Shown: positions 1-64,000 of the stretch, in pieces
Layout: every line of letters starts with the position of its first letter
Position numbering within the stretch: the first letter of the stretch is position 1
Origin: a virus
Virus record (IMG/VR): IMGVR_UViG_3300032293_000933
Span: 1 to 64,000 of that record
Length of the DNA stretch: 64,000 nt
Direction: 5' to 3' (one strand)
Translations under genes and position numbers: made by a program
Notes under the pieces: model-generated
What the model saw: only the letters and a program-made list of their open reading frames with translations
What the model was told of the DNA's origin: nothing
Databases searched by the model: none

Positions 1-33
1 CGACCTTCAGGTTCTGATCATCTGACAAAATAA
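1..33 (+). CDS. 3' end of an upstream gene (partial)
   Basis: Frame 1 is open from the window edge for ten codons (RPSGSDHLTK) to a TAA at 31-33, while frames 2 and 3 stop earlier (22-24 and 13-15). It is followed at once by a palindrome and a terminator, as expected after a gene end. Too short to identify; it could be chance. Confidence 0.3.
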   Translation, partial: RPSGSDHLTK

Positions 34-47
34 GTATCATATGATAC
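34..47. repeat. 14-bp perfect palindrome
   Basis: GTATCATATGATAC is its own reverse complement and lies just before the terminator/promoter of the first hli gene. It could be an operator or simply part of the transcription end region; nothing in the sequence decides. Confidence 0.5.
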
Positions 48-49
48 AG

Positions 50-75
50 GGGGTGCTTGACACCCCTTTATTTTT
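50..75 (+). terminator. Intrinsic terminator GGGGTG-CTTGA-CACCCC
   Basis: A six-base-pair GC-rich stem with a five-base loop is followed by TTTATTTTT. It ends the upstream transcript. Its loop and 3' arm contain the TTGACA of the next promoter. Confidence 0.75.
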
Positions 76-85
76 GCTATATAAT
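57..85 (+). promoter_or_regulatory. Sigma70-type promoter for hli/petF operon
   Basis: TTGACA (57-62), 17-bp spacer, TATAAT (80-85): both boxes match the bacterial consensus, so host RNA polymerase could read it early in infection. The -35 box is embedded in the preceding terminator hairpin. Transcription would start near 92, about 20 bases before the hli start. Confidence 0.8.
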
Positions 86-112
86 TGTGTAACAATTCTT
101 AACGAATGTACA

Positions 113-307
113 ATGACTGTAACAACTAATGATCGTGGTCAGCAAAACATGTGGGCAAAAGAACCCACTATGTACTATGAAAACTATGGGATGGATACTC
201 CCAACCAAGTAAAGGAGAAGTACAATGGGCGCTGGGCAATGGTCGGTATTATTGCTGGTCTCATTTCTTATGTTGGCACTGGCAAACTCTTCTTCGGCAT
301 CTTCTGA
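113..307 (+). CDS. hli: High-light-inducible protein (HLI/Hlip)
   Basis: A 64-residue protein with the one-helix Lhc-like signature: charged lead-in followed by NGRWAMVGIIAGLISY near residues 41-56, where R and the helix are the chlorophyll-binding core. Hlips associate with photosystem II and protect it under excess light; cyanophage copies are thought to sustain photosynthesis during infection. An in-frame ATG exists at 41, but it lies upstream of the promoter's predicted start, so the ATG at 113 is preferred. No clear ribosome binding site is visible. First gene of a tight run with petF and a second hli. Confidence 0.9.
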   Translation: MTVTTNDRGQQNMWAKEPTMYYENYGMDTPNQVKEKYNGRWAMVGIIAGLISYVGTGKLFFGIF

Positions 308-320
308 CAATTGATTGACA

Positions 321-407
321 ATGACTTCAACTATCTTTACAATTACTAGTGTTGCCTTTTTCGTTCTTCTGGCAGCATCCGTAGAAAAACTTTTTGAGAC
401 TTACTGA
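321..407 (+). CDS. 28-residue single-helix membrane peptide
   Basis: The sequence runs M-TSTIF then a hydrophobic stretch ([13 protein letters not shown]) and a charged tail EKLFETY. It fills the gap between hli and petF and overlaps the ferredoxin start by one base (TGATG), which favours translation. Size and topology recall small photosystem or cytochrome subunits, but I do not recognise a specific family. It could be chance coding. Confidence 0.5.
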
Positions 408-697
408 TGACCGTTTATAGCGTTACACTTCAAACCCCTGATGGCGAAACCACTATCCAGTGTGCCGAAGACCAATACATTCTAGAAGCTGCTGAAGATG
501 CAGGAATTGATCTTCCTTCATCTTGCCGTGCTGGTGCTTGCTCTGCTTGCGCTGGTAAACTAATCAGCGGCACTGTGGATAATGAGGAGCAATCGTTCCT
601 TGATGATGAACAACTAGCAGATGGTTGGGTACTTACCTGTGTTGCCTATCCTACTAGTGACTGTGTTATTCTGACTGAACAGGAAGAGAACTTGTGA
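407..697 (+). CDS. petF: Plant-type [2Fe-2S] ferredoxin
   Basis: A 96-residue ferredoxin with the cluster ligands Cys40, Cys45, Cys48 (CRAGACSAC) and Cys78 (LTCVAYP), the full photosynthetic ferredoxin pattern and normal length. It accepts electrons from photosystem I and passes them to soluble reductases. The bilin reductase at 34517-35161 in this genome is of a ferredoxin-dependent family, so a phage ferredoxin could feed it. No ribosome binding site is visible; the start overlaps the preceding peptide's stop and translational coupling is likely. Confidence 0.95.
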
Positions 698-1005
698 TTG
701 GAAATCTTGAACCAGAAGAAAGTGTTATGGGTACTGGTGGTATGCTCGGGCAATTTGCAATTGCCCTTGAAAAACTTGGATGGGATGCCAACGATGAACT
801 CTCTGTAGAAATTGGTGGCGTTGCAGTTACAGGAACTGCAACTCATCCAGATGCAAATCCAAAATGGGCAAAACCATTTGGAACCGTAACATATCAGAAC
901 GATGCTTTCATTGTTATTAAAAATAAATCAAGGAACCCTGTAGTTCCTTCTCAACCCAATACTGAACTTAAACAACAACATTCTTACAAAGGAGAAACAA
1001 AATGA
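694..1005 (+). CDS. Conserved-looking cyanophage protein of unknown function
   Basis: A 103-residue ORF that begins at a GTG overlapping the petF stop; an alternative ATG at 727 would give 92 residues. The centre reads as a compact beta-rich fold ([30 protein letters not shown]) and the tail is polar and probably disordered. I do not recognise the family. Its position between petF and hli suggests a role in the photosynthesis operon, which is inference from context only. Its stop overlaps the ATG of the next hli. Confidence 0.7.
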
Positions 1006-1121
1006 AATTTGGATGGACCCCTGAGGCTGAGATTCTTAATGCTCGTCTCGCTATGCTTGGATTTGTAATTGCTGTTGGCACTTACATCACAACTGGACAA
1101 ATTATTCCTGGTATTTTTTGA
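1002..1121 (+). CDS. hli: Short high-light-inducible protein
   Basis: A 39-residue Hlip with the core motif EAEILNARLAMLGF followed by a hydrophobic helix (VIAVGTYITTGQ). It is the minimal chlorophyll a/b-binding-like single helix. A good ribosome binding site (AAGGAG) precedes the ATG, and the start overlaps the previous stop by four bases. With the hli at 113 this gives two different Hlips in one operon. Confidence 0.87.
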   Translation: MKFGWTPEAEILNARLAMLGFVIAVGTYITTGQIIPGIF

Positions 1122-1133
1122 TTTTTAATTTAT

Positions 1134-1631
1134 ATGGATAATCAAGTTCCTGCTATTAATTTTGTATTTCGTGAGAATGGAGAATTTGTGACCCGTTCTT
1201 CTACTGAAATTTTTTCTAATAAGAGAGTTGTAATTTTCTCACTCCCTGGAGCATTTACTCCTACCTGCAGTGCTTATCAACTTCCTGGATTTGAAGATAA
1301 CTATGATGTAATCCGAGAGAAGGGAATTGATGAGATTTATTGCATTTCTGTTAATGATGGATTTGTAATGAATGCCTGGGCAAAAGACCAAGGAATTGAA
1401 AAGGTTAAGTTAATTCCTGATGGCAATGCTGAGTTTACTCGTGAGATGGGAATGCTTGTATCGAAAAACAATCTTGGATTTGGCAATCGTTCTTGGCGTT
1501 ATGCTGCAGTAATTAATGATGGTGTAATTGAATGGATGTCTGTAGAACCTGGACAGCGTTCTAATGCAGAAGACGATCCTTATGTAAATTCTACTCCAGA
1601 AGAAGTAATTAAATATCTGAATACGAAATAA
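1134..1631 (+). CDS. Peroxiredoxin (Prx5-like, thiol peroxidase)
   Basis: A 165-residue protein of the redoxin/AhpC-TSA superfamily. PGAFTPTCS (residues 38-46) holds the peroxidatic Cys45 with the Thr and Pro of the active site; the type II peroxiredoxin pattern continues through VNDGFVMNAWAKDQ. It reduces hydrogen peroxide or alkyl hydroperoxides, using thioredoxin or glutaredoxin. Last gene of the first photosynthesis-linked run, so protection from light-driven oxidative stress is a reasonable inference. A glutaredoxin is encoded at 34281. The length is normal. Confidence 0.92.
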   Translation: MDNQVPAINFVFRENGEFVTRSSTEIFSNKRVVIFSLPGAFTPTCSAYQLPGFEDNYDVIREKGIDEIYCISVNDGFVMNAWAKDQGIEKVKLIPDGNAEFTREMGMLVSKNNLGFGNRSWRYAAVINDGVIEWMSVEPGQRSNAEDDPYVNSTPEEVIKYLNTK

Positions 1632-1637
1632 AAAAAA

Positions 1638-1661
1638 GGGGGGCATATGCCCCCTATTTTT
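1638..1661. terminator. Bidirectional terminator
   Basis: GGGGGC-ATAT-GCCCCC (39-54 of the 1600s) is flanked by an A-run on the left and a T-rich run on the right, so it can end both converging transcripts (peroxiredoxin and the minus-strand gene at 1676). Confidence 0.85.
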
Positions 1662-1675
1662 ATGTCTTTAATTTA

Positions 1676-1867
1676 TCAGACTTCTGTAGTATCTTCTTGA
1701 TCGGCAGCTTCAATATATTGTCCTGCTGCCTTTAATAGTTCTGTTGCTTCTTCATCATGGATAGCATTTTTTTGCGCCCATACGAGATTCATTTCAGAAA
1801 CTGTTTTTTTATTTTTTACGTCGTTGCAAATTGCTAGAAGTCTAGCTCTTGTAGGTGCGTTTAACAT
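1676..1867 (-). CDS. Small protein, paralogue of the product at 40113
   Basis: A 63-residue protein that shares with the 108-residue protein at 40113-40439 the pattern ML....R.RL.AIC......V.....WA.K.A....A..LL..A. It looks all-helical; no known function is recognised. It is alone on the minus strand between the peroxiredoxin and psbA, and a CTAAATA late-promoter-like box lies 29 bases upstream of its start. A similar box precedes its paralogue. Confidence 0.72.
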   Translation of the reverse strand: MLNAPTRARLLAICNDVKNKKTVSEMNLVWAQKNAIHDEEATELLKAAGQYIEAADQEDTTEV

Positions 1868-1896
1868 CTGTCCTTCTTGAGAAATCTCTTTTTATT

Positions 1897-1903
1897 TATT
1901 TAG
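1897..1903 (-). promoter_or_regulatory. Late-promoter-like CTAAATA
   Basis: Read on the minus strand, CTAAATAAATA precedes the gene ending at 1676. It fits the T4-type late -10 element TATAAATA/CTAAATA used with gp55 and gp33. Confidence 0.45.
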
Positions 1904-1968
1904 TAAGATTCTTTTATTAGTATTCGGTTTTCCATAAGGTCTCCAAATAAATTAACCGTCAAATGACC

Positions 1969-2002
1969 TTGACACCAGTATGAGGATATGTTAATATAAA
2001 TA
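1969..2002 (+). promoter_or_regulatory. psbA promoter: early sigma70 boxes overlapped by a late box
   Basis: TTGACA (1969-1974), 17 bp, TAATAT (1992-1997) form a host-type promoter. TATAAATA at 1995-2002 matches the T4 late promoter exactly and overlaps the -10. psbA could therefore be transcribed both early and late from nearly the same start, giving a leader of about 155 bases. Confidence 0.8.
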
Positions 2003-2043
2003 CATCAAACGTTAAGGAACGTAACAAATCTTTAATGTTTGTA

Positions 2044-2111
2044 ACTCCCACTAACCGAGACCTATGGGGAGTATAAAAACGTCTCTCATATCCCCGCTGA
2101 GGGTGCGGGGA
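2044..2111 (+). other. Structured psbA leader
   Basis: The untranslated leader holds inverted repeats: ACTCCC (2044-2049) with GGGAGT (2067-2072), GAGAC (2057-2061) with GTCTC (2081-2085) as an alternative, and a seven-base-pair hairpin TCCCCGC (2091-2097) with GCGGGGA (2105-2111). No Shine-Dalgarno sequence precedes the ATG at 2163. These hairpins could set mRNA stability or translation. Confidence 0.45.
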
Positions 2112-2162
2112 GCATAGTAACTCCACCATTTCCCTGATGGTCTTACTACCTGTTTATTAAAA

Positions 2163-3245
2163 ATGACTGCTACACTTTCACGTCAAAAATCACAATCGAA
2201 TACTTGGGAACAGTTCTGCAATTGGGTTACCTCAACCGATAATCGTCTTTATGTCGGTTGGTTCGGAGTCCTGATGATTCCTTGCCTGCTTGCTGCTACG
2301 ACTTGTTTCATCATCGCATTCATCGGTGCTCCCCCTGTGGACATTGATGGTATCCGTGAACCCGTTGCTGGTTCACTCATGTACGGAAACAACATCATCT
2401 CTGGTGCTGTGATTCCTTCGTCCAATGCTATTGGACTGCACTTTTACCCCATCTGGGAAGCTGCTTCCCTAGATGAGTGGCTTTACAACGGTGGTCCGTT
2501 CCAACTGGTTGTGTTCCACTTCCTGATTGGTATCTACGCCTACATGGGTCGTGAGTGGGAACTCTCTTATCGTTTGGGTATGCGTCCTTGGATCTGTGTT
2601 GCATACTCTGCACCTGTTGCTGCTGCATCTGCTGTATTCCTGGTCTATCCTTTCGGTCAAGGTTCTTTCTCTGATGCGATGCCCCTGGGTATCTCTGGTA
2701 CGTTCAACTATATGCTTGTGTTCCAGGCAGAGCATAACATTCTGATGCACCCCTTCCATATGCTTGGTGTTGCTGGTGTGTTCGGTGGTTCTCTGTTCTC
2801 TGCGATGCACGGTTCTCTGGTTACTTCCTCTCTGGTTCGTGAAACCACTGAGAATGAGTCGCAGAACTATGGTTACAAGTTCGGACAAGAAGAAGAGACT
2901 TATAACATCGTTGCTGCTCACGGTTATTTTGGACGCCTTATTTTCCAATATGCTTCCTTCAATAACTCACGTTCGCTGCACTTCTTCCTTGCTGCCTGGC
3001 CCGTTGTAGGCATCTGGTTCACCGCTCTGGGTGTTTCTACGATGGCATTTAACTTGAATGGTTTCAACTTTAACCAATCAATCGTTGATAGTCAGAACCG
3101 TGTAGTTAATACTTGGGCTGATGTTCTCAACCGTGCTGGACTGGGCATGGAGGTAATGCACGAGCGCAACGCTCACAACTTCCCGCTTGACCTTGCTGCT
3201 GTTGAGAATACTCCCGTTGCTCTCACCGCACCTGCAATCGGTTGA
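2163..3245 (+). CDS. psbA: Photosystem II D1 reaction-centre protein
   Basis: A full 360-residue D1 with five transmembrane helices, no intron and no frameshift. Visible hallmarks are the Mn-cluster ligand region (SFSDAMPLG, canonical Asp170), the Tyr/His electron-transfer region, [14 protein letters not shown] (canonical Glu189, His198), the QB-loop [12 protein letters not shown], and the C-terminal processing site [10 protein letters not shown], which releases the mature Ala344 end. Residue 131 (canonical 130) is Glu, the form associated with high-light D1 variants in cyanobacteria. It replaces photodamaged host D1 during infection. The start follows a structured leader and a dual promoter; a strong terminator follows. 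Base composition looks richer in G+C than the neighbours, consistent with host origin. Confidence 0.99.
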
Positions 3246-3270
3246 TAAAACTGAATAACTGATATAATTA

Positions 3271-3296
3271 AGAGGGTATAACAACCCTCTTTTTTT
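3271..3296 (+). terminator. psbA terminator
   Basis: AGAGGGT-ATAACA-ACCCTCT followed by an uninterrupted T-run. The T-run is immediately followed by an ATG (3297). Confidence 0.9.
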
Positions 3297-3416
3297 ATGT
3301 CTCATAATACTGAATACGAAAAGATGCCTGAGTGGATAATCTGGGCAGGTATAGGACTTATGGTATTCACGATACTTTGCTTTGTCTTACTGACCGTTGG
3401 AATGATTTATGAATGA
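3297..3416 (+). CDS. 39-residue single-helix membrane protein
   Basis: MSHNTEYEKMPEW leads into a hydrophobic helix (IWAGIGLMVFTILCFVLL) of about 22 residues. It lies between psbA and psbD. No ribosome binding site is visible because the ATG abuts the psbA terminator T-run; an internal ATG at 3324 is an alternative start. It would be made only from read-through transcripts. Small photosystem-subunit-like topology, but no family is recognised. Confidence 0.5.
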   Translation: MSHNTEYEKMPEWIIWAGIGLMVFTILCFVLLTVGMIYE

Positions 3417-3429
3417 GTAGAAACACTTA

Positions 3430-3463
3430 TTGACCTCTTTGTTAAGGAATGTTAAGATAAATA
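3430..3463 (+). promoter_or_regulatory. psbD promoter: early boxes overlapped by a late box
   Basis: TTGACC (3430-3435), 17 bp, TAAGAT (3453-3458), overlapped by GATAAATA (3456-3463). The architecture is the same as at psbA. A strong GGGAGGT ribosome binding site follows at 3477-3483. Confidence 0.75.
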
Positions 3464-3484
3464 TGAGAAACGATATGGGAGGTT

Positions 3485-4546
3485 ATGACTTCTTCAACAC
3501 TTTCACGACCAATTTCACAAAGGGGATGGTTTGATGTACTCGATGACTGGCTTAAGAGAGACCGTTTCGTTTTTGTTGGCTGGTCTGGACTTCTTCTTTT
3601 TCCCACTGCTTACCTTGCTCTTGGTGGTTGGCTTACTGGGACGACTTTCGTTACGAGTTGGTATACTCACGGGTTGGCAAGTTCCTATCTTGAGGGTGCA
3701 AACTTTCTTACTGCAGCAGTTAGTACTCCAGCAGATGCTATGGGTCATTCTCTTCTTCTGCTCTGGGGTCCTGAGGCTCAAGGGGATATCGTCAGGTGGT
3801 TCCAACTTGGGGGACTCTGGACTTTTGTGGCACTCCACGGCGCCTTTAGTTTGATTGGATTCATGCTTCGTCAGTTTGAGATTGCTCGTCTTGTAGGTAT
3901 CCGTCCATATAATGCAATCGCATTCTCTGGTCCTATTGCAGTATTTGTTTCTGTATTCTTGATGTATCCACTGGGACAATCCAGTTGGTTCTTTGCACCT
4001 TCATTTGGTGTTGCTGCAATCTTCAGGTTCCTTCTGTTCCTACAAGGTTTCCACAACTGGACCCTCAACCCCTTCCATATGATGGGAGTTGCTGGTATAC
4101 TGGGAGGAGCACTGCTCTGTGCGATTCATGGAGCAACTGTAGAAAACACACTCTATGAAGATAGTGAACAGTCGAATACTTTCAAAGCATTTGAACCAAC
4201 TCAAGAGGAAGAGACGTATTCTATGGTTACTGCGAACCGATTCTGGTCTCAGATCTTCGGTATTGCTTTTAGTAATAAGCGTTGGTTGCACTTCTTTATG
4301 CTTTTTGTGCCAGTTATGGGTCTCTGGACTTCTTCTATTGGTATCATCGGTCTTGCTCTCAATCTACGTGCATACGACTTTGTATCTCAGGAGATTAGAG
4401 CGGCAGAGGATCCAGAGTTTGAGACGTTCTACACGAAGAATATCCTCCTTAATGAGGGACTTAGAGCGTGGATGGCTCCAGTAGATCAACCCCATGAGAA
4501 TTTTGTGTTCCCAGAGGAAGTTCTACCGCGAGGAAATGCCTTATAA
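3485..4546 (+). CDS. psbD: Photosystem II D2 reaction-centre protein
   Basis: A full 353-residue D2 with five transmembrane helices. [22 protein letters not shown] carries the chlorophyll and non-haem iron histidine region (canonical His197 and His214), [20 protein letters not shown] is the D2 QA-side loop, and the C-terminus [14 protein letters not shown] is typical. It partners D1 in the photosystem II core. It has its own dual early/late promoter, a near-perfect ribosome binding site and its own terminator, so it is transcribed separately from psbA. Confidence 0.99.
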
Positions 4547-4558
4547 AAAATAAATAAG

Positions 4559-4582
4559 GGAGTTCCAAAGAACTCCTTTTTT
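4559..4582 (+). terminator. psbD terminator
   Basis: GGAGTTC-CAAA-GAACTCC plus TTTTTT (4577-4582), followed directly by the ATG at 4583. Confidence 0.9.
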
Positions 4583-4663
4583 ATGGCATTTCTTCTAATG
4601 CTTCTGCTATTCCAACTTTTTGGTATAATTATGTTTATACTATCGATTGCACAAGATCTATAA
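4583..4663 (+). CDS. 26-residue hydrophobic peptide
   Basis: MAFLLMLLLFQLFGIIMFILS is one hydrophobic segment, with a short polar end. The start codon abuts the psbD terminator T-run and there is no ribosome binding site after the hairpin. It may be a real small membrane peptide expressed on read-through, or chance coding. Confidence 0.38.
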   Translation: MAFLLMLLLFQLFGIIMFILSIAQDL

Positions 4664-4695
4664 TATCTTTAATTCATAACAAACAAATACATCTA

Positions 4696-4736
4696 GTAAG
4701 AACTCATTATAATTACAAATGAGTTCTTACTTTTTT
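4696..4736 (+). terminator. Terminator-like hairpin in the talC leader
   Basis: A perfect 12-bp stem (GTAAGAACTCAT at 4696-4707 with its complement at 4719-4730), an 11-base loop and TTTTTT at 4731-4736. The talC ATG follows with no gap. It can act as a terminator of read-through from psbD or as an attenuator of talC. Confidence 0.75.
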
Positions 4737-5396
4737 ATGAAGATCTTTTTAGATACCGCAGATGTTTCAATGATTAGTCCAGCATATGAGACTGGATTAT
4801 TGGATGGAGTTACTACAAATCCATCTTTAATTCTTAAAAGTGGCAGACAACTTTTAGAAGTCATTCAAGAAATTGCAACAGACTTTAAAAACTTAGAAAG
4901 TATTTCGGCAGAGGTTGTTGCAGATACTGCAGAAGAAATGCTTTCACAAGCACACCAATTTTATACAATTGCACCAGCAGTTACAATTAAAGTTCCTTGC
5001 ACTGTAGAAGGGCTTAAGACTTGTAAGTTTCTGACTGACAAAGGGATTCAAGTTAATGTAACTCTTGTGTTCTCAGTTGCACAGGCAATTCTTGCATCAA
5101 AGGCAGGAGCAACATTTATCTCACCATTCGTTGGTCGTTGGATGGACAACTCAATTGATGGTATTGAACTGATTAAAAATATTCGTAAGGCATTTGATTA
5201 CTCAGGAACTAGTACACAAATTCTTGCAGCATCTCTTCGTGATGTAAGACAGGTAGAACAATCTGCCCTTTATGGTGCTGATGTGGTTACAATTCCTCCC
5301 GTTGTTTTCTGGGCAATGTATAAAAACATTATGACTGATAAGGGTTTGGAATTATTTCAGAAGGATTGGGAAGAAGTTATGAAAGATCAAAAATGA
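4737..5396 (+). CDS. talC: Transaldolase, TalC type
   Basis: A 219-residue protein of the short fructose-6-phosphate aldolase/TalC family. MKIFLDTADV is the classic N-terminus; GVTTNPSL and IKVPCT (Schiff-base lysine) are present, and the C-terminal ADVVTIPPVVF follows. It transfers dihydroxyacetone units between sedoheptulose 7-phosphate and erythrose 4-phosphate, pushing pentose phosphate flux in the infected cell. An in-frame ATG at 4719 would add MSSYFF, but that codon is inside the hairpin stem and the family starts at MKIF, so 4737 is chosen. Confidence 0.95.
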   Translation: MKIFLDTADVSMISPAYETGLLDGVTTNPSLILKSGRQLLEVIQEIATDFKNLESISAEVVADTAEEMLSQAHQFYTIAPAVTIKVPCTVEGLKTCKFLTDKGIQVNVTLVFSVAQAILASKAGATFISPFVGRWMDNSIDGIELIKNIRKAFDYSGTSTQILAASLRDVRQVEQSALYGADVVTIPPVVFWAMYKNIMTDKGLELFQKDWEEVMKDQK

Positions 5397-5599
5397 AATC
5401 AGAACATCAATGTTGGCATTTTATAATGTCTTCTTTTGCTAGAATTTATGGTGTTCCTGCAATAAAAGGACAAGAAAGATTTCATGCATTTGCTTTACAG
5501 TGGTGTGATGATCATAACTATATTTGTGATATTCATCTTGATGATTTAAATAAGGTTGATAGGTATTTTAGAGAAGAATATGAATCTTGGGAGGGTTAA
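5393..5599 (+). CDS. Small hypothetical protein between talC and gnd
   Basis: A 68-residue protein with a four-base ATGA overlap with talC and ending directly before gnd. The composition is rich in aromatic residues, His and Cys (CWHFIMSSFARIYG, ALQWCDDHNYICDIHLDD). No family is recognised. The position in a talC-gnd operon suggests co-expression with pentose phosphate genes. Confidence 0.72.
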   Translation: MKSEHQCWHFIMSSFARIYGVPAIKGQERFHAFALQWCDDHNYICDIHLDDLNKVDRYFREEYESWEG

Positions 5600-6622
5600 A
5601 TGAGAGTAGGATTGATTGGACTTGGAAGAATGGGTGAGGGAATGTCTCGCCGCATGATGAAAGCTGGTATTGAAGTCTGGGGTTATCGTAGGAATTATGA
5701 AAAAGCACAGGAAGCATACGAAAACGGATATGTTAATGGTGTTACAACTTCTATACAAAGCCTTGTTCAAGTAGTCAGGGGGCAAAATAAACCAGGAATT
5801 TTCCAGATGGTTGTTCCCGCAGAAACAGTAGAGGATACGATTAATGAGTTACTACGATATTGTGGTGAAGGAGATATTATTATTGATCATGGCAATAGCA
5901 ATTTTAAAGACAGTCGGAAGAGAGCAGAACGTCTGGCAAAGATGGGTATCCAATATATTGATTGTGGCACTAGCGGCGGTGTTTATGGTTTGGATCGTGG
6001 ATACTGTCTTATGGTTGGAGGTGGAGATACTGCAGTCGCCACTTGTTCGCGCATTTTTAATGCCCTCTCTCCAGGAATCGACGCTGCCCCCAGGACTCAA
6101 TTTGACTCAGACATAACTTCTGCAGAACATGGTTGGTTGCATTGTGGTGGTCCAGGTGCAGGACATTTTGTGAAGATGGTTCACAATGGGATTGAGTATG
6201 GTATAATGCAGGCGTATGCAGAAGGATTTAACATCATTAAGAACGCCAATGCAGGTGCTCAGTATGTCAGAGAAGGAGATGCAGAGGTCGCCCCAATGGC
6301 AGATCCAGAAAGTTATTGTTACGATATTGATGTTGCTGAGGTTGCTGAGTTATGGCGTCGTGGTAGCGTGGTTGGGTCTTGGTTACTTGACCTTACTGCT
6401 GATGTGCTACGCAGGGATGGTAACCTTAAACAGTTTTCTGGAGGCGTATCCGACAGCGGTGAGGGTCGTTGGACTGTTTCTGCCGCTGTGGATTTGGGGG
6501 TTCCCGCTCCTGTTATTACTACTGCCCTATTTGAGCGATTTAATTCACGCAATCTCGGATCGTTCGGAGCAAAAATCCTAAATGGAATGCGTTACATGTT
6601 TGGAGGACACCACGTTAGATAA
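5600..6622 (+). CDS. gnd: 6-phosphogluconate dehydrogenase, decarboxylating
   Basis: A 340-residue protein of the short NAD-type Gnd family. The Rossmann motif GLIGLGRMG is at residues 4-12, the substrate-binding GTSGGVYGLDRG is central, and GAGHFVKMVHNGIEYG holds the catalytic lysine. It oxidises 6-phosphogluconate to ribulose 5-phosphate, giving NAD(P)H and pentoses for nucleotide synthesis. A strong GGAGGG ribosome binding site sits just before the ATG. With talC and the CP12 at 60266 it forms the known cyanophage pentose-phosphate strategy. Confidence 0.95.
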   Translation: MRVGLIGLGRMGEGMSRRMMKAGIEVWGYRRNYEKAQEAYENGYVNGVTTSIQSLVQVVRGQNKPGIFQMVVPAETVEDTINELLRYCGEGDIIIDHGNSNFKDSRKRAERLAKMGIQYIDCGTSGGVYGLDRGYCLMVGGGDTAVATCSRIFNALSPGIDAAPRTQFDSDITSAEHGWLHCGGPGAGHFVKMVHNGIEYGIMQAYAEGFNIIKNANAGAQYVREGDAEVAPMADPESYCYDIDVAEVAELWRRGSVVGSWLLDLTADVLRRDGNLKQFSGGVSDSGEGRWTVSAAVDLGVPAPVITTALFERFNSRNLGSFGAKILNGMRYMFGGHHVR

Positions 6623-6623
6623 A

Positions 6624-6758
6624 ATGATTAGTTCAGAAACCCCTTATAAACTAGCAGAAATTATTAGAGACACTTGGCCTCAATTGTATATAAAACCTAC
6701 AACTAATACAAAGGTCAATAATTTAAAATCTCATAATCCTTTGAATAATAATCCATAA
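6624..6758 (+). CDS. 44-residue ORF, possible gene remnant
   Basis: The first half (SETPYKLAEIIRDTWPQLY) looks like real protein, while the second half is low-complexity Asn/Lys/Pro that overlaps the 3' end of the converging sulfotransferase gene. This pattern suggests a small gene whose 3' part was replaced. No family is recognised. Confidence 0.33.
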   Translation: MISSETPYKLAEIIRDTWPQLYIKPTTNTKVNNLKSHNPLNNNP

Positions 6759-7329
6759 TTAAGGATTCAATTTTTTTATTTTCCTTAATTTTATTTTCAA
6801 GTAGTTCTTTTGGATCACCAAAGTAAGAATATTCCTTATGTTCTACGCATCCGTGAAAATTATCATTAAACCACTCTATGAAATTTTTTCCTAATTTGTC
6901 TTCATATTTGTAGACCAATGTTTTATCAGAAATAAATTCATGTTGAGGTCTCATCCAGTTAGAGCTATATCTTTTAGTAATTGCGTGGAATTCTATAAAT
7001 TCATATAATCCTTCTTTTGATTCTAAATTAGAATATATTTGATCTTCTTTATCAGCGTACCATTCTTTGATTATACAATGCGCTGCCGAAGCAAATCTTT
7101 TGAAAGGATCTCGGACTACTGCAAAATGTTTTGAGTTTGCTACCTGGTCTAACATTTCATATAATGGATAATGTAGATGTGTTACGCTGATGCCATAAAT
7201 TGAGTCTTCATAATCATCATGATAAACATCATAACCATTCTGGAATAATACCTCTTTAATATATCTACCACCAGTCCTTGGAATATGGACATGAAATGCT
7301 TTAATGTTGTCTTTAACAAATAGCGTCAT
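6715..7329 (-). CDS. Sulfotransferase-family protein
   Basis: A 204-residue protein from the ATG at 7329; the frame stays open to an ATG at 7386 but TATAAT-like sequence lies between, so the shorter form is preferred. HIPRTGGRYIKEVLF matches the 5'-phosphosulfate-binding loop of PAPS-dependent sulfotransferases and VVRDPFKRFASAA the 3'-phosphate-binding motif. It probably moves sulfate to a carbohydrate or similar acceptor. It stands alone on the minus strand at the border of the metabolic and virion regions. A second, different sulfotransferase-like protein is at 38625. Confidence 0.78.
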   Translation of the reverse strand: MTLFVKDNIKAFHVHIPRTGGRYIKEVLFQNGYDVYHDDYEDSIYGISVTHLHYPLYEMLDQVANSKHFAVVRDPFKRFASAAHCIIKEWYADKEDQIYSNLESKEGLYEFIEFHAITKRYSSNWMRPQHEFISDKTLVYKYEDKLGKNFIEWFNDNFHGCVEHKEYSYFGDPKELLENKIKENKKIESLIMDYYSKDYEILNY

Positions 7330-7407
7330 TGGATATAATTGAATATATTCTATAATTATAACATTAATTTTGAAATCAAAACACAAATCATGTTGTAAAG
7401 AACATTA

Positions 7408-7533
7408 ATGTATAAAATAGAGAGCAGCAATGAATTCATTATGCCAACACAGTCAACTTGGATTTCTTTTTTTATTATTTTTTCTTTAATTTTACTATTT
7501 GTATACTGGGGAGTTAATAACGCTTATGCCTAG
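7408..7533 (+). CDS. 41-residue single-helix membrane peptide
   Basis: One hydrophobic helix (TWISFFIIFSLILLFVYWGV) after a short polar lead; an internal ATG at 7441 would give 30 residues. The stop overlaps the start of the next gene (ATGCCTAG), supporting translation. No family is recognised. Confidence 0.45.
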   Translation: MYKIESSNEFIMPTQSTWISFFIIFSLILLFVYWGVNNAYA

Positions 7534-7690
7534 AGGACATGTGACCAAAGACATTATAAAGTGTGAAGTTCTTAAATTAAAATTAGAATTAGATAAAGAA
7601 TGGATGAATAAATCTGGATATGATCCAAAATGGTTAGCTCATCAGTATTTGAATAAGGTATTGGATAAACTTGATGAGTATGCTAGATAA
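7526..7690 (+). CDS. Small helical protein of unknown function
   Basis: A 54-residue protein: MPRGHVTKDIIKCEV then an amphipathic helix (LKLKLELDKEW) and WLAHQYLNKVLDKLDEYA. An upstream in-frame GTA/ATG extension to 7499 exists, but the ATG at 7526 overlaps the preceding stop and is preferred. Its stop codon overlaps a late promoter box. No known family is recognised. Confidence 0.68.
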   Translation: MPRGHVTKDIIKCEVLKLKLELDKEWMNKSGYDPKWLAHQYLNKVLDKLDEYAR

Positions 7691-7693
7691 ATA
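7686..7693 (+). promoter_or_regulatory. Late promoter GATAAATA
   Basis: T4-type late -10 box, 26 bases before the virion gene at 7719, overlapping the stop of the previous gene. Confidence 0.65.
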
Positions 7694-7718
7694 TATTGAG
7701 ACCCTAAAGGTAATATAA

Positions 7719-8054
7719 ATGGCAGCAGTACCTTTGAATCTTACTCTAGAACAAGGGGCAGATTTTAATGTAAATTTTACAGTAAGGAATAAAGATTTAA
7801 CTCCACTTAACTTGTTGGGTTATACTGCTTCTAGTGAAATGAGAAAACATCATACCTCTACTAGAAGTTATTCTTTTAGTATTACCTTTGTTGATAGAGT
7901 ACAGGGTAAGATTTCCATTGGTATGTCAGATGCAATAACTGCAACTATTCCAGAAGGTAGGTATGTATATGATGTGTTTATTGAATCTTCTAATGGGACA
8001 AAAACAAAAGTAATTGCTGGTATGGTATTAGTTCATCCAGGAGTTAGTTTCTAA
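7719..8054 (+). CDS. Virion structural protein, small beta-sandwich
   Basis: A 111-residue protein with alternating hydrophobic beta pattern (NLTLEQGADFNVNFTVRN ... GRYVYDVFIESSNG), resembling the N-terminal domains of baseplate or fibre proteins of other phages. It is the first gene after a late promoter and is joined to the next gene by a one-base overlap. Role in the tail is inferred from context. Confidence 0.7.
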   Translation: MAAVPLNLTLEQGADFNVNFTVRNKDLTPLNLLGYTASSEMRKHHTSTRSYSFSITFVDRVQGKISIGMSDAITATIPEGRYVYDVFIESSNGTKTKVIAGMVLVHPGVSF

Positions 8055-8818
8055 TGTCTGATTATACAATTACTTTAGATGAAGACCAAGGAATAAGTAT
8101 TGCTAGAGAAGATTATATAATTACTCTAGATAATGGACAAGATGCGAGTATTGGAAGTCCCGATTACAGGATTGGGGTTAATTTTGAGATACCTTCAAAA
8201 AGTGTTCAGTATACAAATCTTATTCTAGATGATATATCATCAGAATTTAATGGGTCGAGAAATACATTTAATTTAACTGTAAATGGTGAATCATATACCC
8301 CAATTAATGCTCAACAATTAATTATATCTTTAAATGATACTATTCTAAGTCCAGGAATAGACTATAATGTTTCTGGAAGCACCATAATTTTTACCAATCC
8401 TCCAGCAGCAAATGTTGGTGGGTCTAATGAATTTTGGGGAGTTGCTCTTAGAACAGTTGCTGATCTTACTAGGACAATTAATTTTGTTTTGGATAATGGA
8501 TCATTTGATATTACTCCAGGAGTAAAAGGATCTCTTGGATTGGATGTATCTGGAAGAATTGAGTCGTGGACAATAGTATCTGAAGAAACAGGGTCTATTG
8601 TTATAGACATTAGAAAAGACCAATACAATACATATCCAGACAATTTAACCTCAATTGTTGGAAGTGAATATCCTAGGTTGATTAATCAATCAAAAAATAG
8701 AGATGAATCTCTTTCAACATGGGCAACTGATGTTGTTGCTGGAGATATACTTGATTTTAGAGTTATTTCATGTACAGGAATTACAAAATGCTCTTTATTT
8801 TTAAGGTTAAACATCTAA
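8054..8818 (+). CDS. Virion structural protein
   Basis: A 254-residue protein. The N-terminus has a short repeated unit (DYTITLDEDQG, DYIITLDNGQD, DYRIG), followed by a beta-rich domain with the pattern SLNDTILSPGIDYNVSG.TIIFTNPP, common in phage fibre and baseplate-associated proteins (a gp10-like turn-rich repeat). No enzyme motif. Co-transcribed with the gene at 7719. Confidence 0.7.
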   Translation: MSDYTITLDEDQGISIAREDYIITLDNGQDASIGSPDYRIGVNFEIPSKSVQYTNLILDDISSEFNGSRNTFNLTVNGESYTPINAQQLIISLNDTILSPGIDYNVSGSTIIFTNPPAANVGGSNEFWGVALRTVADLTRTINFVLDNGSFDITPGVKGSLGLDVSGRIESWTIVSEETGSIVIDIRKDQYNTYPDNLTSIVGSEYPRLINQSKNRDESLSTWATDVVAGDILDFRVISCTGITKCSLFLRLNI

Positions 8819-8837
8819 AATAAAAAGTATACTTTTG

Positions 8838-8845
8838 TATAAATA
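8838..8845 (+). promoter_or_regulatory. Late promoter TATAAATA
   Basis: Exact T4 late box, about 40 bases before the gene at 8887. Confidence 0.75.
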
Positions 8846-8886
8846 ACTGATAGGAAGCAAATGTCAATTAAACGGAGTCCGCTCAC

Positions 8887-10272
8887 ATGGCTTTATTAGT
8901 ATCCGACGCAGGTGAACTTCAGTCGCTAAGATACCTTGTTAATTCAAATCGCAATATTCCAAGGAACTTAATTCTTAAACTGTACACTTCAAATACAGTT
9001 CCAGTTGAGACTGATGTTCCTTCACAGTCCAAGTATTACGAACCATATGACTCCACTGGATTAGTGGGATATGGTACTGCTCCATCAACTGGATATCCTT
9101 CAGTCATTAATGCAAGAAATGACGAAGATTATTCCAGACAATATGGAATTCTTCTAAATGGCAGTCAGTGGAATGTTAGAACTATTCTGTCTGCAATCGC
9201 TTCTACTACAGGAAGTGGTAATATTAACGAATATACAATCACTGTAGCATCTGTTTCCAATATTGCGGTTGGTCATTATGTAAGTGGTGGTGGCGTCGGA
9301 ACTAACGCAGTTGTTGCTGCTATTGACGGTAACACACTTGTTCTTACCGTTAAGAATGCTTCCACCTTCTCTAATCAACCACTGACTTTTGGTGTTGGTA
9401 CAACAACCGCATCATATCCTGAGCAGACATTTACATTCACTTCTGCTGCTAACAATATTTACGGATACTACTTGGTAAGATCGAACAATCTTCCAATCTC
9501 CCTGAATGGTGTTCTTCATGCAGTTAATGTTAGTACTGCAACTACTATTGCTAAGTCTCAGACTAGTGGTACTATTGGACAGACTTATGTAACTCTGTTC
9601 CCATTTAGCTACACTCCAACTGTATCTGGTGTTGGTTCAGAATTTACTCTAACTGTATCTAGCAATGTCGGCATTAATACCAGACAAAGAGTAATTGGTA
9701 CTAACATTGCTGCTGGAGCAAGAGTTGTTGGTATTATGAATACCACCACAATCGTTCTTGATAGAAAGAATACTGGTGCAGTATCTGGTGTTGCTACATT
9801 CTTCCAAGAAATCACAGAAAATATCTGTGTAGGTATGGGTGTTACTCACGGCAACCTTGCTGGTGAGACTGCTGCTATCCCTGCAGGTACAACTATTACT
9901 GGTATTGATGAGAGAACTGGAATTGTATATCTAAGCAGCACTCTGTTAAACAACATTCAGTCTGCAACTGGTAACACAGTATACTTCAACTATGCTCAAG
10001 TTAGCACTGCTGGAACTACCCATGGATTGGTAGAAGGTGATATTGTTTACATTGCTGCTGGTGCTGCTAACACCACCACAACTTCTGGAACCTATACCAT
10101 TCACCAAGTACCAAGCACAAGCACATTCAGCACTGTACCTGCTCTGACTGGTATTGGAAGTGCAACTCTCTACAGCAGCATCTTCTTTGCTGAGAGATTT
10201 ACAAATGGTCCTTACAACATTCAGAACAATGGTGACCAAATCAAAGTTACTCTGAACGTCAGCCTCGACTGA
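8887..10272 (+). CDS. Virion structural protein, fibre-like
   Basis: A 461-residue protein. It opens with a compact domain (MALLVSDAGELQSLRYLVNS ... LILKLYTSNTVPVETD) and continues with Ser/Thr/Gly-rich beta repeats. Two segments share the pattern IT/LTVSS.SNI..G..V.G.GV..N..V..I..NT.VL, near residues 118-150 and 255-295. No enzymatic motif. It has its own late promoter and terminator, so it is probably made in high amounts as a late single-gene unit. Confidence 0.72.
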   Translation: MALLVSDAGELQSLRYLVNSNRNIPRNLILKLYTSNTVPVETDVPSQSKYYEPYDSTGLVGYGTAPSTGYPSVINARNDEDYSRQYGILLNGSQWNVRTILSAIASTTGSGNINEYTITVASVSNIAVGHYVSGGGVGTNAVVAAIDGNTLVLTVKNASTFSNQPLTFGVGTTTASYPEQTFTFTSAANNIYGYYLVRSNNLPISLNGVLHAVNVSTATTIAKSQTSGTIGQTYVTLFPFSYTPTVSGVGSEFTLTVSSNVGINTRQRVIGTNIAAGARVVGIMNTTTIVLDRKNTGAVSGVATFFQEITENICVGMGVTHGNLAGETAAIPAGTTITGIDERTGIVYLSSTLLNNIQSATGNTVYFNYAQVSTAGTTHGLVEGDIVYIAAGAANTTTTSGTYTIHQVPSTSTFSTVPALTGIGSATLYSSIFFAERFTNGPYNIQNNGDQIKVTLNVSLD

Positions 10273-10298
10273 TTTATTCAAGGTCTATACTTTATTAT

Positions 10299-10335
10299 GG
10301 GGGGGTTGCTTTTGGCGATCCCTCCTATTTTTTTA
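10299..10335 (+). terminator. Intrinsic terminator
   Basis: GGGGGG with CCCTCC, extended by TTGC with GCGA and one bulged base, then TATTTTTTT. It follows the 461-residue virion gene. Confidence 0.8.
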
Positions 10336-10364
10336 AGAGATAAGAATTGTTATACAGTCTTCAC

Positions 10365-10372
10365 AATAAATA
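10365..10372 (+). promoter_or_regulatory. Late-promoter-like AATAAATA
   Basis: T4-late-like box 16 bases before the ATG of the 1321-residue gene. The first base differs from the commonest forms. Confidence 0.5.
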
Positions 10373-10388
10373 AAATAAAAGTAAGAGT

Positions 10389-13300
10389 ATGGCATTATTC
10401 CAATACGAGGGAATAGGAAGCCTGCGCTCTTTAGGGAATAAACTGAGTTCCCAGAGGGCGGTGTACTCGTATAGCCAATTTTCTATTGTTAATTATGAAG
10501 AACTTGATTATGGTAGTATTGTTGATGCTGTAATAGAAGCAGAAGATTACGGAGAAATTACTGCTACTATTGAACAATACTATCAAATTCAAGACTTTGG
10601 AACTATTACATTGGATACTGCAAGAGTACCAATGGGTAAATTTGGTATTCACTTAGCAGCAAATGATAGCACCACAAGGATAAGTGTTGGCGGTGTTGAA
10701 TTTGCATTGTATGGAAGAGCAATAACAACAGTATTCTTCAGTCCAATTAATAGGGTCTTTGACTTCCAGGGTGAAGCATATAATAAGATTTCCTCTTCCT
10801 GGTTGGGTAGAGGAAATCTATCTACAGTTGAATCGGAGGGAATAGATGTTGTATCCGCAACACCACCAGCATCTACCCTCCATTTAAAAATATCTGGAGA
10901 AGGTGTAGAGCAAGTTATATTTAATCCACAAGATAGAGTATTTAACTTTATTGGTGAGGCAGAGGAGAAGAGAACTTACCAATACGATCAAAGTGATGAT
11001 ATAGACTTTGGTTCTGATGATTGGGGATTCCTTACAGAGCCAGTTCTTAGAAGTGAAGATTATGGTTTAATTACAGATCTTCAGGATATTCCTGTATGGG
11101 ATTACTCCAATATTGAGGATTGGGGTCTTATTACAGAGAATACTACCACTAAAGTCTATGGTAGATCTAGATTTGCTGGTAGTGTAGAAGAGAAATTTAT
11201 ATTTGCAAATTATGAAGGATCGGTTGGTAACAAACAACCAAGACTGCTAGGAACTGCAAAAGATTATTCAACACCAAAAATTAATGGTGTTGGTAAAATT
11301 AGTCTTGAAGGTACGCCTCGTGTCCAAATCAGGATGCACTATAAGGCGGATGGTGGATGGGACTTCTATCCACCAAGATTCCGTGGAGGATCTCTATTTG
11401 GATTAAGTAGTGCTACAGAAACTTCAATTGTTAGTGAATCTGCAACTGCCAAACTCTTTAGTATTAATAGTACCACAACATTTAAAGCTGGTCGTAGTGA
11501 AGTTGGAGTTAGTGAAAATGATATTTTGGTTAGAGGTGGTGCAGTTTACACCGTCATCTTTAATCAAGTTGATAGAGTATTCACCTTCCGCAACGTTGAA
11601 ATTAATAGAAGGGCATATGCTTATAATGAATCTTCAATTGTTAATGTTGAAGGAATTGATTATGGTTACATTACAGATACTGTAACCCTATCTGAAGATT
11701 ATGGATTCATTGGTAATCAAGATTTAGAATTCCCATGGGAAGTTGAAGATTTTGGTATTCTTGATCCTAGAGAGACTAGAACACCATTTGGTCTTGCAAG
11801 ATTCTATAGCTTTACTAGCACCCCAAGATCCAGAACCTTTATTGGTAATCTTGAAGAAACTCATCTTCTGCTTCGTGGTAGTGCCAAGATTTATGTTCTT
11901 CCTAAGTTCACCTCCAAAGGTGATCTTATTAATATCACATCCTCGACAACTGATAGTAGAACCAATTCTGAAGTTGCAACAGGATCGCTCTTTGGATTTG
12001 ATAGTGCAACAGATTCTACTCTTGTCCAACCACCAATTGATTATTCTCAACAACGTATCTTCTCCTTTGCAGGTGAACTTGTTGAGAAATTTGGTAAGGG
12101 TAACTATGATGCATCTGGAACTCTCTTTGGTTATTCAAGCACAACTGAGACAAGACTTGTTAGAGATGGATTTGGCGAACTCTTTAATATTACAGGTAAG
12201 TTAGAAGAGAAATCTACATTTGTTGAAGTTGGAAGTGGCACACTATTTGGATTTGATGGTGCTGGAGAATCAATTACTTTCTCTTATAATGAAGACTCTG
12301 GATTTGGTGCATGTGATGGTGATGATTATGGATTCATTTCTGATATATCTTATGATTTAATAGATTATGGTGCAATTGGTGAATACTATCAATACAACCA
12401 TGAAGATTATGGTAATCTCTACCCAGATGATTGCCTTGAACCTCAAGGTAAATTTACGTTCCATAATGGTGTTGATGAATCTCGTACCAATGTGTATGTT
12501 GGTAGTGGACGTATATTTGGATTCACTGGAGCAGCAGAATCTATTGGTGTTGAATCAGAATCAGTTGGTATATTCAGGTTTGCTGGAAATGCAGCAGAGT
12601 CTACAACTCCTGCAACTGAGATTGGAACTGGTTCACTCTTCAGTTATGTCTCCTTTACCGAGACAACTGCATTTACTCCAGGTAAAGTAGATCCTCTATT
12701 TAATATTAGTGGTGGACTTGTTCTTAGTGGAATTAACGAACAAGTATCTGATCTTAAGTTTACTGCTGCTTGGAATGGTTCTGGTTCTCTCTTTAAGTTC
12801 TCCGAGACTGACCCATCACGTACCCGTATCTTTATTGCTGAAGGTACGATTAATATTTCTGGTAGAGGATTTGAATCCACAACTCCAACTACTGAAATTG
12901 GATCTGGTTCACTCTTCAGTTATGTCTCCTTTACCGAAACAAAAGCAGTATCTGAATCCAGTAGAAAGGTTCTATTTAATTTCTCTGGTGCTGCTACTAA
13001 TATTAAAGCAAGATTTGCTTGGCAAACAACCAATGAATCTCAATTTAGAATTCTTGGCAATGCTTCAGTATATGTTCTTCCAAAACATTTGGGATCTGGA
13101 GAAATATTCATTCGGTCTTCTGGACTCAGAATTGCACCAGAATCATTTACTCCATGGATTCCTGCTGGATCTGGATCACTATTTGGTTATGTTGGTGCAG
13201 CAGAGGCAGTTGGTTCAAATCCACCAGACAACTTCACCCTATTTAATGTCGTTGGTGGAGTTGATACTCCATTGCTTACATTCTCTGAAGAGAAGTTTGT

Positions 13301-14354
13301 ACAGGCAAGATTCTATGGTGATAATGGGAATCTTGTTAGATTTAGTCTTAGTGGAAATCCTGTTGGATTGCAACCAGTTGAAATTCATGGTAATGCAACA
13401 GAGTCTCTTACTAAAGGTAATTATACTGGTAGCGGATCTCTATTTGGATTCTCTAGTGCAACAGAATCTAGGGTTGTTAATCCACCAGATAAAACAACTC
13501 TATTCACATTCACTGGTAATGCTAAAGAGAAGGATGTTAATAGTGAAGTTGGAAGAGGATCACTATTTACATATGTCTCCTTTACCGAGACAAGAGTTGT
13601 ATCTGAGACATTCACAACTCTATTTAAATTCTCTGGAAAACTTTCTGAAAGAGTATCCCCTGCTCCTCATGTTGGAACAGGATCTCTCTTTGGATTCTCT
13701 AGCACAACAGAATCTAGAGTTGTTAATCCACCAGACGAAACACTTCTCTTCAAAATTACTGGTAAATTACAAGAAAGAGAAACAAATTCGGAAGTTGGAT
13801 CTGGAACTCCTGGTCTGGATATCAATGGGTCTCTGGTCGAGAGATCTACATTCGCACATCTTGGTTCTGGTGGACTCTTTGGATTCTCAAGCACAACAGA
13901 ATCCAGAGTTGTTATTCCACCAAATCTTCAGAACCTATTTACTGTTCGCGGAACAGGCAAAGATTCTATCACTGTTCCACAAACTGGAACTGGCAGTATC
14001 TTTGGATTTATTGGTGCATCCGAAAGTAAATCAAATACAGAAGTCAAGTATACTCTCTTCACGGTTACTGGAACCCCAATTGTCAGATTTATTGGTTCCA
14101 ATGTTGGTGTTGGACAAATCAGAGTTGGTCTCAGCAACCCAGGAATTCCAGGAGATATTTCCAGAGGTATTACTGTCTTCCGCCTCAGAACATTCCCACA
14201 AGGACCAGTTGTTAAGTTTAGTGGAACTAAGGCAGAATCCTTTACTCCTGCACCTCATATTGCTGAAGGTCTCATTGATATTCTGCCAGCAAATACTAAG
14301 TCAAGATACGTTGAATTTGAAAGACCACAACCTACTAGAATCGTAGTTATTTAA
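10389..14354 (+). CDS. Giant repeat virion protein (1321 residues)
   Basis: The protein consists of two interleaved repeat types. Four clusters, near residues 30-75, 205-260, 410-460 and 635-685, contain acidic-aromatic-glycine motifs such as EDYGEI, EDYGLI, VEDFGIL and DYGAIG. From about residue 330 to 1240 some fourteen units of the type GSGSLFGFSSATES recur, often followed by NPPD and LF.FTGN..E. No catalytic motif is seen. It is most likely a long tail fibre or virion decoration protein with beta-repeat architecture. It sits between a terminator and another late promoter. Parts of the repeat array are almost identical in DNA, so copy number may change by recombination. Confidence 0.75.
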   Translation: MALFQYEGIGSLRSLGNKLSSQRAVYSYSQFSIVNYEELDYGSIVDAVIEAEDYGEITATIEQYYQIQDFGTITLDTARVPMGKFGIHLAANDSTTRISVGGVEFALYGRAITTVFFSPINRVFDFQGEAYNKISSSWLGRGNLSTVESEGIDVVSATPPASTLHLKISGEGVEQVIFNPQDRVFNFIGEAEEKRTYQYDQSDDIDFGSDDWGFLTEPVLRSEDYGLITDLQDIPVWDYSNIEDWGLITENTTTKVYGRSRFAGSVEEKFIFANYEGSVGNKQPRLLGTAKDYSTPKINGVGKISLEGTPRVQIRMHYKADGGWDFYPPRFRGGSLFGLSSATETSIVSESATAKLFSINSTTTFKAGRSEVGVSENDILVRGGAVYTVIFNQVDRVFTFRNVEINRRAYAYNESSIVNVEGIDYGYITDTVTLSEDYGFIGNQDLEFPWEVEDFGILDPRETRTPFGLARFYSFTSTPRSRTFIGNLEETHLLLRGSAKIYVLPKFTSKGDLINITSSTTDSRTNSEVATGSLFGFDSATDSTLVQPPIDYSQQRIFSFAGELVEKFGKGNYDASGTLFGYSSTTETRLVRDGFGELFNITGKLEEKSTFVEVGSGTLFGFDGAGESITFSYNEDSGFGACDGDDYGFISDISYDLIDYGAIGEYYQYNHEDYGNLYPDDCLEPQGKFTFHNGVDESRTNVYVGSGRIFGFTGAAESIGVESESVGIFRFAGNAAESTTPATEIGTGSLFSYVSFTETTAFTPGKVDPLFNISGGLVLSGINEQVSDLKFTAAWNGSGSLFKFSETDPSRTRIFIAEGTINISGRGFESTTPTTEIGSGSLFSYVSFTETKAVSESSRKVLFNFSGAATNIKARFAWQTTNESQFRILGNASVYVLPKHLGSGEIFIRSSGLRIAPESFTPWIPAGSGSLFGYVGAAEAVGSNPPDNFTLFNVVGGVDTPLLTFSEEKFVQARFYGDNGNLVRFSLSGNPVGLQPVEIHGNATESLTKGNYTGSGSLFGFSSATESRVVNPPDKTTLFTFTGNAKEKDVNSEVGRGSLFTYVSFTETRVVSETFTTLFKFSGKLSERVSPAPHVGTGSLFGFSSTTESRVVNPPDETLLFKITGKLQERETNSEVGSGTPGLDINGSLVERSTFAHLGSGGLFGFSSTTESRVVIPPNLQNLFTVRGTGKDSITVPQTGTGSIFGFIGASESKSNTEVKYTLFTVTGTPIVRFIGSNVGVGQIRVGLSNPGIPGDISRGITVFRLRTFPQGPVVKFSGTKAESFTPAPHIAEGLIDILPANTKSRYVEFERPQPTRIVVI
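12631..12937 (+). repeat. Near-identical direct repeats inside the 1321-residue gene
   Basis: A 31-base stretch beginning GTTCACTCTTCAGTTATG occurs at 12631-12661 and again at 12907-12937; a third, diverged copy lies near 13565-13590. All encode the SYVSFTET version of the repeat unit. Confidence 0.8.
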
Positions 14355-14357
14355 ACT

Positions 14358-14365
14358 GATAAATA
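14358..14365 (+). promoter_or_regulatory. Late promoter GATAAATA
   Basis: Late box just after the stop of the 1321-residue gene and 29 bases before the ATG at 14395. Confidence 0.65.
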
Positions 14366-14394
14366 AAGATAAGTGCATTATTAACATCTCTTTA

Positions 14395-14853
14395 ATGTCT
14401 AATACCAAACGGGTACAATTACGTAAAGGGACAGAGCTTGAACATTCGTCATTTACTGGTGCATTAGCTGAAGTCACATTCGATACTGATAAAGGTACAA
14501 TTAGAGTTCATGATGGACTTACGTTATCTGGCACTGAAATCCAAAAATCTAGATTAACAACTCTTAATTCTAGTAATAATGGAGATACATTAAGAACAAA
14601 TATTAAATATTTTTCTGATACATCAAGCGGTCCTTTTTCGGTATACTTACCCACTCTCCGATTTGTTGGAGATACTATTCATATAGCAGACTCCAAATAC
14701 ACTTGGAATCTAAATAATCTTACAGTAAATGCTCAAGGCAGTGACTTAATTAAGGACGGCACTGGGTTCATTGATACATTTTTAAACTGTGATTTGGCTG
14801 GTGCGTATGTTGAGTTAATTTGGGAAGGAACTTACTGGAGACTGTTCACATGA
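14395..14853 (+). CDS. Short tail-fibre-type protein with Mtd-like N-terminus
   Basis: A 152-residue protein. The N-terminal VQLRKGTELEHSSFTGA followed by EVTFDTDKGTIRVHDG is the widespread phage fibre attachment module (major tropism determinant/hyaluronidase-like N-terminal domain). The C-terminal half (YLPTLRFVGDTIHIAD ... GTYWRLFT) resembles the last 90 residues of the 1272-residue fibre at 15225. No ribosome binding site is visible. It probably sits in a fibre or collar complex. Confidence 0.75.
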   Translation: MSNTKRVQLRKGTELEHSSFTGALAEVTFDTDKGTIRVHDGLTLSGTEIQKSRLTTLNSSNNGDTLRTNIKYFSDTSSGPFSVYLPTLRFVGDTIHIADSKYTWNLNNLTVNAQGSDLIKDGTGFIDTFLNCDLAGAYVELIWEGTYWRLFT

Positions 14854-15206
14854 ATCTAAGCAGAATGGATAATTCCACCAAATCGGTGGCACAATCAAAT
14901 GATTTTATTGTCCATGCTCTTCGTAGAGATGAGGACGGTATGTTACGTTATACTAAGGTTGGTGCGGGAAGCACAGAAATTGGAGATTTTCATAGAACAG
15001 ATGGAACTCAATATCCAGGGTTCCTAGATGGTGTTGATTATGTTGATGAAACTACAGAAGAGAAATCTTATAAGAATCATCCGCATGATAAATACCAACA
15101 GTATAGGTTTGATTTTAGAAATCTAAACTATTTTATTGATGATGATGGATATTTAGTTGCCAGAATTAATGGCAGTTATGATCATGCAACTCAAGGACCT
15201 AAGTAA
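14850..15206 (+). CDS. Virion-associated hypothetical protein
   Basis: A 118-residue protein starting at an ATG that overlaps the previous stop by four bases. It is polar and acidic (ALRRDEDGMLRYTKV, GVDYVDETTEEKSYKNHPHDKYQQYRF). It is placed between two fibre-type genes and ends 18 bases before the next. No family is recognised; co-expression suggests a structural or assembly role. Confidence 0.68.
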   Translation: MNLSRMDNSTKSVAQSNDFIVHALRRDEDGMLRYTKVGAGSTEIGDFHRTDGTQYPGFLDGVDYVDETTEEKSYKNHPHDKYQQYRFDFRNLNYFIDDDGYLVARINGSYDHATQGPK

Positions 15207-15224
15207 AAAAGGAATTTAAAAACG

Positions 15225-18200
15225 ATGGCTGATTTTAGATTAGGAAGACTAAAATTCAATTGGAGAAGCAATTGGGCTCCTAGCACCGCTTACGTCATTG
15301 ATGATATCGTAAAATTTGGTGCTAATACCTACGTCTGTACTACCAATCATACTTCAACGGCAAGTGAAGTTAATTGGTATGCTACTGACGAATCATACTG
15401 GTCCTTACATGTTGAGGGAATCAGAAATGTAGGTTTATATAGTGGCGGAACGTTCTATAAAAAGAACGACGTTGTTCTTTTTGGTAACACACAATACCGT
15501 GTAACTGCTGGTATTGGAACAACTGCAGGGTTAGTGTTTGCTGGAATTGGAACTACTGGTCCAGCAAATCCAAACGTAACTCCTTATGTTTCTGGATTTG
15601 CGGGTGAAGGTCTCTGGAGTCCTGGATTTGTTTACCAAACAGGAGACGTTGTTGCTTATCAGGGAACCTCATACGTTGCAATTACAACAACTACTGCCTC
15701 TGTTATACCTCCAACAGTATTATCTACTGAATGGAATGTCCTTGCAGAAGGATTTAATTCAGTAGGAATTCAAACGTATCAGTCTGGTTCAACCTATTAT
15801 AAGGGACAGTTAGCTACTGTTGGTGGTAATACTTATCAGTTAGTTGCTACTTCAGCAGAAAATGTTCACCCAACAAAAGGATTAACTGTTGGTGTTGGAA
15901 CAACTGTTGTTGGTGTTGCAGTAACTGCTTGGGAACTGTTTAATACTGGTCTAAGATACGCTGGTACATATTCAACTGTATCTGAATACTTCAGAAATGA
16001 TGTTGTTGAATATGCATCATCTTCCTACGTTGGTCTTGGATCTACTTCGTTTAAGAATATTACACCAGGAACAAATGCTGCGATTTGGGGAGCACTATCA
16101 ATTGGTGATTCTAATGCCCTTTTAACGACTAAGGGTGATATACTTATTAGGGATTCATCTGCTCCTTCAAGACTAGGTATTGGGCAGACTTATCAGGCTC
16201 TTGGTGTTGGTACTGATAGAGTTCCAACCTGGATGACCCTGGGAGATTCTACAAGAATTTATTACGTTGACCCAGAACTTGGATCGGACACCTTTAATGG
16301 TAGCACTCCAGACATGGCATTCAGAACTCTGAAGTATGCCTGTGATAATGCAAGTGCTATTACCAATATTACAAATGTTGTTTATGATCATATTACAGGA
16401 CTCACAACTATTACTGCACCATCTCACGGTATTCTCTATCCAAATATTACTGTTAGACTTGCAGACATTCAGTTTGAGTGTTTGAGTGGTGGTAGATCTT
16501 ATAACGTTACTGGATTTCAGTATGATGCATCTTCTGGTGTTGGTACAGTAACAATTGGTGCTGGTGCAACTGGAATTACGAATGGAACAAAGATTAGACT
16601 GAGAAATCTTGAATTTACTTGTACTGGTGGTTCTGGTATTACTACTACAATCTTCCCTGATGGAACAAGAGCACTTGGATATGATTATGTAGTTACTAAT
16701 GTTATCAGTCCAACTTCATTCTCAATGAACGTTGGTGTATCAACAATTAATCACATTTATGTATCTGGTGGTACATGTTTTGTTGGTGTTGATACAACGG
16801 TATTCCCAAGAAGTGTTCTTACCTCATATTATAATGTCATCGATGTTGTTAACAATAATACATTCACAGTTAACGCTGGTATTTCAACAATTGATCATGA
16901 TTATGTAAGTGGTGGTCAAGTAATTAACCTCTCACCTGCTGTTGTTAAGCTTTCAGCATCTGAATTTGTGGAGCAACTTCCAATTACAGTTCCACCATTC
17001 ACTTCACTTGTAGGTTCTACCCTTAGATCTTCTAAGATTCGTCCTGCTTCTGGATTATCTACTGATGGTCTTACTCCAAATAATCGTCAGACAATGTTTA
17101 GGTTGTCTGATGCTACAACCGTTCAGGGTCTAAACGTTGATGGTTTAGTTGGATTTGATTATGACCCAAATAGACCATACGAGTTGGAGGCAACAACCGT
17201 AAGAACTGGTATTGGTTCAACTGCTTGTGGTGTTTATTTTGCATTCAACCCCAACTCACCAATTCTGAATAAGTCTCCTTACGTTAAGGATTGTACTGCA
17301 TTCGGTAATCCTCCAACTGATGGTGGTTCAGGTGGTGCTGGTGTTGGTGTATTCATTGATGGCAATGTCCATGCATCAGGATTTAAGACAATGGTATTTG
17401 ATGCCTTCACTAACGTTCTTAGTGATGGTGCTGGATTTATTCTTGATAATGATGCGGGTTCTGAAATCGTTTCTTCCTTCACCTACTATTGCCGTTGGGG
17501 TTATTATGCTGGTGGCGGTTCAAGAATTCGTTCCGTTGGTGGTAACAACTCTTATGGTGATTATGGTGTTATTGCTTCTGGATTCTCTACTGCTGAGACT
17601 GCAAGAACATTAAGAGTATTTGGTGACAAACTTTCTACTGTTGTTGGTACAGTCAGTGGTACTGTTGGTGTTGGTATGACCATGAGAGGTGAAACTTCGG
17701 GTGCATACGCAACCTTTATTAACGATCAAATCTCTGCTGATGCAATTTACTTTAAGTATTATCCTGGATATGGTTCACCAAGTGCAGGTATTGGTACTAC
17801 AAGTTTTATTCCTGGTGAGTGGATTAGCTTCATTGGTGCTGGAACAACTGGTGCTATTAGAGTTGCAACTGCTGCAAATGCTGTAGGTGGACAAAAGGGT
17901 GTTCTGGTTGAACTTGATCTTGCTAATGGTAGCAATCTTCCTATAGTTGGTGATGCTATTGGATTTACTACTACTCGTGCAGGAGTAGGTAGTGATTTGG
18001 TTAATGGTCTACCAAGATTCTATATTGTTAATAACGTAACTGGATTTACAACTTCTTATGTACAGCACAGAGGATCTGTTGGTCTTCCACCTGTTACGTA
18101 TTCGGGTAGAGTAACTGTAACGTTCTCACCTGAGAAGACTGTTCAGACATTTGACACTCGTGCAGGAGTTGGTACTACTAGTACTGATGGTGGATCATTT

Positions 18201-19043
18201 ACTGAAGTTAGAACAAGATTCTCTAACGCTCGTCTGACTGGTCACGACTTCCTCTCAATTGGTGTTGGTAACAAGACTGAGACCAACTATCCAAATGTTA
18301 ATGAAGCAAACGTACAGCAGGGTAGAGAGACCAATAACTTTGGTCCTGGTAGAGTATTCTTCGTCTCCACTGACCAAGGTGGTAACTTCCGTGTTGGTCA
18401 ATTCTTCTCTGTTAACCAGTTAACTGGTGCTGCAACCCTGGATGCTAACGCATTCAACCTGTCAGGTCTGACAGAACTGAGACTGGGTTCGCTGGGTGGT
18501 CAGATTGGTGAAGCAATTAATGAATTCTCATCTGACGAAACTATGAGCGGTAACTCTAATACCGCTTGTCCAACTGAATTTGCAGTTCGTGGATTCTTAC
18601 TTAGAGATAAGATGGGTGTTGAGGCAATGGTTCCACCTAAAGGAACAACTGCTGAGAGACCTGTATCTCTAATCGAAGGTCAGTTCAGATATAATAGTAC
18701 TCTGAAGACCATGGAGTATTACAATGGTACTTCTTGGATTCCTGCAGGAGAAGTAACTCCAACAACAACTTCATCAACTGGTAACATTGTATCTTGGGGA
18801 ACATACTTCGTAAACACCTCTGGTGGTGCTGTTACCCTTACTCTTCCTGCATCACCAAACGTTGGTGATAAGATTACCTTCTATGATGTTGCAAAAACCT
18901 TTGATACTAATGCATTAACAATTGCTCGTAATGGAAAACTGATTCAGGGTGATGCAGATAACTTAACAGTTACAACTGAAAGTGCTGCATTTGCATTGAT
19001 CTTCTCTGGAAATACTTTTGGATGGAGAATCTTCTCGATCTAA
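15225..19043 (+). CDS. Large tail fibre with carbohydrate-binding-like repeats and beta-helix
   Basis: A 1272-residue protein. The first 280 residues hold about five repeats resembling chitin-type carbohydrate-binding modules: WAPSTAYVIDDIVKFGANTY, GGTFYKKNDVVLFGNTQY, WSPGFVYQTGDVVAYQGTSY, SGSTYYKGQLATVGGNTY and a fifth. YYVDPELGSDTFNGSTPD near residue 346 begins a right-handed beta-helix-like region running to about residue 1050. The last 90 residues form a cap shared with the protein at 14395. This architecture suggests receptor or glycan binding. A ribosome binding site (AAAGGA) precedes the ATG and a strong terminator follows the gene. Confidence 0.78.
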   Translation: MADFRLGRLKFNWRSNWAPSTAYVIDDIVKFGANTYVCTTNHTSTASEVNWYATDESYWSLHVEGIRNVGLYSGGTFYKKNDVVLFGNTQYRVTAGIGTTAGLVFAGIGTTGPANPNVTPYVSGFAGEGLWSPGFVYQTGDVVAYQGTSYVAITTTTASVIPPTVLSTEWNVLAEGFNSVGIQTYQSGSTYYKGQLATVGGNTYQLVATSAENVHPTKGLTVGVGTTVVGVAVTAWELFNTGLRYAGTYSTVSEYFRNDVVEYASSSYVGLGSTSFKNITPGTNAAIWGALSIGDSNALLTTKGDILIRDSSAPSRLGIGQTYQALGVGTDRVPTWMTLGDSTRIYYVDPELGSDTFNGSTPDMAFRTLKYACDNASAITNITNVVYDHITGLTTITAPSHGILYPNITVRLADIQFECLSGGRSYNVTGFQYDASSGVGTVTIGAGATGITNGTKIRLRNLEFTCTGGSGITTTIFPDGTRALGYDYVVTNVISPTSFSMNVGVSTINHIYVSGGTCFVGVDTTVFPRSVLTSYYNVIDVVNNNTFTVNAGISTIDHDYVSGGQVINLSPAVVKLSASEFVEQLPITVPPFTSLVGSTLRSSKIRPASGLSTDGLTPNNRQTMFRLSDATTVQGLNVDGLVGFDYDPNRPYELEATTVRTGIGSTACGVYFAFNPNSPILNKSPYVKDCTAFGNPPTDGGSGGAGVGVFIDGNVHASGFKTMVFDAFTNVLSDGAGFILDNDAGSEIVSSFTYYCRWGYYAGGGSRIRSVGGNNSYGDYGVIASGFSTAETARTLRVFGDKLSTVVGTVSGTVGVGMTMRGETSGAYATFINDQISADAIYFKYYPGYGSPSAGIGTTSFIPGEWISFIGAGTTGAIRVATAANAVGGQKGVLVELDLANGSNLPIVGDAIGFTTTRAGVGSDLVNGLPRFYIVNNVTGFTTSYVQHRGSVGLPPVTYSGRVTVTFSPEKTVQTFDTRAGVGTTSTDGGSFTEVRTRFSNARLTGHDFLSIGVGNKTETNYPNVNEANVQQGRETNNFGPGRVFFVSTDQGGNFRVGQFFSVNQLTGAATLDANAFNLSGLTELRLGSLGGQIGEAINEFSSDETMSGNSNTACPTEFAVRGFLLRDKMGVEAMVPPKGTTAERPVSLIEGQFRYNSTLKTMEYYNGTSWIPAGEVTPTTTSSTGNIVSWGTYFVNTSGGAVTLTLPASPNVGDKITFYDVAKTFDTNALTIARNGKLIQGDADNLTVTTESAAFALIFSGNTFGWRIFSI

Positions 19044-19059
19044 TTTTAATATAAAACAT

Positions 19060-19086
19060 AGGGGGGTAGGTCATCTTATCCCCCTT
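19060..19086 (+). terminator. Intrinsic terminator
   Basis: GGGGG ... CCCCC with an interrupted loop region, followed by a short TTT run. It separates the large fibre from the cysteine-rich trio. Confidence 0.7.
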
Positions 19087-19090
19087 TAAC

Positions 19091-19098
19091 CATAAATA
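19091..19098 (+). promoter_or_regulatory. Late promoter CATAAATA
   Basis: Late-type box 21 bases before the first cysteine-rich gene. Confidence 0.6.
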
Positions 19099-19119
19099 AA
19101 AGTAAAACTGGGTTGCAAA

Positions 19120-19914
19120 ATGGCATCATACGCAAGCTATAAAAAAGTTGCTGGAGAAAGTATCGTTGATGGTACAGTCACTGATGGTAAAATAGCGTCT
19201 ACAGCCTTTAAAAACTATTGTGTTAAATGGTTTTTTGGGTCTTTGGGTGATTGTACTCCTGGTTGTTGCTGTCTTTGGACTGTTCCAACTGGTGTCAGGA
19301 GAGTAACTTTTGAACTTTGGGGGTCTGGTGGAAACGGGCACGGAATGTGTTCAACCTCTAGATGTCATCACTATGCTGGTGCTCAAGGTGGATATTACAA
19401 TACCAGAACAATATCGGTTCAAGATGGATGGCAATATACCATCTGTGCTGCTGGAGTTCATCCTTGTGCAAGTATTGAATGCTATGCTTGTGATGGTTGT
19501 TCATCTTATGTGAATGGATGTAACTTAAGTAACTTCTGTGCGATTGGTGGTAAGGGTGGATGCTCCAACACCGACTGGAGCACAATGTGTAACTCTGAAT
19601 TTGGAAGGTGTTGTGTAGATCCTAGTGGAAGTGTTTGGGGTGGTGAATTTGCAATGGGTACACATGCAGGATCATTCTCTGGTTCATTTGCATGTCACTG
19701 CTATCGTCATATTGAATGTTCTTCTGGTGCTCCATTCTTAGGATCTGCATTTGTTAGTGGTGAATTAACCGAATGTTGGATGCGTTGTGGATGTTGGCCT
19801 GTTCCTTACGGTTCTGGTGGACAAGGAGCAATGACCACATACTGTGGTGGTGGTAGCTGCTGTGGCAGAGGATCTACTGGCGGTTCTGGTGTTGTTAAAA
19901 TTACTTACTTCTAA
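19120..19914 (+). CDS. Cysteine-rich adhesin-like virion protein, copy 1
   Basis: A 264-residue protein, first of three tandem paralogues. It has about 27 cysteines, among them GCCCLWTVPTGV, MCSTSRCHHY, PCASIECYACDGC, ECWMRCGCW and YCGGGSCCG. The frame is that of glycine-rich phage tail-fibre domains (WTVPTGV....FELWGSGGNG ... YTICAAG), with many positions turned to Cys. This suggests a compact, metal- or disulfide-stabilised tip. Receptor binding is inferred from family resemblance and location after the fibre genes. A short divergent N-terminus follows a conserved MASYASYKK. Confidence 0.75.
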   Translation: MASYASYKKVAGESIVDGTVTDGKIASTAFKNYCVKWFFGSLGDCTPGCCCLWTVPTGVRRVTFELWGSGGNGHGMCSTSRCHHYAGAQGGYYNTRTISVQDGWQYTICAAGVHPCASIECYACDGCSSYVNGCNLSNFCAIGGKGGCSNTDWSTMCNSEFGRCCVDPSGSVWGGEFAMGTHAGSFSGSFACHCYRHIECSSGAPFLGSAFVSGELTECWMRCGCWPVPYGSGGQGAMTTYCGGGSCCGRGSTGGSGVVKITYF

Positions 19915-19929
19915 GGAGCAGAAATAACC

Positions 19930-20730
19930 ATGGCATCATATGCAAGCTATAAAAAAATTAGTGGCGTCTCCATTGATACTGCATCTTTAACTGCTACAAA
20001 ATTTAATCCTGACGCCAGAAAAACTTTTGGAGTTCAATGGTTTTTTGGATCTCCAAATGCTTGTTCTACTGGTTGTTGCTGTCTTTGGACAGTTCCTACT
20101 GGTGTAACTGCAGTTAATTTTGAAGTTTGGGGATCTGGAGGAAGTGGAGCAGGTGCATGTTCAACCTCTAGATGTCAGCATTGGAGAGGATCTGGTGGTG
20201 GTGCATATAACTCAAAAATAATCACAGTATCTCCTGGATGGACTTATACAATTTGTGCAGCAGGAAATGGTCCTTGTTGTAGATTTGAGTGTCAAGGTTG
20301 TTGGGGATGTGCATCCTACGTGAATGGATGTAACTTATCAAACTTCTGCGGTCAAGGTGGATCTCCTGGTTGTGCTACTGGTGACTGGACAACTCCTTGC
20401 CATAGTGCTTGGGATTGTTGTTTGCAAGCAGGAAATAATGGTGGTGATTTTGGATATATGAATCACTCTGGTGCTTTTGGATCAGTTGAATGGTGGTTTG
20501 CTGTTGGATTCTGTCATTGTCATCATCAACAAACAAGAGCAACTTCTGCTCCATTAATTGGAACAGAAGTTCAAATGGCAATTAACTATTGTTGGATGAG
20601 ATGTGCATGTTGGACCGTTCCTTATGGTCATGGTGGACAAAACGCAATGAGTTCATATTGTGGCGGTGGCAACTGCTGTGGTCAAGGTAATATGGGCGGA
20701 CCTGGACTTGTTCGTGCTACTTATTATTAA
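19930..20730 (+). CDS. Cysteine-rich adhesin-like virion protein, copy 2
   Basis: 266 residues, paralogous along its whole length to the neighbours. The cysteine framework is conserved (GCCCLWTVPTGV, ACSTSRCQHW, FECQGCWGCASYVNGCNL, YCWMRCACW, YCGGGNCCG), while the loops differ, most strongly at residues 140-215 (GDWTTPCHSAWDCCLQAGN, VGFCHCHHQQTRA). It starts 15 bases after copy 1 in the same frame-like arrangement. Variable loops on a conserved scaffold fit a set of alternative or heteromeric receptor-binding tips. Confidence 0.75.
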   Translation: MASYASYKKISGVSIDTASLTATKFNPDARKTFGVQWFFGSPNACSTGCCCLWTVPTGVTAVNFEVWGSGGSGAGACSTSRCQHWRGSGGGAYNSKIITVSPGWTYTICAAGNGPCCRFECQGCWGCASYVNGCNLSNFCGQGGSPGCATGDWTTPCHSAWDCCLQAGNNGGDFGYMNHSGAFGSVEWWFAVGFCHCHHQQTRATSAPLIGTEVQMAINYCWMRCACWTVPYGHGGQNAMSSYCGGGNCCGQGNMGGPGLVRATYY

Positions 20731-20736
20731 TAAATA
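20729..20736 (+). promoter_or_regulatory. Late-promoter-like AATAAATA
   Basis: Box overlapping the stop of copy 2 and 20 bases before copy 3. Confidence 0.45.
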
Positions 20737-20756
20737 GAAAAAAAGGATTTGCAACG

Positions 20757-21548
20757 ATGGCATCATACGCAAGCTATAAAAAAATTGACGCATCGGTTCA
20801 AGTAGACGATAATAGTATTCCAGCAACTGCTGTTGCTTCTGGAGCATTTGATACTTGGTGTGTTAAATGGTTTTATGGGACTCCAAATAGATGTTCTCCT
20901 GGTTGTTGCTGTCTTTGGACTGTTCCAACTGGCGTCAGAAAAGTTTATTTTCAACTTTGGGGGTCTGGTGGAAACGGTCATGGAATGTGTTCAACCTCTA
21001 GATGTCAGCATTATGCAGGAGCTCAAGGTGGATTTTATAATGCAAAAATGTTAACAGTGTGTCCAGGATGGACTTATACCATTTGTGCTGCTGGAGTTCA
21101 TCCTTGTGAATCCATTGAATGTTTTGCTTGTCATGGTTGTGCATCCTATGTAAATGGTTGCAATTTATCCAATTTCTGTGCTATGGGCGGTGATGGTGGA
21201 TGTGCTAATGGTAACTGGCAAGAGGCTTGCTTCTCAGATTGGGGTAGATGTTGTGCAGCTCCAGGAGCTATGGGTGGAGATTTTGGTATGAATAACCATA
21301 GAGGGGCGTTCTTTGTTCAAACTTCTAATTGCCATTGCCATTGTCAAGGATCATCACCAACTGCAGCACCATTTATTGGAACACAAGTTCAAACTCAAAT
21401 TCATGAATGTTGGATGCGTTGTGGTTGCTGGACTTCACCATACGGACATGGTGGACAAGGAGCAATGACCACATACTGTGGTGGTAGTAGCTGCTGTGGT
21501 CAAGGTTCAACAGGAGGTCCAGGATTAGTTAAGATAAGTTTCCTATAA
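20757..21548 (+). CDS. Cysteine-rich adhesin-like virion protein, copy 3
   Basis: 263 residues, closer to copy 1 than to copy 2 (shared FNFGGL/LWGSGGNGHGMCSTSRC region, CAAGVHPC.SIECFACHGC, ECWMRCGCW). Its first bases repeat those of copies 1 and 2 almost exactly (ATGGCATCATACGCAAGC). The middle region around residues 165-205 differs and is His/Cys-rich (TSNCHCHCQGSS). The function is likely the same as for the other copies. Confidence 0.75.
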   Translation: MASYASYKKIDASVQVDDNSIPATAVASGAFDTWCVKWFYGTPNRCSPGCCCLWTVPTGVRKVYFQLWGSGGNGHGMCSTSRCQHYAGAQGGFYNAKMLTVCPGWTYTICAAGVHPCESIECFACHGCASYVNGCNLSNFCAMGGDGGCANGNWQEACFSDWGRCCAAPGAMGGDFGMNNHRGAFFVQTSNCHCHCQGSSPTAAPFIGTQVQTQIHECWMRCGCWTSPYGHGGQGAMTTYCGGSSCCGQGSTGGPGLVKISFL

Positions 21549-21551
21549 ATA
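21544..21551 (+). promoter_or_regulatory. Late promoter TATAAATA
   Basis: Exact late box overlapping the TAA stop of copy 3, 38 bases before the gene at 21590. Confidence 0.65.
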
Positions 21552-21589
21552 ATAAAAAGACCATTTATTTTTTTTAGATAGTAATACCC

Positions 21590-22333
21590 ATGGCAAAAAT
21601 TATTTCAGTAGAATTTGATCTTGGTTTACCTAACGAATACATGGTAGACCACTCTCAGTCGGAAGGTAAAACTCGTAAATTTACCTACCATGGTCCTGAT
21701 AAAATTTATTTACAACTTGGTGAAGACGGTACAGAAAAGCATGGTCCTTTAATTGAAGATGATATTATTGACGGTAGACCTGTTCCCGCAGATGTTGTTG
21801 AATGGTATGAAGTTGATTGTGCAACAAATCCTCTAGTGTGTCAATTAAGAGGACCAGTTTTAAATGAACTTCAGGAATCGTATGATGATGAACCATATGT
21901 TCATCCAAATTCACCAGTTCTTGATGGAACAAGTACAATGAAAATTTATGGTCCACCAAAACCATGCGACATTTATGATGCAACAACTGGAATTAAAAAA
22001 GAGGCAGATGGGTCTCTTTCTGTAAGAAAGATATCTGCACTTGAAGCAATTCATGGGGATGAAAAAAATATCACAATACTTGATCTTAAAAGACAAAGAG
22101 ATCAACTTCTTAGAAATAGTGATGGACAAGTTGCGCCAGACATGCCAATTGGGTTAAGAACAGAATGGGAATCCTATCGTCAAAAATTAAGAGACTTTCC
22201 TGCAGTAATTGAATCTGCTGGAATTGATCCAAATATTGCATTCTACATGTTCCCTGACCAACCTGCTGGTGTAACTTCTGAGGCAGAGTATCAAATTCTA
22301 TTGGAACAGCAAGCAAAAGCAGCAGAAGGTTAA
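21590..22333 (+). CDS. Tail-fibre assembly chaperone-like protein
   Basis: A 247-residue protein. The C-terminal third (LKRQRDQLLRNSDGQVAPD ... EWESYRQKLRDFPAVIE) has the signature of phage tail-assembly-chaperone domains, in which R..LL..SD is followed by W..YRQ.LRD.P. The N-terminal part is beta-rich and acidic with no clear family. It lies directly after the cysteine-rich trio, so it may help fold or attach these proteins. No membrane segment or signal peptide. Confidence 0.72.
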   Translation: MAKIISVEFDLGLPNEYMVDHSQSEGKTRKFTYHGPDKIYLQLGEDGTEKHGPLIEDDIIDGRPVPADVVEWYEVDCATNPLVCQLRGPVLNELQESYDDEPYVHPNSPVLDGTSTMKIYGPPKPCDIYDATTGIKKEADGSLSVRKISALEAIHGDEKNITILDLKRQRDQLLRNSDGQVAPDMPIGLRTEWESYRQKLRDFPAVIESAGIDPNIAFYMFPDQPAGVTSEAEYQILLEQQAKAAEG

Positions 22334-22361
22334 TATATAATTTGAAGTTTATATTATTGTT

Positions 22362-22895
22362 ATGAGTTATACTTTATATAATTTTGATTATATTAGAGAT
22401 AATCAATTAGAAATAATTAATGAACTGAAGATATCCTATGATAATATGGTAAAATATGGAGTCTTTGACGCGACAAAGGCTTATATTTACTATAATATCT
22501 TTGGGGTATCTTCTCCTTCTATACACATGTATAGAATTTATCAAAAAGTTAGAGAAATTGTAAGGGAAAAATTTCCTACAGAAATTTTGTGGATACAATC
22601 GTGGTTAAATTATCATGATTATGACCAAGTTTTAGGTTGGCATAATCATAGTGCTGGTTGGCATGGATATATTTCCATTGAACCTCAAGACACTATAACA
22701 GAATTTGAAAACTGGACTATTGATAATGAATGTGGTAACATTTATTTTGGACCTGGAAAACATTCTCATCGGGTAGTTAATCTTAGAAAATATAAAGGTA
22801 AGAGAATAACTTTGGGATTTGATATTATATTTGCAAATGATTATGGTGAGAATGCTTTACCTACAGAAAATTTTGGAGCAATTCCTTTACTATAA
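22362..22895 (+). CDS. 2OG-Fe(II) oxygenase-like protein
   Basis: A 177-residue protein with the double-stranded beta-helix pattern of phage 2OG oxygenases: LGWHNHSAGWHGYISIEP (likely metal His residues), NIYFGPGKHSHRVVNL (distal His) and RITLGFDIIF. These enzymes hydroxylate with iron and 2-oxoglutarate, but the substrate is unknown. First gene of the accessory cassette; it overlaps the next gene by one base. Confidence 0.65.
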   Translation: MSYTLYNFDYIRDNQLEIINELKISYDNMVKYGVFDATKAYIYYNIFGVSSPSIHMYRIYQKVREIVREKFPTEILWIQSWLNYHDYDQVLGWHNHSAGWHGYISIEPQDTITEFENWTIDNECGNIYFGPGKHSHRVVNLRKYKGKRITLGFDIIFANDYGENALPTENFGAIPLL

Positions 22896-23599
22896 TGTTT
22901 GAAGTAAATACTGATTTAAGAATAAAGATAGAAAGAGTCCAGGATGTTTATTGGTCTGCAACAGACACTGGAATAGTTAGGTTTGATTCATCTCGTCCAG
23001 TAGAAAAATTAATTTTTATTATTGACAATTTTTATCAAAATCCAGATGAAATTAGAAAATTAACAAAAGAATCTGAATTATATACCGACGAAGATAAACT
23101 TGCAGGTGCAATAGGTAGAAGAGTTTGGAGAGAAGAACCAGAATTAATGTATGAGATGGCATATCAAATGTGTCATGTTTTTGAACAACTATGTCAACAT
23201 GAAGACTGGCAACTTGAATTTGATAAAGAACACCATTATCAAAAATGGAACTCAATGAGATTCGTTGTTAATGTAACTAATAATAAAGAAATTGTTGATT
23301 CTGGAAGGAACTGGGACACTATATGCCATATAGACGGTCCTTATAATAAATGGGCATCTTTGGTTTACTTAAATACTCCAGAGGAATATGGTGAAGAGGG
23401 ATCTGTTCCAGGAACAGGATTTTATTCTGTTGTTCCTCCAAATTCTGATGGATCAATTAATAAACCAAAGTTGCAATATGTATGCCCAGTGAAGTATAAT
23501 AGGGCAGTATTGTATGATGCAAATATGGTTCATGGTGCTATTATGGAACCAGATATGTATAAAGATTATGATAGACTGACTCAAATCATGTTCTTTTAA
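22895..23599 (+). CDS. DUF6445-like putative oxygenase
   Basis: A 234-residue protein. FIIDNFYQNPDEIRKL near residue 48 is typical of DUF6445-type proteins, which are predicted to adopt a 2OG-oxygenase fold. CHIDGPYNKWASLVYLNTPE and GTGFYS form the metal-site region, and RAVLYDANMVHGAI with RLTQIMFF the distal His and Arg. Families of this kind occur next to flavin halogenases in bacteria, and a halogenase lies 3 kb downstream here. The assignment rests on motif memory and needs a profile search. Confidence 0.62.
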   Translation: MFEVNTDLRIKIERVQDVYWSATDTGIVRFDSSRPVEKLIFIIDNFYQNPDEIRKLTKESELYTDEDKLAGAIGRRVWREEPELMYEMAYQMCHVFEQLCQHEDWQLEFDKEHHYQKWNSMRFVVNVTNNKEIVDSGRNWDTICHIDGPYNKWASLVYLNTPEEYGEEGSVPGTGFYSVVPPNSDGSINKPKLQYVCPVKYNRAVLYDANMVHGAIMEPDMYKDYDRLTQIMFF

Positions 23600-23604
23600 T
23601 TGAT

Positions 23605-23611
23605 CTAAATA
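23605..23611 (+). promoter_or_regulatory. Late-promoter-like CTAAATA
   Basis: Box 52 bases before the glycosyltransferase gene at 23664. It may drive the accessory cassette late in infection. Confidence 0.45.
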
Positions 23612-23663
23612 ATTCAAATTATGCTATTAAGATAGCAATATTAATTCACATTGAGGTTGACCA

Positions 23664-24779
23664 ATGAGATCTAAGGTATTTTTTATTAATGGTGGAGCTG
23701 GTCGAGTAATCTGCTCCATTCCTGCATTTGAGAAGTATGCAGAAACTCATGATGATTTTATCATTGTTTGTGAAGGAGGGACAGATTTCTATAAAGGACA
23801 TCCCACCCTTCATGATAAAGTTTTTGATAATTGGCATAAAGGATTGTTTGAAAACGAAATCAAACATAGAGATTGTATATCTCCTGAGCCATATAGGGAA
23901 TGGCATTATTACAATCAAAAGTGCAGTCTTGCCCAAGCTTTTGATATCATTATCAATGACTTGGATCAACCAAGAGACCTTCCAAAACCAACTATTATTT
24001 TGGATAAGTCTGAAATTGTTCAAGGATTTAATGTTATTGAAGAGATTAAAGCAGGAACAGGTAAAGATAAAGTTCTTGTTGTACAACCATTTGGCAGATC
24101 TGTCGAGCAAATGGGAAGTGACTTTATTATTGACCGTACCTCAAGAAGTTTTTCTTTAAATAATATTGTTCAAATTATCAATGAACTTAAAAAAGATTAT
24201 GCAATTGTAATCATGAGTGAGATTCATTTTCCTTTAGAAGAAAATGAAGAAAAATCAAAATATAAAGTTGCCAGACCTCAAATTGCTGACATGAGAACAT
24301 GGGCAGGTATAATTAACGCTGCAGATCATTTTCTTGGGTGTGATAGTATGGGTCAACACATAGCAAGAGCACTGGATAAAACTGCTACAGTTGTAACTGG
24401 TTCAACTTATCCTATTAACATTTCATATCCAAGTCATTCTGATTTTGATATTGTTGATGTTGGTGAAAACAGGAGAATATATTCTCCTATCAGGATTGCA
24501 ATTGATGAGGTGTCTGATAGATTTAACGATGAATCTATGGAATTAACTAAAGAACAGACAAAACAAATTATTGAGTCTGTTAAAAAAAGGATGGGCAAAT
24601 CAGTAGCTTATACTGGGTCTTTAAAATTAGAGCAAAAAGATATCGCAGCATCACCATGTAATTTACCAGAAAAGAAGCAAACATATTTTAAAATAGATAC
24701 AAATAAAAATTCTAAAGGATTCGGCACAGCAACTCCTCTAGACAAGCAAACTGAAAACATTCTTCAAAAACTTAAGTGA
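23664..24779 (+). CDS. Glycosyltransferase family 9-like (heptosyltransferase-type)
   Basis: A 371-residue protein. INGGAGRVICSIPAFEKYA at the N-terminus and GIINAADHFLGCDSMGQHIARAL with VVTGSTYPIN near residues 215-255 match the N- and C-terminal lobes of GT9 ADP-heptose transferases. The last 60 residues are polar and probably flexible. GT9 enzymes add heptose from ADP-heptose, and the cassette encodes HldE- and HldD-like enzymes, so heptose is the most likely donor sugar. The acceptor is unknown. Confidence 0.72.
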   Translation: MRSKVFFINGGAGRVICSIPAFEKYAETHDDFIIVCEGGTDFYKGHPTLHDKVFDNWHKGLFENEIKHRDCISPEPYREWHYYNQKCSLAQAFDIIINDLDQPRDLPKPTIILDKSEIVQGFNVIEEIKAGTGKDKVLVVQPFGRSVEQMGSDFIIDRTSRSFSLNNIVQIINELKKDYAIVIMSEIHFPLEENEEKSKYKVARPQIADMRTWAGIINAADHFLGCDSMGQHIARALDKTATVVTGSTYPINISYPSHSDFDIVDVGENRRIYSPIRIAIDEVSDRFNDESMELTKEQTKQIIESVKKRMGKSVAYTGSLKLEQKDIAASPCNLPEKKQTYFKIDTNKNSKGFGTATPLDKQTENILQKLK

Positions 24780-24787
24780 GGTAATAT

Positions 24788-26581
24788 ATGGCAGAATGGA
24801 TTGCGGCTGTTGCCAGAGGACATAACTCTGGCGTTTGTTTACTTCACAATGGAGAAATTGTTTTATCGATTGAGGAAGAGAGACTATCTAGACATAAGTA
24901 TGATGGTGGACCATTGGCATCAATGGTTAAAATACTTGAATATACTGATAAATTAGATTACCTTGTCATTGCCCACACTCAACCTTTAGGGTCTGCTGGT
25001 ACAATTGATTTTACTGGTGATGATCTTTATACTGGAATGGCAAGAAAGTTGGGATTGATTGATAGGAAGTGTGACCCTTATAATCATCCACAAGTTATTG
25101 ATTTAAGTAGAACACATCATAAACTCCATGCAGCATGTGCTTTTTATAGATCTGGATTTAAATCTGCAGTATCTGTAGTCGTTGATGGTGCTGGTACTTT
25201 TATTCCAATGAATCTTGGTAGAACTCAAGAGATGACTTGGGAGTTGGAATCGATATTTTCTTGCGAATATCCTGCAAATATTAAAACAATTTATAAACAT
25301 CAAGCTGGAAAAGGTCCTTGGGGGTCTGCTAAAATTCCTTTTATGGATAGCACTGGTGAAGATGAAGAGGGAACTCATGAATTAATTCTGGATGAAAGTG
25401 CTGGTATTACCAAAGCATATGAAGCTGTTACTCAATATTGTGGATGGCCACCTATTGAAGCAGGTAAGACAATGGGATTGTTCCCTTATGGGCAACCAAA
25501 TGAAAATATTCCTAAAATTTACACTGATGGTGGCGGCGGTTTATGGAAAACTGCTGATAGAAATGTAATTGTTCCAACATATCCAAATGGAGCTGTTGTT
25601 AATGAGGGTAGATATGAATCTTTATATACTCCCTCTGATTGTGAAGATTTGACTCTACTCGAAAATCGTAGAGATATGGCTTATGCAATTCAAGTAGAAT
25701 CCCAGGCAATGGTTCTTGATTTGATTCGTAAGGCTGTGGATATGAGTGGTAACAATAATGTGGTTCTTTCTGGTGGATACGGTTTGAATTGTGTTGCAAA
25801 TTATTGGTATCTTGAACAACTAAAAGATGAAAATATTAATCTGTTTGTGGAACCAGTAAGTAATGACGCTGGGACTGCGATAGGAGCAGCTTTGTTAACA
25901 TACCATCGAGTCACTGAAAGTGATACAATTAGAACTAAAATTGATGATCTTTATACTGGCCCCTCTTATATGTACACTGAAAATCAAATTAATCAAACTG
26001 CTGAAAAATATAATGCAACTTCAGTAATTAATGCAACTCATGAAGATGTAATTGATTTAATTACCAGTAAAAATATTGTTGCTTTATTCCAAGGTAGATC
26101 AGAAGCAGGTCCTAGAGCACTTGGGAATAGATCTATTCTTTATGATCCTCGTGATCCTAAAGGAAAGGACCATGTAAATACAATTAAACGCAGAGAATAC
26201 TTCCGACCATTTGCTGGATCTATCCTTCAGGATTGTGTTCATGATTGGTTTGATCTTCGTGGGATGGAAGATACTCCATTTATGATGTATGCTGTTAAGT
26301 GTCAAGAAGGAATAGAAGAAAAAATTCCAGCCATCATTCATGTTGATGGTACTTGTAGAATTCAAACAGTTACTCAGGAGCAAAATAAACATTATTATGA
26401 TTTGATTAATGTGTTTTATGAGAGAACTGGATGCCCTATTATCTTCAATACTTCATTTAATCTCGGAGGAGAACCTCTTGTAGAGACTTTAGATGATGCT
26501 TGTAGAACTCTAGCTAATTCTGGAATTGAATATCTATATCTTCCTGAGTATGGTAAATTAATCACAATTAAAAACAAATGA
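24788..26581 (+). CDS. O-carbamoyltransferase, NodU/CmcH/TobZ family (copy 1)
   Basis: A full-length 597-residue protein. The N-terminal Kae1-like domain has ARGHNSGVCLLHNGEI and the metal-site RTHHKLHAACAFYRSGF (near residue 107), then LSGGYGLNCVANYWYL. The C-terminal YrdC-like domain has FQGRSEAGPRALGNRS (near 435) and IFNTSFNLGGEPLVE. The family uses carbamoyl phosphate and ATP to carbamoylate sugars or antibiotics. It overlaps the halogenase gene by four bases, so the two are co-translated. One of three family members in the cassette. Confidence 0.92.
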   Translation: MAEWIAAVARGHNSGVCLLHNGEIVLSIEEERLSRHKYDGGPLASMVKILEYTDKLDYLVIAHTQPLGSAGTIDFTGDDLYTGMARKLGLIDRKCDPYNHPQVIDLSRTHHKLHAACAFYRSGFKSAVSVVVDGAGTFIPMNLGRTQEMTWELESIFSCEYPANIKTIYKHQAGKGPWGSAKIPFMDSTGEDEEGTHELILDESAGITKAYEAVTQYCGWPPIEAGKTMGLFPYGQPNENIPKIYTDGGGGLWKTADRNVIVPTYPNGAVVNEGRYESLYTPSDCEDLTLLENRRDMAYAIQVESQAMVLDLIRKAVDMSGNNNVVLSGGYGLNCVANYWYLEQLKDENINLFVEPVSNDAGTAIGAALLTYHRVTESDTIRTKIDDLYTGPSYMYTENQINQTAEKYNATSVINATHEDVIDLITSKNIVALFQGRSEAGPRALGNRSILYDPRDPKGKDHVNTIKRREYFRPFAGSILQDCVHDWFDLRGMEDTPFMMYAVKCQEGIEEKIPAIIHVDGTCRIQTVTQEQNKHYYDLINVFYERTGCPIIFNTSFNLGGEPLVETLDDACRTLANSGIEYLYLPEYGKLITIKNK

Positions 26582-28101
26582 TAAAACCAATTCGTAGGAT
26601 CGTAATTGTTGGCGGTGGAACTTCTGGATGGCTCACCGCAGCATTTCTTTTAAAAAAAATTAGAAAGAATACTGAAGTAGTAGTTATTGATAAGAAACAG
26701 TCGGAAACTGTTGGTGTTGGAGAAGCAACTATTTTAAGTTTTAAACAATTCATGAACTCCTGTGGATTTCCTGTAGATGAATGGTTGCCTTGTATTGATG
26801 CAACCTTTAAATCTGGAATTTTGTTTACAGACTGGCAACGTGAAGGAACAGACTTGTGGCATCCTTTTGCTTTCCCTGAATATAATCCATGGGAAACTAA
26901 TCTTTTAAATATCTGGACAAACCATAAGGATAAAGAATTTTTTACTCATGGATGTGCTCTTTATCATCCAGCAGTAACTGAGAATAAAGTTGACCCAACA
27001 AACATTGGAACTTATGCTAATCACATTGACTGTGGTAAATTAGTTGAATTTATTAAAAGTAAAATCATAGATAAGATTACATTTGTTTCAAGTGAAGTTA
27101 TTGATGTAAATCGTAATCAAAATGGTGGAATCAATTATATAACCATAGAAGGTGGGGAACAAATTGAGTCGGATATTTTTGTTGATTGTACAGGATGGAA
27201 GAGACTTCTAGGTGCAGAACCAGATACTGTTGATTGTAGAGATAGATTATTTTGTGACACTGCAGTTGCTGGGCATGTACCATATGAAAATATTGACGAA
27301 GAGTTAACACCATATACAAAGTGTTGTGCAGTTGATCATGGTTGGATATGGAAGATACCTACACAAACTAGGATTGGTTCTGGACTAGTTTTTAATCGAT
27401 CAATTACTGACCCCGAAGAGGCAAAAGATTATTTTGTAGAGCATTGGAATCACAGAATTGATAGGGAAAGTTTAAAGGTTTTGGATTGGACCCCATACTA
27501 CCATAACAATTTCTGGCAAGATAATGTGGTTTGCATTGGGTTATCTGCTGGATTTATTGAACCTCTTGAGAGTACTGGTGTAGCATTAATTTGTGCTGGA
27601 ATTATTGAACTTGCCGAAGCATTTAAAGGTAATTTTTATAATACAAATGATATATTGGCATATAATGTTAAAATGAAATGCTTCTTTGAAAATTGTGTGG
27701 ATTTTGTTAACATGCATTATTCAAGAAATCAAAGAACTACTGGTAAGTTTTGGAAATTTGTTCAAGATACTTTTAAATTTACTGAAGCACAAAAGTTTTA
27801 TGAGTATGAAGTTCAAAATAATCCTTATGAACTTCCTAGAGATGGTGACTATATGTTCGTGGGTGAAAACTGGAGTGTTTTTATGGCACAACTTTTAGAT
27901 AAAGATACAATTGAACCAAAAAATAATGGATTATCTTCTGAACAATCTAAAGGTTTAATGGAACAGTTTTATGAAAATGAAATTGAGAAACATAAAAATT
28001 CTATTTTACACAGAGAATTTGTTGAACAATGCTTAGGAAAAATAAAATCTGGAATTCCATTAAATATTTCTTATACTTGTGCAAGCCCTGTTAAATTTTA
28101 A
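26578..28101 (+). CDS. Flavin-dependent halogenase (tryptophan halogenase family)
   Basis: A 507-residue protein. IVGGGTSGWLTAAFLLKK (residues 9-26) binds FAD, VGVGEATI follows, TFKSGILFTDW holds the Lys expected to form the reactive halogenating species, and WIWKIP near residue 255 is the diagnostic W.W.IP motif that separates halogenases from monooxygenases. VCIGLSAGFIEPLESTGV completes the flavin site. It probably chlorinates or brominates an aromatic or activated substrate, using a partner flavin reductase that is not visible here. It is translationally coupled to the carbamoyltransferase before and the oxygenase after. Confidence 0.9.
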   Translation: MIKPIRRIVIVGGGTSGWLTAAFLLKKIRKNTEVVVIDKKQSETVGVGEATILSFKQFMNSCGFPVDEWLPCIDATFKSGILFTDWQREGTDLWHPFAFPEYNPWETNLLNIWTNHKDKEFFTHGCALYHPAVTENKVDPTNIGTYANHIDCGKLVEFIKSKIIDKITFVSSEVIDVNRNQNGGINYITIEGGEQIESDIFVDCTGWKRLLGAEPDTVDCRDRLFCDTAVAGHVPYENIDEELTPYTKCCAVDHGWIWKIPTQTRIGSGLVFNRSITDPEEAKDYFVEHWNHRIDRESLKVLDWTPYYHNNFWQDNVVCIGLSAGFIEPLESTGVALICAGIIELAEAFKGNFYNTNDILAYNVKMKCFFENCVDFVNMHYSRNQRTTGKFWKFVQDTFKFTEAQKFYEYEVQNNPYELPRDGDYMFVGENWSVFMAQLLDKDTIEPKNNGLSSEQSKGLMEQFYENEIEKHKNSILHREFVEQCLGKIKSGIPLNISYTCASPVKF

Positions 28102-28727
28102 TGAAATTAGTTAAGGCATTTAAAGATTTTATAACTGAAGAAGAACGAGATATTCTAAATGAATGGACTTTATCAAATTATAAAAATGATTATTTTATTG
28201 ATCCAAAAATGGACTCTCGTGGGTTGGAAAAAACAAAATTAACAACTAGGTTTGCAAATCCTCTTGTTAATTATGGTAATCCACTTTTAGATTCTTCTTC
28301 TTTTGATCATATTAATTTTGTCGTATCTTCTAATCCAAACTTCAATTATCCTGATTTTGTATATGAACTTCAAAAAAGAATAGCATTAACTTTTGATTTT
28401 GAAGATTTTGGATTATCACCTGTCGGAAAGGAAGGTATTATAACTGAGATAAGTTTTACTGGTGGTACAATTCACCCTCATATTGATCCTTCTTGGTTTG
28501 AAGGAACCTATACAGTTCACTGTAATTTTATAACACAAAAGCCAAAGTCTGGCGGGGTTACTTATATTCAAGGAGAACCCTGGGAAGTAAATGATACTGA
28601 TTTATTAATGTATATTGTTTCAGAAGCAGAACATTCTGTTGATGAGATAGTAGGTGATAAAGAAAGAATTCTTTGGGTTTTTAGTTTTATGTTATCAAAA
28701 AAAGATACTGAGAGAATATTCCAATGA
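28101..28727 (+). CDS. 2OG-Fe(II) oxygenase-like protein
   Basis: A 208-residue protein with a likely H.D...H facial triad: GGTIHPHIDPSW near residue 132 and SEAEHSVDEI near 175, then KERILWVFSF as the 2-oxoglutarate-binding strand. It overlaps the halogenase stop by one base and the next gene by four. The substrate may be the same molecule that the halogenase or the sugar enzymes modify; that is inference. Confidence 0.7.
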   Translation: MKLVKAFKDFITEEERDILNEWTLSNYKNDYFIDPKMDSRGLEKTKLTTRFANPLVNYGNPLLDSSSFDHINFVVSSNPNFNYPDFVYELQKRIALTFDFEDFGLSPVGKEGIITEISFTGGTIHPHIDPSWFEGTYTVHCNFITQKPKSGGVTYIQGEPWEVNDTDLLMYIVSEAEHSVDEIVGDKERILWVFSFMLSKKDTERIFQ

Positions 28728-29131
28728 AAAAAATATTTGTTAATGGGACTTTTGATTTACTTCATAGAGGTCATCTGGAACTTTTAAATTTTGCAAAATC
28801 TTATGGTGATTATTTAATTGTTGCCATAGACACTGATGAAAGAGTAAGGCAAAAGAAAGGTCTAAATAGACCAATATATAATCAAGATGAAAGAAAATTT
28901 TTTTTGAATATGTTAAAACCTGTAAATCAGGTTGAGATGTTTTCCAGTGATGAAGAATTAGAACAATTGATAAAAGGATTTAATCCTGATATAATGGTTG
29001 TAGGATCTGATTGGAAAAATAAACCAGTAATTGGTTCTCAATATGCAAAAAGATTAATTTTTTTTGATAGGATAGGTGACTATGCAACCACAAAAACAAT
29101 ACACAGTATTATTAGTAGGGGAGACTTGTGA
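28724..29131 (+). CDS. Nucleotidyltransferase, HldE C-terminal-domain type
   Basis: A 135-residue stand-alone cytidylyltransferase-fold protein. VNGTFDLLHRGHLELL (residues 6-21) is the HxGH nucleotide-binding motif, followed by LIVAIDTDERV, DIMVVGSDWKNKPVIGS and YATTKTIHSI. These match the adenylyltransferase half of bacterial HldE/RfaE (ADP-heptose synthesis), including the late TT.II motif. Glycerol-phosphate cytidylyltransferase is the main alternative. The neighbouring kinase makes HldE the better call. Confidence 0.8.
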   Translation: MKKIFVNGTFDLLHRGHLELLNFAKSYGDYLIVAIDTDERVRQKKGLNRPIYNQDERKFFLNMLKPVNQVEMFSSDEELEQLIKGFNPDIMVVGSDWKNKPVIGSQYAKRLIFFDRIGDYATTKTIHSIISRGDL

Positions 29132-29861
29132 GGATAGTTATATTTACGGAAGCGTAGATAGAATAAGTCCAGAGGCTCCTATTCCTATTTTAAAATATGA
29201 ATATACAGAAACATCTTTGGGAATGTCTGCTAATGTGAAAAGAAATTTAGAATCTTTTGGAGTATTTGTAAATCATATTACTAATAAAGATTTAATTAAA
29301 AAGAAAAGATTTATCCATAGTGGTTCAAATCAACAAATGATGAGAATTGATGAGGATGATTCTGTTGATCCAATTAGACCATCAGAGGTCAGGAGTGCTT
29401 TTTTGCATTTGGAGTATGATGCTGTTGTTATATCTGATTATGATAAAGGTTTTTTGACAACACAAGACCTAAAAGTTTTTTGTCAAAATTTTAAGGGACC
29501 AGTTTTTATTGATACTAAAAAGAAAGATTTATTTACTGAACCAAATGTAATCTTTAAAATTAATCAAAGAGAATATGATAATTTAATATCTGAACCAGAA
29601 CAACAACATTTAATTATCACTAAAGGATCTTCTGGAGTTGAATATTGTAAATTAATGTATCCATCTGAAAAAGTAAATGTTTTTGATGTTGTTGGAGCAG
29701 GTGATACGTTTCTCGCAGCACTTACATATGCATTTTTAAAGTATGAGAATTATGAAGCAAGACTAGATTCTTCTATTAGATTTGCAAATAAAGCAGCAGC
29801 AATATCTGTACAGCACTATGGATGCTATACTTTAACCCAGGAAGATATTAAGGAGATTTGA
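29082..29861 (+). CDS. Heptose 7-phosphate kinase, HldE N-terminal-domain type
   Basis: A 259-residue PfkB/ribokinase-family protein. DRISPEAPIPILKYE is specific to the HldE/RfaE1 kinase subfamily. VVISDYDKGFL and DVVGAGDTFLAALTYA (catalytic Asp, anion hole) are intact. It would phosphorylate D-glycero-D-manno-heptose 7-phosphate at C1. It overlaps the nucleotidyltransferase gene by 50 bases from the ATG at 29082 (a GTG at 29076 is possible). Compared with fused bacterial HldE, the two activities are separate and in reverse order. About 50 residues shorter than the bacterial kinase domain. Confidence 0.84.
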   Translation: MQPQKQYTVLLVGETCEDSYIYGSVDRISPEAPIPILKYEYTETSLGMSANVKRNLESFGVFVNHITNKDLIKKKRFIHSGSNQQMMRIDEDDSVDPIRPSEVRSAFLHLEYDAVVISDYDKGFLTTQDLKVFCQNFKGPVFIDTKKKDLFTEPNVIFKINQREYDNLISEPEQQHLIITKGSSGVEYCKLMYPSEKVNVFDVVGAGDTFLAALTYAFLKYENYEARLDSSIRFANKAAAISVQHYGCYTLTQEDIKEI

Positions 29862-29862
29862 C

Positions 29863-30939
29863 ATGGCAGTTTACTGGGGAGTAAATTTATCTCATGATGG
29901 ATCTATCTGTCAATTAAAAGAAAACGGTGAGATTGATTGGTTTGTTGAGGAAGAAAGGTATTCTAGAGTCAAACAACTAGAACTTCCTTTTAGTCCAATT
30001 CCTTTCATAGATTATAGTAAGGAATTATATTCATTACAAATATCTGGATTATATGAACGTTGGGACCAAAGAACATTAGAAGAAACAGCAAAACATTTTT
30101 CAACACTCACTCAAAAATTTTATAATATTCAAAATTGTGATGATAGAAAGAAAGTAACATATGAGTTATTTCTTGAACATCATGTTTATCATGCTGCTTG
30201 TGGATTCTATAATTCTGGGTTTAAAGAATCTGCAGTTCTAGTTGTTGATGGTATGGGTAATTATATTAATGATGATTATCACGAAGTAGAAACAATATAT
30301 ACGTTTAAATATCCTAATAAAGTTAAGTGTCATCATGTGAATGTGACAAATTCCTTTATGAATTGTGATAGGCATCCTTTAGATCGACAACCAATAGGAA
30401 TTGGAATGATTTATAGTGCGATTGCTGACTATCTTGGGTTTGGAACTTTGGGGTCTGGTAAACTTATGGGTATGTCTGCATATGGAGAGGAAGACCCAAA
30501 TATTAAATCTTTTATTATTGATGGTAAATTGGATTCAACACAATTTTATAGGACAAAGTATGGAGTTAATTTCATACCTTATGACTATGTAATTTTTGAT
30601 CAAAAAGAATTAACTCCAGACAATCCAAAAATTCAAAATCTTTATAATCTTGCATATCGTATGCAAAAAGACTTTGAATGTTATATGATTAATTTGATAC
30701 TTTATACTCTTGATATTACTAAATCAAAGAATTTAGTTCTTACTGGAGGATGTGCATTAAATTGCGTTGCTAATTATAAGTATCTTGATATATTACCAAA
30801 TGATGTTAAACTATATGTGGAACCAATTTCTACAGATGCTGGAACTTCTATAGGATTATCTAAGTTATTGTACCATCAAAAAACACAATCAACACATCCA
30901 AAACCATTAAAGACCTTATACCTGGGATTAGAACAATGA
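29863..30939 (+). CDS. Carbamoyltransferase N-terminal domain only (copy 2, truncated)
   Basis: 358 residues that match only the Kae1-like half of the NodU/CmcH family: GVNLSHDGSICQLKENGEI, EHHVYHAACGFYNSGF near residue 105, and LTGGCALNCVANYKYL near 293. It ends at the point (LKTLYLGLEQ) where full-length members continue into the YrdC-like domain; that domain, with its GPRALGNRS motif, is missing and the next gene starts at once. It may be inactive alone, or may work with the C-terminal domain of another copy. Confidence 0.85.
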   Translation: MAVYWGVNLSHDGSICQLKENGEIDWFVEEERYSRVKQLELPFSPIPFIDYSKELYSLQISGLYERWDQRTLEETAKHFSTLTQKFYNIQNCDDRKKVTYELFLEHHVYHAACGFYNSGFKESAVLVVDGMGNYINDDYHEVETIYTFKYPNKVKCHHVNVTNSFMNCDRHPLDRQPIGIGMIYSAIADYLGFGTLGSGKLMGMSAYGEEDPNIKSFIIDGKLDSTQFYRTKYGVNFIPYDYVIFDQKELTPDNPKIQNLYNLAYRMQKDFECYMINLILYTLDITKSKNLVLTGGCALNCVANYKYLDILPNDVKLYVEPISTDAGTSIGLSKLLYHQKTQSTHPKPLKTLYLGLEQ

Positions 30940-31268
30940 AAGTATATTGTATTGACATTGATGGAGTTATTGCTCAGCACAATGGGATTTGTAAAACTTG
31001 TAAGTACGAATCATCAACTCCAATAAAAGAAAATATTGAAAAAATAAACAAGTTATATGATGAAGGAAATGTTATAAAGTATTTTACTGCAAGGGGAATG
31101 GGTACTTATAATGATGATTCTAAACTTGCCACGTCAAGGTGGAAGGAATTTACTGAACTGCAACTTAGAATTTGGGGATGTAAGTACCATTATTTAATTA
31201 TGGGCAAACCCTCCGCAGATTACTACATAGATGATAAGGCTATAAATTCTGATGACTTCTTCAATTAA
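30936..31268 (+). CDS. HAD-family hydrolase of polysaccharide clusters
   Basis: A 110-residue protein. CIDIDGVIAQ gives the HAD nucleophile DxD; IKYFTARGMGTY is motif II, and MGKPSADYYIDDKAINSDD supplies the motif III lysine and motif IV acidic residues. Small HADs of this type are common in capsule and LPS clusters. In the heptose pathway a HAD phosphatase (GmhB) removes the 7-phosphate; this protein could fill that role, although it is not a close GmhB by eye. Four-base overlap with the preceding gene. Confidence 0.75.
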   Translation: MKVYCIDIDGVIAQHNGICKTCKYESSTPIKENIEKINKLYDEGNVIKYFTARGMGTYNDDSKLATSRWKEFTELQLRIWGCKYHYLIMGKPSADYYIDDKAINSDDFFN

Positions 31269-31605
31269 AATAGTTCCCAAAGGTTGGGGTTACGAAAAGT
31301 GGATTGTTAATAATGCAAAATATTGTGGTAAACTTTTATTTTTTGAAAGGAATAAAAGATGTTCCTGGCATTATCATAAAATAAAAGAAGAAACTTTTTA
31401 TCTGCAAAGTGGAAAGATATATTTGTGGTATGGATGGGATGATGATTTGGCAAAAGCAGATATGAAAATCATGGAACCAGGAGATTCATTTCATGTTCCC
31501 ATAGGACTAAAACATCAGATGATTGCCTTAGAAGATTCTGATCTATTTGAATTTTCTACGGAACATTTTGAAGATGATAGTTATAGGATAATTAAAGGGG
31601 ATTGA
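31252..31605 (+). CDS. Cupin, sugar-isomerase-like
   Basis: A 117-residue single cupin domain with WGYEKWIVN, CSWHYHKIKEETFYL (metal-binding H.H...E) and PGDSFHVPIGLKHQMIA. It resembles the C-terminal cupin of mannose-6-phosphate isomerase/ManC type II proteins. It overlaps the HAD gene by 17 bases. It may isomerise or bind a sugar phosphate, and GmhA, the isomerase that starts heptose synthesis, is not otherwise seen here; linking the two is speculation. Confidence 0.75.
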   Translation: MTSSIKIVPKGWGYEKWIVNNAKYCGKLLFFERNKRCSWHYHKIKEETFYLQSGKIYLWYGWDDDLAKADMKIMEPGDSFHVPIGLKHQMIALEDSDLFEFSTEHFEDDSYRIIKGD

Positions 31606-31606
31606 T

Positions 31607-32188
31607 ATGGAACTAAAAGATCTTATTTTAGAAATGAATGAATTTGTTTCTAAAAAAACATGTCAAGATATGATTGATTGGTTTTGGGATAATGAAGATA
31701 TTCATACTATGGGGAAGGTTTATGGTGGAGAAGATTTGACCAATCGAAATAATGTTTTAAATCTTGACCATAAGAATACAATTCAAGCATATCCACATCC
31801 AGACGATCCTATATCAGATGTTTTGTCTGAAATTATATTTTCTGGATATGCTAAGTATCAAGAACTTCTTCCAACACCACAAGGACAACCTTTATGTGCA
31901 ACAACATATTCTGTTAGAATTTATCAAAAGGGAGTTGGTAAATTTTTAGATCATGTTGATCAGTCTGCTGGACCGAATGTTACTAGAGTATTTGGAATTA
32001 TCTTATACTTGAATGATGTTGAGGAGGGTGGAGAAACAGACTTTTTAGACTATGGATTTTCAATTAAACCAGAACAAGGTAAACTATTAATATTTCCTTG
32101 TAATTATTTGTTTAGGCATCAAGGTAATATTCCTATCTCTGATGACAAATATATTTTTACTGCCTTTATTAATTTTGCCGATGTATAA
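31607..32188 (+). CDS. Prolyl-4-hydroxylase-like 2OG-Fe(II) oxygenase
   Basis: A 193-residue protein with the P4H pattern: IYQKGVGKFLDHVDQSAGP (H.D at about residue 115), IILYLNDVEEGGETDFL, and LFRHQGNIPISDDKYIFTAF (distal His and the 2OG-binding basic residue, here Lys). It would hydroxylate a protein or small-molecule substrate. It lies between the cupin and another oxygenase-like gene, whose ATG overlaps its stop (ATGTATAA). Confidence 0.82.
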   Translation: MELKDLILEMNEFVSKKTCQDMIDWFWDNEDIHTMGKVYGGEDLTNRNNVLNLDHKNTIQAYPHPDDPISDVLSEIIFSGYAKYQELLPTPQGQPLCATTYSVRIYQKGVGKFLDHVDQSAGPNVTRVFGIILYLNDVEEGGETDFLDYGFSIKPEQGKLLIFPCNYLFRHQGNIPISDDKYIFTAFINFADV

Positions 32189-32789
32189 TATTAACATTAC
32201 AAAACCATTTGGACCATTTATATTTGAATGTATGTGTCCACAAAATGTGGTGACTAACTTTAATTCTTTTGTGGACAATATGGATCAGAACACAAAAGAA
32301 CTGTGCTCATCTCGTTATAGTAAAGTTGATGGATTCCCAGATTTATTAGATCGTGGGTTTGAAATTATTTACCTAACTTCAAATCAGTGTGAAAATGTTG
32401 GATTTACTTCTTTTATTGGTGATATAGTTCCAGAATATATGAAGTTATTTAATGTAAACAACGCGGAGATATGCTTTACGACCTCACATTTTTCTGATTT
32501 ATTTGTGGAGGTTTGGGTTAATAGATATTTTAAAGATGATTATACTCCACCTCATGATCATAAGGGGCATATATCTGGAATTACTATTTTAGATTTGCCA
32601 GAGGACTCTGATTGGTTTGACCTTCACAACTTAGAATTTATTTGGAATAATGAGCATCATAGACCAGACCAAGAAATTGGAAAGACTTTTTTGTTTCCAA
32701 GTAATCTTATGCATTGGGTAACTAAACAAAAAAGTCTTTTAGAAAGAAGAACCGTAAGCTTTAACTTAGTTGTAAATATTCCTCAATAG
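32181..32789 (+). CDS. 2OG-Fe(II) oxygenase-like protein (2OG-FeII_Oxy_5 type)
   Basis: A 202-residue protein from the ATG at 32181; an ATG at 32142 is in frame but deep in the previous gene. YTPPHDHKGHISGITILDLP supplies the likely metal-site histidines and FLFPSNLMHWVTKQKSLLER the distal His and Arg, the layout of the phage-common putative oxygenase family. Its last 29 bases overlap the 3' end of the converging epimerase gene. Confidence 0.68.
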   Translation: MYNINITKPFGPFIFECMCPQNVVTNFNSFVDNMDQNTKELCSSRYSKVDGFPDLLDRGFEIIYLTSNQCENVGFTSFIGDIVPEYMKLFNVNNAEICFTTSHFSDLFVEVWVNRYFKDDYTPPHDHKGHISGITILDLPEDSDWFDLHNLEFIWNNEHHRPDQEIGKTFLFPSNLMHWVTKQKSLLERRTVSFNLVVNIPQ

Positions 32790-33570
32790 TTTTAAATTTA
32801 TAATTACCAATCCACTTCATATCTGCACAAGTGTATGATTGGTATTTTCCTTTTAAGTGTTCTGGAAAGGGAATGGTATTAATAGTACCGTTCTCTTTTT
32901 TTGCAACTAACTCTGCAACATGTTTAAATGATACTGGAGACCCTGTTCCAAGGTCGTAGATGCCGCTTCCAGCGTTGTTATGGAGAACAATATTAACAAC
33001 GTCATCAACGCACACAAAGTCTCTCAGGAAGCGATCAGAACCTTCAAAGAGATTCAATTGACCAGATTCTTTAACTTCTTTTGTAAATTTACTTACAGGA
33101 CTCGCTTGGTTTCCTTTGTGGTCTTCTCCATCACCATATACATTAAAGTACCTAAATCCCTGTACGAGAGGAAATTTTTCTATATTATCTAAGACTGTAT
33201 AATCAACCTGTAGTTTTGAAATAGCATATTGATTTAAAGGATTAATTGATCCTTTTGTTTGATGAATACTTTGATTGCCATAGACTGATGCTGACGAAGC
33301 ATACTTTACTGGAATCTCATATTCAATTGCTTTGTTTAAAAGGGCGCATGAAAATGCTACATTATAGTGCCAAAGTTTTTGTAAATCCTTTTCTGTAGTT
33401 GATGAAATTGCCCCTTGATGAAGAATTAGACTGACATTTTTCCAATCATCAAAATCTTTAAACAGACGCCAAGAATCTTCTTGATCAATTAAAAGTATAT
33501 CTTCACCAGTATTTAACTTATTTGCAAAATGACTTCCAATAAATCCTGACGAACCAGTAAGTATGATCAT
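32761..33570 (-). CDS. hldD: ADP-L-glycero-D-manno-heptose 6-epimerase
   Basis: A 269-residue extended short-chain dehydrogenase. LTGSSGFIGSHFANKL (residues 4-19) binds NAD(P); the HldD-specific blocks HQGAISSTTEKD, KYASSASVYG, NQYAISK (Tyr and Lys), FRYFNVYGDGEDHKG, FEGSDRFLRDFVCVDDV and IPFPEHLKGKYQ are all present. It converts D,D- to L,D-heptose on the nucleotide. It is shorter than bacterial HldD (about 310). It is on the minus strand opposite the rest of the cassette, which suggests separate acquisition. Confidence 0.9.
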   Translation of the reverse strand: MIILTGSSGFIGSHFANKLNTGEDILLIDQEDSWRLFKDFDDWKNVSLILHQGAISSTTEKDLQKLWHYNVAFSCALLNKAIEYEIPVKYASSASVYGNQSIHQTKGSINPLNQYAISKLQVDYTVLDNIEKFPLVQGFRYFNVYGDGEDHKGNQASPVSKFTKEVKESGQLNLFEGSDRFLRDFVCVDDVVNIVLHNNAGSGIYDLGTGSPVSFKHVAELVAKKENGTINTIPFPEHLKGKYQSYTCADMKWIGNYKFKTIEEYLQLS

Positions 33571-33584
33571 AATTTTCCTATTAT

Positions 33585-33592
33585 AATAAATA
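33585..33592 (+). promoter_or_regulatory. Late-promoter-like AATAAATA
   Basis: Box 29 bases before the structural gene at 33622, in the divergent space between it and hldD. Confidence 0.5.
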
Positions 33593-33621
33593 ATAACATA
33601 AAAAAGTCTAAAAGTATATCC

Positions 33622-34278
33622 ATGGCGTTTGGATCTCTAGCATCATACCCAACCACAGATAATTTTGCTCATATACTTTACACATCACCTTCATCGAATT
33701 TTGTAGAAGGTAAAGTTTACGCTGTTAATATGAGTTCTGTTCCAGTAAAAATTAGGGTTGCAGTTCTGGGAACCGCTAATATAAACGACCTAGCAATATC
33801 AGATTACATTATATATAATCATTTAATACCAACTGGTGATAGATTTATATCTGATGGAATATTTTTAAAGAATGGTGAATCTGTTGTGGTACGTGCAGAT
33901 TCTCCAGGTGTAAAATTTAGTTTTCGTGGATCTGAAGTTGGTTTAACAACCACTGTTTGTGGAATTATATCAGCATTCAGTCCATCAACAAGTTTAAAAA
34001 TAGGTGCAGGTCAGACTGTGTTTAATCTACCAGTATCGATGGTAGAAACTGACGCTAATCTTTATATTACAAACACTTCTCCAGATTATGTTGAAGTAAG
34101 TGTTGGTATTGGAACTACTATTGGCTCCAATCATTATTTGGTGTATAATCAAAGAGTAGAACCTGGACACTTTTTCTGTCAAGACGATATTAAGTTAGGC
34201 GCAGGGGAGATTATTTTTGCCAAGTCTACTTCAACGAATGTAAACATTGTCGCATTAGGAAAAACAACTCATAGGTAA
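33622..34278 (+). CDS. Virion structural-type beta protein
   Basis: A 218-residue protein made of two similar halves, each with a beta-sandwich pattern: VYAVNMSSVPVKIRVAVLGT...ISDYIIYNHLIPTGD..F and LYITNTSPDYVEVSVGIGT...SNHYLVYNQRVEPGHFF. No catalytic motif. Such duplicated domains occur in cyanophage virion proteins. It has a late box, although it is surrounded by metabolic genes. Confidence 0.65.
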   Translation: MAFGSLASYPTTDNFAHILYTSPSSNFVEGKVYAVNMSSVPVKIRVAVLGTANINDLAISDYIIYNHLIPTGDRFISDGIFLKNGESVVVRADSPGVKFSFRGSEVGLTTTVCGIISAFSPSTSLKIGAGQTVFNLPVSMVETDANLYITNTSPDYVEVSVGIGTTIGSNHYLVYNQRVEPGHFFCQDDIKLGAGEIIFAKSTSTNVNIVALGKTTHR

Positions 34279-34280
34279 TA

Positions 34281-34520
34281 ATGAAATTTACAGTATATTC
34301 TAAGGACGGTTGCCCATATTGCAACAAAATTGAACAACTACTCAAAGTAGCAGAACTTCAACATGTAGTATATAAACTTGGTAGAGATTTTAATCGTGAG
34401 GAATTTTATGCTGAGTTTGGTTCAGGATCAACTTTTCCTCAAGTAATTATGGATGATAAACACCTTGGTGGATGTACAGATACTGCAAGATATTTAAAAG
34501 AAAATAATATTATTAATTAA
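34281..34520 (+). CDS. Glutaredoxin
   Basis: A 79-residue protein with the redox-active CPYC at residues 11-14, the cis-proline region GSTFPQVIM and the glutathione-binding GGCTDTARYL. It is a normal small glutaredoxin of the type that serves ribonucleotide reductase in T4-like phages; it could also recycle the peroxiredoxin at 1134. Its last four bases overlap the converging bilin reductase gene. Confidence 0.92.
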   Translation: MKFTVYSKDGCPYCNKIEQLLKVAELQHVVYKLGRDFNREEFYAEFGSGSTFPQVIMDDKHLGGCTDTARYLKENNIIN

Positions 34521-35161
34521 GCAAGATCAAATAAAAATTCATTGATATATTTTCTAGCAAAAGATTTATCGTAATACGACTTTAAGATTCCATAAGCTGG
34601 GTCTGTATATGATAAGTGATAATCATAACCTTTTTGATAAATGTGGGATGGTTCCATCTCACATTTTTTTGTGCAATCATTATACCTGTTTAAATATAAT
34701 TCTAATTTGTCTAAGTACTCTTCATAAAAATCGTGGTCATTTGTTTTTAACCATAATTTTTTAGAAAAGTAAGTATTTAAATCGTATATTTTTGAATCTT
34801 CTTTAATTCTATTTGGTTGATCACCAAGATATTTTTTGATATACTGGTTCTCGTAGTCACTGTCCATTTTTAATGGATGAAAATCAATGGTGCCAAAAAA
34901 CTTTTTATTGGCACATGAGACATACTCAGTACCAAAAACTGGATTGATATATTGAAAGTCTGGATACATAACAAGAGACTCTGCGATAAATTTATCCCTT
35001 ATGTTTAATTCGCAGAGTCTAATTCTTCTTAATTCATCAGTTTTCCAAACGTAAGATTTTATAATTGAGTTATTATCTTTTACTTCTTTATCTAACCACT
35101 TGGGAAGATCTACTTCAATTAGGTTAGGATAAACTTTAAATAATATATGTCTTACATTCAT
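34517..35161 (-). CDS. Ferredoxin-dependent bilin reductase (PebS/PcyA family)
   Basis: A 214-residue protein from the ATG at 35161 (a GTG at 35167 is also in frame). YPDFQYINPVFGTEYV, GTIDFHPL (conserved Asp of the active site) and DLNTYFSKKLWLK form the core FDBR signature; the C-terminal SYTDPAYGILKSYYDKSF followed by INEFLFDLA is also family-typical. FDBRs reduce biliverdin to phycoerythrobilin or phycocyanobilin. It is shorter than phage PebS (about 233). By motif it looks closer to PebS/PebA-B than PcyA, but the product cannot be set by eye. Haem oxygenase is not in the window. Confidence 0.82.
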   Translation of the reverse strand: MNVRHILFKVYPNLIEVDLPKWLDKEVKDNNSIIKSYVWKTDELRRIRLCELNIRDKFIAESLVMYPDFQYINPVFGTEYVSCANKKFFGTIDFHPLKMDSDYENQYIKKYLGDQPNRIKEDSKIYDLNTYFSKKLWLKTNDHDFYEEYLDKLELYLNRYNDCTKKCEMEPSHIYQKGYDYHLSYTDPAYGILKSYYDKSFARKYINEFLFDLA

Positions 35162-35190
35162 TATCACAACACTAATATCTTGTATTTATT

Positions 35191-36810
35191 ATGAAAGTTC
35201 TAACCATTTTTTCTGGACATGATGCATCTGCAACTGTTATAAAGGATGGTGTAATTGAATATTACTTTAAGGAAGAGAGGTATAATAAGAAGAAACACTC
35301 TGGTGGGCACAAATTTATTTTTGATATTATCTCAAAAAATTTTTTGCACGATATTGATTATATTATTTTTTCATCTGGAGAAAGTCAAGAGGATAAAGAT
35401 AAAAAAGATTCATCAATTAAATTATCAAATCCTAAAATTAAATTCATAAATCCAAAGTATCACCATCATTTATTTCATGCATCTGGTGCATTTTATAATA
35501 GTGGATTTGAAAAGTCTTTAATTATATGTGTTGATTCTGCAGGTGGATATCCAATTGACCCAGAAGTTTTTGAATGTGATTCTGTATATGTTGCAGAATA
35601 TCCATGTAAATTCACTCCTCTATATAAAAGATATTGGACTGCAAACTTACAAAAAAGATTTGATAAAGTTGTAAATGGATGTAGACATATTTGTAAACAT
35701 CATACTGATGAAATTAATATAGGAAATCTTTACAATAGTGCTGCACTTGCGATAGGACAAACAATTGATGATTGTGGTAAAGCAATGGGATTGTCTTCCT
35801 ATGGAGTTGCGATAGAAAAATTAAAGTTTTTTGGTGAAAGAATATCGGCAGATGCAGCAATTAAAAAATATTTTAAGAATTATCCAGAATTATTAGATTA
35901 TATGCTGGATTTTAATGATGATGCAAACTATAAGGTTGAGATAACAAAAGATAATTATCAATTTTTTTCAAACTATTGTTACGAAGTTCAACGTCAATGT
36001 CAAGAACAAGTTTGTAATCTGGTTAAAAAATATGTAGATAAAACTGGAATAAAAAAAGTTTGTATTACTGGTGGTTATGGTATGAATATTGTTACCAATT
36101 ATGAATTGACCATTAGATTTCCTGACGTTAAATTTTATTTCGATCCTATGTGTGATGACAGTGGATTAAGCATAGGAGCTTCTATGTATTCTTATAGACA
36201 ATTGTCTGGAGACTCTAGAATACTTCCATCTAAAGATACTTTTTTCCATGGTTTAACCCATGATGTATCACAATACCAAGGTGTATTTGCTGATGAAAAA
36301 GAGGTGGCAAGACTACTTTATAATAATAAGTCTGTTGCAGTATATAATCATCTTGCAGAAGCGGGTCAGAGGGCATTGGGGAACCGTTCTATACTGTTTA
36401 ATGCACTAAATCCAAATGCTAAAGATATTGTTAATAAAATTAAAAATAGAGAGTGGTATCGACCATTTGCTGCTATAGTTCTTGAAGAGGACGCGCATCT
36501 CTATTTTGACAATGTGATTCCAAATCCACACATGACAGTTTGCTTTCCTGTCAAGACAAATTTAATTCCAGGAGTTACACATGTCGATAATACTTGTAGA
36601 ATACAGACAGTAAATTCTGGGCATTTACATTCTATTTTAAATGAATTTAAAAACTTGACAGGGCATGGTATCCTATTAAATACCAGTTTTAATTTGGCAG
36701 GAGAACCTTTAGTCGAAACCCCACAAGATGCATTTAGGACTTTAAATTCTTCTTCTCTCGATTATCTTTGGTTTTACGAAACGAAACAGTTGTTTAATTT
36801 TACTTTTTGA
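35191..36810 (+). CDS. O-carbamoyltransferase, NodU/CmcH family (copy 3)
   Basis: A full-length 539-residue protein. The N-terminal FSGHDASATVIKDGVIEYY and YHHHLFHASGAFYNSGF (metal site, near residue 90) are followed by ITGGYGMNIVTNYEL. The C-terminal YrdC-like domain has AEAGQRALGNRSILF (near residue 388), HVDNTCRIQTV and LLNTSFNLAGEPLVETP. It is clearly diverged from copies 1 and 2 and is separated from them by hldD, glutaredoxin and the bilin reductase, so it may act on a different acceptor. Confidence 0.9.
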   Translation: MKVLTIFSGHDASATVIKDGVIEYYFKEERYNKKKHSGGHKFIFDIISKNFLHDIDYIIFSSGESQEDKDKKDSSIKLSNPKIKFINPKYHHHLFHASGAFYNSGFEKSLIICVDSAGGYPIDPEVFECDSVYVAEYPCKFTPLYKRYWTANLQKRFDKVVNGCRHICKHHTDEINIGNLYNSAALAIGQTIDDCGKAMGLSSYGVAIEKLKFFGERISADAAIKKYFKNYPELLDYMLDFNDDANYKVEITKDNYQFFSNYCYEVQRQCQEQVCNLVKKYVDKTGIKKVCITGGYGMNIVTNYELTIRFPDVKFYFDPMCDDSGLSIGASMYSYRQLSGDSRILPSKDTFFHGLTHDVSQYQGVFADEKEVARLLYNNKSVAVYNHLAEAGQRALGNRSILFNALNPNAKDIVNKIKNREWYRPFAAIVLEEDAHLYFDNVIPNPHMTVCFPVKTNLIPGVTHVDNTCRIQTVNSGHLHSILNEFKNLTGHGILLNTSFNLAGEPLVETPQDAFRTLNSSSLDYLWFYETKQLFNFTF

Positions 36811-36818
36811 TATATAAT
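36790..36818 (+). promoter_or_regulatory. Sigma70-type promoter at the start of the early-gene block
   Basis: TTGTTT (36790-36795), 17 bp, TATAAT (36813-36818), located in the last codons of the carbamoyltransferase gene and just after it. Transcription would start near 36825. Confidence 0.65.
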
Positions 36819-36842
36819 TTACAAATGGGAGCATTCGTTTTC

Positions 36843-37202
36843 ATGGAAGAAGAAGTTGTCACACTCCATTACGACGTGGAGAAGGCAGTAGACTTTGCTT
36901 TTCAAGGAAAGTTTATATTAAATTTCTATCAATACCTCAAAACAAATAATGCAAAGCGTCGTCATGCTGAGCAATTTATTGACAGCAAAACAGCAGCAAG
37001 CATTAACAGTCTAATTTTAGAGTTAGATGAATATTTAAAAGGAGGTCAAGATCCAGAACATAAACTTCTTCGTGAGGCGTATGGTCATATACCAAAACCA
37101 CAAGCAAGGAAAATAAAAGAATATCTTTATGGTATTCTTCAAGATGCCTGGAGATATAGTCATGACAAACGACCAGGAAGAAGGAAAAAGTCAAATAAAT
37201 AA
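36843..37202 (+). CDS. Early-region hypothetical protein
   Basis: 119 residues from the ATG at 36843, chosen because upstream in-frame ATGs (36807, 36825) lie before or at the predicted transcript start and GGGAG lies 11 bases before this one. The protein is helical and charged with a very basic C-terminus (YSHDKRPGRRKKSNK), which suggests nucleic acid contact. No family is recognised. Confidence 0.65.
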   Translation: MEEEVVTLHYDVEKAVDFAFQGKFILNFYQYLKTNNAKRRHAEQFIDSKTAASINSLILELDEYLKGGQDPEHKLLREAYGHIPKPQARKIKEYLYGILQDAWRYSHDKRPGRRKKSNK

Positions 37203-37380
37203 AATTGAATCCTCTGATATTAATCGTGGATTTGAGTTAATGTTGCGACATCGTAGCAGGAGGGAGAAGGCACCAGAACCTAGAACATTTGGTATAATGT
37301 TTGGGAAGGTAATCTCGCTCCTTAAACGAGAGATACACTTCCGATTTGAAATTTCACTTGGTATTATTAACAAACTATAA
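37162..37380 (+). CDS. Small basic hypothetical protein
   Basis: 72 residues overlapping the previous gene by 41 bases. SSDINRGFELMLRHRSRREK is strongly basic, followed by FGIMFGKVISLLKREIHFRFEISLG. It could bind nucleic acid or membrane; not recognised. Confidence 0.6.
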   Translation: MTNDQEEGKSQINKIESSDINRGFELMLRHRSRREKAPEPRTFGIMFGKVISLLKREIHFRFEISLGIINKL

Positions 37381-37397
37381 CTCTCGGGAGAAGTCCA

Positions 37398-37628
37398 ATG
37401 TTAGCAGTAACTCTCACATTCTCTGCCCTATTCTCAATAATGTTTTTATTTTTGGGTGGAGTAATCGGATGGATCGCAAAGCAACACTTCTATGAAGGAA
37501 CTGCAATTGCTTATACACACCCCGAAATGTTTGATGAAAATGGGAATATTATTCCCGATGAAATAGTAGCTGTACGATTTGAAAACACAAATGACTATTA
37601 CGAAGACGAAGAAGGAGACGAAGACTGA
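37398..37628 (+). CDS. Small membrane protein with acidic tail
   Basis: 76 residues: one N-terminal transmembrane helix (LTFSALFSIMFLFLGGVIGW) and a cytoplasmic-type acidic tail ending YYEDEEGDED. A GGGAGAAG ribosome binding site is present. It overlaps the next gene by 38 bases. Confidence 0.7.
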   Translation: MLAVTLTFSALFSIMFLFLGGVIGWIAKQHFYEGTAIAYTHPEMFDENGNIIPDEIVAVRFENTNDYYEDEEGDED

Positions 37629-38160
37629 ATCTCCTATTGAATTGCAACCAAATTCTTTTCAATTTGAAATTTTAGAATTAGTTTCTAAGCAAAGATCTAG
37701 TGTAAAAAAAGTAGAAGTCCTTCAAAAATATAGAAATGAAGGACTTACTGCAATTCTTATTTGGAATTTTGATGATACGGCAATCTCACTATTGCCACAA
37801 GGAGATGTTCCTTACTCAAGAGTTGAGGAGCAATCTGCATTTAATGATACTCTATCTGCATCAGTAGAAAAATTGAACAAAGTTCAAGGACTTTCTAATG
37901 CAGATGAATTTATCCGTAACAGGGCAACTTCCATTCGCAATGAGTGGGAGAACTTTTATAATTATCTTCAAGGTGGTAACCCATCTTTGTCAAGTCTCCG
38001 TAGAGAGACTATGTTTATTCAAATGCTTGAAGGACTTCATCCAAAAGAAGCTGAGATTATGGTTCTTGTTAAGGACAAAAAACTTCAAGAAAAATATAAG
38101 ATTACTAAAGATATTGTTGCTGAGGCATACCCAGATATTCAATGGGGAGGTCGCTCTTGA
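37591..38160 (+). CDS. Cyanophage early protein, DUF6433-like
   Basis: A 189-residue protein from the ATG at 37591. ELVSKQRSSVKKVEVLQKYR and LTAILIWNFDDTAISLLPQGDVPY followed by a helical C-terminal half (TMFIQMLEGLHPKEAEIMVLVKDKKL) resemble a family widespread in T4-like cyanophages without known function. The large overlap with the previous gene and the tight spacing to the next indicate one early operon. Confidence 0.68.
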   Translation: MTITKTKKETKTESPIELQPNSFQFEILELVSKQRSSVKKVEVLQKYRNEGLTAILIWNFDDTAISLLPQGDVPYSRVEEQSAFNDTLSASVEKLNKVQGLSNADEFIRNRATSIRNEWENFYNYLQGGNPSLSSLRRETMFIQMLEGLHPKEAEIMVLVKDKKLQEKYKITKDIVAEAYPDIQWGGRS

Positions 38161-38426
38161 ATATCAAAATTCTTCAACAAAATTGTGATCCTGAATTATC
38201 TAATGATAGAAATCTACCTTACAATGCATATCTAGTGCATTATTGTATTGATGATTCACTTTGTTATGATATTGTTATCGCAAATAAAAAGATAGACATT
38301 TTTGATTATTATTGGGATCTGTATAGAGAAGGATTAAAGTGGTATAAACAATCGGAAGGAAGAGTTAACCCTAAACTTTGGAATATAACTCCAAAAGAAA
38401 CTAAGAGTAAAAAAAGGGGGGAGTGA
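38157..38426 (+). CDS. Hypothetical protein with probable TTG start
   Basis: 89 residues if translation begins at the TTG at 38157, which lies six bases after a very strong GGGGAGG site (38144-38150) and overlaps the previous stop. The ATG at 38142 would place the start before the ribosome binding site. The sequence is rich in Asp/Tyr/Trp (FDYYWDLYREGLKWYKQ). Not recognised. Confidence 0.62.
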   Translation: MNIKILQQNCDPELSNDRNLPYNAYLVHYCIDDSLCYDIVIANKKIDIFDYYWDLYREGLKWYKQSEGRVNPKLWNITPKETKSKKRGE

Positions 38427-38638
38427 TGTCTAGTGGATTTGGCGCGGATAAACCTAAAAATGGTAAGGCAGTAGTTGTTATTAATGATAATGAAGTTAAT
38501 AAACTTCTAAAAGAATATAAGAAGATTAAAAAATATATGAGATCTTCTTTATACAAAGTAAAAACTATTGATGGTACAGAAGATGTAGTAAAAAATCTTC
38601 TGGATGAATATGGTGGCGATTCGGATGAACTCATCTGA
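38426..38638 (+). CDS. Small lysine-rich protein
   Basis: 70 residues with a GGGGGGAG site directly upstream of the ATG. AVVVINDNEVNKLLKEYKKIKKYM is a likely amphipathic helix. It overlaps the previous gene by one base. No known family is recognised. Confidence 0.65.
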   Translation: MSSGFGADKPKNGKAVVVINDNEVNKLLKEYKKIKKYMRSSLYKVKTIDGTEDVVKNLLDEYGGDSDELI

Positions 38639-39338
38639 TTGTTATAATTTTGATTGGGACCAGTATAGGGAACAAATAGATAAATGTGTATCTAAAAAAT
38701 ATTTTTTAGATTATACACCAGATGGTATAGAGACAGTTGAATTTGATGCATTTTACATATCTAAAAGATATAAAATTCTATACATACCAATATCAAAAAA
38801 TGCATCAACTTCTTTAAAGAATTTAATTGACTTTGAACCTGTGTACCAAGTACCAAATGTTCAGAGTCAATTTGATTTAGAAATACCAGAAGAATATAAA
38901 AAAGAATATAAAATTTTAGTTGTTACTAGGCATCCAAAGGATAGATGGATTTCTGGATTCAATCAATTTCTTAGCGAGGTTGGGGTTTATCTTTCTACAC
39001 CAAACTCTAGAGATATATTATTAGAGTTAAGAAACAAAAAATTTATATTTGATGGGCATACTTTGCCACAGTTTAGATTTATAGATTACTGCTTTCAACC
39101 ATCAAAAATAAACTTTGACATTAATCTTATTAGAATCGATGAGTTTTTTGAACAAAAAATATCTGATTTTATTGGTTGCGAAGTTCCAATAAAGAAAAAA
39201 AATTTAATGGATGGTGAGTATTTAAAAATTAAAAACTATGAATTATGTTGTAAGATTTTTAATGACTATTGTTTAAGGCATCAAAAATTTATAGATGTAT
39301 ACAGTCAAGATTATGTCCTGTACAATAATTCTAAATAA
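38625..39338 (+). CDS. Sulfotransferase-family protein
   Basis: 237 residues from the ATG at 38625 (38604 is an alternative). YIPISKNASTSLKNL matches the 5'-phosphosulfate-binding region and VVTRHPKDRWISGFNQF the 3'-phosphate-binding region of PAPS sulfotransferases of the carbohydrate type. It differs from the minus-strand enzyme at 6715, so the phage carries two. The acceptor is unknown. Confidence 0.72.
   Translation: MNSSDCYNFDWDQYREQIDKCVSKKYFLDYTPDGIETVEFDAFYISKRYKILYIPISKNASTSLKNLIDFEPVYQVPNVQSQFDLEIPEEYKKEYKILVVTRHPKDRWISGFNQFLSEVGVYLSTPNSRDILLELRNKKFIFDGHTLPQFRFIDYCFQPSKINFDINLIRIDEFFEQKISDFIGCEVPIKKKNLMDGEYLKIKNYELCCKIFNDYCLRHQKFIDVYSQDYVLYNNSK
39331..39337 (+). promoter_or_regulatory. 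Late-promoter-like CTAAATA
   Basis: Box overlapping the stop of the sulfotransferase-like gene and 27 bases before speD. Confidence 0.4.
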
Positions 39339-39364
39339 AAAAATGTCAAATATTTAAAGTAGAG

Positions 39365-39691
39365 ATGGGGAAACATTACTTATTAAATTTGTATGGGTGT
39401 TCTTTTGTATTGTTAGATGATCAAGAATACCTAATAAAGTTATTAGAAGAGGCAGCTAGTATTAGTGGTGCTACTGTAGTCAATACAATTTTTAAAAAAT
39501 TTGATCCTCAAGGAGTTACTGTACTAACTTTGCTATCTGAAAGTCATATTAGTATTCATACTTGGCCAGAAAAGGGAGAGGCTGCAGTAGATCTGTTTAC
39601 ATGTGGCGATTGTGACCCAAAGATTGGATGTGATATGATAATTGAACAATTGTATGCTACAAATCATACTTTGAGTTATATTGAACGATGA
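39365..39691 (+). CDS. speD: S-adenosylmethionine decarboxylase proenzyme
   Basis: A 108-residue class 1B SpeD. LLSESHISIHTWPEKGEA contains the self-cleavage site (Glu59-Ser60, where the serine becomes the pyruvoyl cofactor), with His66 and the downstream FTCGDC cysteine. It makes decarboxylated SAM for spermidine synthesis. speD is a common auxiliary metabolic gene in cyanophages. The length is normal for the family. Confidence 0.93.
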   Translation: MGKHYLLNLYGCSFVLLDDQEYLIKLLEEAASISGATVVNTIFKKFDPQGVTVLTLLSESHISIHTWPEKGEAAVDLFTCGDCDPKIGCDMIIEQLYATNHTLSYIER

Positions 39692-39819
39692 TTAATAAAA
39701 TTGTTGAAGCATTGGATCCAGTTGTTGTTGGTACAATTTTAGGAATTATGTTACTATTCCCATTTTCTTTTTTCATTTATGATTCAAGTAAGAATCCTGA
39801 TAAGTATAGACACAAATAA
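39688..39819 (+). CDS. 43-residue membrane protein
   Basis: One transmembrane helix (VVVGTILGIMLLFPFSFFIY) with a basic tail (KNPDKYRHK). Starts in a four-base ATGA overlap with speD, so it is probably translated with it. No family is recognised. Confidence 0.55.
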   Translation: MINKIVEALDPVVVGTILGIMLLFPFSFFIYDSSKNPDKYRHK

Positions 39820-39822
39820 TAG

Positions 39823-39851
39823 TTGACAAAATAAATTTTGCCTTCTATAAT
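39823..39851 (+). promoter_or_regulatory. Consensus sigma70 promoter
   Basis: TTGACA (39823-39828), 17 bp, TATAAT (39846-39851): a perfect match to the bacterial consensus, upstream of the gene at 39874. Confidence 0.88.
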
Positions 39852-39873
39852 TTAAAAATATATCTTTCTCATC

Positions 39874-40077
39874 ATGACATATAAACCTTATAGTATGGAA
39901 TGGAATCGGCATAGATACCTTGCCGAAGCAATTCAACAGTATTTTAATACTGATGCTTCGTTAGACACTATTTTAGATGACATTGTGGATGTTCTGGAGA
40001 AGAATGTTGAACATCACAAGACTCGTGCAGAAAAATTTCAAGAAGTTTTGGATGGATTAAAATCTCTTCCATATTGA
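39874..40077 (+). CDS. Small helical early protein
   Basis: 67 residues, MTYKPYSMEWNRHRYLAEA then an acidic helical body ending KSLPY. Directly behind a consensus promoter, so probably strongly expressed early. No known family is recognised. Confidence 0.72.
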   Translation: MTYKPYSMEWNRHRYLAEAIQQYFNTDASLDTILDDIVDVLEKNVEHHKTRAEKFQEVLDGLKSLPY

Positions 40078-40085
40078 TTTGAATA

Positions 40086-40092
40086 CTAAATA
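40086..40092 (+). promoter_or_regulatory. Late-promoter-like CTAAATA
   Basis: Box 20 bases before the gene at 40113. Its paralogue at 1676 also has CTAAATA. Confidence 0.4.
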
Positions 40093-40112
40093 ACCCTATA
40101 TGGAGACTACAT

Positions 40113-40439
40113 ATGCTCTCTACACAATATCGACTTCGTTTGGAAGCAATCTGTGATAAAATTGCTAAACATCAAGAAGTCACTTTAGATGATATGATTT
40201 GGGCAGAGAAACTTGCCAAGGCAAATAGGACCGCAGGTACAATGCTCCGCCAAGCAAGAAGAACAGCAGAAAATCCCGACATGAAGAAGGGTGATATGGA
40301 TGATTTTTTAAATCAACTTGACATTGGTGGATTGGGTCACGAACGTTTTGGTATTCGTAGATTTGAAAGTGTTGATGATATTGTAGATTTCTTTTCGGAA
40401 GATAGAGATAAGCCTGACGATTGGAGACAAAGAGATTAA
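40113..40439 (+). CDS. Helical protein, paralogue of the product at 1676
   Basis: 108 residues. The first 65 residues align with the 63-residue minus-strand protein (RLRLEAICDKI....VTLDDMIWAEKLAKANR.A..ML.QA). A C-terminal extension (GDMDDFLNQLDIGGLGHERFGIRRF...) is unique to this copy. GGAG lies upstream of the ATG. Conserved in style in T4-like cyanophages; function unknown. Confidence 0.75.
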   Translation: MLSTQYRLRLEAICDKIAKHQEVTLDDMIWAEKLAKANRTAGTMLRQARRTAENPDMKKGDMDDFLNQLDIGGLGHERFGIRRFESVDDIVDFFSEDRDKPDDWRQRD

Positions 40440-40464
40440 AATGTATTACATTTTACAAAAAGAC

Positions 40465-40493
40465 TTGCCTATATAATGCAATAGGTCTATAAT
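40465..40493 (+). promoter_or_regulatory. Sigma70-type promoter
   Basis: TTGCCT (40465-40470), 17 bp, TATAAT (40488-40493). A second TATAAT at 40472-40477 lacks a well-spaced -35. Drives the small-gene run 40553-41009. Confidence 0.7.
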
Positions 40494-40499
40494 GACCTT

Positions 40500-40551
40500 A
40501 CGTTCATCCCTATGGGACGGAAGTAAGCCGACTCGGAACGGAACGTTCATC
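40500..40551 (+). other. Structured leader with duplicated start region
   Basis: ACGTTC (40500-40505) pairs with GAACGT (40541-40546) and encloses two small hairpins, TCCC-TAT-GGGA (40507-40517) and CCG-ACT-CGG (40528-40536). CGTTCATC occurs at 40501 and 40544, each followed by a TATGG; the first gives a minimal ORF ATG-GGA-CGG-AAG-TAA at 40512. A translational control element is likely. Confidence 0.5.
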
Positions 40552-40552
40552 T

Positions 40553-40705
40553 ATGGAAGCACTCATTCTTTCATGCTTACAGGCACAGTTAATTGCTGGG
40601 AGAGTTAATAAACAAGACATTCCTAAACAGATTAAGAATGATTTAATTTGGGAGATTAAACAAATCTCTCCCAAAGAGTGTAAAATAGACGCAAAAGCCA
40701 ACTGA
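40553..40705 (+). CDS. 50-residue small protein
   Basis: MEALILSCLQAQLIAGRV followed by a helical polar half (KQDIPKQIKNDLIWEIKQ). It sits directly after the structured leader. A hydrophobic N-terminal half and helical C-terminal half resemble small host-type proteins, but the family is not recognised with certainty. Confidence 0.62.
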   Translation: MEALILSCLQAQLIAGRVNKQDIPKQIKNDLIWEIKQISPKECKIDAKAN

Positions 40706-40743
40706 AGGAACGCTCTTTAGCCTCAAAATTAAGGAGAACCCTA

Positions 40744-40911
40744 ATGTCTAAAGTCGTATATCGTGGTGTCGAATATGACACCAACGACCGCCCAAATCAA
40801 ACTTTGAAAAGAGAACCTCATGTAGAAATCTATCGCGGAACAATGTTCTGGGTGGATGAAAATGGAAACAAATTCTCTATGGAAAAGTCAAAGGGAGGTA
40901 ATGTAAAATGA
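40744..40911 (+). CDS. DUF4278-like protein of cyanobacterial type
   Basis: 55 residues beginning SKVVYRGVEYDTND and containing VEIYRGTMFWV. The double YRG pattern is that of DUF4278, a small family found in cyanobacteria. A clear AAGGAG site lies before the ATG. The phage copy is probably host-derived; function unknown. Confidence 0.68.
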   Translation: MSKVVYRGVEYDTNDRPNQTLKREPHVEIYRGTMFWVDENGNKFSMEKSKGGNVK

Positions 40912-41009
40912 ATACTTACTTCGTTCGTTACCTCAAGAAAAAAGCAAAGAAGGAAAGTCTTCTTAAAGCTGCACAGTTAAATATGGCAAAACAACCACAA
41001 ATTGCTTAA
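40908..41009 (+). CDS. 33-residue basic peptide
   Basis: MNTYFVRYLKKKAKKESLLKA, with a net positive charge and helical. Four-base ATGA overlap with the preceding gene and a terminator directly after, so it is the last gene of the unit. GGGAGG precedes it. Confidence 0.55.
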   Translation: MNTYFVRYLKKKAKKESLLKAAQLNMAKQPQIA

Positions 41010-41014
41010 TATAA

Positions 41015-41043
41015 AGAGGGGACTTGACTCCCCTCTTTTTTTT
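41015..41043 (+). terminator. Intrinsic terminator AGAGGGG-ACTTGACT-CCCCTCT
   Basis: A seven-base-pair stem, an eight-base loop and a long T-run. The loop contains TTGACT, the -35 box of the next promoter. Confidence 0.9.
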
Positions 41044-41052
41044 ATCTATAAT
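41024..41052 (+). promoter_or_regulatory. Promoter with -35 box inside the terminator loop
   Basis: TTGACT (41024-41029), 17 bp, TATAAT (41047-41052). Drives the gene at 41076 and probably those after it. Confidence 0.75.
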
Positions 41053-41075
41053 TACCTTTGTTGAGGTTAATAAAA

Positions 41076-41240
41076 ATGGATAGAGAAAAGCTAAAGCTAT
41101 TAATTAATACTCTTAAACAACTTATTGAAGAAATAGAATCTGAAGTTCTTTCAGATACAGAAAGTTATGTACAAGAATATGATTATAGTATAACCGATTA
41201 CGATGAAGTCTTTGAGGATGACGATGGATACTGCGATTAA
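41076..41240 (+). CDS. Small acidic protein
   Basis: 54 residues: a helix (REKLKLLINTLKQLIEEIES) and a very acidic Tyr-rich tail (YDEVFEDDDGYCD). A nucleic-acid-mimic or adaptor role is possible but unsupported. TTG codons upstream are in frame, but the ATG at 41076 fits the promoter. Confidence 0.62.
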   Translation: MDREKLKLLINTLKQLIEEIESEVLSDTESYVQEYDYSITDYDEVFEDDDGYCD

Positions 41241-41793
41241 TACCTATCATAGATACCTTAACTTACCTTTCACTATTGGTCCTCTTCCGTTATTTAAGGA
41301 ACAGGGTAATCAAATCAGACATTTTTATATTAATGATTATCCATTCTATCCAATGGAAGAATTTTTTGTTGACCTTGGATTGACTCTTCATCTTAAAGAA
41401 GTATTTTATACCCCACCATTCTCTAAGATTCCGATTCATACCGATCATGGTCACTATACAAATCATGCCAAGATTAATATGTCTTGGGGACCTGAAGAAG
41501 GTGTGATACAATGGTGGAAGTCTGATAAAACTAAAAGAATGCAACTGAATGGTTATCAGGGTAGCACCGATGAATACCATGATAATCTTTGGGCAAATGA
41601 GGAAGATTCTGAACTTCTTTATGAGGCAAATACAAATCGACCTAGTTTAGTTAACGTGGGTGTTTTGCACGGTACAAATAATCCCACACCGCATGGTAGA
41701 TGGACGTTATGCTTTGTTCCAGTCAACCAAGCGGGACAGTTTATACACTGGGATTCTGCTTTAGAAATTTTTAAAAATTATTTGGAGAGTTAA
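41224..41793 (+). CDS. Putative double-stranded beta-helix oxygenase
   Basis: 189 residues from the ATG at 41224 (41218 also possible), overlapping the previous gene. KIPIHTDHGHYTNHAKINMSWG supplies an H.D pair, and LVNVGVLHGTNNPTPHGRWTLCF the distal His and Arg, the layout of 2OG-Fe(II) or related oxygenases. The substrate is unknown. It ends directly before thyX, separated by no bases. Confidence 0.6.
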   Translation: MDTAINTYHRYLNLPFTIGPLPLFKEQGNQIRHFYINDYPFYPMEEFFVDLGLTLHLKEVFYTPPFSKIPIHTDHGHYTNHAKINMSWGPEEGVIQWWKSDKTKRMQLNGYQGSTDEYHDNLWANEEDSELLYEANTNRPSLVNVGVLHGTNNPTPHGRWTLCFVPVNQAGQFIHWDSALEIFKNYLES

Positions 41794-42510
41794 ATGTCTA
41801 ATATTGTTAAATTGATTGCTGTTACTCAAGGTGCAGGAGAACTTGCTGGAAAGTCTGCACAGGAAGTAATTACATACAATGCTCGTGTAAGCAATCCAAG
41901 TAATCAACTTAAATTTGATACGTCTGCTGGACTTCTTCGTTATTGTATCAAGCAAAATCATTGGTCTATCTTCGAGCAAGCAGATATGACTCTTGAAATC
42001 AATACGACTCGTGGTATCGCAGCTCAAGTGCTTCGTCATAGGTCCTTCACATATCAGGAATTTTCACAACGTTACGCAGATACAAAACTACTTACTGATC
42101 TTCCTGAGGTTCCTGAACTTCGTAGGCAGGATGAAAAGAATCGTCAGAACTCAACGAATGATCTTGATGAGCATGTAAGGGAAAAGTTTGAAGGAATGAT
42201 TGAACAACACTTTGAAGAGTCCCAACGTCTCTACGATAAGATGCTTGATGCAGGTGTTGCAAAGGAATGTGCAAGGTTTGTGCTTCCACTCGCAACCCCC
42301 ACCAGAATCTACATGAAGGGTTCTGTAAGGTCATGGATCCATTATATTGACCTACGCTCTGCTCACGGCACTCAGAAGGAGCATATGGACATCGCAGAAG
42401 CAGCACGTTGCGTCTTTATCTGTCAGTTCCCTGATATTGCTAAAGCACTTGGTTGGGAACCAGAGAACTGTCCAGAATGTATTGATGCCCCATCTATTAT
42501 CATCCAATAA
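41794..42510 (+). CDS. thyX: Flavin-dependent thymidylate synthase
   Basis: A 238-residue ThyX. RHRSFTYQEFSQRYA (residues 81-95) is the family signature that binds FAD and dUMP. Conserved YIDLRSAHGTQKEHMDIA follows. It makes dTMP from dUMP using methylene-tetrahydrofolate, feeding phage DNA synthesis together with pentose phosphate genes. Confidence 0.95.
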   Translation: MSNIVKLIAVTQGAGELAGKSAQEVITYNARVSNPSNQLKFDTSAGLLRYCIKQNHWSIFEQADMTLEINTTRGIAAQVLRHRSFTYQEFSQRYADTKLLTDLPEVPELRRQDEKNRQNSTNDLDEHVREKFEGMIEQHFEESQRLYDKMLDAGVAKECARFVLPLATPTRIYMKGSVRSWIHYIDLRSAHGTQKEHMDIAEAARCVFICQFPDIAKALGWEPENCPECIDAPSIIIQ

Positions 42511-42535
42511 ATAAGTTATCTTTATTATAGAAGTT

Positions 42536-42778
42536 ATGGCAATTTATCCTATTATTCATGTTGAGACTGGAGAAAAAAAGGTCGTTGAAATGAGTGTTAA
42601 TGATATTATGCAGTGGTATAAAGATAACCCAGAATGGAGACGAGATTGGTCTGAAGGTTGTGCTTCTACTGGTGAGGTTGGTGAATGGAAAGACCAATTG
42701 ATTAAAAAGCACCCTGGGTGGAATGATGTTCTTGAGAAGGCATCTAGAGCACCAAAATCTAATGTGAAAAAGATTTAA
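42536..42778 (+). CDS. Small FmdB-like cyanophage protein
   Basis: 80 residues. The N-terminus (YPIIHVETGEKKVVEMSVNDI followed by a predicted helix) and the C-terminal GWNDVLEKASRAPKS resemble small phage proteins related to FmdB-type regulators, but the zinc-ribbon cysteines are absent (a single Cys remains). Function unknown. Confidence 0.6.
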   Translation: MAIYPIIHVETGEKKVVEMSVNDIMQWYKDNPEWRRDWSEGCASTGEVGEWKDQLIKKHPGWNDVLEKASRAPKSNVKKI

Positions 42779-42780
42779 TC

Positions 42781-42930
42781 ATGGTTGGGAATGATAAAAC
42801 AACGGATCGATGGTATAATAACAATAAAAATGTATTAAATACTATTGTTGGTGGTGCCAAACATATTTGGCATCATCTCCTAAACAAAAAAACAAAGTAT
42901 CCATTAAAGAATTTATTTCTTGGTGGATAA
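42781..42930 (+). CDS. 49-residue small ORF before phoH
   Basis: Starts three bases after the previous stop and covers most of the gap to phoH. VLNTIVGGAKHIWHHLLNKK is helical with His/Trp. Coding is plausible from position; no family is recognised. Confidence 0.48.
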   Translation: MVGNDKTTDRWYNNNKNVLNTIVGGAKHIWHHLLNKKTKYPLKNLFLGG

Positions 42931-42956
42931 TAAACCCTATTAATTTTAAAATTCTT

Positions 42957-43712
42957 ATGGCAAGAAAGAGAAGACCCGATTTACAACCAATTGGTGTTGG
43001 CATGACTGCTAAGCAAATGAAAAGAAGAAAACCAATTAATATGGATTTTCTTCTTGATATTGAACCTCTCAACGATAATCAATCTAGATTGTTTGAGACG
43101 TTTGATAATGATAAGAATTTAGTTGCATATGGTGCCGCTGGAACTGGAAAGACATTCATCACTTTTTATAACGCTTTGAAGGATGTTCTTGATGAATCAA
43201 CACCGTATGAAAAAATTTATATCGTAAGATCTCTTGTTGCCACTAGAGAAATCGGATTCCTTCCTGGTACACATGAGGATAAAGCAGATATCTATCAGAT
43301 TCCATACAAGAACATGGTCAAATACATGTTCCAGATGGCAACAGATGCTGATTTTGAAATGCTTTATGGCAACCTAAAGACTCAGGGCACGGTTAGTTTT
43401 TGGTCTACTTCATTCCTTAGAGGAACTACGTTAGACAAAGCAATTATTATTGTAGATGAATTCCAAAACTTGAATTTCCATGAACTTGATAGTATAATTA
43501 CAAGGTCTGGTGAGAATACTAAAATTTGTTTCTGTGGTGATGCAACTCAATCCGACTTGCAAAAAACCAATGAAAGAAATGGTATTATTGACTTTATGAA
43601 AATTCTTAGAGTTATGCCTTCGTTTGATATTGTTGAGTTTGGTCTTGAGGATATCGTTCGTTCTGGTCTCTGTAAAGAATACTTAATTGCAAAACACGAA
43701 TTGGGATTTTGA
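42957..43712 (+). CDS. phoH: PhoH-like ATPase
   Basis: 251 residues from the MARKRRPD start. LVAYGAAGTGKTFITF is the Walker A motif and KAIIIVDEFQN the Walker B; YIVRSLVATREIGFLPG and ICFCGDATQSDL are PhoH-specific. PhoH is very common in marine phages; its exact role (an RNA-associated ATPase is proposed) is not settled. It overlaps the following nuclease by one base. Confidence 0.93.
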   Translation: MARKRRPDLQPIGVGMTAKQMKRRKPINMDFLLDIEPLNDNQSRLFETFDNDKNLVAYGAAGTGKTFITFYNALKDVLDESTPYEKIYIVRSLVATREIGFLPGTHEDKADIYQIPYKNMVKYMFQMATDADFEMLYGNLKTQGTVSFWSTSFLRGTTLDKAIIIVDEFQNLNFHELDSIITRSGENTKICFCGDATQSDLQKTNERNGIIDFMKILRVMPSFDIVEFGLEDIVRSGLCKEYLIAKHELGF

Positions 43713-44389
43713 TGTTTAATCACGTTGATTTGAAACTCCCTCAACTTAAGAGGGAGACTATAGATGGTGTTCGATATTATTTTGTTCCTGAAGAGAACGA
43801 ACTATTAAAACTAGTCTCTATCACTTCTGTTACTAGTCACAAAAATCGCCAGTTCTTTGCGGACTGGCGTAAAAAAATTGGTGCAGAGAAGGCAGATAAA
43901 ATTACACGACAAGCAACAAGTCGTGGAACTGACATGCACCTTTTGACAGAGCATCATCTCAAAAATGAAGAACTTCCAAAGGTTCAACCACTGTCGGAAT
44001 TTTTATTCAAAATTGCACAATCAGATCTAAATCGAATAAATAATATTCATGCACTTGAAGGTTCAATGTACAGCAAGGTTCTAGGAATTGCTGGAACTGT
44101 AGACTGTATCGCTGAGTTTGATGGGGAACTTGCCATCATTGATTTCAAGACATCAAAAAAACCTAAACCAGTAGAGTGGATTGAACATTATTTTGTACAG
44201 TGTATGGCGTATGGATGTATGCTGTACGAATTGACAGGACTACAAGTAAAAAAACTTGTCATTATTATGGCATGTGAAAATGGAGAATGCGTTGTTTATG
44301 AAGAATACGACAAAACAAAATACATTAAACTACTCATGGAATACACTAGAGAGTTTCTTAACTACAAATTGGAAAGCTATGCCAGTTAA
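43712..44389 (+). CDS. PD-(D/E)XK nuclease
   Basis: 225 residues. GIAGTVDCIAEFDGELAIIDFKTSKKPK holds the Asp and the D-x-K catalytic core of the Cas4/RecB-type exonuclease fold, and SRGTDMHLLTEHHL is the upstream conserved helix. It probably acts in recombination or host DNA breakdown. It overlaps gp33 by 11 bases. Confidence 0.85.
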   Translation: MFNHVDLKLPQLKRETIDGVRYYFVPEENELLKLVSITSVTSHKNRQFFADWRKKIGAEKADKITRQATSRGTDMHLLTEHHLKNEELPKVQPLSEFLFKIAQSDLNRINNIHALEGSMYSKVLGIAGTVDCIAEFDGELAIIDFKTSKKPKPVEWIEHYFVQCMAYGCMLYELTGLQVKKLVIIMACENGECVVYEEYDKTKYIKLLMEYTREFLNYKLESYAS

Positions 44390-44648
44390 ACTAGAAGACG
44401 AGTTTGAAAGGGTATTAGAGAAGAAGTTTTTTTGCCCGACAAAATTTGCTCAAGAGATTGAGGTTCTAGTTAAAAATAACAAAGATATGAATTATATTGA
44501 TGCTATTATTCATTTCTGTGAAAAGAATAGTATTGATTTAGAATCAGTTCCGAAACTTATATCAAAACCTTTAAAGGAAAAGATTAAGTATGATGCGATG
44601 GAATTAAACTTCTTAAAGAGGACTTCTAGAGCAAAATTGGTTTTTTGA
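44379..44648 (+). CDS. 33: gp33-like late transcription co-activator
   Basis: 89 residues. MNYIDAIIHFCEKNSIDLES...LISKPLKEKIKYDAMELNFLKR follows T4 gp33 (MSYLEATTAFLEENSI...EAIDENLLR) closely, while the N-terminal part is shorter. gp33 links the sliding clamp gp45 and RNA polymerase carrying gp55 to activate late promoters, so it would serve the TATAAATA-type boxes throughout this window. Confidence 0.82.
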   Translation: MPVKLEDEFERVLEKKFFCPTKFAQEIEVLVKNNKDMNYIDAIIHFCEKNSIDLESVPKLISKPLKEKIKYDAMELNFLKRTSRAKLVF

Positions 44649-44708
44649 TTCAAAAAAAGTCGAAAAAAACATCGCGGGGAAAATTTTGAAAACCCCCCTT
44701 CTAAAATT

Positions 44709-45296
44709 ATGACTCCGTTTGACGTATATAAGACATATCTTTCGTTAAAAAATCACTTTACAAAAGATAATTACGATTATCATAAGTATTGTGGTAAAAC
44801 TCGTGCCTCTTTGCAATCCTTTTATAAAAGGAAGGATAGATATTGGTTTGAGAAGTTAGGTAGGCAAAAAAATGATAAAGAGATTATTGATTTTTTTGTT
44901 GCTAATTTTGTTTCCTCTGGAGACGCAGATTCTCTTTGGATTGGTCAAATAATTAGAGAAGGTGAATCTGTGTATAACAATTGGAAGAAGAAAAAAGAGT
45001 CTTTGGCATATATCTTTAAAGAAGAGACTACCGATTTGTTTACAGAGCATAAGTTTAAAGAAGTTTTTGATTGCTCAAAGGGACATCCACCTTTACTTAA
45101 AAAATTCTTAAATGGTAAAATTAGCATAGAAACTATGGTCATATATGACAGAATATTTCTCTTTGGGAATGATTTTGATAAAAAATTGATAGATCCAGTT
45201 TGGCAATTGGTCTCAAAAAATATCAAAAAATACAATTCCTTCCTAAATATTGATATATTCAAGTATAAGAAAATTTTAAAGGAGTGTGTATTATGA
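44709..45296 (+). CDS. 59: gp59-like helicase loader
   Basis: 195 residues. DVYKTYLSLKNHFTKDNYDY and KRKDRYWFEKLGRQ correspond to T4 gp59 (YKLYLMIKQHM, KRRDKYFFQKLSEK), and the all-helical basic C-terminus also matches. gp59 loads the gp41 helicase at forks and recombination intermediates coated with gp32, whose gene is two positions downstream. No ribosome binding site is seen; a GGGG/CCCC inverted repeat lies just upstream (44676-44696). Confidence 0.85.
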   Translation: MTPFDVYKTYLSLKNHFTKDNYDYHKYCGKTRASLQSFYKRKDRYWFEKLGRQKNDKEIIDFFVANFVSSGDADSLWIGQIIREGESVYNNWKKKKESLAYIFKEETTDLFTEHKFKEVFDCSKGHPPLLKKFLNGKISIETMVIYDRIFLFGNDFDKKLIDPVWQLVSKNIKKYNSFLNIDIFKYKKILKECVL

Positions 45297-45631
45297 GTTT
45301 TTTTGATTCTGAAGTTGTTCGCTCCGAAATTGCACATATTAACGAACTTCAGGAAAAACTATACGATAATATGTTCAAGTTTTTTAAGATGGATAGGGAA
45401 GGAAAACTTGAACATGTAAATGTACTCCAAGATTTGCTTGAGAAGCAAAAAGTATTATATACAAGATTGTCTCTGTCGGATGATCCAGAGGCAAAAAAGA
45501 TGAAGGAAAATATATCTAAATCTGCAATGGCAATGGGACTTCCAGAAGGAATGGACATGAATATTATTTTTTCAAATATGGAAAAACTGATTCAACAAAT
45601 GAAGGATCAGGTCAACAAAACAGAGGGTTGA
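45293..45631 (+). CDS. DUF1825-like protein of cyanobacterial type
   Basis: 112 residues. SFFDSEVVRSEIAHINELQ, KFFKMDREGKLEHVNVL and KVLYTRLSLSDDPEAKKM resemble DUF1825, a family of cyanobacterial proteins. It starts inside the gp59 stop after a good AAGGAG site and ends inside the gp32 promoter. A host-derived helical accessory to replication is a possible role; function unknown. Confidence 0.7.
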   Translation: MSFFDSEVVRSEIAHINELQEKLYDNMFKFFKMDREGKLEHVNVLQDLLEKQKVLYTRLSLSDDPEAKKMKENISKSAMAMGLPEGMDMNIIFSNMEKLIQQMKDQVNKTEG

Positions 45632-45656
45632 CGCACTAGGGGACTTGCACTATACT
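45628..45656 (+). promoter_or_regulatory. gp32 promoter
   Basis: TTGACG (45628-45633), 17 bp, TATACT (45651-45656). The -35 box overlaps the stop of the previous gene. Confidence 0.78.
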
Positions 45657-45689
45657 GGTAAGTGTCCACCGCAAGTCCCCAAAGGACAC
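45639..45689 (+). other. gp32 leader inverted repeats, possible autoregulatory structure
   Basis: GGGGACTTGC (45639-45648) is an exact inverted repeat of GCAAGTCCCC (45671-45680) across the -10 region. In the promoter-initiated transcript, GTGTCC (45663-45668) can pair with GGACAC (45684-45689) at the extreme 5' end. T4 gp32 represses its own translation by binding a 5' pseudoknot at a similar distance from the start. Confidence 0.5.
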
Positions 45690-45724
45690 ACACAAGCCGA
45701 ATCTCAAAAATACGAGGTAATCTA

Positions 45725-46672
45725 ATGTCTTTCTCAGATCTTAAAAAGCAATCTTCGCTTGGTTCTCTTACTCAAAAGTTGGTAAAAGAAGTTGAGAAGA
45801 TGAACACAAGTTCTAATGGCGCAGATGAGCGTCTTTGGAAACCAGAAATGGACAAAACTGGTAATGGTTATGCAGTTATTCGTTTTCTCCCTGCTCCTGA
45901 AGGAGAAGACCTTCCTTGGGTAAAAATGTACTCCCACGGATTCCAAGGTCCTGGTGGTTGGTATATTGAAAACTCCCTGACCACTATTGGACAAAAGGAT
46001 CCAGTGTCCGAATATAATCGTGGACTTTGGAATAGCGGTAACGAAAAGGATAAGGAAACTGTCCGTAAACAGAAGCGTAAACTGTCTTACTATTCTAACA
46101 TCTATATTGTAAAGGATCCTGCAAATCCTGCTAATGAGGGTAAAGTATTCCTCTTTAAATATGGTGCTAAAATCTTTGATAAGGTAATGGCAGCAATGCA
46201 ACCTGAGTTTGAAGATGAAGAACCCATCAATCCCTTTGACTTCTGGCAGGGTGCGAACTTCAAACTGAAGATTCGTAAGGTTGATGGTTATTGGAACTAT
46301 GATAAGTCTGAGTTTGATCGTCAAGCACCTCTTCTTGAAGACGATGATGCTCTAGAGGGTGTATGGAAGAAAGAATATTCTCTACAAACTTTGGTTTCTC
46401 CTTCTGAGTTTAAAACTTTTGAAGAACTTCAAAAACGTCTTGACTATGTTCTTGGTAAGAAGGGAACTCCTAAGTATCAAGATTCTGATGAATATGAAGA
46501 GGAAGATACCACTCGTGGTTCCTTCAAACCAGACTTCGGTTCACGTCAAACTCAAGAGAGTCAACTTCCAGAAGAGTTGAGTTCTCAACTTGAATCGTTG
46601 ACTTCTTCATCTTCTTCTAATGATGAGGATGATGACGCCCTTAGTTACTTCCAGCGCCTTGCTGAAAGTTGA
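45725..46672 (+). CDS. 32: Single-stranded DNA-binding protein gp32
   Basis: 315 residues, slightly longer than T4 gp32 (301). The N-terminal LKKQSSLGSLTQKLVKEV is the basic cooperativity region; GNGYAVIRFLPAP, PWVKMYSHGFQGPGGWYIE and YIVKDPANPANEGKVFLFKYG belong to the OB-fold core, and the C-terminus is acidic and Ser-rich (SSSSSNDEDDD), as expected for partner binding. It coats ssDNA in replication and recombination. GAGG lies before the ATG. Confidence 0.97.
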   Translation: MSFSDLKKQSSLGSLTQKLVKEVEKMNTSSNGADERLWKPEMDKTGNGYAVIRFLPAPEGEDLPWVKMYSHGFQGPGGWYIENSLTTIGQKDPVSEYNRGLWNSGNEKDKETVRKQKRKLSYYSNIYIVKDPANPANEGKVFLFKYGAKIFDKVMAAMQPEFEDEEPINPFDFWQGANFKLKIRKVDGYWNYDKSEFDRQAPLLEDDDALEGVWKKEYSLQTLVSPSEFKTFEELQKRLDYVLGKKGTPKYQDSDEYEEEDTTRGSFKPDFGSRQTQESQLPEELSSQLESLTSSSSSNDEDDDALSYFQRLAES

Positions 46673-46680
46673 TTAAGTAG

Positions 46681-49062
46681 TTATTCATATAAACGAGGAT
46701 TATCTCCTCTCTTAATGGTTCTGGACACATACTGTTCAGAACCTTCTTTATATTCCATAATACCTTCAATATCATCTAAAACTATACTTAAAAATTCTGG
46801 TTTTAGAATGTAAATATTTCTTTTTTTGTTTTCGAGGTTTTCTTCATACTGATAATTTGTTACAGGAACACAAGATTCTTTACCAACTATCTCTAATAGT
46901 TCTCCTGCTCTGGTGTCGAAATAAACAGTTCCATAAGTAAGTCTCTTTCTCCAGTTGAATCCATCATACTTCCATTCTTGTCCACTTCTTTCAAAAATTT
47001 CATTAACTTGAGGTTCATATAGATTCCCAGGTTTACTAAAAATTAAATCTGGAGGAGAATTGTATCCTCTTCCTGGATTTGTTAATGTTATTTCTTTAAC
47101 CTCACCAGATTCTGTTTTTACAACTGCTTTTGCTGTAATTGGTGGCAATGGATTTTCAATTACAGCAGTTGGAGGGGTTCTGTAGTTATAACCACGGTCT
47201 ACCATAATGACTTCATCAACACCACCATTTTTAATTAAAACATAACCAGTTGCTGTTCTGTGTGGAATTGGTGATTGAATAAAAATGTTCGGTGGATTAC
47301 TTGTAGTGTATCCTGCTCCAGCTTTTGTAACCGTGATATTGACAATTTTTTCTGTTGTTGTAGTTCCAACACCCACAGTTGCAGTTGCTGTTGCAGTAAT
47401 GTCTGTACTATAACGGTATAATTTTCTATTACTAGAACCACCAACGATGAATAGTGTCTCTGTTGGATTAGCATACGCATCCATAGGAATTGTGTCACCA
47501 CTATCCGTTTGAATATTACGAGAACCTAGTAGTGTAAAACTATCTAAATCCCAATTTGCACCTAATTCTAATACGTGCATTTGTTTTGTATCTGTTCCAG
47601 AGACATATAATTTTGTTCCATCGTCTTTAAACGCAAAACCACGTACAGAAGTTTCTCCAGTTAATGATTGTATGTTAACTTGTTGTGTTGGTAATGGTTT
47701 TAATGTTGTAATATTCCATTCTACAAGTAATTCGTATTTTTTGATTGTATCTGGATCTTGAGTTTCAATAATATACAAGTAAAACCCATCATCCTGCATT
47801 CTAATTCCTGATGATGTTGGCATACTAATCGCACCAGCTACAGTTGCTGTGCTTATATCCCAATCTGTTGATAAATCATATTGTGCAATTTTAAAACCAG
47901 ATCCAGTTAAACCAGAGACATACATTCTCGATCCATCTGGTTTAAATTCAATACCAGTTAGATATATGAAGGATACTCCACCAAAATTTAGAGTTCGAGT
48001 TGCAATCTTAGTCCCACTTGCTATATTGTAAGGTGATGATAATTCATAATGCTCAATAACTCCACTAGTATAAGTATTTGCTCCGTGACATGTGTATATT
48101 CTTACACCTAGAGCATCCATAAAGAATCCTTCAAATCCATCTTCTACTGTAAAGTTTGAATCGGTAATAAACAATGCACTACTGATAACATCTGGAGGTG
48201 GATCTATTGTAACTATTGGTGTAAAAGTATATCCATCTCCAGGATTACTAATCGTTATAGATCTTATAGTTCCTCCAGCACCAATAACAGGTGTTAATAT
48301 TGCTGTAATTGTAGGTGGTGGAGGACTAAATGTAATTTGTGGTTGGAACGTATAACCAGTTCCATTATCAATAATTGTAATTAAACCAACTTCTCTATCA
48401 TCTGGTGGATTATTAAGTTCTACAGATATTGTACCTTTTCTTGGATTTGGTGGTGGAGTAATTGTTACAGATCCAATTCCAGTATATCCTGCCCCAGGAT
48501 TTGTAATCGCTAGTTGAGTAACTGTTCCTGAGACTGCATCAACCGATGCTGATCCTGCTGCAAAAATACCAGGAATAACCGATGGTAATTGAACGTTAGG
48601 GTCTAGCTCTATTTCATATTCTGGTGCTTTGAAAAATCCTTCATTGACTTCTTTTCCACCTTCTACAATTATGTACCCTTCTCTTGTCCTAACCTCAGAA
48701 GTTTCATAATGATGAATTCCAGAATATAAATTTTCGTAACTTCCGTATTTTTGTAGAACATAGTCATTGAATGCATATTGTGTCTTTGGCCACTCATCAT
48801 AAACATTATTGACGTTATTCGCCAATAAAACTAACCAATCTAATGTGGGGTCATTGTAAAATTTATCAGCTACTTGATCGGGTCTCTCTTCTCCAATTAT
48901 AGTATACTTTTGAAAGTAGGAGACATTTTTAAAAATATCATCTCTTATTTTTGCTCTTTTGAACAAATTCTTGACAGTAGTATAATCTGATAGAGAATTT
49001 TTATTTAATCCTCTAGAAATGTATTCAAAATTAGGTACTTTTTTAAAATATTCTTGCGTCAT
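46681..49062 (-). CDS. 53: Baseplate wedge gp53 with large beta insertion
   Basis: 793 residues against 196 in T4 gp53. The N-terminal 120 residues (RPDQVADKFYNDPTLDWLVLL, VYDEWPKTQYAFNDYVLQ) and the C-terminal 100 (WRKRLTYGTVYFDTRAGE...) look like gp53. Between them lie GYT-type repeats (NPGAGYT, NGTGYTF, NPGDGYTF), a segment of about 230 residues with YVTN-propeller-like strands (FKPDGSRMYVSG, FKDDGTKLYVSG) and more repeats (KAGAGYTT, NPGRGYNSPP). The insertion probably projects from the baseplate. Converges with gp32; overlaps none. Confidence 0.8.
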   Translation of the reverse strand: MTQEYFKKVPNFEYISRGLNKNSLSDYTTVKNLFKRAKIRDDIFKNVSYFQKYTIIGEERPDQVADKFYNDPTLDWLVLLANNVNNVYDEWPKTQYAFNDYVLQKYGSYENLYSGIHHYETSEVRTREGYIIVEGGKEVNEGFFKAPEYEIELDPNVQLPSVIPGIFAAGSASVDAVSGTVTQLAITNPGAGYTGIGSVTITPPPNPRKGTISVELNNPPDDREVGLITIIDNGTGYTFQPQITFSPPPPTITAILTPVIGAGGTIRSITISNPGDGYTFTPIVTIDPPPDVISSALFITDSNFTVEDGFEGFFMDALGVRIYTCHGANTYTSGVIEHYELSSPYNIASGTKIATRTLNFGGVSFIYLTGIEFKPDGSRMYVSGLTGSGFKIAQYDLSTDWDISTATVAGAISMPTSSGIRMQDDGFYLYIIETQDPDTIKKYELLVEWNITTLKPLPTQQVNIQSLTGETSVRGFAFKDDGTKLYVSGTDTKQMHVLELGANWDLDSFTLLGSRNIQTDSGDTIPMDAYANPTETLFIVGGSSNRKLYRYSTDITATATATVGVGTTTTEKIVNITVTKAGAGYTTSNPPNIFIQSPIPHRTATGYVLIKNGGVDEVIMVDRGYNYRTPPTAVIENPLPPITAKAVVKTESGEVKEITLTNPGRGYNSPPDLIFSKPGNLYEPQVNEIFERSGQEWKYDGFNWRKRLTYGTVYFDTRAGELLEIVGKESCVPVTNYQYEENLENKKRNIYILKPEFLSIVLDDIEGIMEYKEGSEQYVSRTIKRGDNPRLYE

Positions 49063-49066
49063 CTTA

Positions 49067-50596
49067 TCAATATCCTATTGGGTGGTTGTCTGATTCGTTA
49101 TAGTCTTTAGCATAAATTGGTTCTAGCTCCATGAATTGTAAATTCACAGTATAAGAAACCATACCACCGTCTTTAAAAGACATGTAACTTCCATCTGGTG
49201 TGTAATCAACATTACATGCCTGTAATGCACAATCTTTTATCTTACCTATACCAGAATGTTGTTTTCCACTTCCTCCATGATAAAACTCTATCCCAAAAAC
49301 TCTTGGTGCTTTTAAGAATAATTCTTTTTCTGAGGTTTGTGCTGCCATACTTGATTTAAAAAATCTTAATATTTGCTTCACTCTTATACTCTCGTCTTTT
49401 GACCTTGGAGTAAATCTAAATGAGAAATTAAATGATCTTAATTGAGGTCCTTGGAATAATAATTCTGTATTTGGGTTAAAAATTGCACCACCAATCTTAG
49501 GTAAAATTTGAACACCTACTGCTTGTTCGGTAAAGTATGCAATGATTGCTTTTTCAATATCTGTATTTGCACTTTTCATTTTATCAACAACATTTCCAAT
49601 CTGACCAACAAATCCATCCATACCATCACGTATTCCACCAATTGCTAATTGAGAACCAGCTATCTGAGCAGGATTAAATGTTTCTTCATTCCATCCAACA
49701 GTATTGGCATCACTAATTCCAGTTTGTATTGGTAATTTAACACTATTACCAGTTGCAGTATTTGCTCTTGAATTAAAAGATAGATTTTCTGAACTAAATG
49801 TTTTCTTCCCGTAATTTTTTTCAGTAAATTTAATATAATCCATATTAGGTGGAAAAGCTAATGGATACTCTATTGCACCTGCTCCTCCTGTTGCTGCTTG
49901 CCCAGAACCAGTTAAAGAATCTATGCTCACTACGGTAGACACCGCATCTGCTGCAGCAGATCTGTTTCCAACGACACTACCAGACCCACGAGCATCTGTT
50001 GTTTGTTGTTGAGGGTCTGGTGGAGTTCCACCTGGAGGTACTGTTCCATCTGGTTGAGTTGAATTACCTTGCTGTGGTGGTTGTTGCTGCTGTTGAGCAC
50101 CTGTTGCAGAGGAACCTAAAACATTTGAATTGGTTGTTATTGATGGTGATTTGGAATTAGCAGAAGTTTGAGCTGTAGACATTTGTTGGGAAGTTAATTG
50201 TCTTCCAGTTCTATCTACAGAGTCTTGATTTATGGCAATTTTTGCCGACTGTGTAAAATTATTTGCAGTTGTGCCATTACGGTTTATTGCATCTACTAAA
50301 GGTTGTCCACCTAAAGTGTTTGCATATTCTGAAGGAATCCATCTATTATTTGGACCTAAAGTAGCTATTCTTTGATTAGCATCTAGTGTGTTTGCAGCAC
50401 CAAGAGGATTGAATGTCTGCAATACGACTATTGTTTCTCTGGTTGATGGAACATAAACTACTCTATAATTTTGATTTGTGTCTAGTTGACCTTGATATTG
50501 TAATCTTTGAGTTCCGCCAATTATAACGTCAGAATTAGCTAGAGCTGGATTAGTATTCGATATGACTGAACCTGGTTGTCTTGTAGCTCTAGACAT
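49067..50596 (-). CDS. 48: Baseplate tail-tube cap gp48-like
   Basis: 509 residues. The C-terminal half (NTELLFQGPQLRSFNFSFRF...SKDESIRVKQILRFFKSSM, SYTVNLQFMELEPI) resembles the gp48/gp54 tail-tube-like fold. The first half is Gln/Ser/Pro-rich and low in complexity (GAQQQQQPPQQGN), longer than in T4 (364 residues). It lies in the order gp53-gp48, as in T4-like baseplate genes. It would close the tail tube at the baseplate. Confidence 0.72.
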   Translation of the reverse strand: MSRATRQPGSVISNTNPALANSDVIIGGTQRLQYQGQLDTNQNYRVVYVPSTRETIVVLQTFNPLGAANTLDANQRIATLGPNNRWIPSEYANTLGGQPLVDAINRNGTTANNFTQSAKIAINQDSVDRTGRQLTSQQMSTAQTSANSKSPSITTNSNVLGSSATGAQQQQQPPQQGNSTQPDGTVPPGGTPPDPQQQTTDARGSGSVVGNRSAAADAVSTVVSIDSLTGSGQAATGGAGAIEYPLAFPPNMDYIKFTEKNYGKKTFSSENLSFNSRANTATGNSVKLPIQTGISDANTVGWNEETFNPAQIAGSQLAIGGIRDGMDGFVGQIGNVVDKMKSANTDIEKAIIAYFTEQAVGVQILPKIGGAIFNPNTELLFQGPQLRSFNFSFRFTPRSKDESIRVKQILRFFKSSMAAQTSEKELFLKAPRVFGIEFYHGGSGKQHSGIGKIKDCALQACNVDYTPDGSYMSFKDGGMVSYTVNLQFMELEPIYAKDYNESDNHPIGY

Positions 50597-50598
50597 TT

Positions 50599-51246
50599 TT
50601 ACTTTCCTTTAAAATCCTGATCGTTTTGACCATAACTTTTATATATTCTTGATCCCCGCAACATATTCCTAAAAGACTTGTTAGTTTGTTTCCAAATATC
50701 TTCTAACATTAAATCTTTTTGCTCACCTTTTGTAATAGAAACAAATCCTTCTATAGGTAAGTTGGCGGCGACAGTCCACTCATTAAATGCAATATCTAAA
50801 AGTAGTCCATCAATTTGACTTATTATATATTTAGATATTGAACTATAAGGTAATGTTAATTTTCCATCTTTTAGATTGTCAAGAACCATCTTTCTTTTGA
50901 TTGGGTGAATGTAATGTAAATTACATCCCATAAAAGATTTTCCATCAAAAGATATTACATATACTAAAGGAAATGGATCAAATACCTTAACATCTTTTTT
51001 AAATGGTGGGTTATATTCAAACATATAAATGTGACCTTGACGAGGAACTCTTCTTAATAAATTTTCGTCTTGGTCTTCAGGGTCTTCCTGAGCAGAATCT
51101 TTTCGCTCATCTAGAATAAATTTTTTGGGATTATTCAAATATTGTCTTGTTAATCTGCGAAATGCTCTTCTATAAAAGAAAGGTGATCTACCTTCTTCTA
51201 CTTCTACTTCTTCTTTTAGTTCCTCAAAAAGAGTTTTTTTAGACAT
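50599..51246 (-). CDS. Virion protein next to gp4, possibly gp2-like
   Basis: 215 residues. HIYMFEYNPPFKKDVKVFDPFPLVYVISFDG followed by MGCNLHYIHPIKRK is a pattern found in proteins of T4-like phages that protect or complete the head. In T4, gene 2 (DNA end protector) lies near gene 4, and here the neighbour is gp4. The assignment to gp2 is tentative. One-base overlap with gp4. Confidence 0.5.
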   Translation of the reverse strand: MSKKTLFEELKEEVEVEEGRSPFFYRRAFRRLTRQYLNNPKKFILDERKDSAQEDPEDQDENLLRRVPRQGHIYMFEYNPPFKKDVKVFDPFPLVYVISFDGKSFMGCNLHYIHPIKRKMVLDNLKDGKLTLPYSSISKYIISQIDGLLLDIAFNEWTVAANLPIEGFVSITKGEQKDLMLEDIWKQTNKSFRNMLRGSRIYKSYGQNDQDFKGK

Positions 51247-51689
51247 TACTTGATTCCTAGTTCGTCTTCTGTAATAATTTTAAACTCTAATCTTCGGTCT
51301 TTACACCATTCTTCTGCAGCTCTCCATTTTGCTTTATTTACTTCATATGTTTTTGCTTCGTAAATAAAAGATTTTGTAACCCTTGACTTTCTTGTTGGTG
51401 GAACTGTCTGTCTCTTTGGTTTCACTTCAACTACGTAAGTTTTAATATGTCCTGTCGATTCTTTTACTTTTATAATAAAATCTGGAAAGTATCGATGAAT
51501 TTTTTTATCTAATGGTGATATGTAAGGGATATAAAATTCTTCGCTTGCCCATTCAATTATATTTTCATTCAAATCACACCAAGCACAAAATTTTCGTTCC
51601 CAACTGCTTCTGCAAATAATATTGTTGGGATTTCCTTTATATTTTTGGGGATAGGATGGTTTGTACTTGCTCTTTATACTTTCGTTCAT
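51246..51689 (-). CDS. 4: Head completion protein gp4
   Basis: 147 residues (T4: 150). YPQKYKGNPNNIICRSSWERKF, IIEWASEEFYIPYISPLDKKIHRYFPDF and VVEVKPKRQTVPP match T4 gp4 almost block by block. The fold is nuclease-like (E...PDF...E.K). It completes heads so that tails can join. A CTAAATA late box precedes it on the minus strand. Confidence 0.94.
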   Translation of the reverse strand: MNESIKSKYKPSYPQKYKGNPNNIICRSSWERKFCAWCDLNENIIEWASEEFYIPYISPLDKKIHRYFPDFIIKVKESTGHIKTYVVEVKPKRQTVPPTRKSRVTKSFIYEAKTYEVNKAKWRAAEEWCKDRRLEFKIITEDELGIK

Positions 51690-51723
51690 TAAGTGTACTA
51701 CATATAATATAAACAGTTAACTT

Positions 51724-51730
51724 TATTTAG
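51724..51730 (-). promoter_or_regulatory. Late promoter CTAAATA for gp4-gp48-gp53
   Basis: Read on the minus strand, 34 bases before the gp4 start. It directly abuts the gp54 start on the other strand. Confidence 0.55.
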
Positions 51731-52630
51731 ATGGCAACGCCTCCAATATCTTCTGGAGTTACGATGAATACTTTGAAGAGTAGGATTCTTAATCCTGCTT
51801 TAACTTCTCATTATTCAGTTATGATATATCCCCCTCAAGGGTCTTCTCAAGGAAATAATGACGGAGAACCAACTTTAGCAAATTATATAAGATCTGAATT
51901 TGGAATTATTTACGATTTGTCATTGATGGAACTGACATGCACAGAAGCAAATCTTCCAGGGTCTAGTCTTGCTACAATAGAAACTCTTGACTATATGGGA
52001 GTTACTGAAAAACATGCCTATAGAAGATTGTATGATGATACAATAGACTTTACTTTTTTAGTAACTCAGGATAGTAATTATCAGCAAATTAGATTTTTTG
52101 ATGCATGGCTTAGATATATTGTTAGAGAGGATAGTTCTAGATTGAATCAAAGTACCTTTTATGCTAGAGCAAGGTATCCTTCCGAATATAAAGGTACACT
52201 TCAAGTGGTTAAATTTGAGAAAAATTTAGGTAGTAGATTTTCTGTAGGAGGTGTACCTCTTTTGATTTACAACTTTGTTGATGCTTATCCTAAATCAATA
52301 AATTCCATTCCAGTATCCTATGATGCGTCTGATCTATTAAAAGTAACAGTATCTTTTACTTACAGTCGTTATTATGTGGATAGGCAACTAACAGCAACAT
52401 CTGCTAATCAAGAACGCAATCAAAACTCTCCAGGTAACCCAGAAGTTCCTTCTGTTGGTGCTCTTGGCACATTAAATCCCCAAAATAATGTTACTTCAGA
52501 GTTAAGATCGCAAGAATTGCAAAGAAATATTAGTAATGACTCTAGAACGCAACCATTTAATTTAAGGGGATTTGGTTCAAATTGGGGAACTACTAATAAT
52601 AGAACAACAACTGGGGGCGGAAATGCCTGA
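51731..52630 (+). CDS. 54: Baseplate tail-tube initiator gp54-like
   Basis: 299 residues. ETLDYMGVTEKHAYRRLYDDTIDFTFLVTQDSNY then IRFFDAWLRYIV matches the tail-tube-like fold shared by gp54, gp48 and tube proteins. The last 70 residues are Asn/Ser/Gly-rich. It would nucleate tube polymerisation on the baseplate. Divergent from gp4. Confidence 0.65.
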   Translation: MATPPISSGVTMNTLKSRILNPALTSHYSVMIYPPQGSSQGNNDGEPTLANYIRSEFGIIYDLSLMELTCTEANLPGSSLATIETLDYMGVTEKHAYRRLYDDTIDFTFLVTQDSNYQQIRFFDAWLRYIVREDSSRLNQSTFYARARYPSEYKGTLQVVKFEKNLGSRFSVGGVPLLIYNFVDAYPKSINSIPVSYDASDLLKVTVSFTYSRYYVDRQLTATSANQERNQNSPGNPEVPSVGALGTLNPQNNVTSELRSQELQRNISNDSRTQPFNLRGFGSNWGTTNNRTTTGGGNA

Positions 52631-52636
52631 TAAATA
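52629..52636 (+). promoter_or_regulatory. Late promoter GATAAATA
   Basis: Overlaps the gp54 stop (TGATAAATA) and lies 28 bases before gp26. Confidence 0.65.
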
Positions 52637-52664
52637 AACATACTGAAACTTATATCAGAATATC

Positions 52665-53384
52665 ATGCCTTTACCTAAGATATCTACACCAACTTATGAA
52701 CTTGAATTGCCATCAACTGGTAAAACAATTCAATATAGACCTTTTTTGGTAAGAGAGGAAAAACTTCTTGTTCTTGCTTTAGAAAGTGAAGATACTAAGC
52801 AAATTACTACGGCAATCAAAACCGTAATTAAAAACTGTGTTTTAACAAAAAGCATTAAAGTAGAAGAATTGCCTACATTTGATATTGAATATTTATTTCT
52901 TAATATTAGAGGGAAGTCTGTAGGTGAAGATTTAGAAGTTAATGTGATTTGTCCAGATGATGAAGAAACATTAGTGCCAGTTAAAATTAATATTGATGAT
53001 ATTAGTGTTAAAAAGAACGAAGAACATAATAAACAAATTAAAGTTGATGATAGTATTATGATGGAAATGAAGTATCCATCATTAGACCAATTTATTAAAA
53101 ATAATTTTGATTTTGCCTCTGGAGGTACAGTTGAACAATCTTTTGACCTTATTGCTACTTGTATTGATCAAATTTATACCGAAGAGGAATCCTGGGCAAC
53201 TTCAGATTTAACTAAAAAAGAAGTTGTTGAGTTTTTAGATCAAATGAATTCATCTCAATTTAAACAAATTGAAAAATTCTTTGAGACTATGCCAAAATTA
53301 TCTCATGAAATTGCAGTTAAGAATCCTAAAACTGGAGTTGAAAGTACTGTAGTTCTGGAGGGACTATCAAGTTTTTTCGCATAG
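52665..53384 (+). CDS. 26: Baseplate hub assembly protein gp26-like
   Basis: 239 residues (T4 gp26: 208). YELELPSTGKTIQYRPFLVREEKLLVLA is the hallmark N-terminus of the phage T4 baseplate 26/51 family. CIDQIYTEEESWATSDLTKKE follows, then a helical C-terminus. Such proteins chaperone hub assembly and are analogous to tail assembly chaperones. The last codons (AGT TTT TTC GCA TAG) contain a slippery heptamer, and the -1 frame continues into the next small gene. Confidence 0.82.
   Translation: MPLPKISTPTYELELPSTGKTIQYRPFLVREEKLLVLALESEDTKQITTAIKTVIKNCVLTKSIKVEELPTFDIEYLFLNIRGKSVGEDLEVNVICPDDEETLVPVKINIDDISVKKNEEHNKQIKVDDSIMMEMKYPSLDQFIKNNFDFASGGTVEQSFDLIATCIDQIYTEEESWATSDLTKKEVVEFLDQMNSSQFKQIEKFFETMPKLSHEIAVKNPKTGVESTVVLEGLSSFFA
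53357..53378 (+). promoter_or_regulatory. Probable -1 ribosomal frameshift signal
   Basis: GGAGGG (53357-53362) resembles a Shine-Dalgarno site; nine bases later comes T TTT TTC (53372-53378) in phase with the gp26 frame (codons TTT, TTC). The stop TAG is at 53382. The -1 frame is open from 53378 to 53563. Confidence 0.72.
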
Positions 53385-53563
53385 CCCTCTCTCACATGGA
53401 CTTGGAGAATTATTATAAATTAAATTTTGCGTTAATGCAGTATCATAAATATTCATTAACTGAAATTGAAAATCTAATGCCATGGGAGCGAGATGTTTAT
53501 GTTGCTCTGTTGAAGGCTCACTTAGAAGAAGAGAAATTAAAGCAACAACAAAATGGCGGATAA
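53378..53563 (+). CDS. 51: gp51-like hub protein, expressed by -1 frameshift or from ATG 53396
   Basis: From the internal ATG at 53396 the product has 55 residues (MDLENYYKLNFALMQYHKY...MPWERDVYVALLKAHLEEE). The frame is open back to the slippery site (RIALSH before the Met), so frameshifting would give a gp26-gp51 fusion of 299 residues. No ribosome binding site precedes ATG 53396, which favours the fusion. The helical MPWERDVYVALL pattern is typical of the second part of tail assembly chaperone pairs. Its stop overlaps the next gene by 11 bases. Confidence 0.7.
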   Translation, partial: RIALSHMDLENYYKLNFALMQYHKYSLTEIENLMPWERDVYVALLKAHLEEEKLKQQQNGG

Positions 53564-55937
53564 ACCCAAGTATGTAGAAAAGTTTATATCTTATTCTTCT
53601 GTTCAGGCAAAGCGTGGACTGTGGAGATCCATTCTTGCAGAAAGAATGGACTTTGCTAAATTTTTGATTGCAAACACATATAATGTAAATGCAGATAGAG
53701 TTAAAGATATCTTTTTAAGTGCTTGGGACAAATCTACAAAAGATTATCCGTCACCAAAATATGCTAGACCACAAAATTCAAAAGAATGGGAGTCGTTTAA
53801 TAGTTATATTTTATACTTGTGGGAATATTATGTAGAAAATCTAGGAACTAAGAAAAAATTACCAAAAGAAAAGGATACTGGTGCATTAGTTCCTACTGAT
53901 AAAACTAATGGTTCACAACAAGAACCCCCAGGTAAAGAAAGATTATATGAAGGTGTTAATGAAGAGGACCTTGTTGATGAAGATATTGATGAAAGGGTAT
54001 TAAAATTATTAGGGATCGATAATGTCTTCGACATTGATTATGCAACATACCTCTCTTTATTAAGGGAGAGAATGGCTGCTGCTAGAATGACGGGTAATAA
54101 TATACCAACAGAAGAAGCAGAGTTGTTAACAAATGAGTGGAAGCGAGTAAAGGGTAAAGTTGGTAGATTTAGAATTAAAAGAAAAACTGTTAATACTGGA
54201 GGATTTGGTGGAGGTCCTTTAGCAATTAGAACAGGTTCATTTTTTGTTGCTCAAAAAGTAGCATTTCCAGAAAAAGAAGAAGGTGATAAAAAATTAGTTG
54301 GTCTTGCAGCAATTGCTGATGATATTGCTGCGATTAGAAAAACTGTTGAGTCTATTGCAGATTTAATGTCTCAACAAATTTCTATGATTAGAAAGGAGTT
54401 AGAGAAAGATAGGAGACTAAAGGAAGGGAAGAAGAGACAAGATAAGGAAAATCTGTTAGAAAAAGGTGGAAAAGCAGCTTTAGCACTTGCTAAAAAAATG
54501 TTATCACCAGTGCAGAGTCTTTTAGATAAAATTATTCAATTTTTAACCACAGTTCTTGTTGGACATTTGGTATTAAAATTGTTTAGGTGGTTTGCAAATC
54601 CAGAAAACAAAAATAAAGTAGATACAATTCTTCGATTTATAAAAGATTGGTGGCCTGCTTTACTTGCTGGATTTTTACTATTTGGAACTTCTGCTGGTAA
54701 ATTAATTAGAACAGTCATTGGTACTTTAACCAAATTAACATTTACAATGGCAAGGAAGGGAATTCCTATGCTGTTGAACTTTTTAAAGAAAAATCCATAT
54801 GTTGCTGGTGCTTTAGCAGTCACTGGATTGGCAATTGCCGCAAATGAGGTTACTGGGCAACGTCAAGCAGCATCTGTTCAAGCAGATAATAAAGCAAGAG
54901 CACAAAGAGGAGAAGGTTTAGGAGTTCAGGGAACTGATACTATGGGTGATAAAACCCCTAGTGTGGGTAATTTGGGACCAACAACTCAATTTGGGTCTCT
55001 TCAAGGCGCAAGTGGTGGTGGTAGAATTTTATCTCGTAGAGTAAAAGAAGAACCGATAAAAGCAGATGCATTTGCTGGGGGAGCACAAGTAACTGAAGAT
55101 TCTGGACAAAGGATAACGGGAGCAGGAAAAGATACACAATTGATTGCAGCAAGACCTGGAGAAATTGTTATTTCAAAAGAGGCAGTTAATAAGTATGGAG
55201 CAAACTTTTTCTTAAGATTAAACAAATCTGGCGGAGGAACCAACGTTCCTAAAATGGTTAATAATATTCAACTTGCATCTGGTGGTGGTCTTATTGGCAA
55301 TGCTTTGGACTTTTTGGGAAATCTTGGACTGCCTGGAACTGGTAGAGTAATGGCACCAAGATACGCTGATATGGGATATCGGAATAAATTTCTTGGATTA
55401 AATCTTAATCGAGTTAGACTTCCACAAATTCCTGGAAAGCAATTCTCACCACAACAGGTTCAGAGATATAATCAATCTCCTTCGGCAGCAGGTATGATAC
55501 GAGATTGGAGTCCTTATGACCCAGTTCAGGTAAGTTTTCCAAAACCAAGACCAATACAATCTGGTTCATTTGTTGGTGGGGCGTTTAAAAATTTTGGAAA
55601 AAATGTTCAGACTATAAAAGGTGCCGCAAGACGCCAAGAAATAATGATGAGACAAATGGGATATGAACCAGATGGATATGTAAATCTCCGTGGACAACCA
55701 GTTATTGGACCACAATCTAGAGTTCTACCAAATAAAAACATTGAAGTTGCATCAAATATTTCACCACCAACAAGAAGAATTGAAATTACTTCTACAACAA
55801 TTAATAAAGCTAAAAAACAAATTAAAGCACAACATGGGGTTGGTTCTCGTGACCTTGATACATCTTTCCCTGGAACTTACAATAGTACAACTCGTACTAA
55901 AAATATAATGACTTATGGTATAAGAGGGATAGCATAA
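53553..55937 (+). CDS. Tape-measure/hub-like tail protein
   Basis: 794 residues. Helical, charged N-terminal half (YVEKFISYSSVQAKRGLW...). Residues about 325-435 contain several hydrophobic stretches (FLTTVLVGHLVLKLFRWF, ALLAGFLLFGTSAGKL, VAGALAVTGLAIAAN). Near residue 533 the motif ARPGEIVISKEAVNKYG occurs, widespread in tape-measure and tail-tip proteins. It resembles T4 gp29 in position within the hub genes, not clearly in sequence. Probably sits inside the tube and interacts with the membrane at infection. Confidence 0.65.
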   Translation: MADKPKYVEKFISYSSVQAKRGLWRSILAERMDFAKFLIANTYNVNADRVKDIFLSAWDKSTKDYPSPKYARPQNSKEWESFNSYILYLWEYYVENLGTKKKLPKEKDTGALVPTDKTNGSQQEPPGKERLYEGVNEEDLVDEDIDERVLKLLGIDNVFDIDYATYLSLLRERMAAARMTGNNIPTEEAELLTNEWKRVKGKVGRFRIKRKTVNTGGFGGGPLAIRTGSFFVAQKVAFPEKEEGDKKLVGLAAIADDIAAIRKTVESIADLMSQQISMIRKELEKDRRLKEGKKRQDKENLLEKGGKAALALAKKMLSPVQSLLDKIIQFLTTVLVGHLVLKLFRWFANPENKNKVDTILRFIKDWWPALLAGFLLFGTSAGKLIRTVIGTLTKLTFTMARKGIPMLLNFLKKNPYVAGALAVTGLAIAANEVTGQRQAASVQADNKARAQRGEGLGVQGTDTMGDKTPSVGNLGPTTQFGSLQGASGGGRILSRRVKEEPIKADAFAGGAQVTEDSGQRITGAGKDTQLIAARPGEIVISKEAVNKYGANFFLRLNKSGGGTNVPKMVNNIQLASGGGLIGNALDFLGNLGLPGTGRVMAPRYADMGYRNKFLGLNLNRVRLPQIPGKQFSPQQVQRYNQSPSAAGMIRDWSPYDPVQVSFPKPRPIQSGSFVGGAFKNFGKNVQTIKGAARRQEIMMRQMGYEPDGYVNLRGQPVIGPQSRVLPNKNIEVASNISPPTRRIEITSTTINKAKKQIKAQHGVGSRDLDTSFPGTYNSTTRTKNIMTYGIRGIA

Positions 55938-55938
55938 G

Positions 55939-58932
55939 ATGGCATTTATTGACGCTAAAAAATTATTAAATGCATCAGATGAAGGTGGAAGGGTTGCAAA
56001 GGTTTCTCAACCAAAAATGTTTTTGGTCCCTGTTAAGAATACAGAATATAAGCAAACTGTAGATTTATCGCAACAAATTAATAATGAAGATTTGTCCGAT
56101 CCTGAAAGGCAAGTTGTTGAAGATATTAAAGTTATACGTGAAAAAGTAGTTAAGATAGAAGATATACTTAAGAAAACAATTAAAATTAACGTTAAAAAAG
56201 TACAACTTCGTGCAAAACAAGATGAAAATAAAAAGAGAAAAGAACAAGAAGATAAGTTAGAACAAAAAAAAGAAAAGAAAAGGGGACCAGGACTACCAAA
56301 TATTCCTATCCCAGGAATGAGTATTATTGATAGAATAAAGCAGTTTTTGGGAACTATCTTTACAGGATTTTTAGTCTTAAGAATATTCAGATTACTGCCA
56401 AAGTTGGTTGAGTTTTTGGATTATATAAAACCAGTAACTGCATTTATAGAAGATTTTGTTAAAGGAATGTTTGATAAGTTTGTTACGACAATAGATCTTG
56501 GATATAAACTTGTAGATGGGGCTCAATCTAAAATTAAAGAATTATTTGGTGATGATGGTGAGAAAAAGTTTACTGAGTTTACAAGTACTTTTACTAAGTT
56601 TATGAATCTCGCAATTATTGCGGGAATGGCATCTATGGGTGGCGAAGACCCACTTAAAGATAAAAGATTTAAGGGACCAGAAAGACGAGGTTTTGATAGG
56701 TCTGGTAGAAGGGTTAATGCAAGAACACAAGAGAGATATAGAAGAAGGTTTGGTGATAATCAATATGGAGATAGATTTGGTAATAGGAATTTAAGAAAAC
56801 TTAGGGGTCAAACACCCAGACCTACTCAAGGACTAGACCAAAGATTAGTTCAGCGTGGAGCGACTAAAATTGCTGGTAAAAATGTTGGAAGAATTGCTGG
56901 AAGAATTCCAATTGTAGGACCACTAATTGATTTTGGTATTAGGTCTTTAGTTTTTAAAGAACCTCTAGGTAAAGCTGCAGCAGGTGCAGTAGGTGCTGGT
57001 GTTGGACAGGCTCTTGGTGCTTGGTTGGGTGGAACTGTTGGAACTGTTGCTGGATCTGTGGTTCCAGTAGTTGGTAATTTAATTGGAGGAGCTGCTGGTG
57101 CTACAATTGGTGGAATTATTGGTGGATTGATTGGCGACCAAATTGGAGCTAGTCTTTATAATGTAATTACAAAATCGTCTCCAGATAAGATTGAAGGCAG
57201 AGCAAGAGGTGGTAGAGTAGGAGATAAAAGTAGACGTGATCCAGGATTAAAATATGGAAAAAAGAAAAAAAGTAAAGCAGTACCAATTACAAAATTAAAA
57301 GTTGATAAAACTACACCAGGATTAACAACTGGTCAGAAAAAAATAAAAGATTTATATGCTACAACAGATTTTAATAAACAACCAGTTCGTAATTTAGTAT
57401 CTGCTGCTGAAAAATTAAAACAACCCAAGACATCAGTTTTTTCTAAGATTATGTCAATGGGTATTGATTTAATGTTGGGACATAGACCATCTAAAACAAG
57501 TCAAAGAAATGTTGCAAAAGCATTTGCTGGTTTGTTTGCTTCTGTACAAGATTCATCTTCCAATTCTATATCTAATGAAATTGCAAGAGCAATTCAAGCA
57601 TTAGCATCTGGTGGTGAAGTTTTAAGTGATAATAGAGATATAAAACGAAAGAATGAATCTATACTTGGATTGATGAAGGGTATTGAAAATGCTCTTTCTA
57701 GAGATTTAAGTGTATTAAATGCTATTTTAAATATTAAAACCACTCCTCGTACAGATCCAACTCAACCTGGAGGAGGTGCCCCTGGAGCAAGACTTCGTGG
57801 TGGGTCTAATGCCCAAATAGAAGCGGACTTGTTAGATTATTTTGCAGCAATTTATGGAAAAAATGCAGCAATTGGTATTGTTGCAAATATAAGACGAGAG
57901 AGTGGGTATAGAACTGCAACCCCTGATAATCCTAGTTATGAAGGAATGGTTCAATGGGATAGGAATCATAGATGGCCTAAATTTGTAAAATGGGCGCAAG
58001 ATAGAGGATTAGACCCCTATAATAGAAATGTTCAGGCACAATATATTGCAATAGATATTAACAATCATGGAATCGCTGGAGAATTAAAGTCTGCCTCAAG
58101 TCCAGAAGAAGCGGCAAGTATTTTTTATAATAAATTTGAAAGAGGTGCTCATAGCAAACCAGTTAAAGGTAATGCTTATGATCCAAATAATGCACACGAG
58201 AATCTAAATAAACAATTTATTGCTGATATAACAGGAAGAAATCCTGATATTGGACGCAGATCTGGTCAGGTTGTGATTCGTCCGACACCTCAAGCAGTTG
58301 CAGGTAATTTGAAAGATACTGGATTAAAAGACTCCTCAGGGAGACCAATTAGATTGAAAGGTGCTATTGCTGATGCATTTATTGATATGTCTTCTGCTGC
58401 TAGAAAAGACGGAATTGATTTAGGTCCTGGAATTTCCAATGCGTTTAGAGACCCTGAACACAATGCAAGAGTTGGAGGTGCTCAAGGATCTAGACATTTA
58501 AGTGGAGAAGCATTTGATATTAATTGGCATTCTGCTGCTGGAAAGTGGATAAGAAACAATGCAAGTAGATTTGGATTTCAATATAATACATATTCTGGAG
58601 AATCAACACACTTTGATTGGGTTGGTGGGTATACTCCACAAAGGACTCAACCATCAAGACCTACACCAGCACAGTTGGGAAGAGTAATACGTTCTAGCAA
58701 TGTTGGGGGTACAACTTATACTGAAAGGGAAGGTGGAAAATATTTTCAAAATGGAAAACCTATATCTAAAGATTTATATGACGCAGTTAAAAAAAATCAC
58801 CCATCTGCTTTTGGAACACAAGCGTCAATATCAACAAATAGACCAAATTCTGGTAATATTGCGGCATTAAACCAACGTGCTTCATATGATACTGATGGGA
58901 CAACTCATATTTTTATTGTAGAAGTTGGTTAA
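55939..58932 (+). CDS. Tail protein with lysozyme-like and M15 peptidase domains
   Basis: 997 residues. An N-terminal coiled-coil region (residues 65-120, Lys/Glu-rich) is followed by hydrophobic and glycine-rich segments (GAVGAGVGQALGAWLGG, IGGIIGGLIGDQIGAS, residues 350-420). Near 630 LLDYFAAIYGKNAAIGIVAN begins a phage-tail-lysozyme-type domain (RRESGY supplies a likely catalytic Glu). Near 835-895 GISNAFRDPEHN, SRHLSGEAFDINWH and STHFDW form the zinc site of a D-Ala-D-Ala carboxypeptidase/VanY-type M15 peptidase. It probably opens host peptidoglycan with two activities at DNA entry. Confidence 0.8.
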   Translation: MAFIDAKKLLNASDEGGRVAKVSQPKMFLVPVKNTEYKQTVDLSQQINNEDLSDPERQVVEDIKVIREKVVKIEDILKKTIKINVKKVQLRAKQDENKKRKEQEDKLEQKKEKKRGPGLPNIPIPGMSIIDRIKQFLGTIFTGFLVLRIFRLLPKLVEFLDYIKPVTAFIEDFVKGMFDKFVTTIDLGYKLVDGAQSKIKELFGDDGEKKFTEFTSTFTKFMNLAIIAGMASMGGEDPLKDKRFKGPERRGFDRSGRRVNARTQERYRRRFGDNQYGDRFGNRNLRKLRGQTPRPTQGLDQRLVQRGATKIAGKNVGRIAGRIPIVGPLIDFGIRSLVFKEPLGKAAAGAVGAGVGQALGAWLGGTVGTVAGSVVPVVGNLIGGAAGATIGGIIGGLIGDQIGASLYNVITKSSPDKIEGRARGGRVGDKSRRDPGLKYGKKKKSKAVPITKLKVDKTTPGLTTGQKKIKDLYATTDFNKQPVRNLVSAAEKLKQPKTSVFSKIMSMGIDLMLGHRPSKTSQRNVAKAFAGLFASVQDSSSNSISNEIARAIQALASGGEVLSDNRDIKRKNESILGLMKGIENALSRDLSVLNAILNIKTTPRTDPTQPGGGAPGARLRGGSNAQIEADLLDYFAAIYGKNAAIGIVANIRRESGYRTATPDNPSYEGMVQWDRNHRWPKFVKWAQDRGLDPYNRNVQAQYIAIDINNHGIAGELKSASSPEEAASIFYNKFERGAHSKPVKGNAYDPNNAHENLNKQFIADITGRNPDIGRRSGQVVIRPTPQAVAGNLKDTGLKDSSGRPIRLKGAIADAFIDMSSAARKDGIDLGPGISNAFRDPEHNARVGGAQGSRHLSGEAFDINWHSAAGKWIRNNASRFGFQYNTYSGESTHFDWVGGYTPQRTQPSRPTPAQLGRVIRSSNVGGTTYTEREGGKYFQNGKPISKDLYDAVKKNHPSAFGTQASISTNRPNSGNIAALNQRASYDTDGTTHIFIVEVG

Positions 58933-58954
58933 ATAGTAAATATAACTTTCAAAA

Positions 58955-60256
58955 ATGGCTGGTAATACTCCAAATACAAAAGCAGAATCAGGTAATATAT
59001 CAAAATGTCTCATTCATTCTAATAGAGGCAGTGGGACTGCTGATATATCTGGCGGTATTGTGGATTTTTCATATTTTGAAAGTATATTGGATAATTCTGT
59101 TAGATTTTCTCTGATAGTTTTGGATTCTGGACATAATGAAGGAAAATCTGATGATATTGCAATTTTATATAAACTTAAATTATCTGGATTTGAAAGGGTT
59201 GAAGTAACTTTTAATGATAATGATAACAACACATTAAAATTTACTGGTAATAACGCACTTTACATTAGCAAAATTTCAAATATATTATCATCATCTGAGC
59301 AGATGATTTATACAATTGATCTTTGTTCAAAAGAAATTTTAGCAAATGATTTTTTAAAGTCAGAAGTATATCAGAGATTTGATGGTGAAATCTCACAATC
59401 AGTTAGTATTATTTTAAAAGAAATTTTAAAAACTAAAAAAAATATTATAAGTGACCCTACAGAAAACAAATATAATTTTTATGGGTCTGGTAAAAAACCA
59501 TTTGATTTGATAGCGGAAGTTGGAACAATGGGAGTTCCTCAAGGAGCGAAGTCTTCTGCTGGATATCTAATCTTTGAAACTTATGATGGATTTAATTTTA
59601 GAGCGATTGATAAATTATTTGCTGGAAGTCCTAAGAAAAAATTCATCTACAACGATTCAACATTATTACCACAAGGATATGATTCTAAAATTATTAACTA
59701 TAAATCGTTAAAAACAATAGATGTTCAAAAGAATTTGGATTCTGGAGCATATGGTGGCAGACTAGAAACTTTTAATCCATATACACAATCCTTTAGTCCA
59801 AAAGCAAAAGAAGTTGGTAATGAGGATCAAAAACCAAGAGGTGGGCAAGAATTCCCCAAAATTTCTTCAGACTTTAGTGTTTATGGTGAATATACTAGAA
59901 GGTATAGCCATAGAATGGATGTAGGACAAACGCCATCTGGAAATAAAGGAAGGCAACTTGAAAAAAGAAAGGAAGAAAATTTGGAGTCAGCAAGAACAAT
60001 AGTTCAATCTGGAATGACTTATAATAAACTGTTTACTTTGTCTGTTGAGATAAGTATCCCAGGAGATTTTAGTTTAAGGGCAGGTCAAATTGTACATTGT
60101 GATTTTCCAGAGCAATCTGGAAAGAAAGAAATGATAGCAAATAAAGAATTAAGTGGCATATATATCATATCAGATATATGTCATTACTTGACACCTAAGG
60201 CATGTTTAACTAAAATGACATTAGTTAGAGATTCTTACGGTAGAAAACCAAGATAG
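58955..60256 (+). CDS. 27: Baseplate hub subunit gp27-like
   Basis: 433 residues. VDFSYFESILDNSVRFSLIVLD at the N-terminus, YLIFETYDGFNFRAIDKLF in the middle, and FSLRAGQIVHCDF...SGIYIISDICHYLTPKACLT followed by LTLVRDSYGR-type ending (MTLVRDSYGRKPR) follow the gp27/gpD hub fold of contractile tails. It forms the trimeric ring that holds gp5. Confidence 0.78.
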   Translation: MAGNTPNTKAESGNISKCLIHSNRGSGTADISGGIVDFSYFESILDNSVRFSLIVLDSGHNEGKSDDIAILYKLKLSGFERVEVTFNDNDNNTLKFTGNNALYISKISNILSSSEQMIYTIDLCSKEILANDFLKSEVYQRFDGEISQSVSIILKEILKTKKNIISDPTENKYNFYGSGKKPFDLIAEVGTMGVPQGAKSSAGYLIFETYDGFNFRAIDKLFAGSPKKKFIYNDSTLLPQGYDSKIINYKSLKTIDVQKNLDSGAYGGRLETFNPYTQSFSPKAKEVGNEDQKPRGGQEFPKISSDFSVYGEYTRRYSHRMDVGQTPSGNKGRQLEKRKEENLESARTIVQSGMTYNKLFTLSVEISIPGDFSLRAGQIVHCDFPEQSGKKEMIANKELSGIYIISDICHYLTPKACLTKMTLVRDSYGRKPR

Positions 60257-60265
60257 GTTAATTAA

Positions 60266-60478
60266 ATGGATAACATTCAACAACATATTGACAATGATAA
60301 AATGATTCTTGATGATCCTACTATTTCTCCACAAAGGCGTCGCCATACTGAGGAAGAATTGAGGGATCTAGAGGCATATCAACAACGTCACCCAGAAGAT
60401 GACCATGATCCTACATCATTGGAATTATATTGTGACTCTCATCCACATGCATTAGAATGTAAAGTATATGATGATTGA
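60266..60478 (+). CDS. cp12: CP12-like Calvin cycle inhibitor
   Basis: 70 residues. The C-terminus LELYCDSHPHALECKVYDD has the CP12 motif C...P...EC..YDD, whose Cys pair forms the disulfide that lets CP12 tie down GAPDH and phosphoribulokinase. The preceding helix HTEEELRDLEAYQQRHP takes the place of the VEEL region; the N-terminal Cys pair of plant CP12 is missing, as in other phage or short forms. It would block the Calvin cycle and favour the pentose phosphate route run by TalC and Gnd. It is unusual to find it between gp27 and gp5. Confidence 0.83.
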   Translation: MDNIQQHIDNDKMILDDPTISPQRRRHTEEELRDLEAYQQRHPEDDHDPTSLELYCDSHPHALECKVYDD

Positions 60479-60482
60479 ATAG

Positions 60483-62849
60483 ATGACATTTTCACATTCT
60501 GCTGCTTTAGATGTACCTTACAACTTTCTTAAAGATCCACTTGTAAAATATTGGTGGGAAGGTATTGTTGCGCCAAGAGAAACATGGAGCACTGATTCTC
60601 AAGAAAAAGGAATTACAAATCCTAAACAACTTGAAAATTGGGGAAAAAGAGTAAAAGTCAGGATACAAAATGTTCATCCAGCTGATAAAAAACTTCTCCC
60701 AGATGATCAACTTCCATGGGCAGAGGTTAGAATGGGGTCTGCTGGAAGTGGTCATCAAGGAGCTGGTTTAATTGGTGGAATAACTCAGGGGTCTAGAGTT
60801 TATGGTATTTGGGGAGATATTTCAAAATTAAATAATCCTATAATTTTAGGTACTTTAGGGAATAACGAAGAAGTTCCTATTAAAAGAACTCAAGGTCAGA
60901 ATGGATTTGAATCTTATAGTGGGTATGGAGAAAAAGATATTGTAGCAGCTTTTAATGTTCCATTAGTAAAAGGTCTTCCACTAGAAACAACATTTAATGC
61001 AAACCTTTGGGGAATAAGCGATAAATCTGTTGTTCAAGAATATACTTTTGGTGTTGCATCCCCTACAGACTGTGAAAAAATTCCATTAACTGGAATTATG
61101 AAGTCTATGCAGGAGTTGATTCAAAAGATTGAAAAGGCTCAAAAACAATTATCAGAGTGGGAATCTTCTGCTCAAGGATGGATTTCTGATAAGCAAAAAT
61201 GGATTCAGGAAAAAACTCAAAAAGCACAAGAGTTTATTGCTGAAGGTTTAAAATGGGTATTTAAAGAAATCCGTAAATTTGTCGAAGAGAAAATTAATAA
61301 AGAAACTAAAAAATTATATGAGAATATAAATCCACCCGATAGAGACAAAGCCAAAAAAGGGCATGATGCCCTCATGGAGTTGATTACTTGTCTATTTAAT
61401 AAATTGATTTCAAATCTTTTTAAGATGATTGGTAATTTTCTTAATCAAATCTTTAATCGTTATATCAATGTTCCTGCTTGTGCTGTTCAAAATTTTGTTG
61501 CCGACTTATTAGGAAATACAATTGGAAGAATCGCAGGTGCTGTTGATTCTATTATTAGTTCTGTATCTGGTTTAATTGGAGGAGCATTCAGTATTGCTAA
61601 TTCAATTTTAAATCTTTTAAAAGCATTGGCTGGATTTTTTGCTTGTGAAGAAGAACAGGAGTGTCCAGAAACAAAAGAATGGAATATTTTTGAAGGTGGG
61701 AAACCAGCAGCAATTTTTGATATTAATTCCATTATTAATTCTGCTCAAGGAATAGCATCTCAAGTTAGTGGATTGGTTGGTAGTGCGACTGGTGTAGTTG
61801 ATACTATTGCAGCAGCAGTTGATTTTAGTGGATTAATTAATAGTGCAATTAGTGCAACAAGTGGGTGTAATGTTGGTCCTGTTTTTTGTGGTCCTCCAAC
61901 TGTTACTTTTTGGGGTGGTGGTGGAAGTGGTGCAAGAGGAAATGCAATCCTAAGTGCAACAGGAGACATTTTAGGAGTTGATATTATTGCTGGGGGATCT
62001 GGTTATACTAAAGCTCCTTTTATAGACATTAGTGATAATTGTGGTAAAGGTTCTGGGGCGTATGCAACTCCAATTATTTCACCAGATGGAGGAACAGATC
62101 CAAATACGGGACAACCAACTTATCAAGTTGTTAATGTTGCTGTTCCTAGTCCTGGAGCAGATTATCCAACAAGACCTAATGGAGATTTGGGTGGTGATGG
62201 TAGGGTTTGGGCACCAGCTGAAAATACTGTGATTAGGACTCCCGATGGAAGATGGGAACAATATCCACCAGGAACAGAAATTCCTCAAAGAGAAGGTGAT
62301 GTTGTAATTAGACCAGAAGATAAGCAAATATTGGAAGGTGTAGCACCTGTGATTGGACTTACTCCTCCTGGATTTGGTGGTGATAATCAAAATGATGCTG
62401 GGTTGCCCCCAGAAAATCAAATTGGAAATGCTACTGGAATCACAGCAATACCTGGAACAGGTACTAATGGTGCAACAGAACTTGATGCATTCCCAGTAAT
62501 TAATATTGGAAGTTATCCAGCAATCTTGTATATTTGTGATTTGGTTATTGAAAATGCTGGAATTAACTATTCTTCAGGAGATAAAGTTGTTATTGAACCA
62601 AATTCTGGTGCAGAAATTGAAGCTACATTTGGACCATTTGGTGTTTTAACCTCTTTGAGAATTATTAATTCTGGAAATGGATTTGTAGAAAGACCAGAGA
62701 TTTACATTAAATCTGAGACAGGATATAATGCTGTTATTACACCAGTTTTTTGTGTAAGAAGAATTGGGGATGACACCGAAGGGACATTAACAGATGAGCA
62801 AAAGTTTAAAGTTATCAGAATTGTCGATTGTGTAGGAAGAGTTGATTAA
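60483..62849 (+). CDS. 5: Baseplate hub gp5-like OB-fold protein
   Basis: 788 residues. KRVKVRIQNVHPADKKLLPDDQLPWAEVRMG, GSRVYGIWGDISKLNNPIILGTLG is the OB-fold of gp5/VgrG-type hubs (residues 55-140). Then comes a long helical, amphipathic region (210-460) and a C-terminal part with GSGYTKAPFIDIS, AGINYSSGDKVVIEP and SGNGFVERPEIYI repeats like those in gp53. The T4 lysozyme domain is not seen; peptidoglycan-cleaving domains are in the protein at 55939. The needle is a separate gene downstream. Confidence 0.8.
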   Translation: MTFSHSAALDVPYNFLKDPLVKYWWEGIVAPRETWSTDSQEKGITNPKQLENWGKRVKVRIQNVHPADKKLLPDDQLPWAEVRMGSAGSGHQGAGLIGGITQGSRVYGIWGDISKLNNPIILGTLGNNEEVPIKRTQGQNGFESYSGYGEKDIVAAFNVPLVKGLPLETTFNANLWGISDKSVVQEYTFGVASPTDCEKIPLTGIMKSMQELIQKIEKAQKQLSEWESSAQGWISDKQKWIQEKTQKAQEFIAEGLKWVFKEIRKFVEEKINKETKKLYENINPPDRDKAKKGHDALMELITCLFNKLISNLFKMIGNFLNQIFNRYINVPACAVQNFVADLLGNTIGRIAGAVDSIISSVSGLIGGAFSIANSILNLLKALAGFFACEEEQECPETKEWNIFEGGKPAAIFDINSIINSAQGIASQVSGLVGSATGVVDTIAAAVDFSGLINSAISATSGCNVGPVFCGPPTVTFWGGGGSGARGNAILSATGDILGVDIIAGGSGYTKAPFIDISDNCGKGSGAYATPIISPDGGTDPNTGQPTYQVVNVAVPSPGADYPTRPNGDLGGDGRVWAPAENTVIRTPDGRWEQYPPGTEIPQREGDVVIRPEDKQILEGVAPVIGLTPPGFGGDNQNDAGLPPENQIGNATGITAIPGTGTNGATELDAFPVINIGSYPAILYICDLVIENAGINYSSGDKVVIEPNSGAEIEATFGPFGVLTSLRIINSGNGFVERPEIYIKSETGYNAVITPVFCVRRIGDDTEGTLTDEQKFKVIRIVDCVGRVD

Positions 62850-63436
62850 TGGGAAAACCACAACTTCATAACCCAATAGAATTGGGAAGCAATTACGGGC
62901 ATTTAAAACTAGGTCATATTAATATGAATAACACCTATGCTGGTGTTATGTTGAGAAATGGTCATCCTGGACAACCATCAGAACATTATATGATGTTTAT
63001 GTCTTCTGGAAAAATGACGGGATCTACGATTAATCGTTGTCCTGGTGTTTATCAAATTATGTGTGGTGAAAAACCAGTAGATAATACTTCTTTTATTTTA
63101 AGAGCTTCTGATGGTGATATTGTTATTGCTGCTCCTTTAGGCAGAATTAGGTTTGAAGCTAAAAATATTGATATGATTGCTAATGGTAGTGGCAATAAAA
63201 GTGGATATATTAATATTGAATCAAATGAAAAAATTAATATTAGATCAAAAAATATAGAAGTAAATGGAGATTCTGTAGCAAAATTCCTTTCTTCTGGCGT
63301 AATGGAAATAGTTGGTAATGGAACACTAAACTTTTATGGTGGATTGATTGATTGTGCAGATTCTTGTACAACATTGAAAAAATCTAAAGGTATATCTGAT
63401 TTTGAGGAACAACAAAAAGGTGGAGGATTTATTTAA
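62849..63436 (+). CDS. Cell-puncturing needle (gp5 C-terminal-like beta-helix)
   Basis: 195 residues. LRASDGDIVIAAPLGRIRFE, AKNIDMIANGSGNKSGYINIES and NEKINIRSKNIEVNGDS have the short-period beta pattern of the triple-stranded beta-helix of gp5 or VgrG spikes. It starts inside the stop of gp5 and ends inside the start of the next gene, so all three are co-translated. I infer that it trimerises to form the membrane-piercing spike. Confidence 0.72.
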   Translation: MGKPQLHNPIELGSNYGHLKLGHINMNNTYAGVMLRNGHPGQPSEHYMMFMSSGKMTGSTINRCPGVYQIMCGEKPVDNTSFILRASDGDIVIAAPLGRIRFEAKNIDMIANGSGNKSGYINIESNEKINIRSKNIEVNGDSVAKFLSSGVMEIVGNGTLNFYGGLIDCADSCTTLKKSKGISDFEEQQKGGGFI

Positions 63437-64000
63437 TGAAAGTACCTGATTTAGAAGTTAAAAAAACATTATATGTTGGTGTAGGAGATCCTTCCCTTGT
63501 TTTGGGTAAAGGACCGCTTCAAATTAGAGGTGGTTCATTTATGGAAGGTCCTTCTGTTTTTGGCGCAATTCCATCATTCCTTACTGCTACAGTAATGATT
63601 GGAAAATGCAATAATTCTGATTTGTTTAAACCACCATTAATACCTGGGGCATTGTGTACAGGAATTAATAATCCATATTCTCTTGCTGTTACTGGATCAA
63701 CTGCATTTTTAGGCGTTGTTGATACAAACGCTAATGTAAATGTTGGTGGCAATTTAATTACTCAAGGTGAGGTTATGTCTCGTTGTGGTGGACATATTCT
63801 TTCCGCTAAAAAGAATTTTGATATCCCTCATCCTACAAAAGATGGATGGAGACTTCGCCACACTTGCCCAGAAGGCCCATCTAATGATGTATACATAAGA
63901 GGTAAATTAAAGAATTTAAATATAATTGATCTTCCAGATTATTGGAGAGAATTGGTAGATGTTGATTCAATTACAGTTTCTATTACTCCAGTTGGATCTC
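63436..64000 (+). CDS. Virion structural protein, truncated by window end
   Basis: 188 residues are visible and the frame is open at the window edge. MKVPDLEVKKTLYVGVGDPS opens a domain that repeats beta strands (GSFMEGPSVFGA, GSTAFLGVVDTNANVNV). KNFDIPHPTKDGWRLRHTCPEGPSNDVYIRG is a motif common in fibre and baseplate proteins of cyanophages. The start overlaps the previous stop (TAATG). Likely baseplate or tail-fibre component. Confidence 0.72.
   Translation, partial: MKVPDLEVKKTLYVGVGDPSLVLGKGPLQIRGGSFMEGPSVFGAIPSFLTATVMIGKCNNSDLFKPPLIPGALCTGINNPYSLAVTGSTAFLGVVDTNANVNVGGNLITQGEVMSRCGGHILSAKKNFDIPHPTKDGWRLRHTCPEGPSNDVYIRGKLKNLNIIDLPDYWRELVDVDSITVSITPVGS

Follow-up and report, generated by a model that had tools for sequence, protein, structure and literature searches.

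Three tandem genes for cysteine-rich proteins in a cyanophage genome very probably encode fibre-tip proteins, and the balance of the evidence tilts towards a 1:1:1 heterotrimeric adhesive cap that the three products form on a trimeric fibre. The genes lie in a window of 64,000 nucleotides, which is the whole stretch of DNA that was analysed, from a virus record of 99,165 bases. This record encodes both reaction centres of a photosystem and tail proteins of the T4 type; judging by this gene content, the virus is a cyanomyovirus with Synechococcus and Prochlorococcus phages as relatives. The Photo_RC (Pfam) genes, of reaction-centre type and typical of cyanophages, were found at positions 2163-3245 and 3485-4546. 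The features of the locus are as follows:

15225..19043, + strand: tail fibre protein, 1272 aa (PHROG 9851 tail fiber, E 8e-259)
19120..19914, + strand: putative tip paralogue 1, 264 aa, 27 Cys, 10.2% (PHROG 4205, E 1.2e-52)
19930..20730, + strand: putative tip paralogue 2, 266 aa, 26 Cys, 9.8% (PHROG 4205, E 3.5e-51)
20757..21548, + strand: putative tip paralogue 3, 263 aa, 28 Cys, 10.6% (PHROG 4205, E 2e-54)
20787..20855, + strand: copy-specific stem of paralogue 3, residues 11-33, from positional nearest neighbours and identity by position (equivalents at 19150-19218 in copy 1 and 19960-20028 in copy 2)
21282..21407, + strand: copy-specific loops of paralogue 3, residues 176-217, from identity by position
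21590..22333, + strand: tail-fibre-assembly-type gene, 247 aa (Pfam Phage_tail_APC, 33.9 bits, cut-off 26.6; PHROG 9740, E 1e-33)

As a sequence-only reading of this stretch had proposed, the three adjacent open reading frames form a tandem triad of cysteine-rich paralogues. About one residue in ten is indeed cysteine (9.8-10.6%), compared with a mean of 1.02% and a maximum of 3.7% in the other window ORFs examined. Pairwise identity of the paralogues was 53-62% by BLASTP and 55-63% in the alignment, and the PHROG 4205 profile covered their full length (residues 1-264, 1-266 and 1-262 of copies 1, 2 and 3, respectively). The common cysteine/glycine framework that the same reading described was also recovered, whereas its placement of the differing loops at residues 140-215 was not quite right, the hotspots of difference being residues 11-33 and 176-217. 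Regarding the conserved 5' ends, copies 1 and 3 carry ATGGCATCATACGCAAGC without change, and copy 2 has ATGGCATCATATGCAAGC instead.

A PDB sequence search with the tip proteins gave no match, and Pfam Gly_rich_2 (PF21722, gathering cut-off 24.3) scored 25.4 bits in copy 1 and 13.7 in copy 3, with no hit in copy 2. The AlphaFold2 model of copy 3, built from 126 sequences, reached a mean pLDDT of 84.4 and a pTM of 0.79; its sole helix comprises 4 residues near the N-terminus. With this model, the best Foldseek match in the PDB was the Pam3 fibre 7ypx_A (E 6.6e-7, prob 1.00; query TM 0.51, target TM 0.53). The Bxb1 tail tip ranked next, ahead of the TNF-like/glycine-rich domains of ALK/LTK. The latter are animal receptor kinases, and the resemblance to them is a fold analogy only. 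In a library of viral models, proteins of S-CAM3 and P-SSM2 were nearest, together with many phage glycine-rich or tail proteins; Syn9 gp38, another match from a fold library, was not found in the part of the record that was searched. Since the predicted fold matches the receptor-binding end of the Pam3 fibre, the fibre-tip reading is supported, and the likeness to glycine-rich receptor-binding domains suspected earlier was borne out by this match as well as by the neighbouring fibre and assembly genes. By analogy, the three proteins would bind a receptor.

The same neighbours accompany the triad throughout its relatives. The C-terminus of the fibre lies upstream in 69/69 loci with enough flank, and the assembly-type gene follows directly 3' of the triad in all 106 loci with room for it; the gene after the S-CAM3 triad is also PHROG 9740. 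The fibre encoded at 15225..19043 would be the shaft that carries the tip, the tip proteins would be present in the virion and dock on this fibre, and the product of 21590..22333 would act as folding chaperone of the tip. The C-terminal domain of the window fibre (about 18810-19040) is homologous to S-CAM3 gp159 (E 4e-17), a separate small gene located between the fibre and tip genes, as would be expected if this domain is an adaptor. Just 5' of the fibre gene, positions 14395-14853 encode a small tail protein whose N-terminal domain is of the major tropism determinant type (Mtd_N). Downstream of the host-contact genes there is a sugar-type cluster (22362-23599, 24788-32188 and 35191-36810), an arrangement much like that in S-SSM7 and P-SSM2; it holds three carbamoyltransferase genes, a tryptophan halogenase (26578-28101), a 2OG-Fe(II) oxygenase (31607-32188) and a DUF6445 gene (22895-23599).

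The number of copies turned out to be constant. Every one of the 107 complete loci in the close family, S-SSM7 and Sf-FS3 among them, had exactly three; the loci that did not show three were contigs truncated at one end and that of the distant P-SSM2. The loci were gathered mainly via copy 3, and flanks of 6 kb would reveal extra or missing neighbours. In S-SSM7, the annotated SSSM7_117 (L001:9542-9871), which overlaps SSSM7_116, the third tip gene there, is probably not a real gene. A second kind of triple set was found in S-CAM1 and S-CAM3, in which three cysteine-rich relatives (24-36 Cys), about 29% identical to the close family, are followed by an assembly gene. This set occurred in 8/8 S-CAM1/S-CAM3-type loci fetched, some of them near-duplicates; apart from the S-CAM1 and S-CAM3 genomes, six viral contigs of this type carry three, one of these being S-CAM3 itself. 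The annotated starts of S-CAM1 gp106 and gp107 (L116:5830-6762 and 6789-7688) look too short, and in-frame upstream starts restore the common N-terminus (LRGLLGKE, LRDLLG). P-SSM2-type phages have two related genes around a chaperone-like gene (36 Cys each in P-SSM2), and the whole P-SSM2 genome contains related genes at two places.

A tree of the head region set the copies of the close family apart from those of the S-CAM phages and of the P-SSM2 phages (support 99/99, 91/82 and 100/99), so the sets probably arose or were homogenised separately. The S-CAM set of three apparently originated separately from that of the close family; either the triple sets had separate origins or the copies were homogenised early within each lineage. 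Grouping by locus still occurs in the head region for some copies of the deep lineages L072 and L073. Either scenario leaves the constant number of three in need of an explanation.

Within the close family each copy has mostly kept its own identity. Labelling the 189 sequences of a tree by gene position required 7 changes, compared to 89 when shuffled, and the nearest neighbour came from the same position in 97% of cases for residues 1-45 and in 100% for residues 151-215, but only in 59-68% in the conserved core (residues 46-150). Identity in residues 11-33 was 0.30 between sequences of the same position and 0.20 between those of other positions; for residues 176-217 the values were 0.46-0.49 and 0.34-0.35. 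Residue 35 is Gly in copy 2 of all 90 distinct loci and mostly Cys or Asn in copies 1 and 3. Comparison of the window with four relatives gave dN/dS values of 0.09-0.21, and close pairs gave 0.05-0.29 by segment. The residues 11-33 stem would be the part that chooses the trimer partners, and the loops at residues 176-217 are a possible contact surface for a receptor or a partner. Charge complementarity of the stems was considered as a partner determinant as well; copy 2 is more acidic (-2.2, versus -0.6 and -1.4 in the others), a difference that was not decisive, and this candidate was set aside.

The constant number, the positional identity and the purifying selection together indicate that each copy is a fixed component distinct from the other two, and that the copies are not a repertoire in constant turnover. 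The variable set of tips that had been suggested from the sequence alone is therefore not what the relatives contain: their number is constant, they group mainly by position, and their loops are under purifying rather than diversifying selection, and on these grounds a variable, recombining repertoire was rejected. Recombination through the conserved 5' ends fared no better. Synonymous-codon identity in residues 1-10 was 0.58 within loci against a background of 0.51 between loci, with a similar excess elsewhere and hence no signal local to the 5' ends, and 5' gene conversion was rejected.

Altogether, the close family combines a fixed triple set with positionally distinct subunits, the tree following position with few exceptions, and the near-constant three copies among relatives suggest that one of each joins a mixed tip. 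A packing model was obtained from locus L034, in which the three genes share one frame and would give an 806-residue p1-p2-p3 chain if the stops were read through. Its input comprised 36 natural rows, of which 13 were full triples and two were registered to the wrong gene pair. AlphaFold2 returned a pTM of 0.77 (mean pLDDT 69.8), next to 0.79 for the copy 3 monomer. For three domains without a fixed mutual arrangement, a pTM of about a third of the monomer value is expected by our own estimate; as the fused value is near that of the monomer, the model places the three domains as one body. Short extra strands appeared in the N-terminal stems, and a Foldseek search with the fused model gave nothing beyond the monomer result. 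The prediction, of modest confidence and run without a homotrimer control, supports packing as a trimer but does not establish a mixed composition.

We propose that the three genes provide the receptor-contacting tip of the long tail fibre in a T4-like cyanophage. Each product would combine a short motif for docking at its N-terminus (MASYxSYKK) with a short stem and a cysteine-rich TNF-like/glycine-rich head. From the homotrimeric fibre encoded directly upstream, the adaptor domain would lead to a cap with one copy per paralogue, in which the common N-terminal motif docks the subunits, the stem together with the copy-specific loops sets their neighbours and order, and the chaperone-like product of the next gene assists folding and assembly. 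Such a cap would show the cyanobacterial surface three different loop faces, and the conserved cysteines may stabilise the glycine-rich heads through disulphides formed after lysis or through bound metal. We infer the heterotrimeric state, the 1:1:1 composition and the chaperone role from these combined lines of evidence. A further-reaching version, in which the heterotrimer is obligate, the paralogues arose more than once and the ~80 Cys per tip are knit by disulphides or metal into a lattice whose maturation takes place outside the reducing cytoplasm, is put forward as a tentative idea.

The main rival, which we regard as rather unlikely, is that the products form three separate homotrimeric adhesins with their own receptors on alternative or different fibres, kept for hosts with multiple receptors. 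Pam3 gp24, the nearest solved relative, is a homotrimer, the common N-terminal motif would let all three dock on one fibre, and the loops do differ among the copies. However, the members of a receptor repertoire would be expected to come and go, whereas the number stays at three in the 107 loci; the loops are conserved per position under purifying selection, and directly beside the set there is just a single long fibre gene and a single assembly gene.

A heteromeric tip of another stoichiometry, for instance a ring, or a 2:1 trimer whose tip lacks the third product because this is located elsewhere, is improbable, as triple sets recur in two groups. The two paralogues of P-SSM2-type phages, with related N-termini around the chaperone-like gene, speak in its favour and indicate that a 1:1:1 tip is not universal, 2:1 being needed there. 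It would also fit the co-occurrence of C35 in copies 1 and 3, seen together in 36 loci, and its constant absence from copy 2, but this association comprises too few independent changes and is not significant. Very improbable is a role outside the tip, either as another virion decoration or as non-virion carbohydrate-binding or metal-storing proteins adjoining the fibre gene: PHROG 4205 is without assigned function, 10% Cys also fits a metal-binding protein, and no virion proteomics covering these proteins was found in the literature, yet the fold matches fibre tips and the fibre and chaperone neighbours are invariable. The S-SM1 virion proteome (Sullivan et al., PMC3037559) concerns a different phage.

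The pattern of the cysteines themselves was also analysed. In the close family 17 Cys positions are near-invariant, and about 12, including 52, 78, 83, 110, 117, 141, 166, 192 and 218, recur in most of the distant relatives. Cys105 is paired with Tyr, His or Phe at 135 in 188/192 sequences and Trp105 with Cys135 in 58/58, both Cys never occurring together; on the locus tree this state changed 10, 5 and 14 times in copies 1, 2 and 3, and where neither position holds Cys no other Cys is lost. This argues that not all of the cysteines are in fixed disulphides, and Cys-aromatic packing or an alternative ligand seems to fit the 105/135 exchange better than an obligatory internal disulphide. Repeated in all copies, this reciprocal exchange is a possible test case for Cys-aromatic packing. 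A search for disulphide pairs by co-loss of Cys yielded no convincing positive pairing, and the strong covariation signals were all negative (C105 versus C135, C143 versus C165). The cysteines may serve in disulphides, in metal binding or in packing. The genome with these cysteine-rich tips carries a glutaredoxin gene (81-aa open frame) at 34290-34463; a thioredoxin match was absent from the phage record.

If the three-paralogue tip holds true, it would show how a symmetric fibre can bear three different host-facing surfaces. Since the triple set recurs in two cyanophage groups, its subunit composition is testable in the cultured S-SSM7, S-CAM1 and S-CAM3. The Cys load, ten times that of other window proteins, raises the question of oxidative or metal-dependent virion maturation in seawater. 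To our knowledge, the tip of a phage fibre is almost without exception either a homotrimer or one adhesin that acts as a cap. In animals, C1q is a symmetric assembly carrying three different faces. In phage S16 (gp38, PDB 6F45) and in T4-like gp37/gp38 systems, a glycine-rich adhesin caps a trimeric fibre. That adhesin is a single one, in contrast to the triad, which had no gp38 family match in Pfam and PHROG searches; 6F45 was not among the best 50 Foldseek matches of the copy 3 model.

Three different tail proteins can make one heterotrimer, as seen by cryo-EM for the small beta-sandwich proteins gp35, gp36 and gp37 of mycobacteriophage Mysterious (PMC13252515). The likeness drawn here is one of composition, and these proteins form a baseplate accessory ring of a siphophage. 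The nearest solved relative in fold is Pam3 gp24 (PDB 7ypx, 7yfw), a homotrimeric receptor-binding fibre with the dedicated chaperone gp25 (PMC9608196). Both phages are cyanobacterial myophages, and both systems share the TNF-like and glycine-rich head and an adjacent fibre-assembly gene. Unlike the triad, gp24 is a single gene whose homotrimer docks on the baseplate by a long N-terminal helical bundle; the triad has three paralogues, 10% Cys and a separate long fibre upstream, and its model is without such a bundle. Neither cysteine nor disulphide is mentioned in the Pam3 paper (PMC9608196), and no papers on cysteine-rich cyanophage fibres were found in the literature searched. P-SSM2 gp304 and gp306 (PHROG 35878) are likewise cysteine-rich, of the same fold class and located beside a fibre and a chaperone-like gene, but they are two in number and have longer N-termini. 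The PHROG 4205 proteins of S-SSM7, Sf-FS3, S-CAM1 and S-CAM3 belong to the same family, with the same neighbourhood and triple sets and no difference in kind. As these are annotated only as hypothetical, the papers searched do not seem to have described this arrangement: the fold and the class of role are already known, while the Cys load, the fixed triple and its recurrence seem to be new to the open literature searched.
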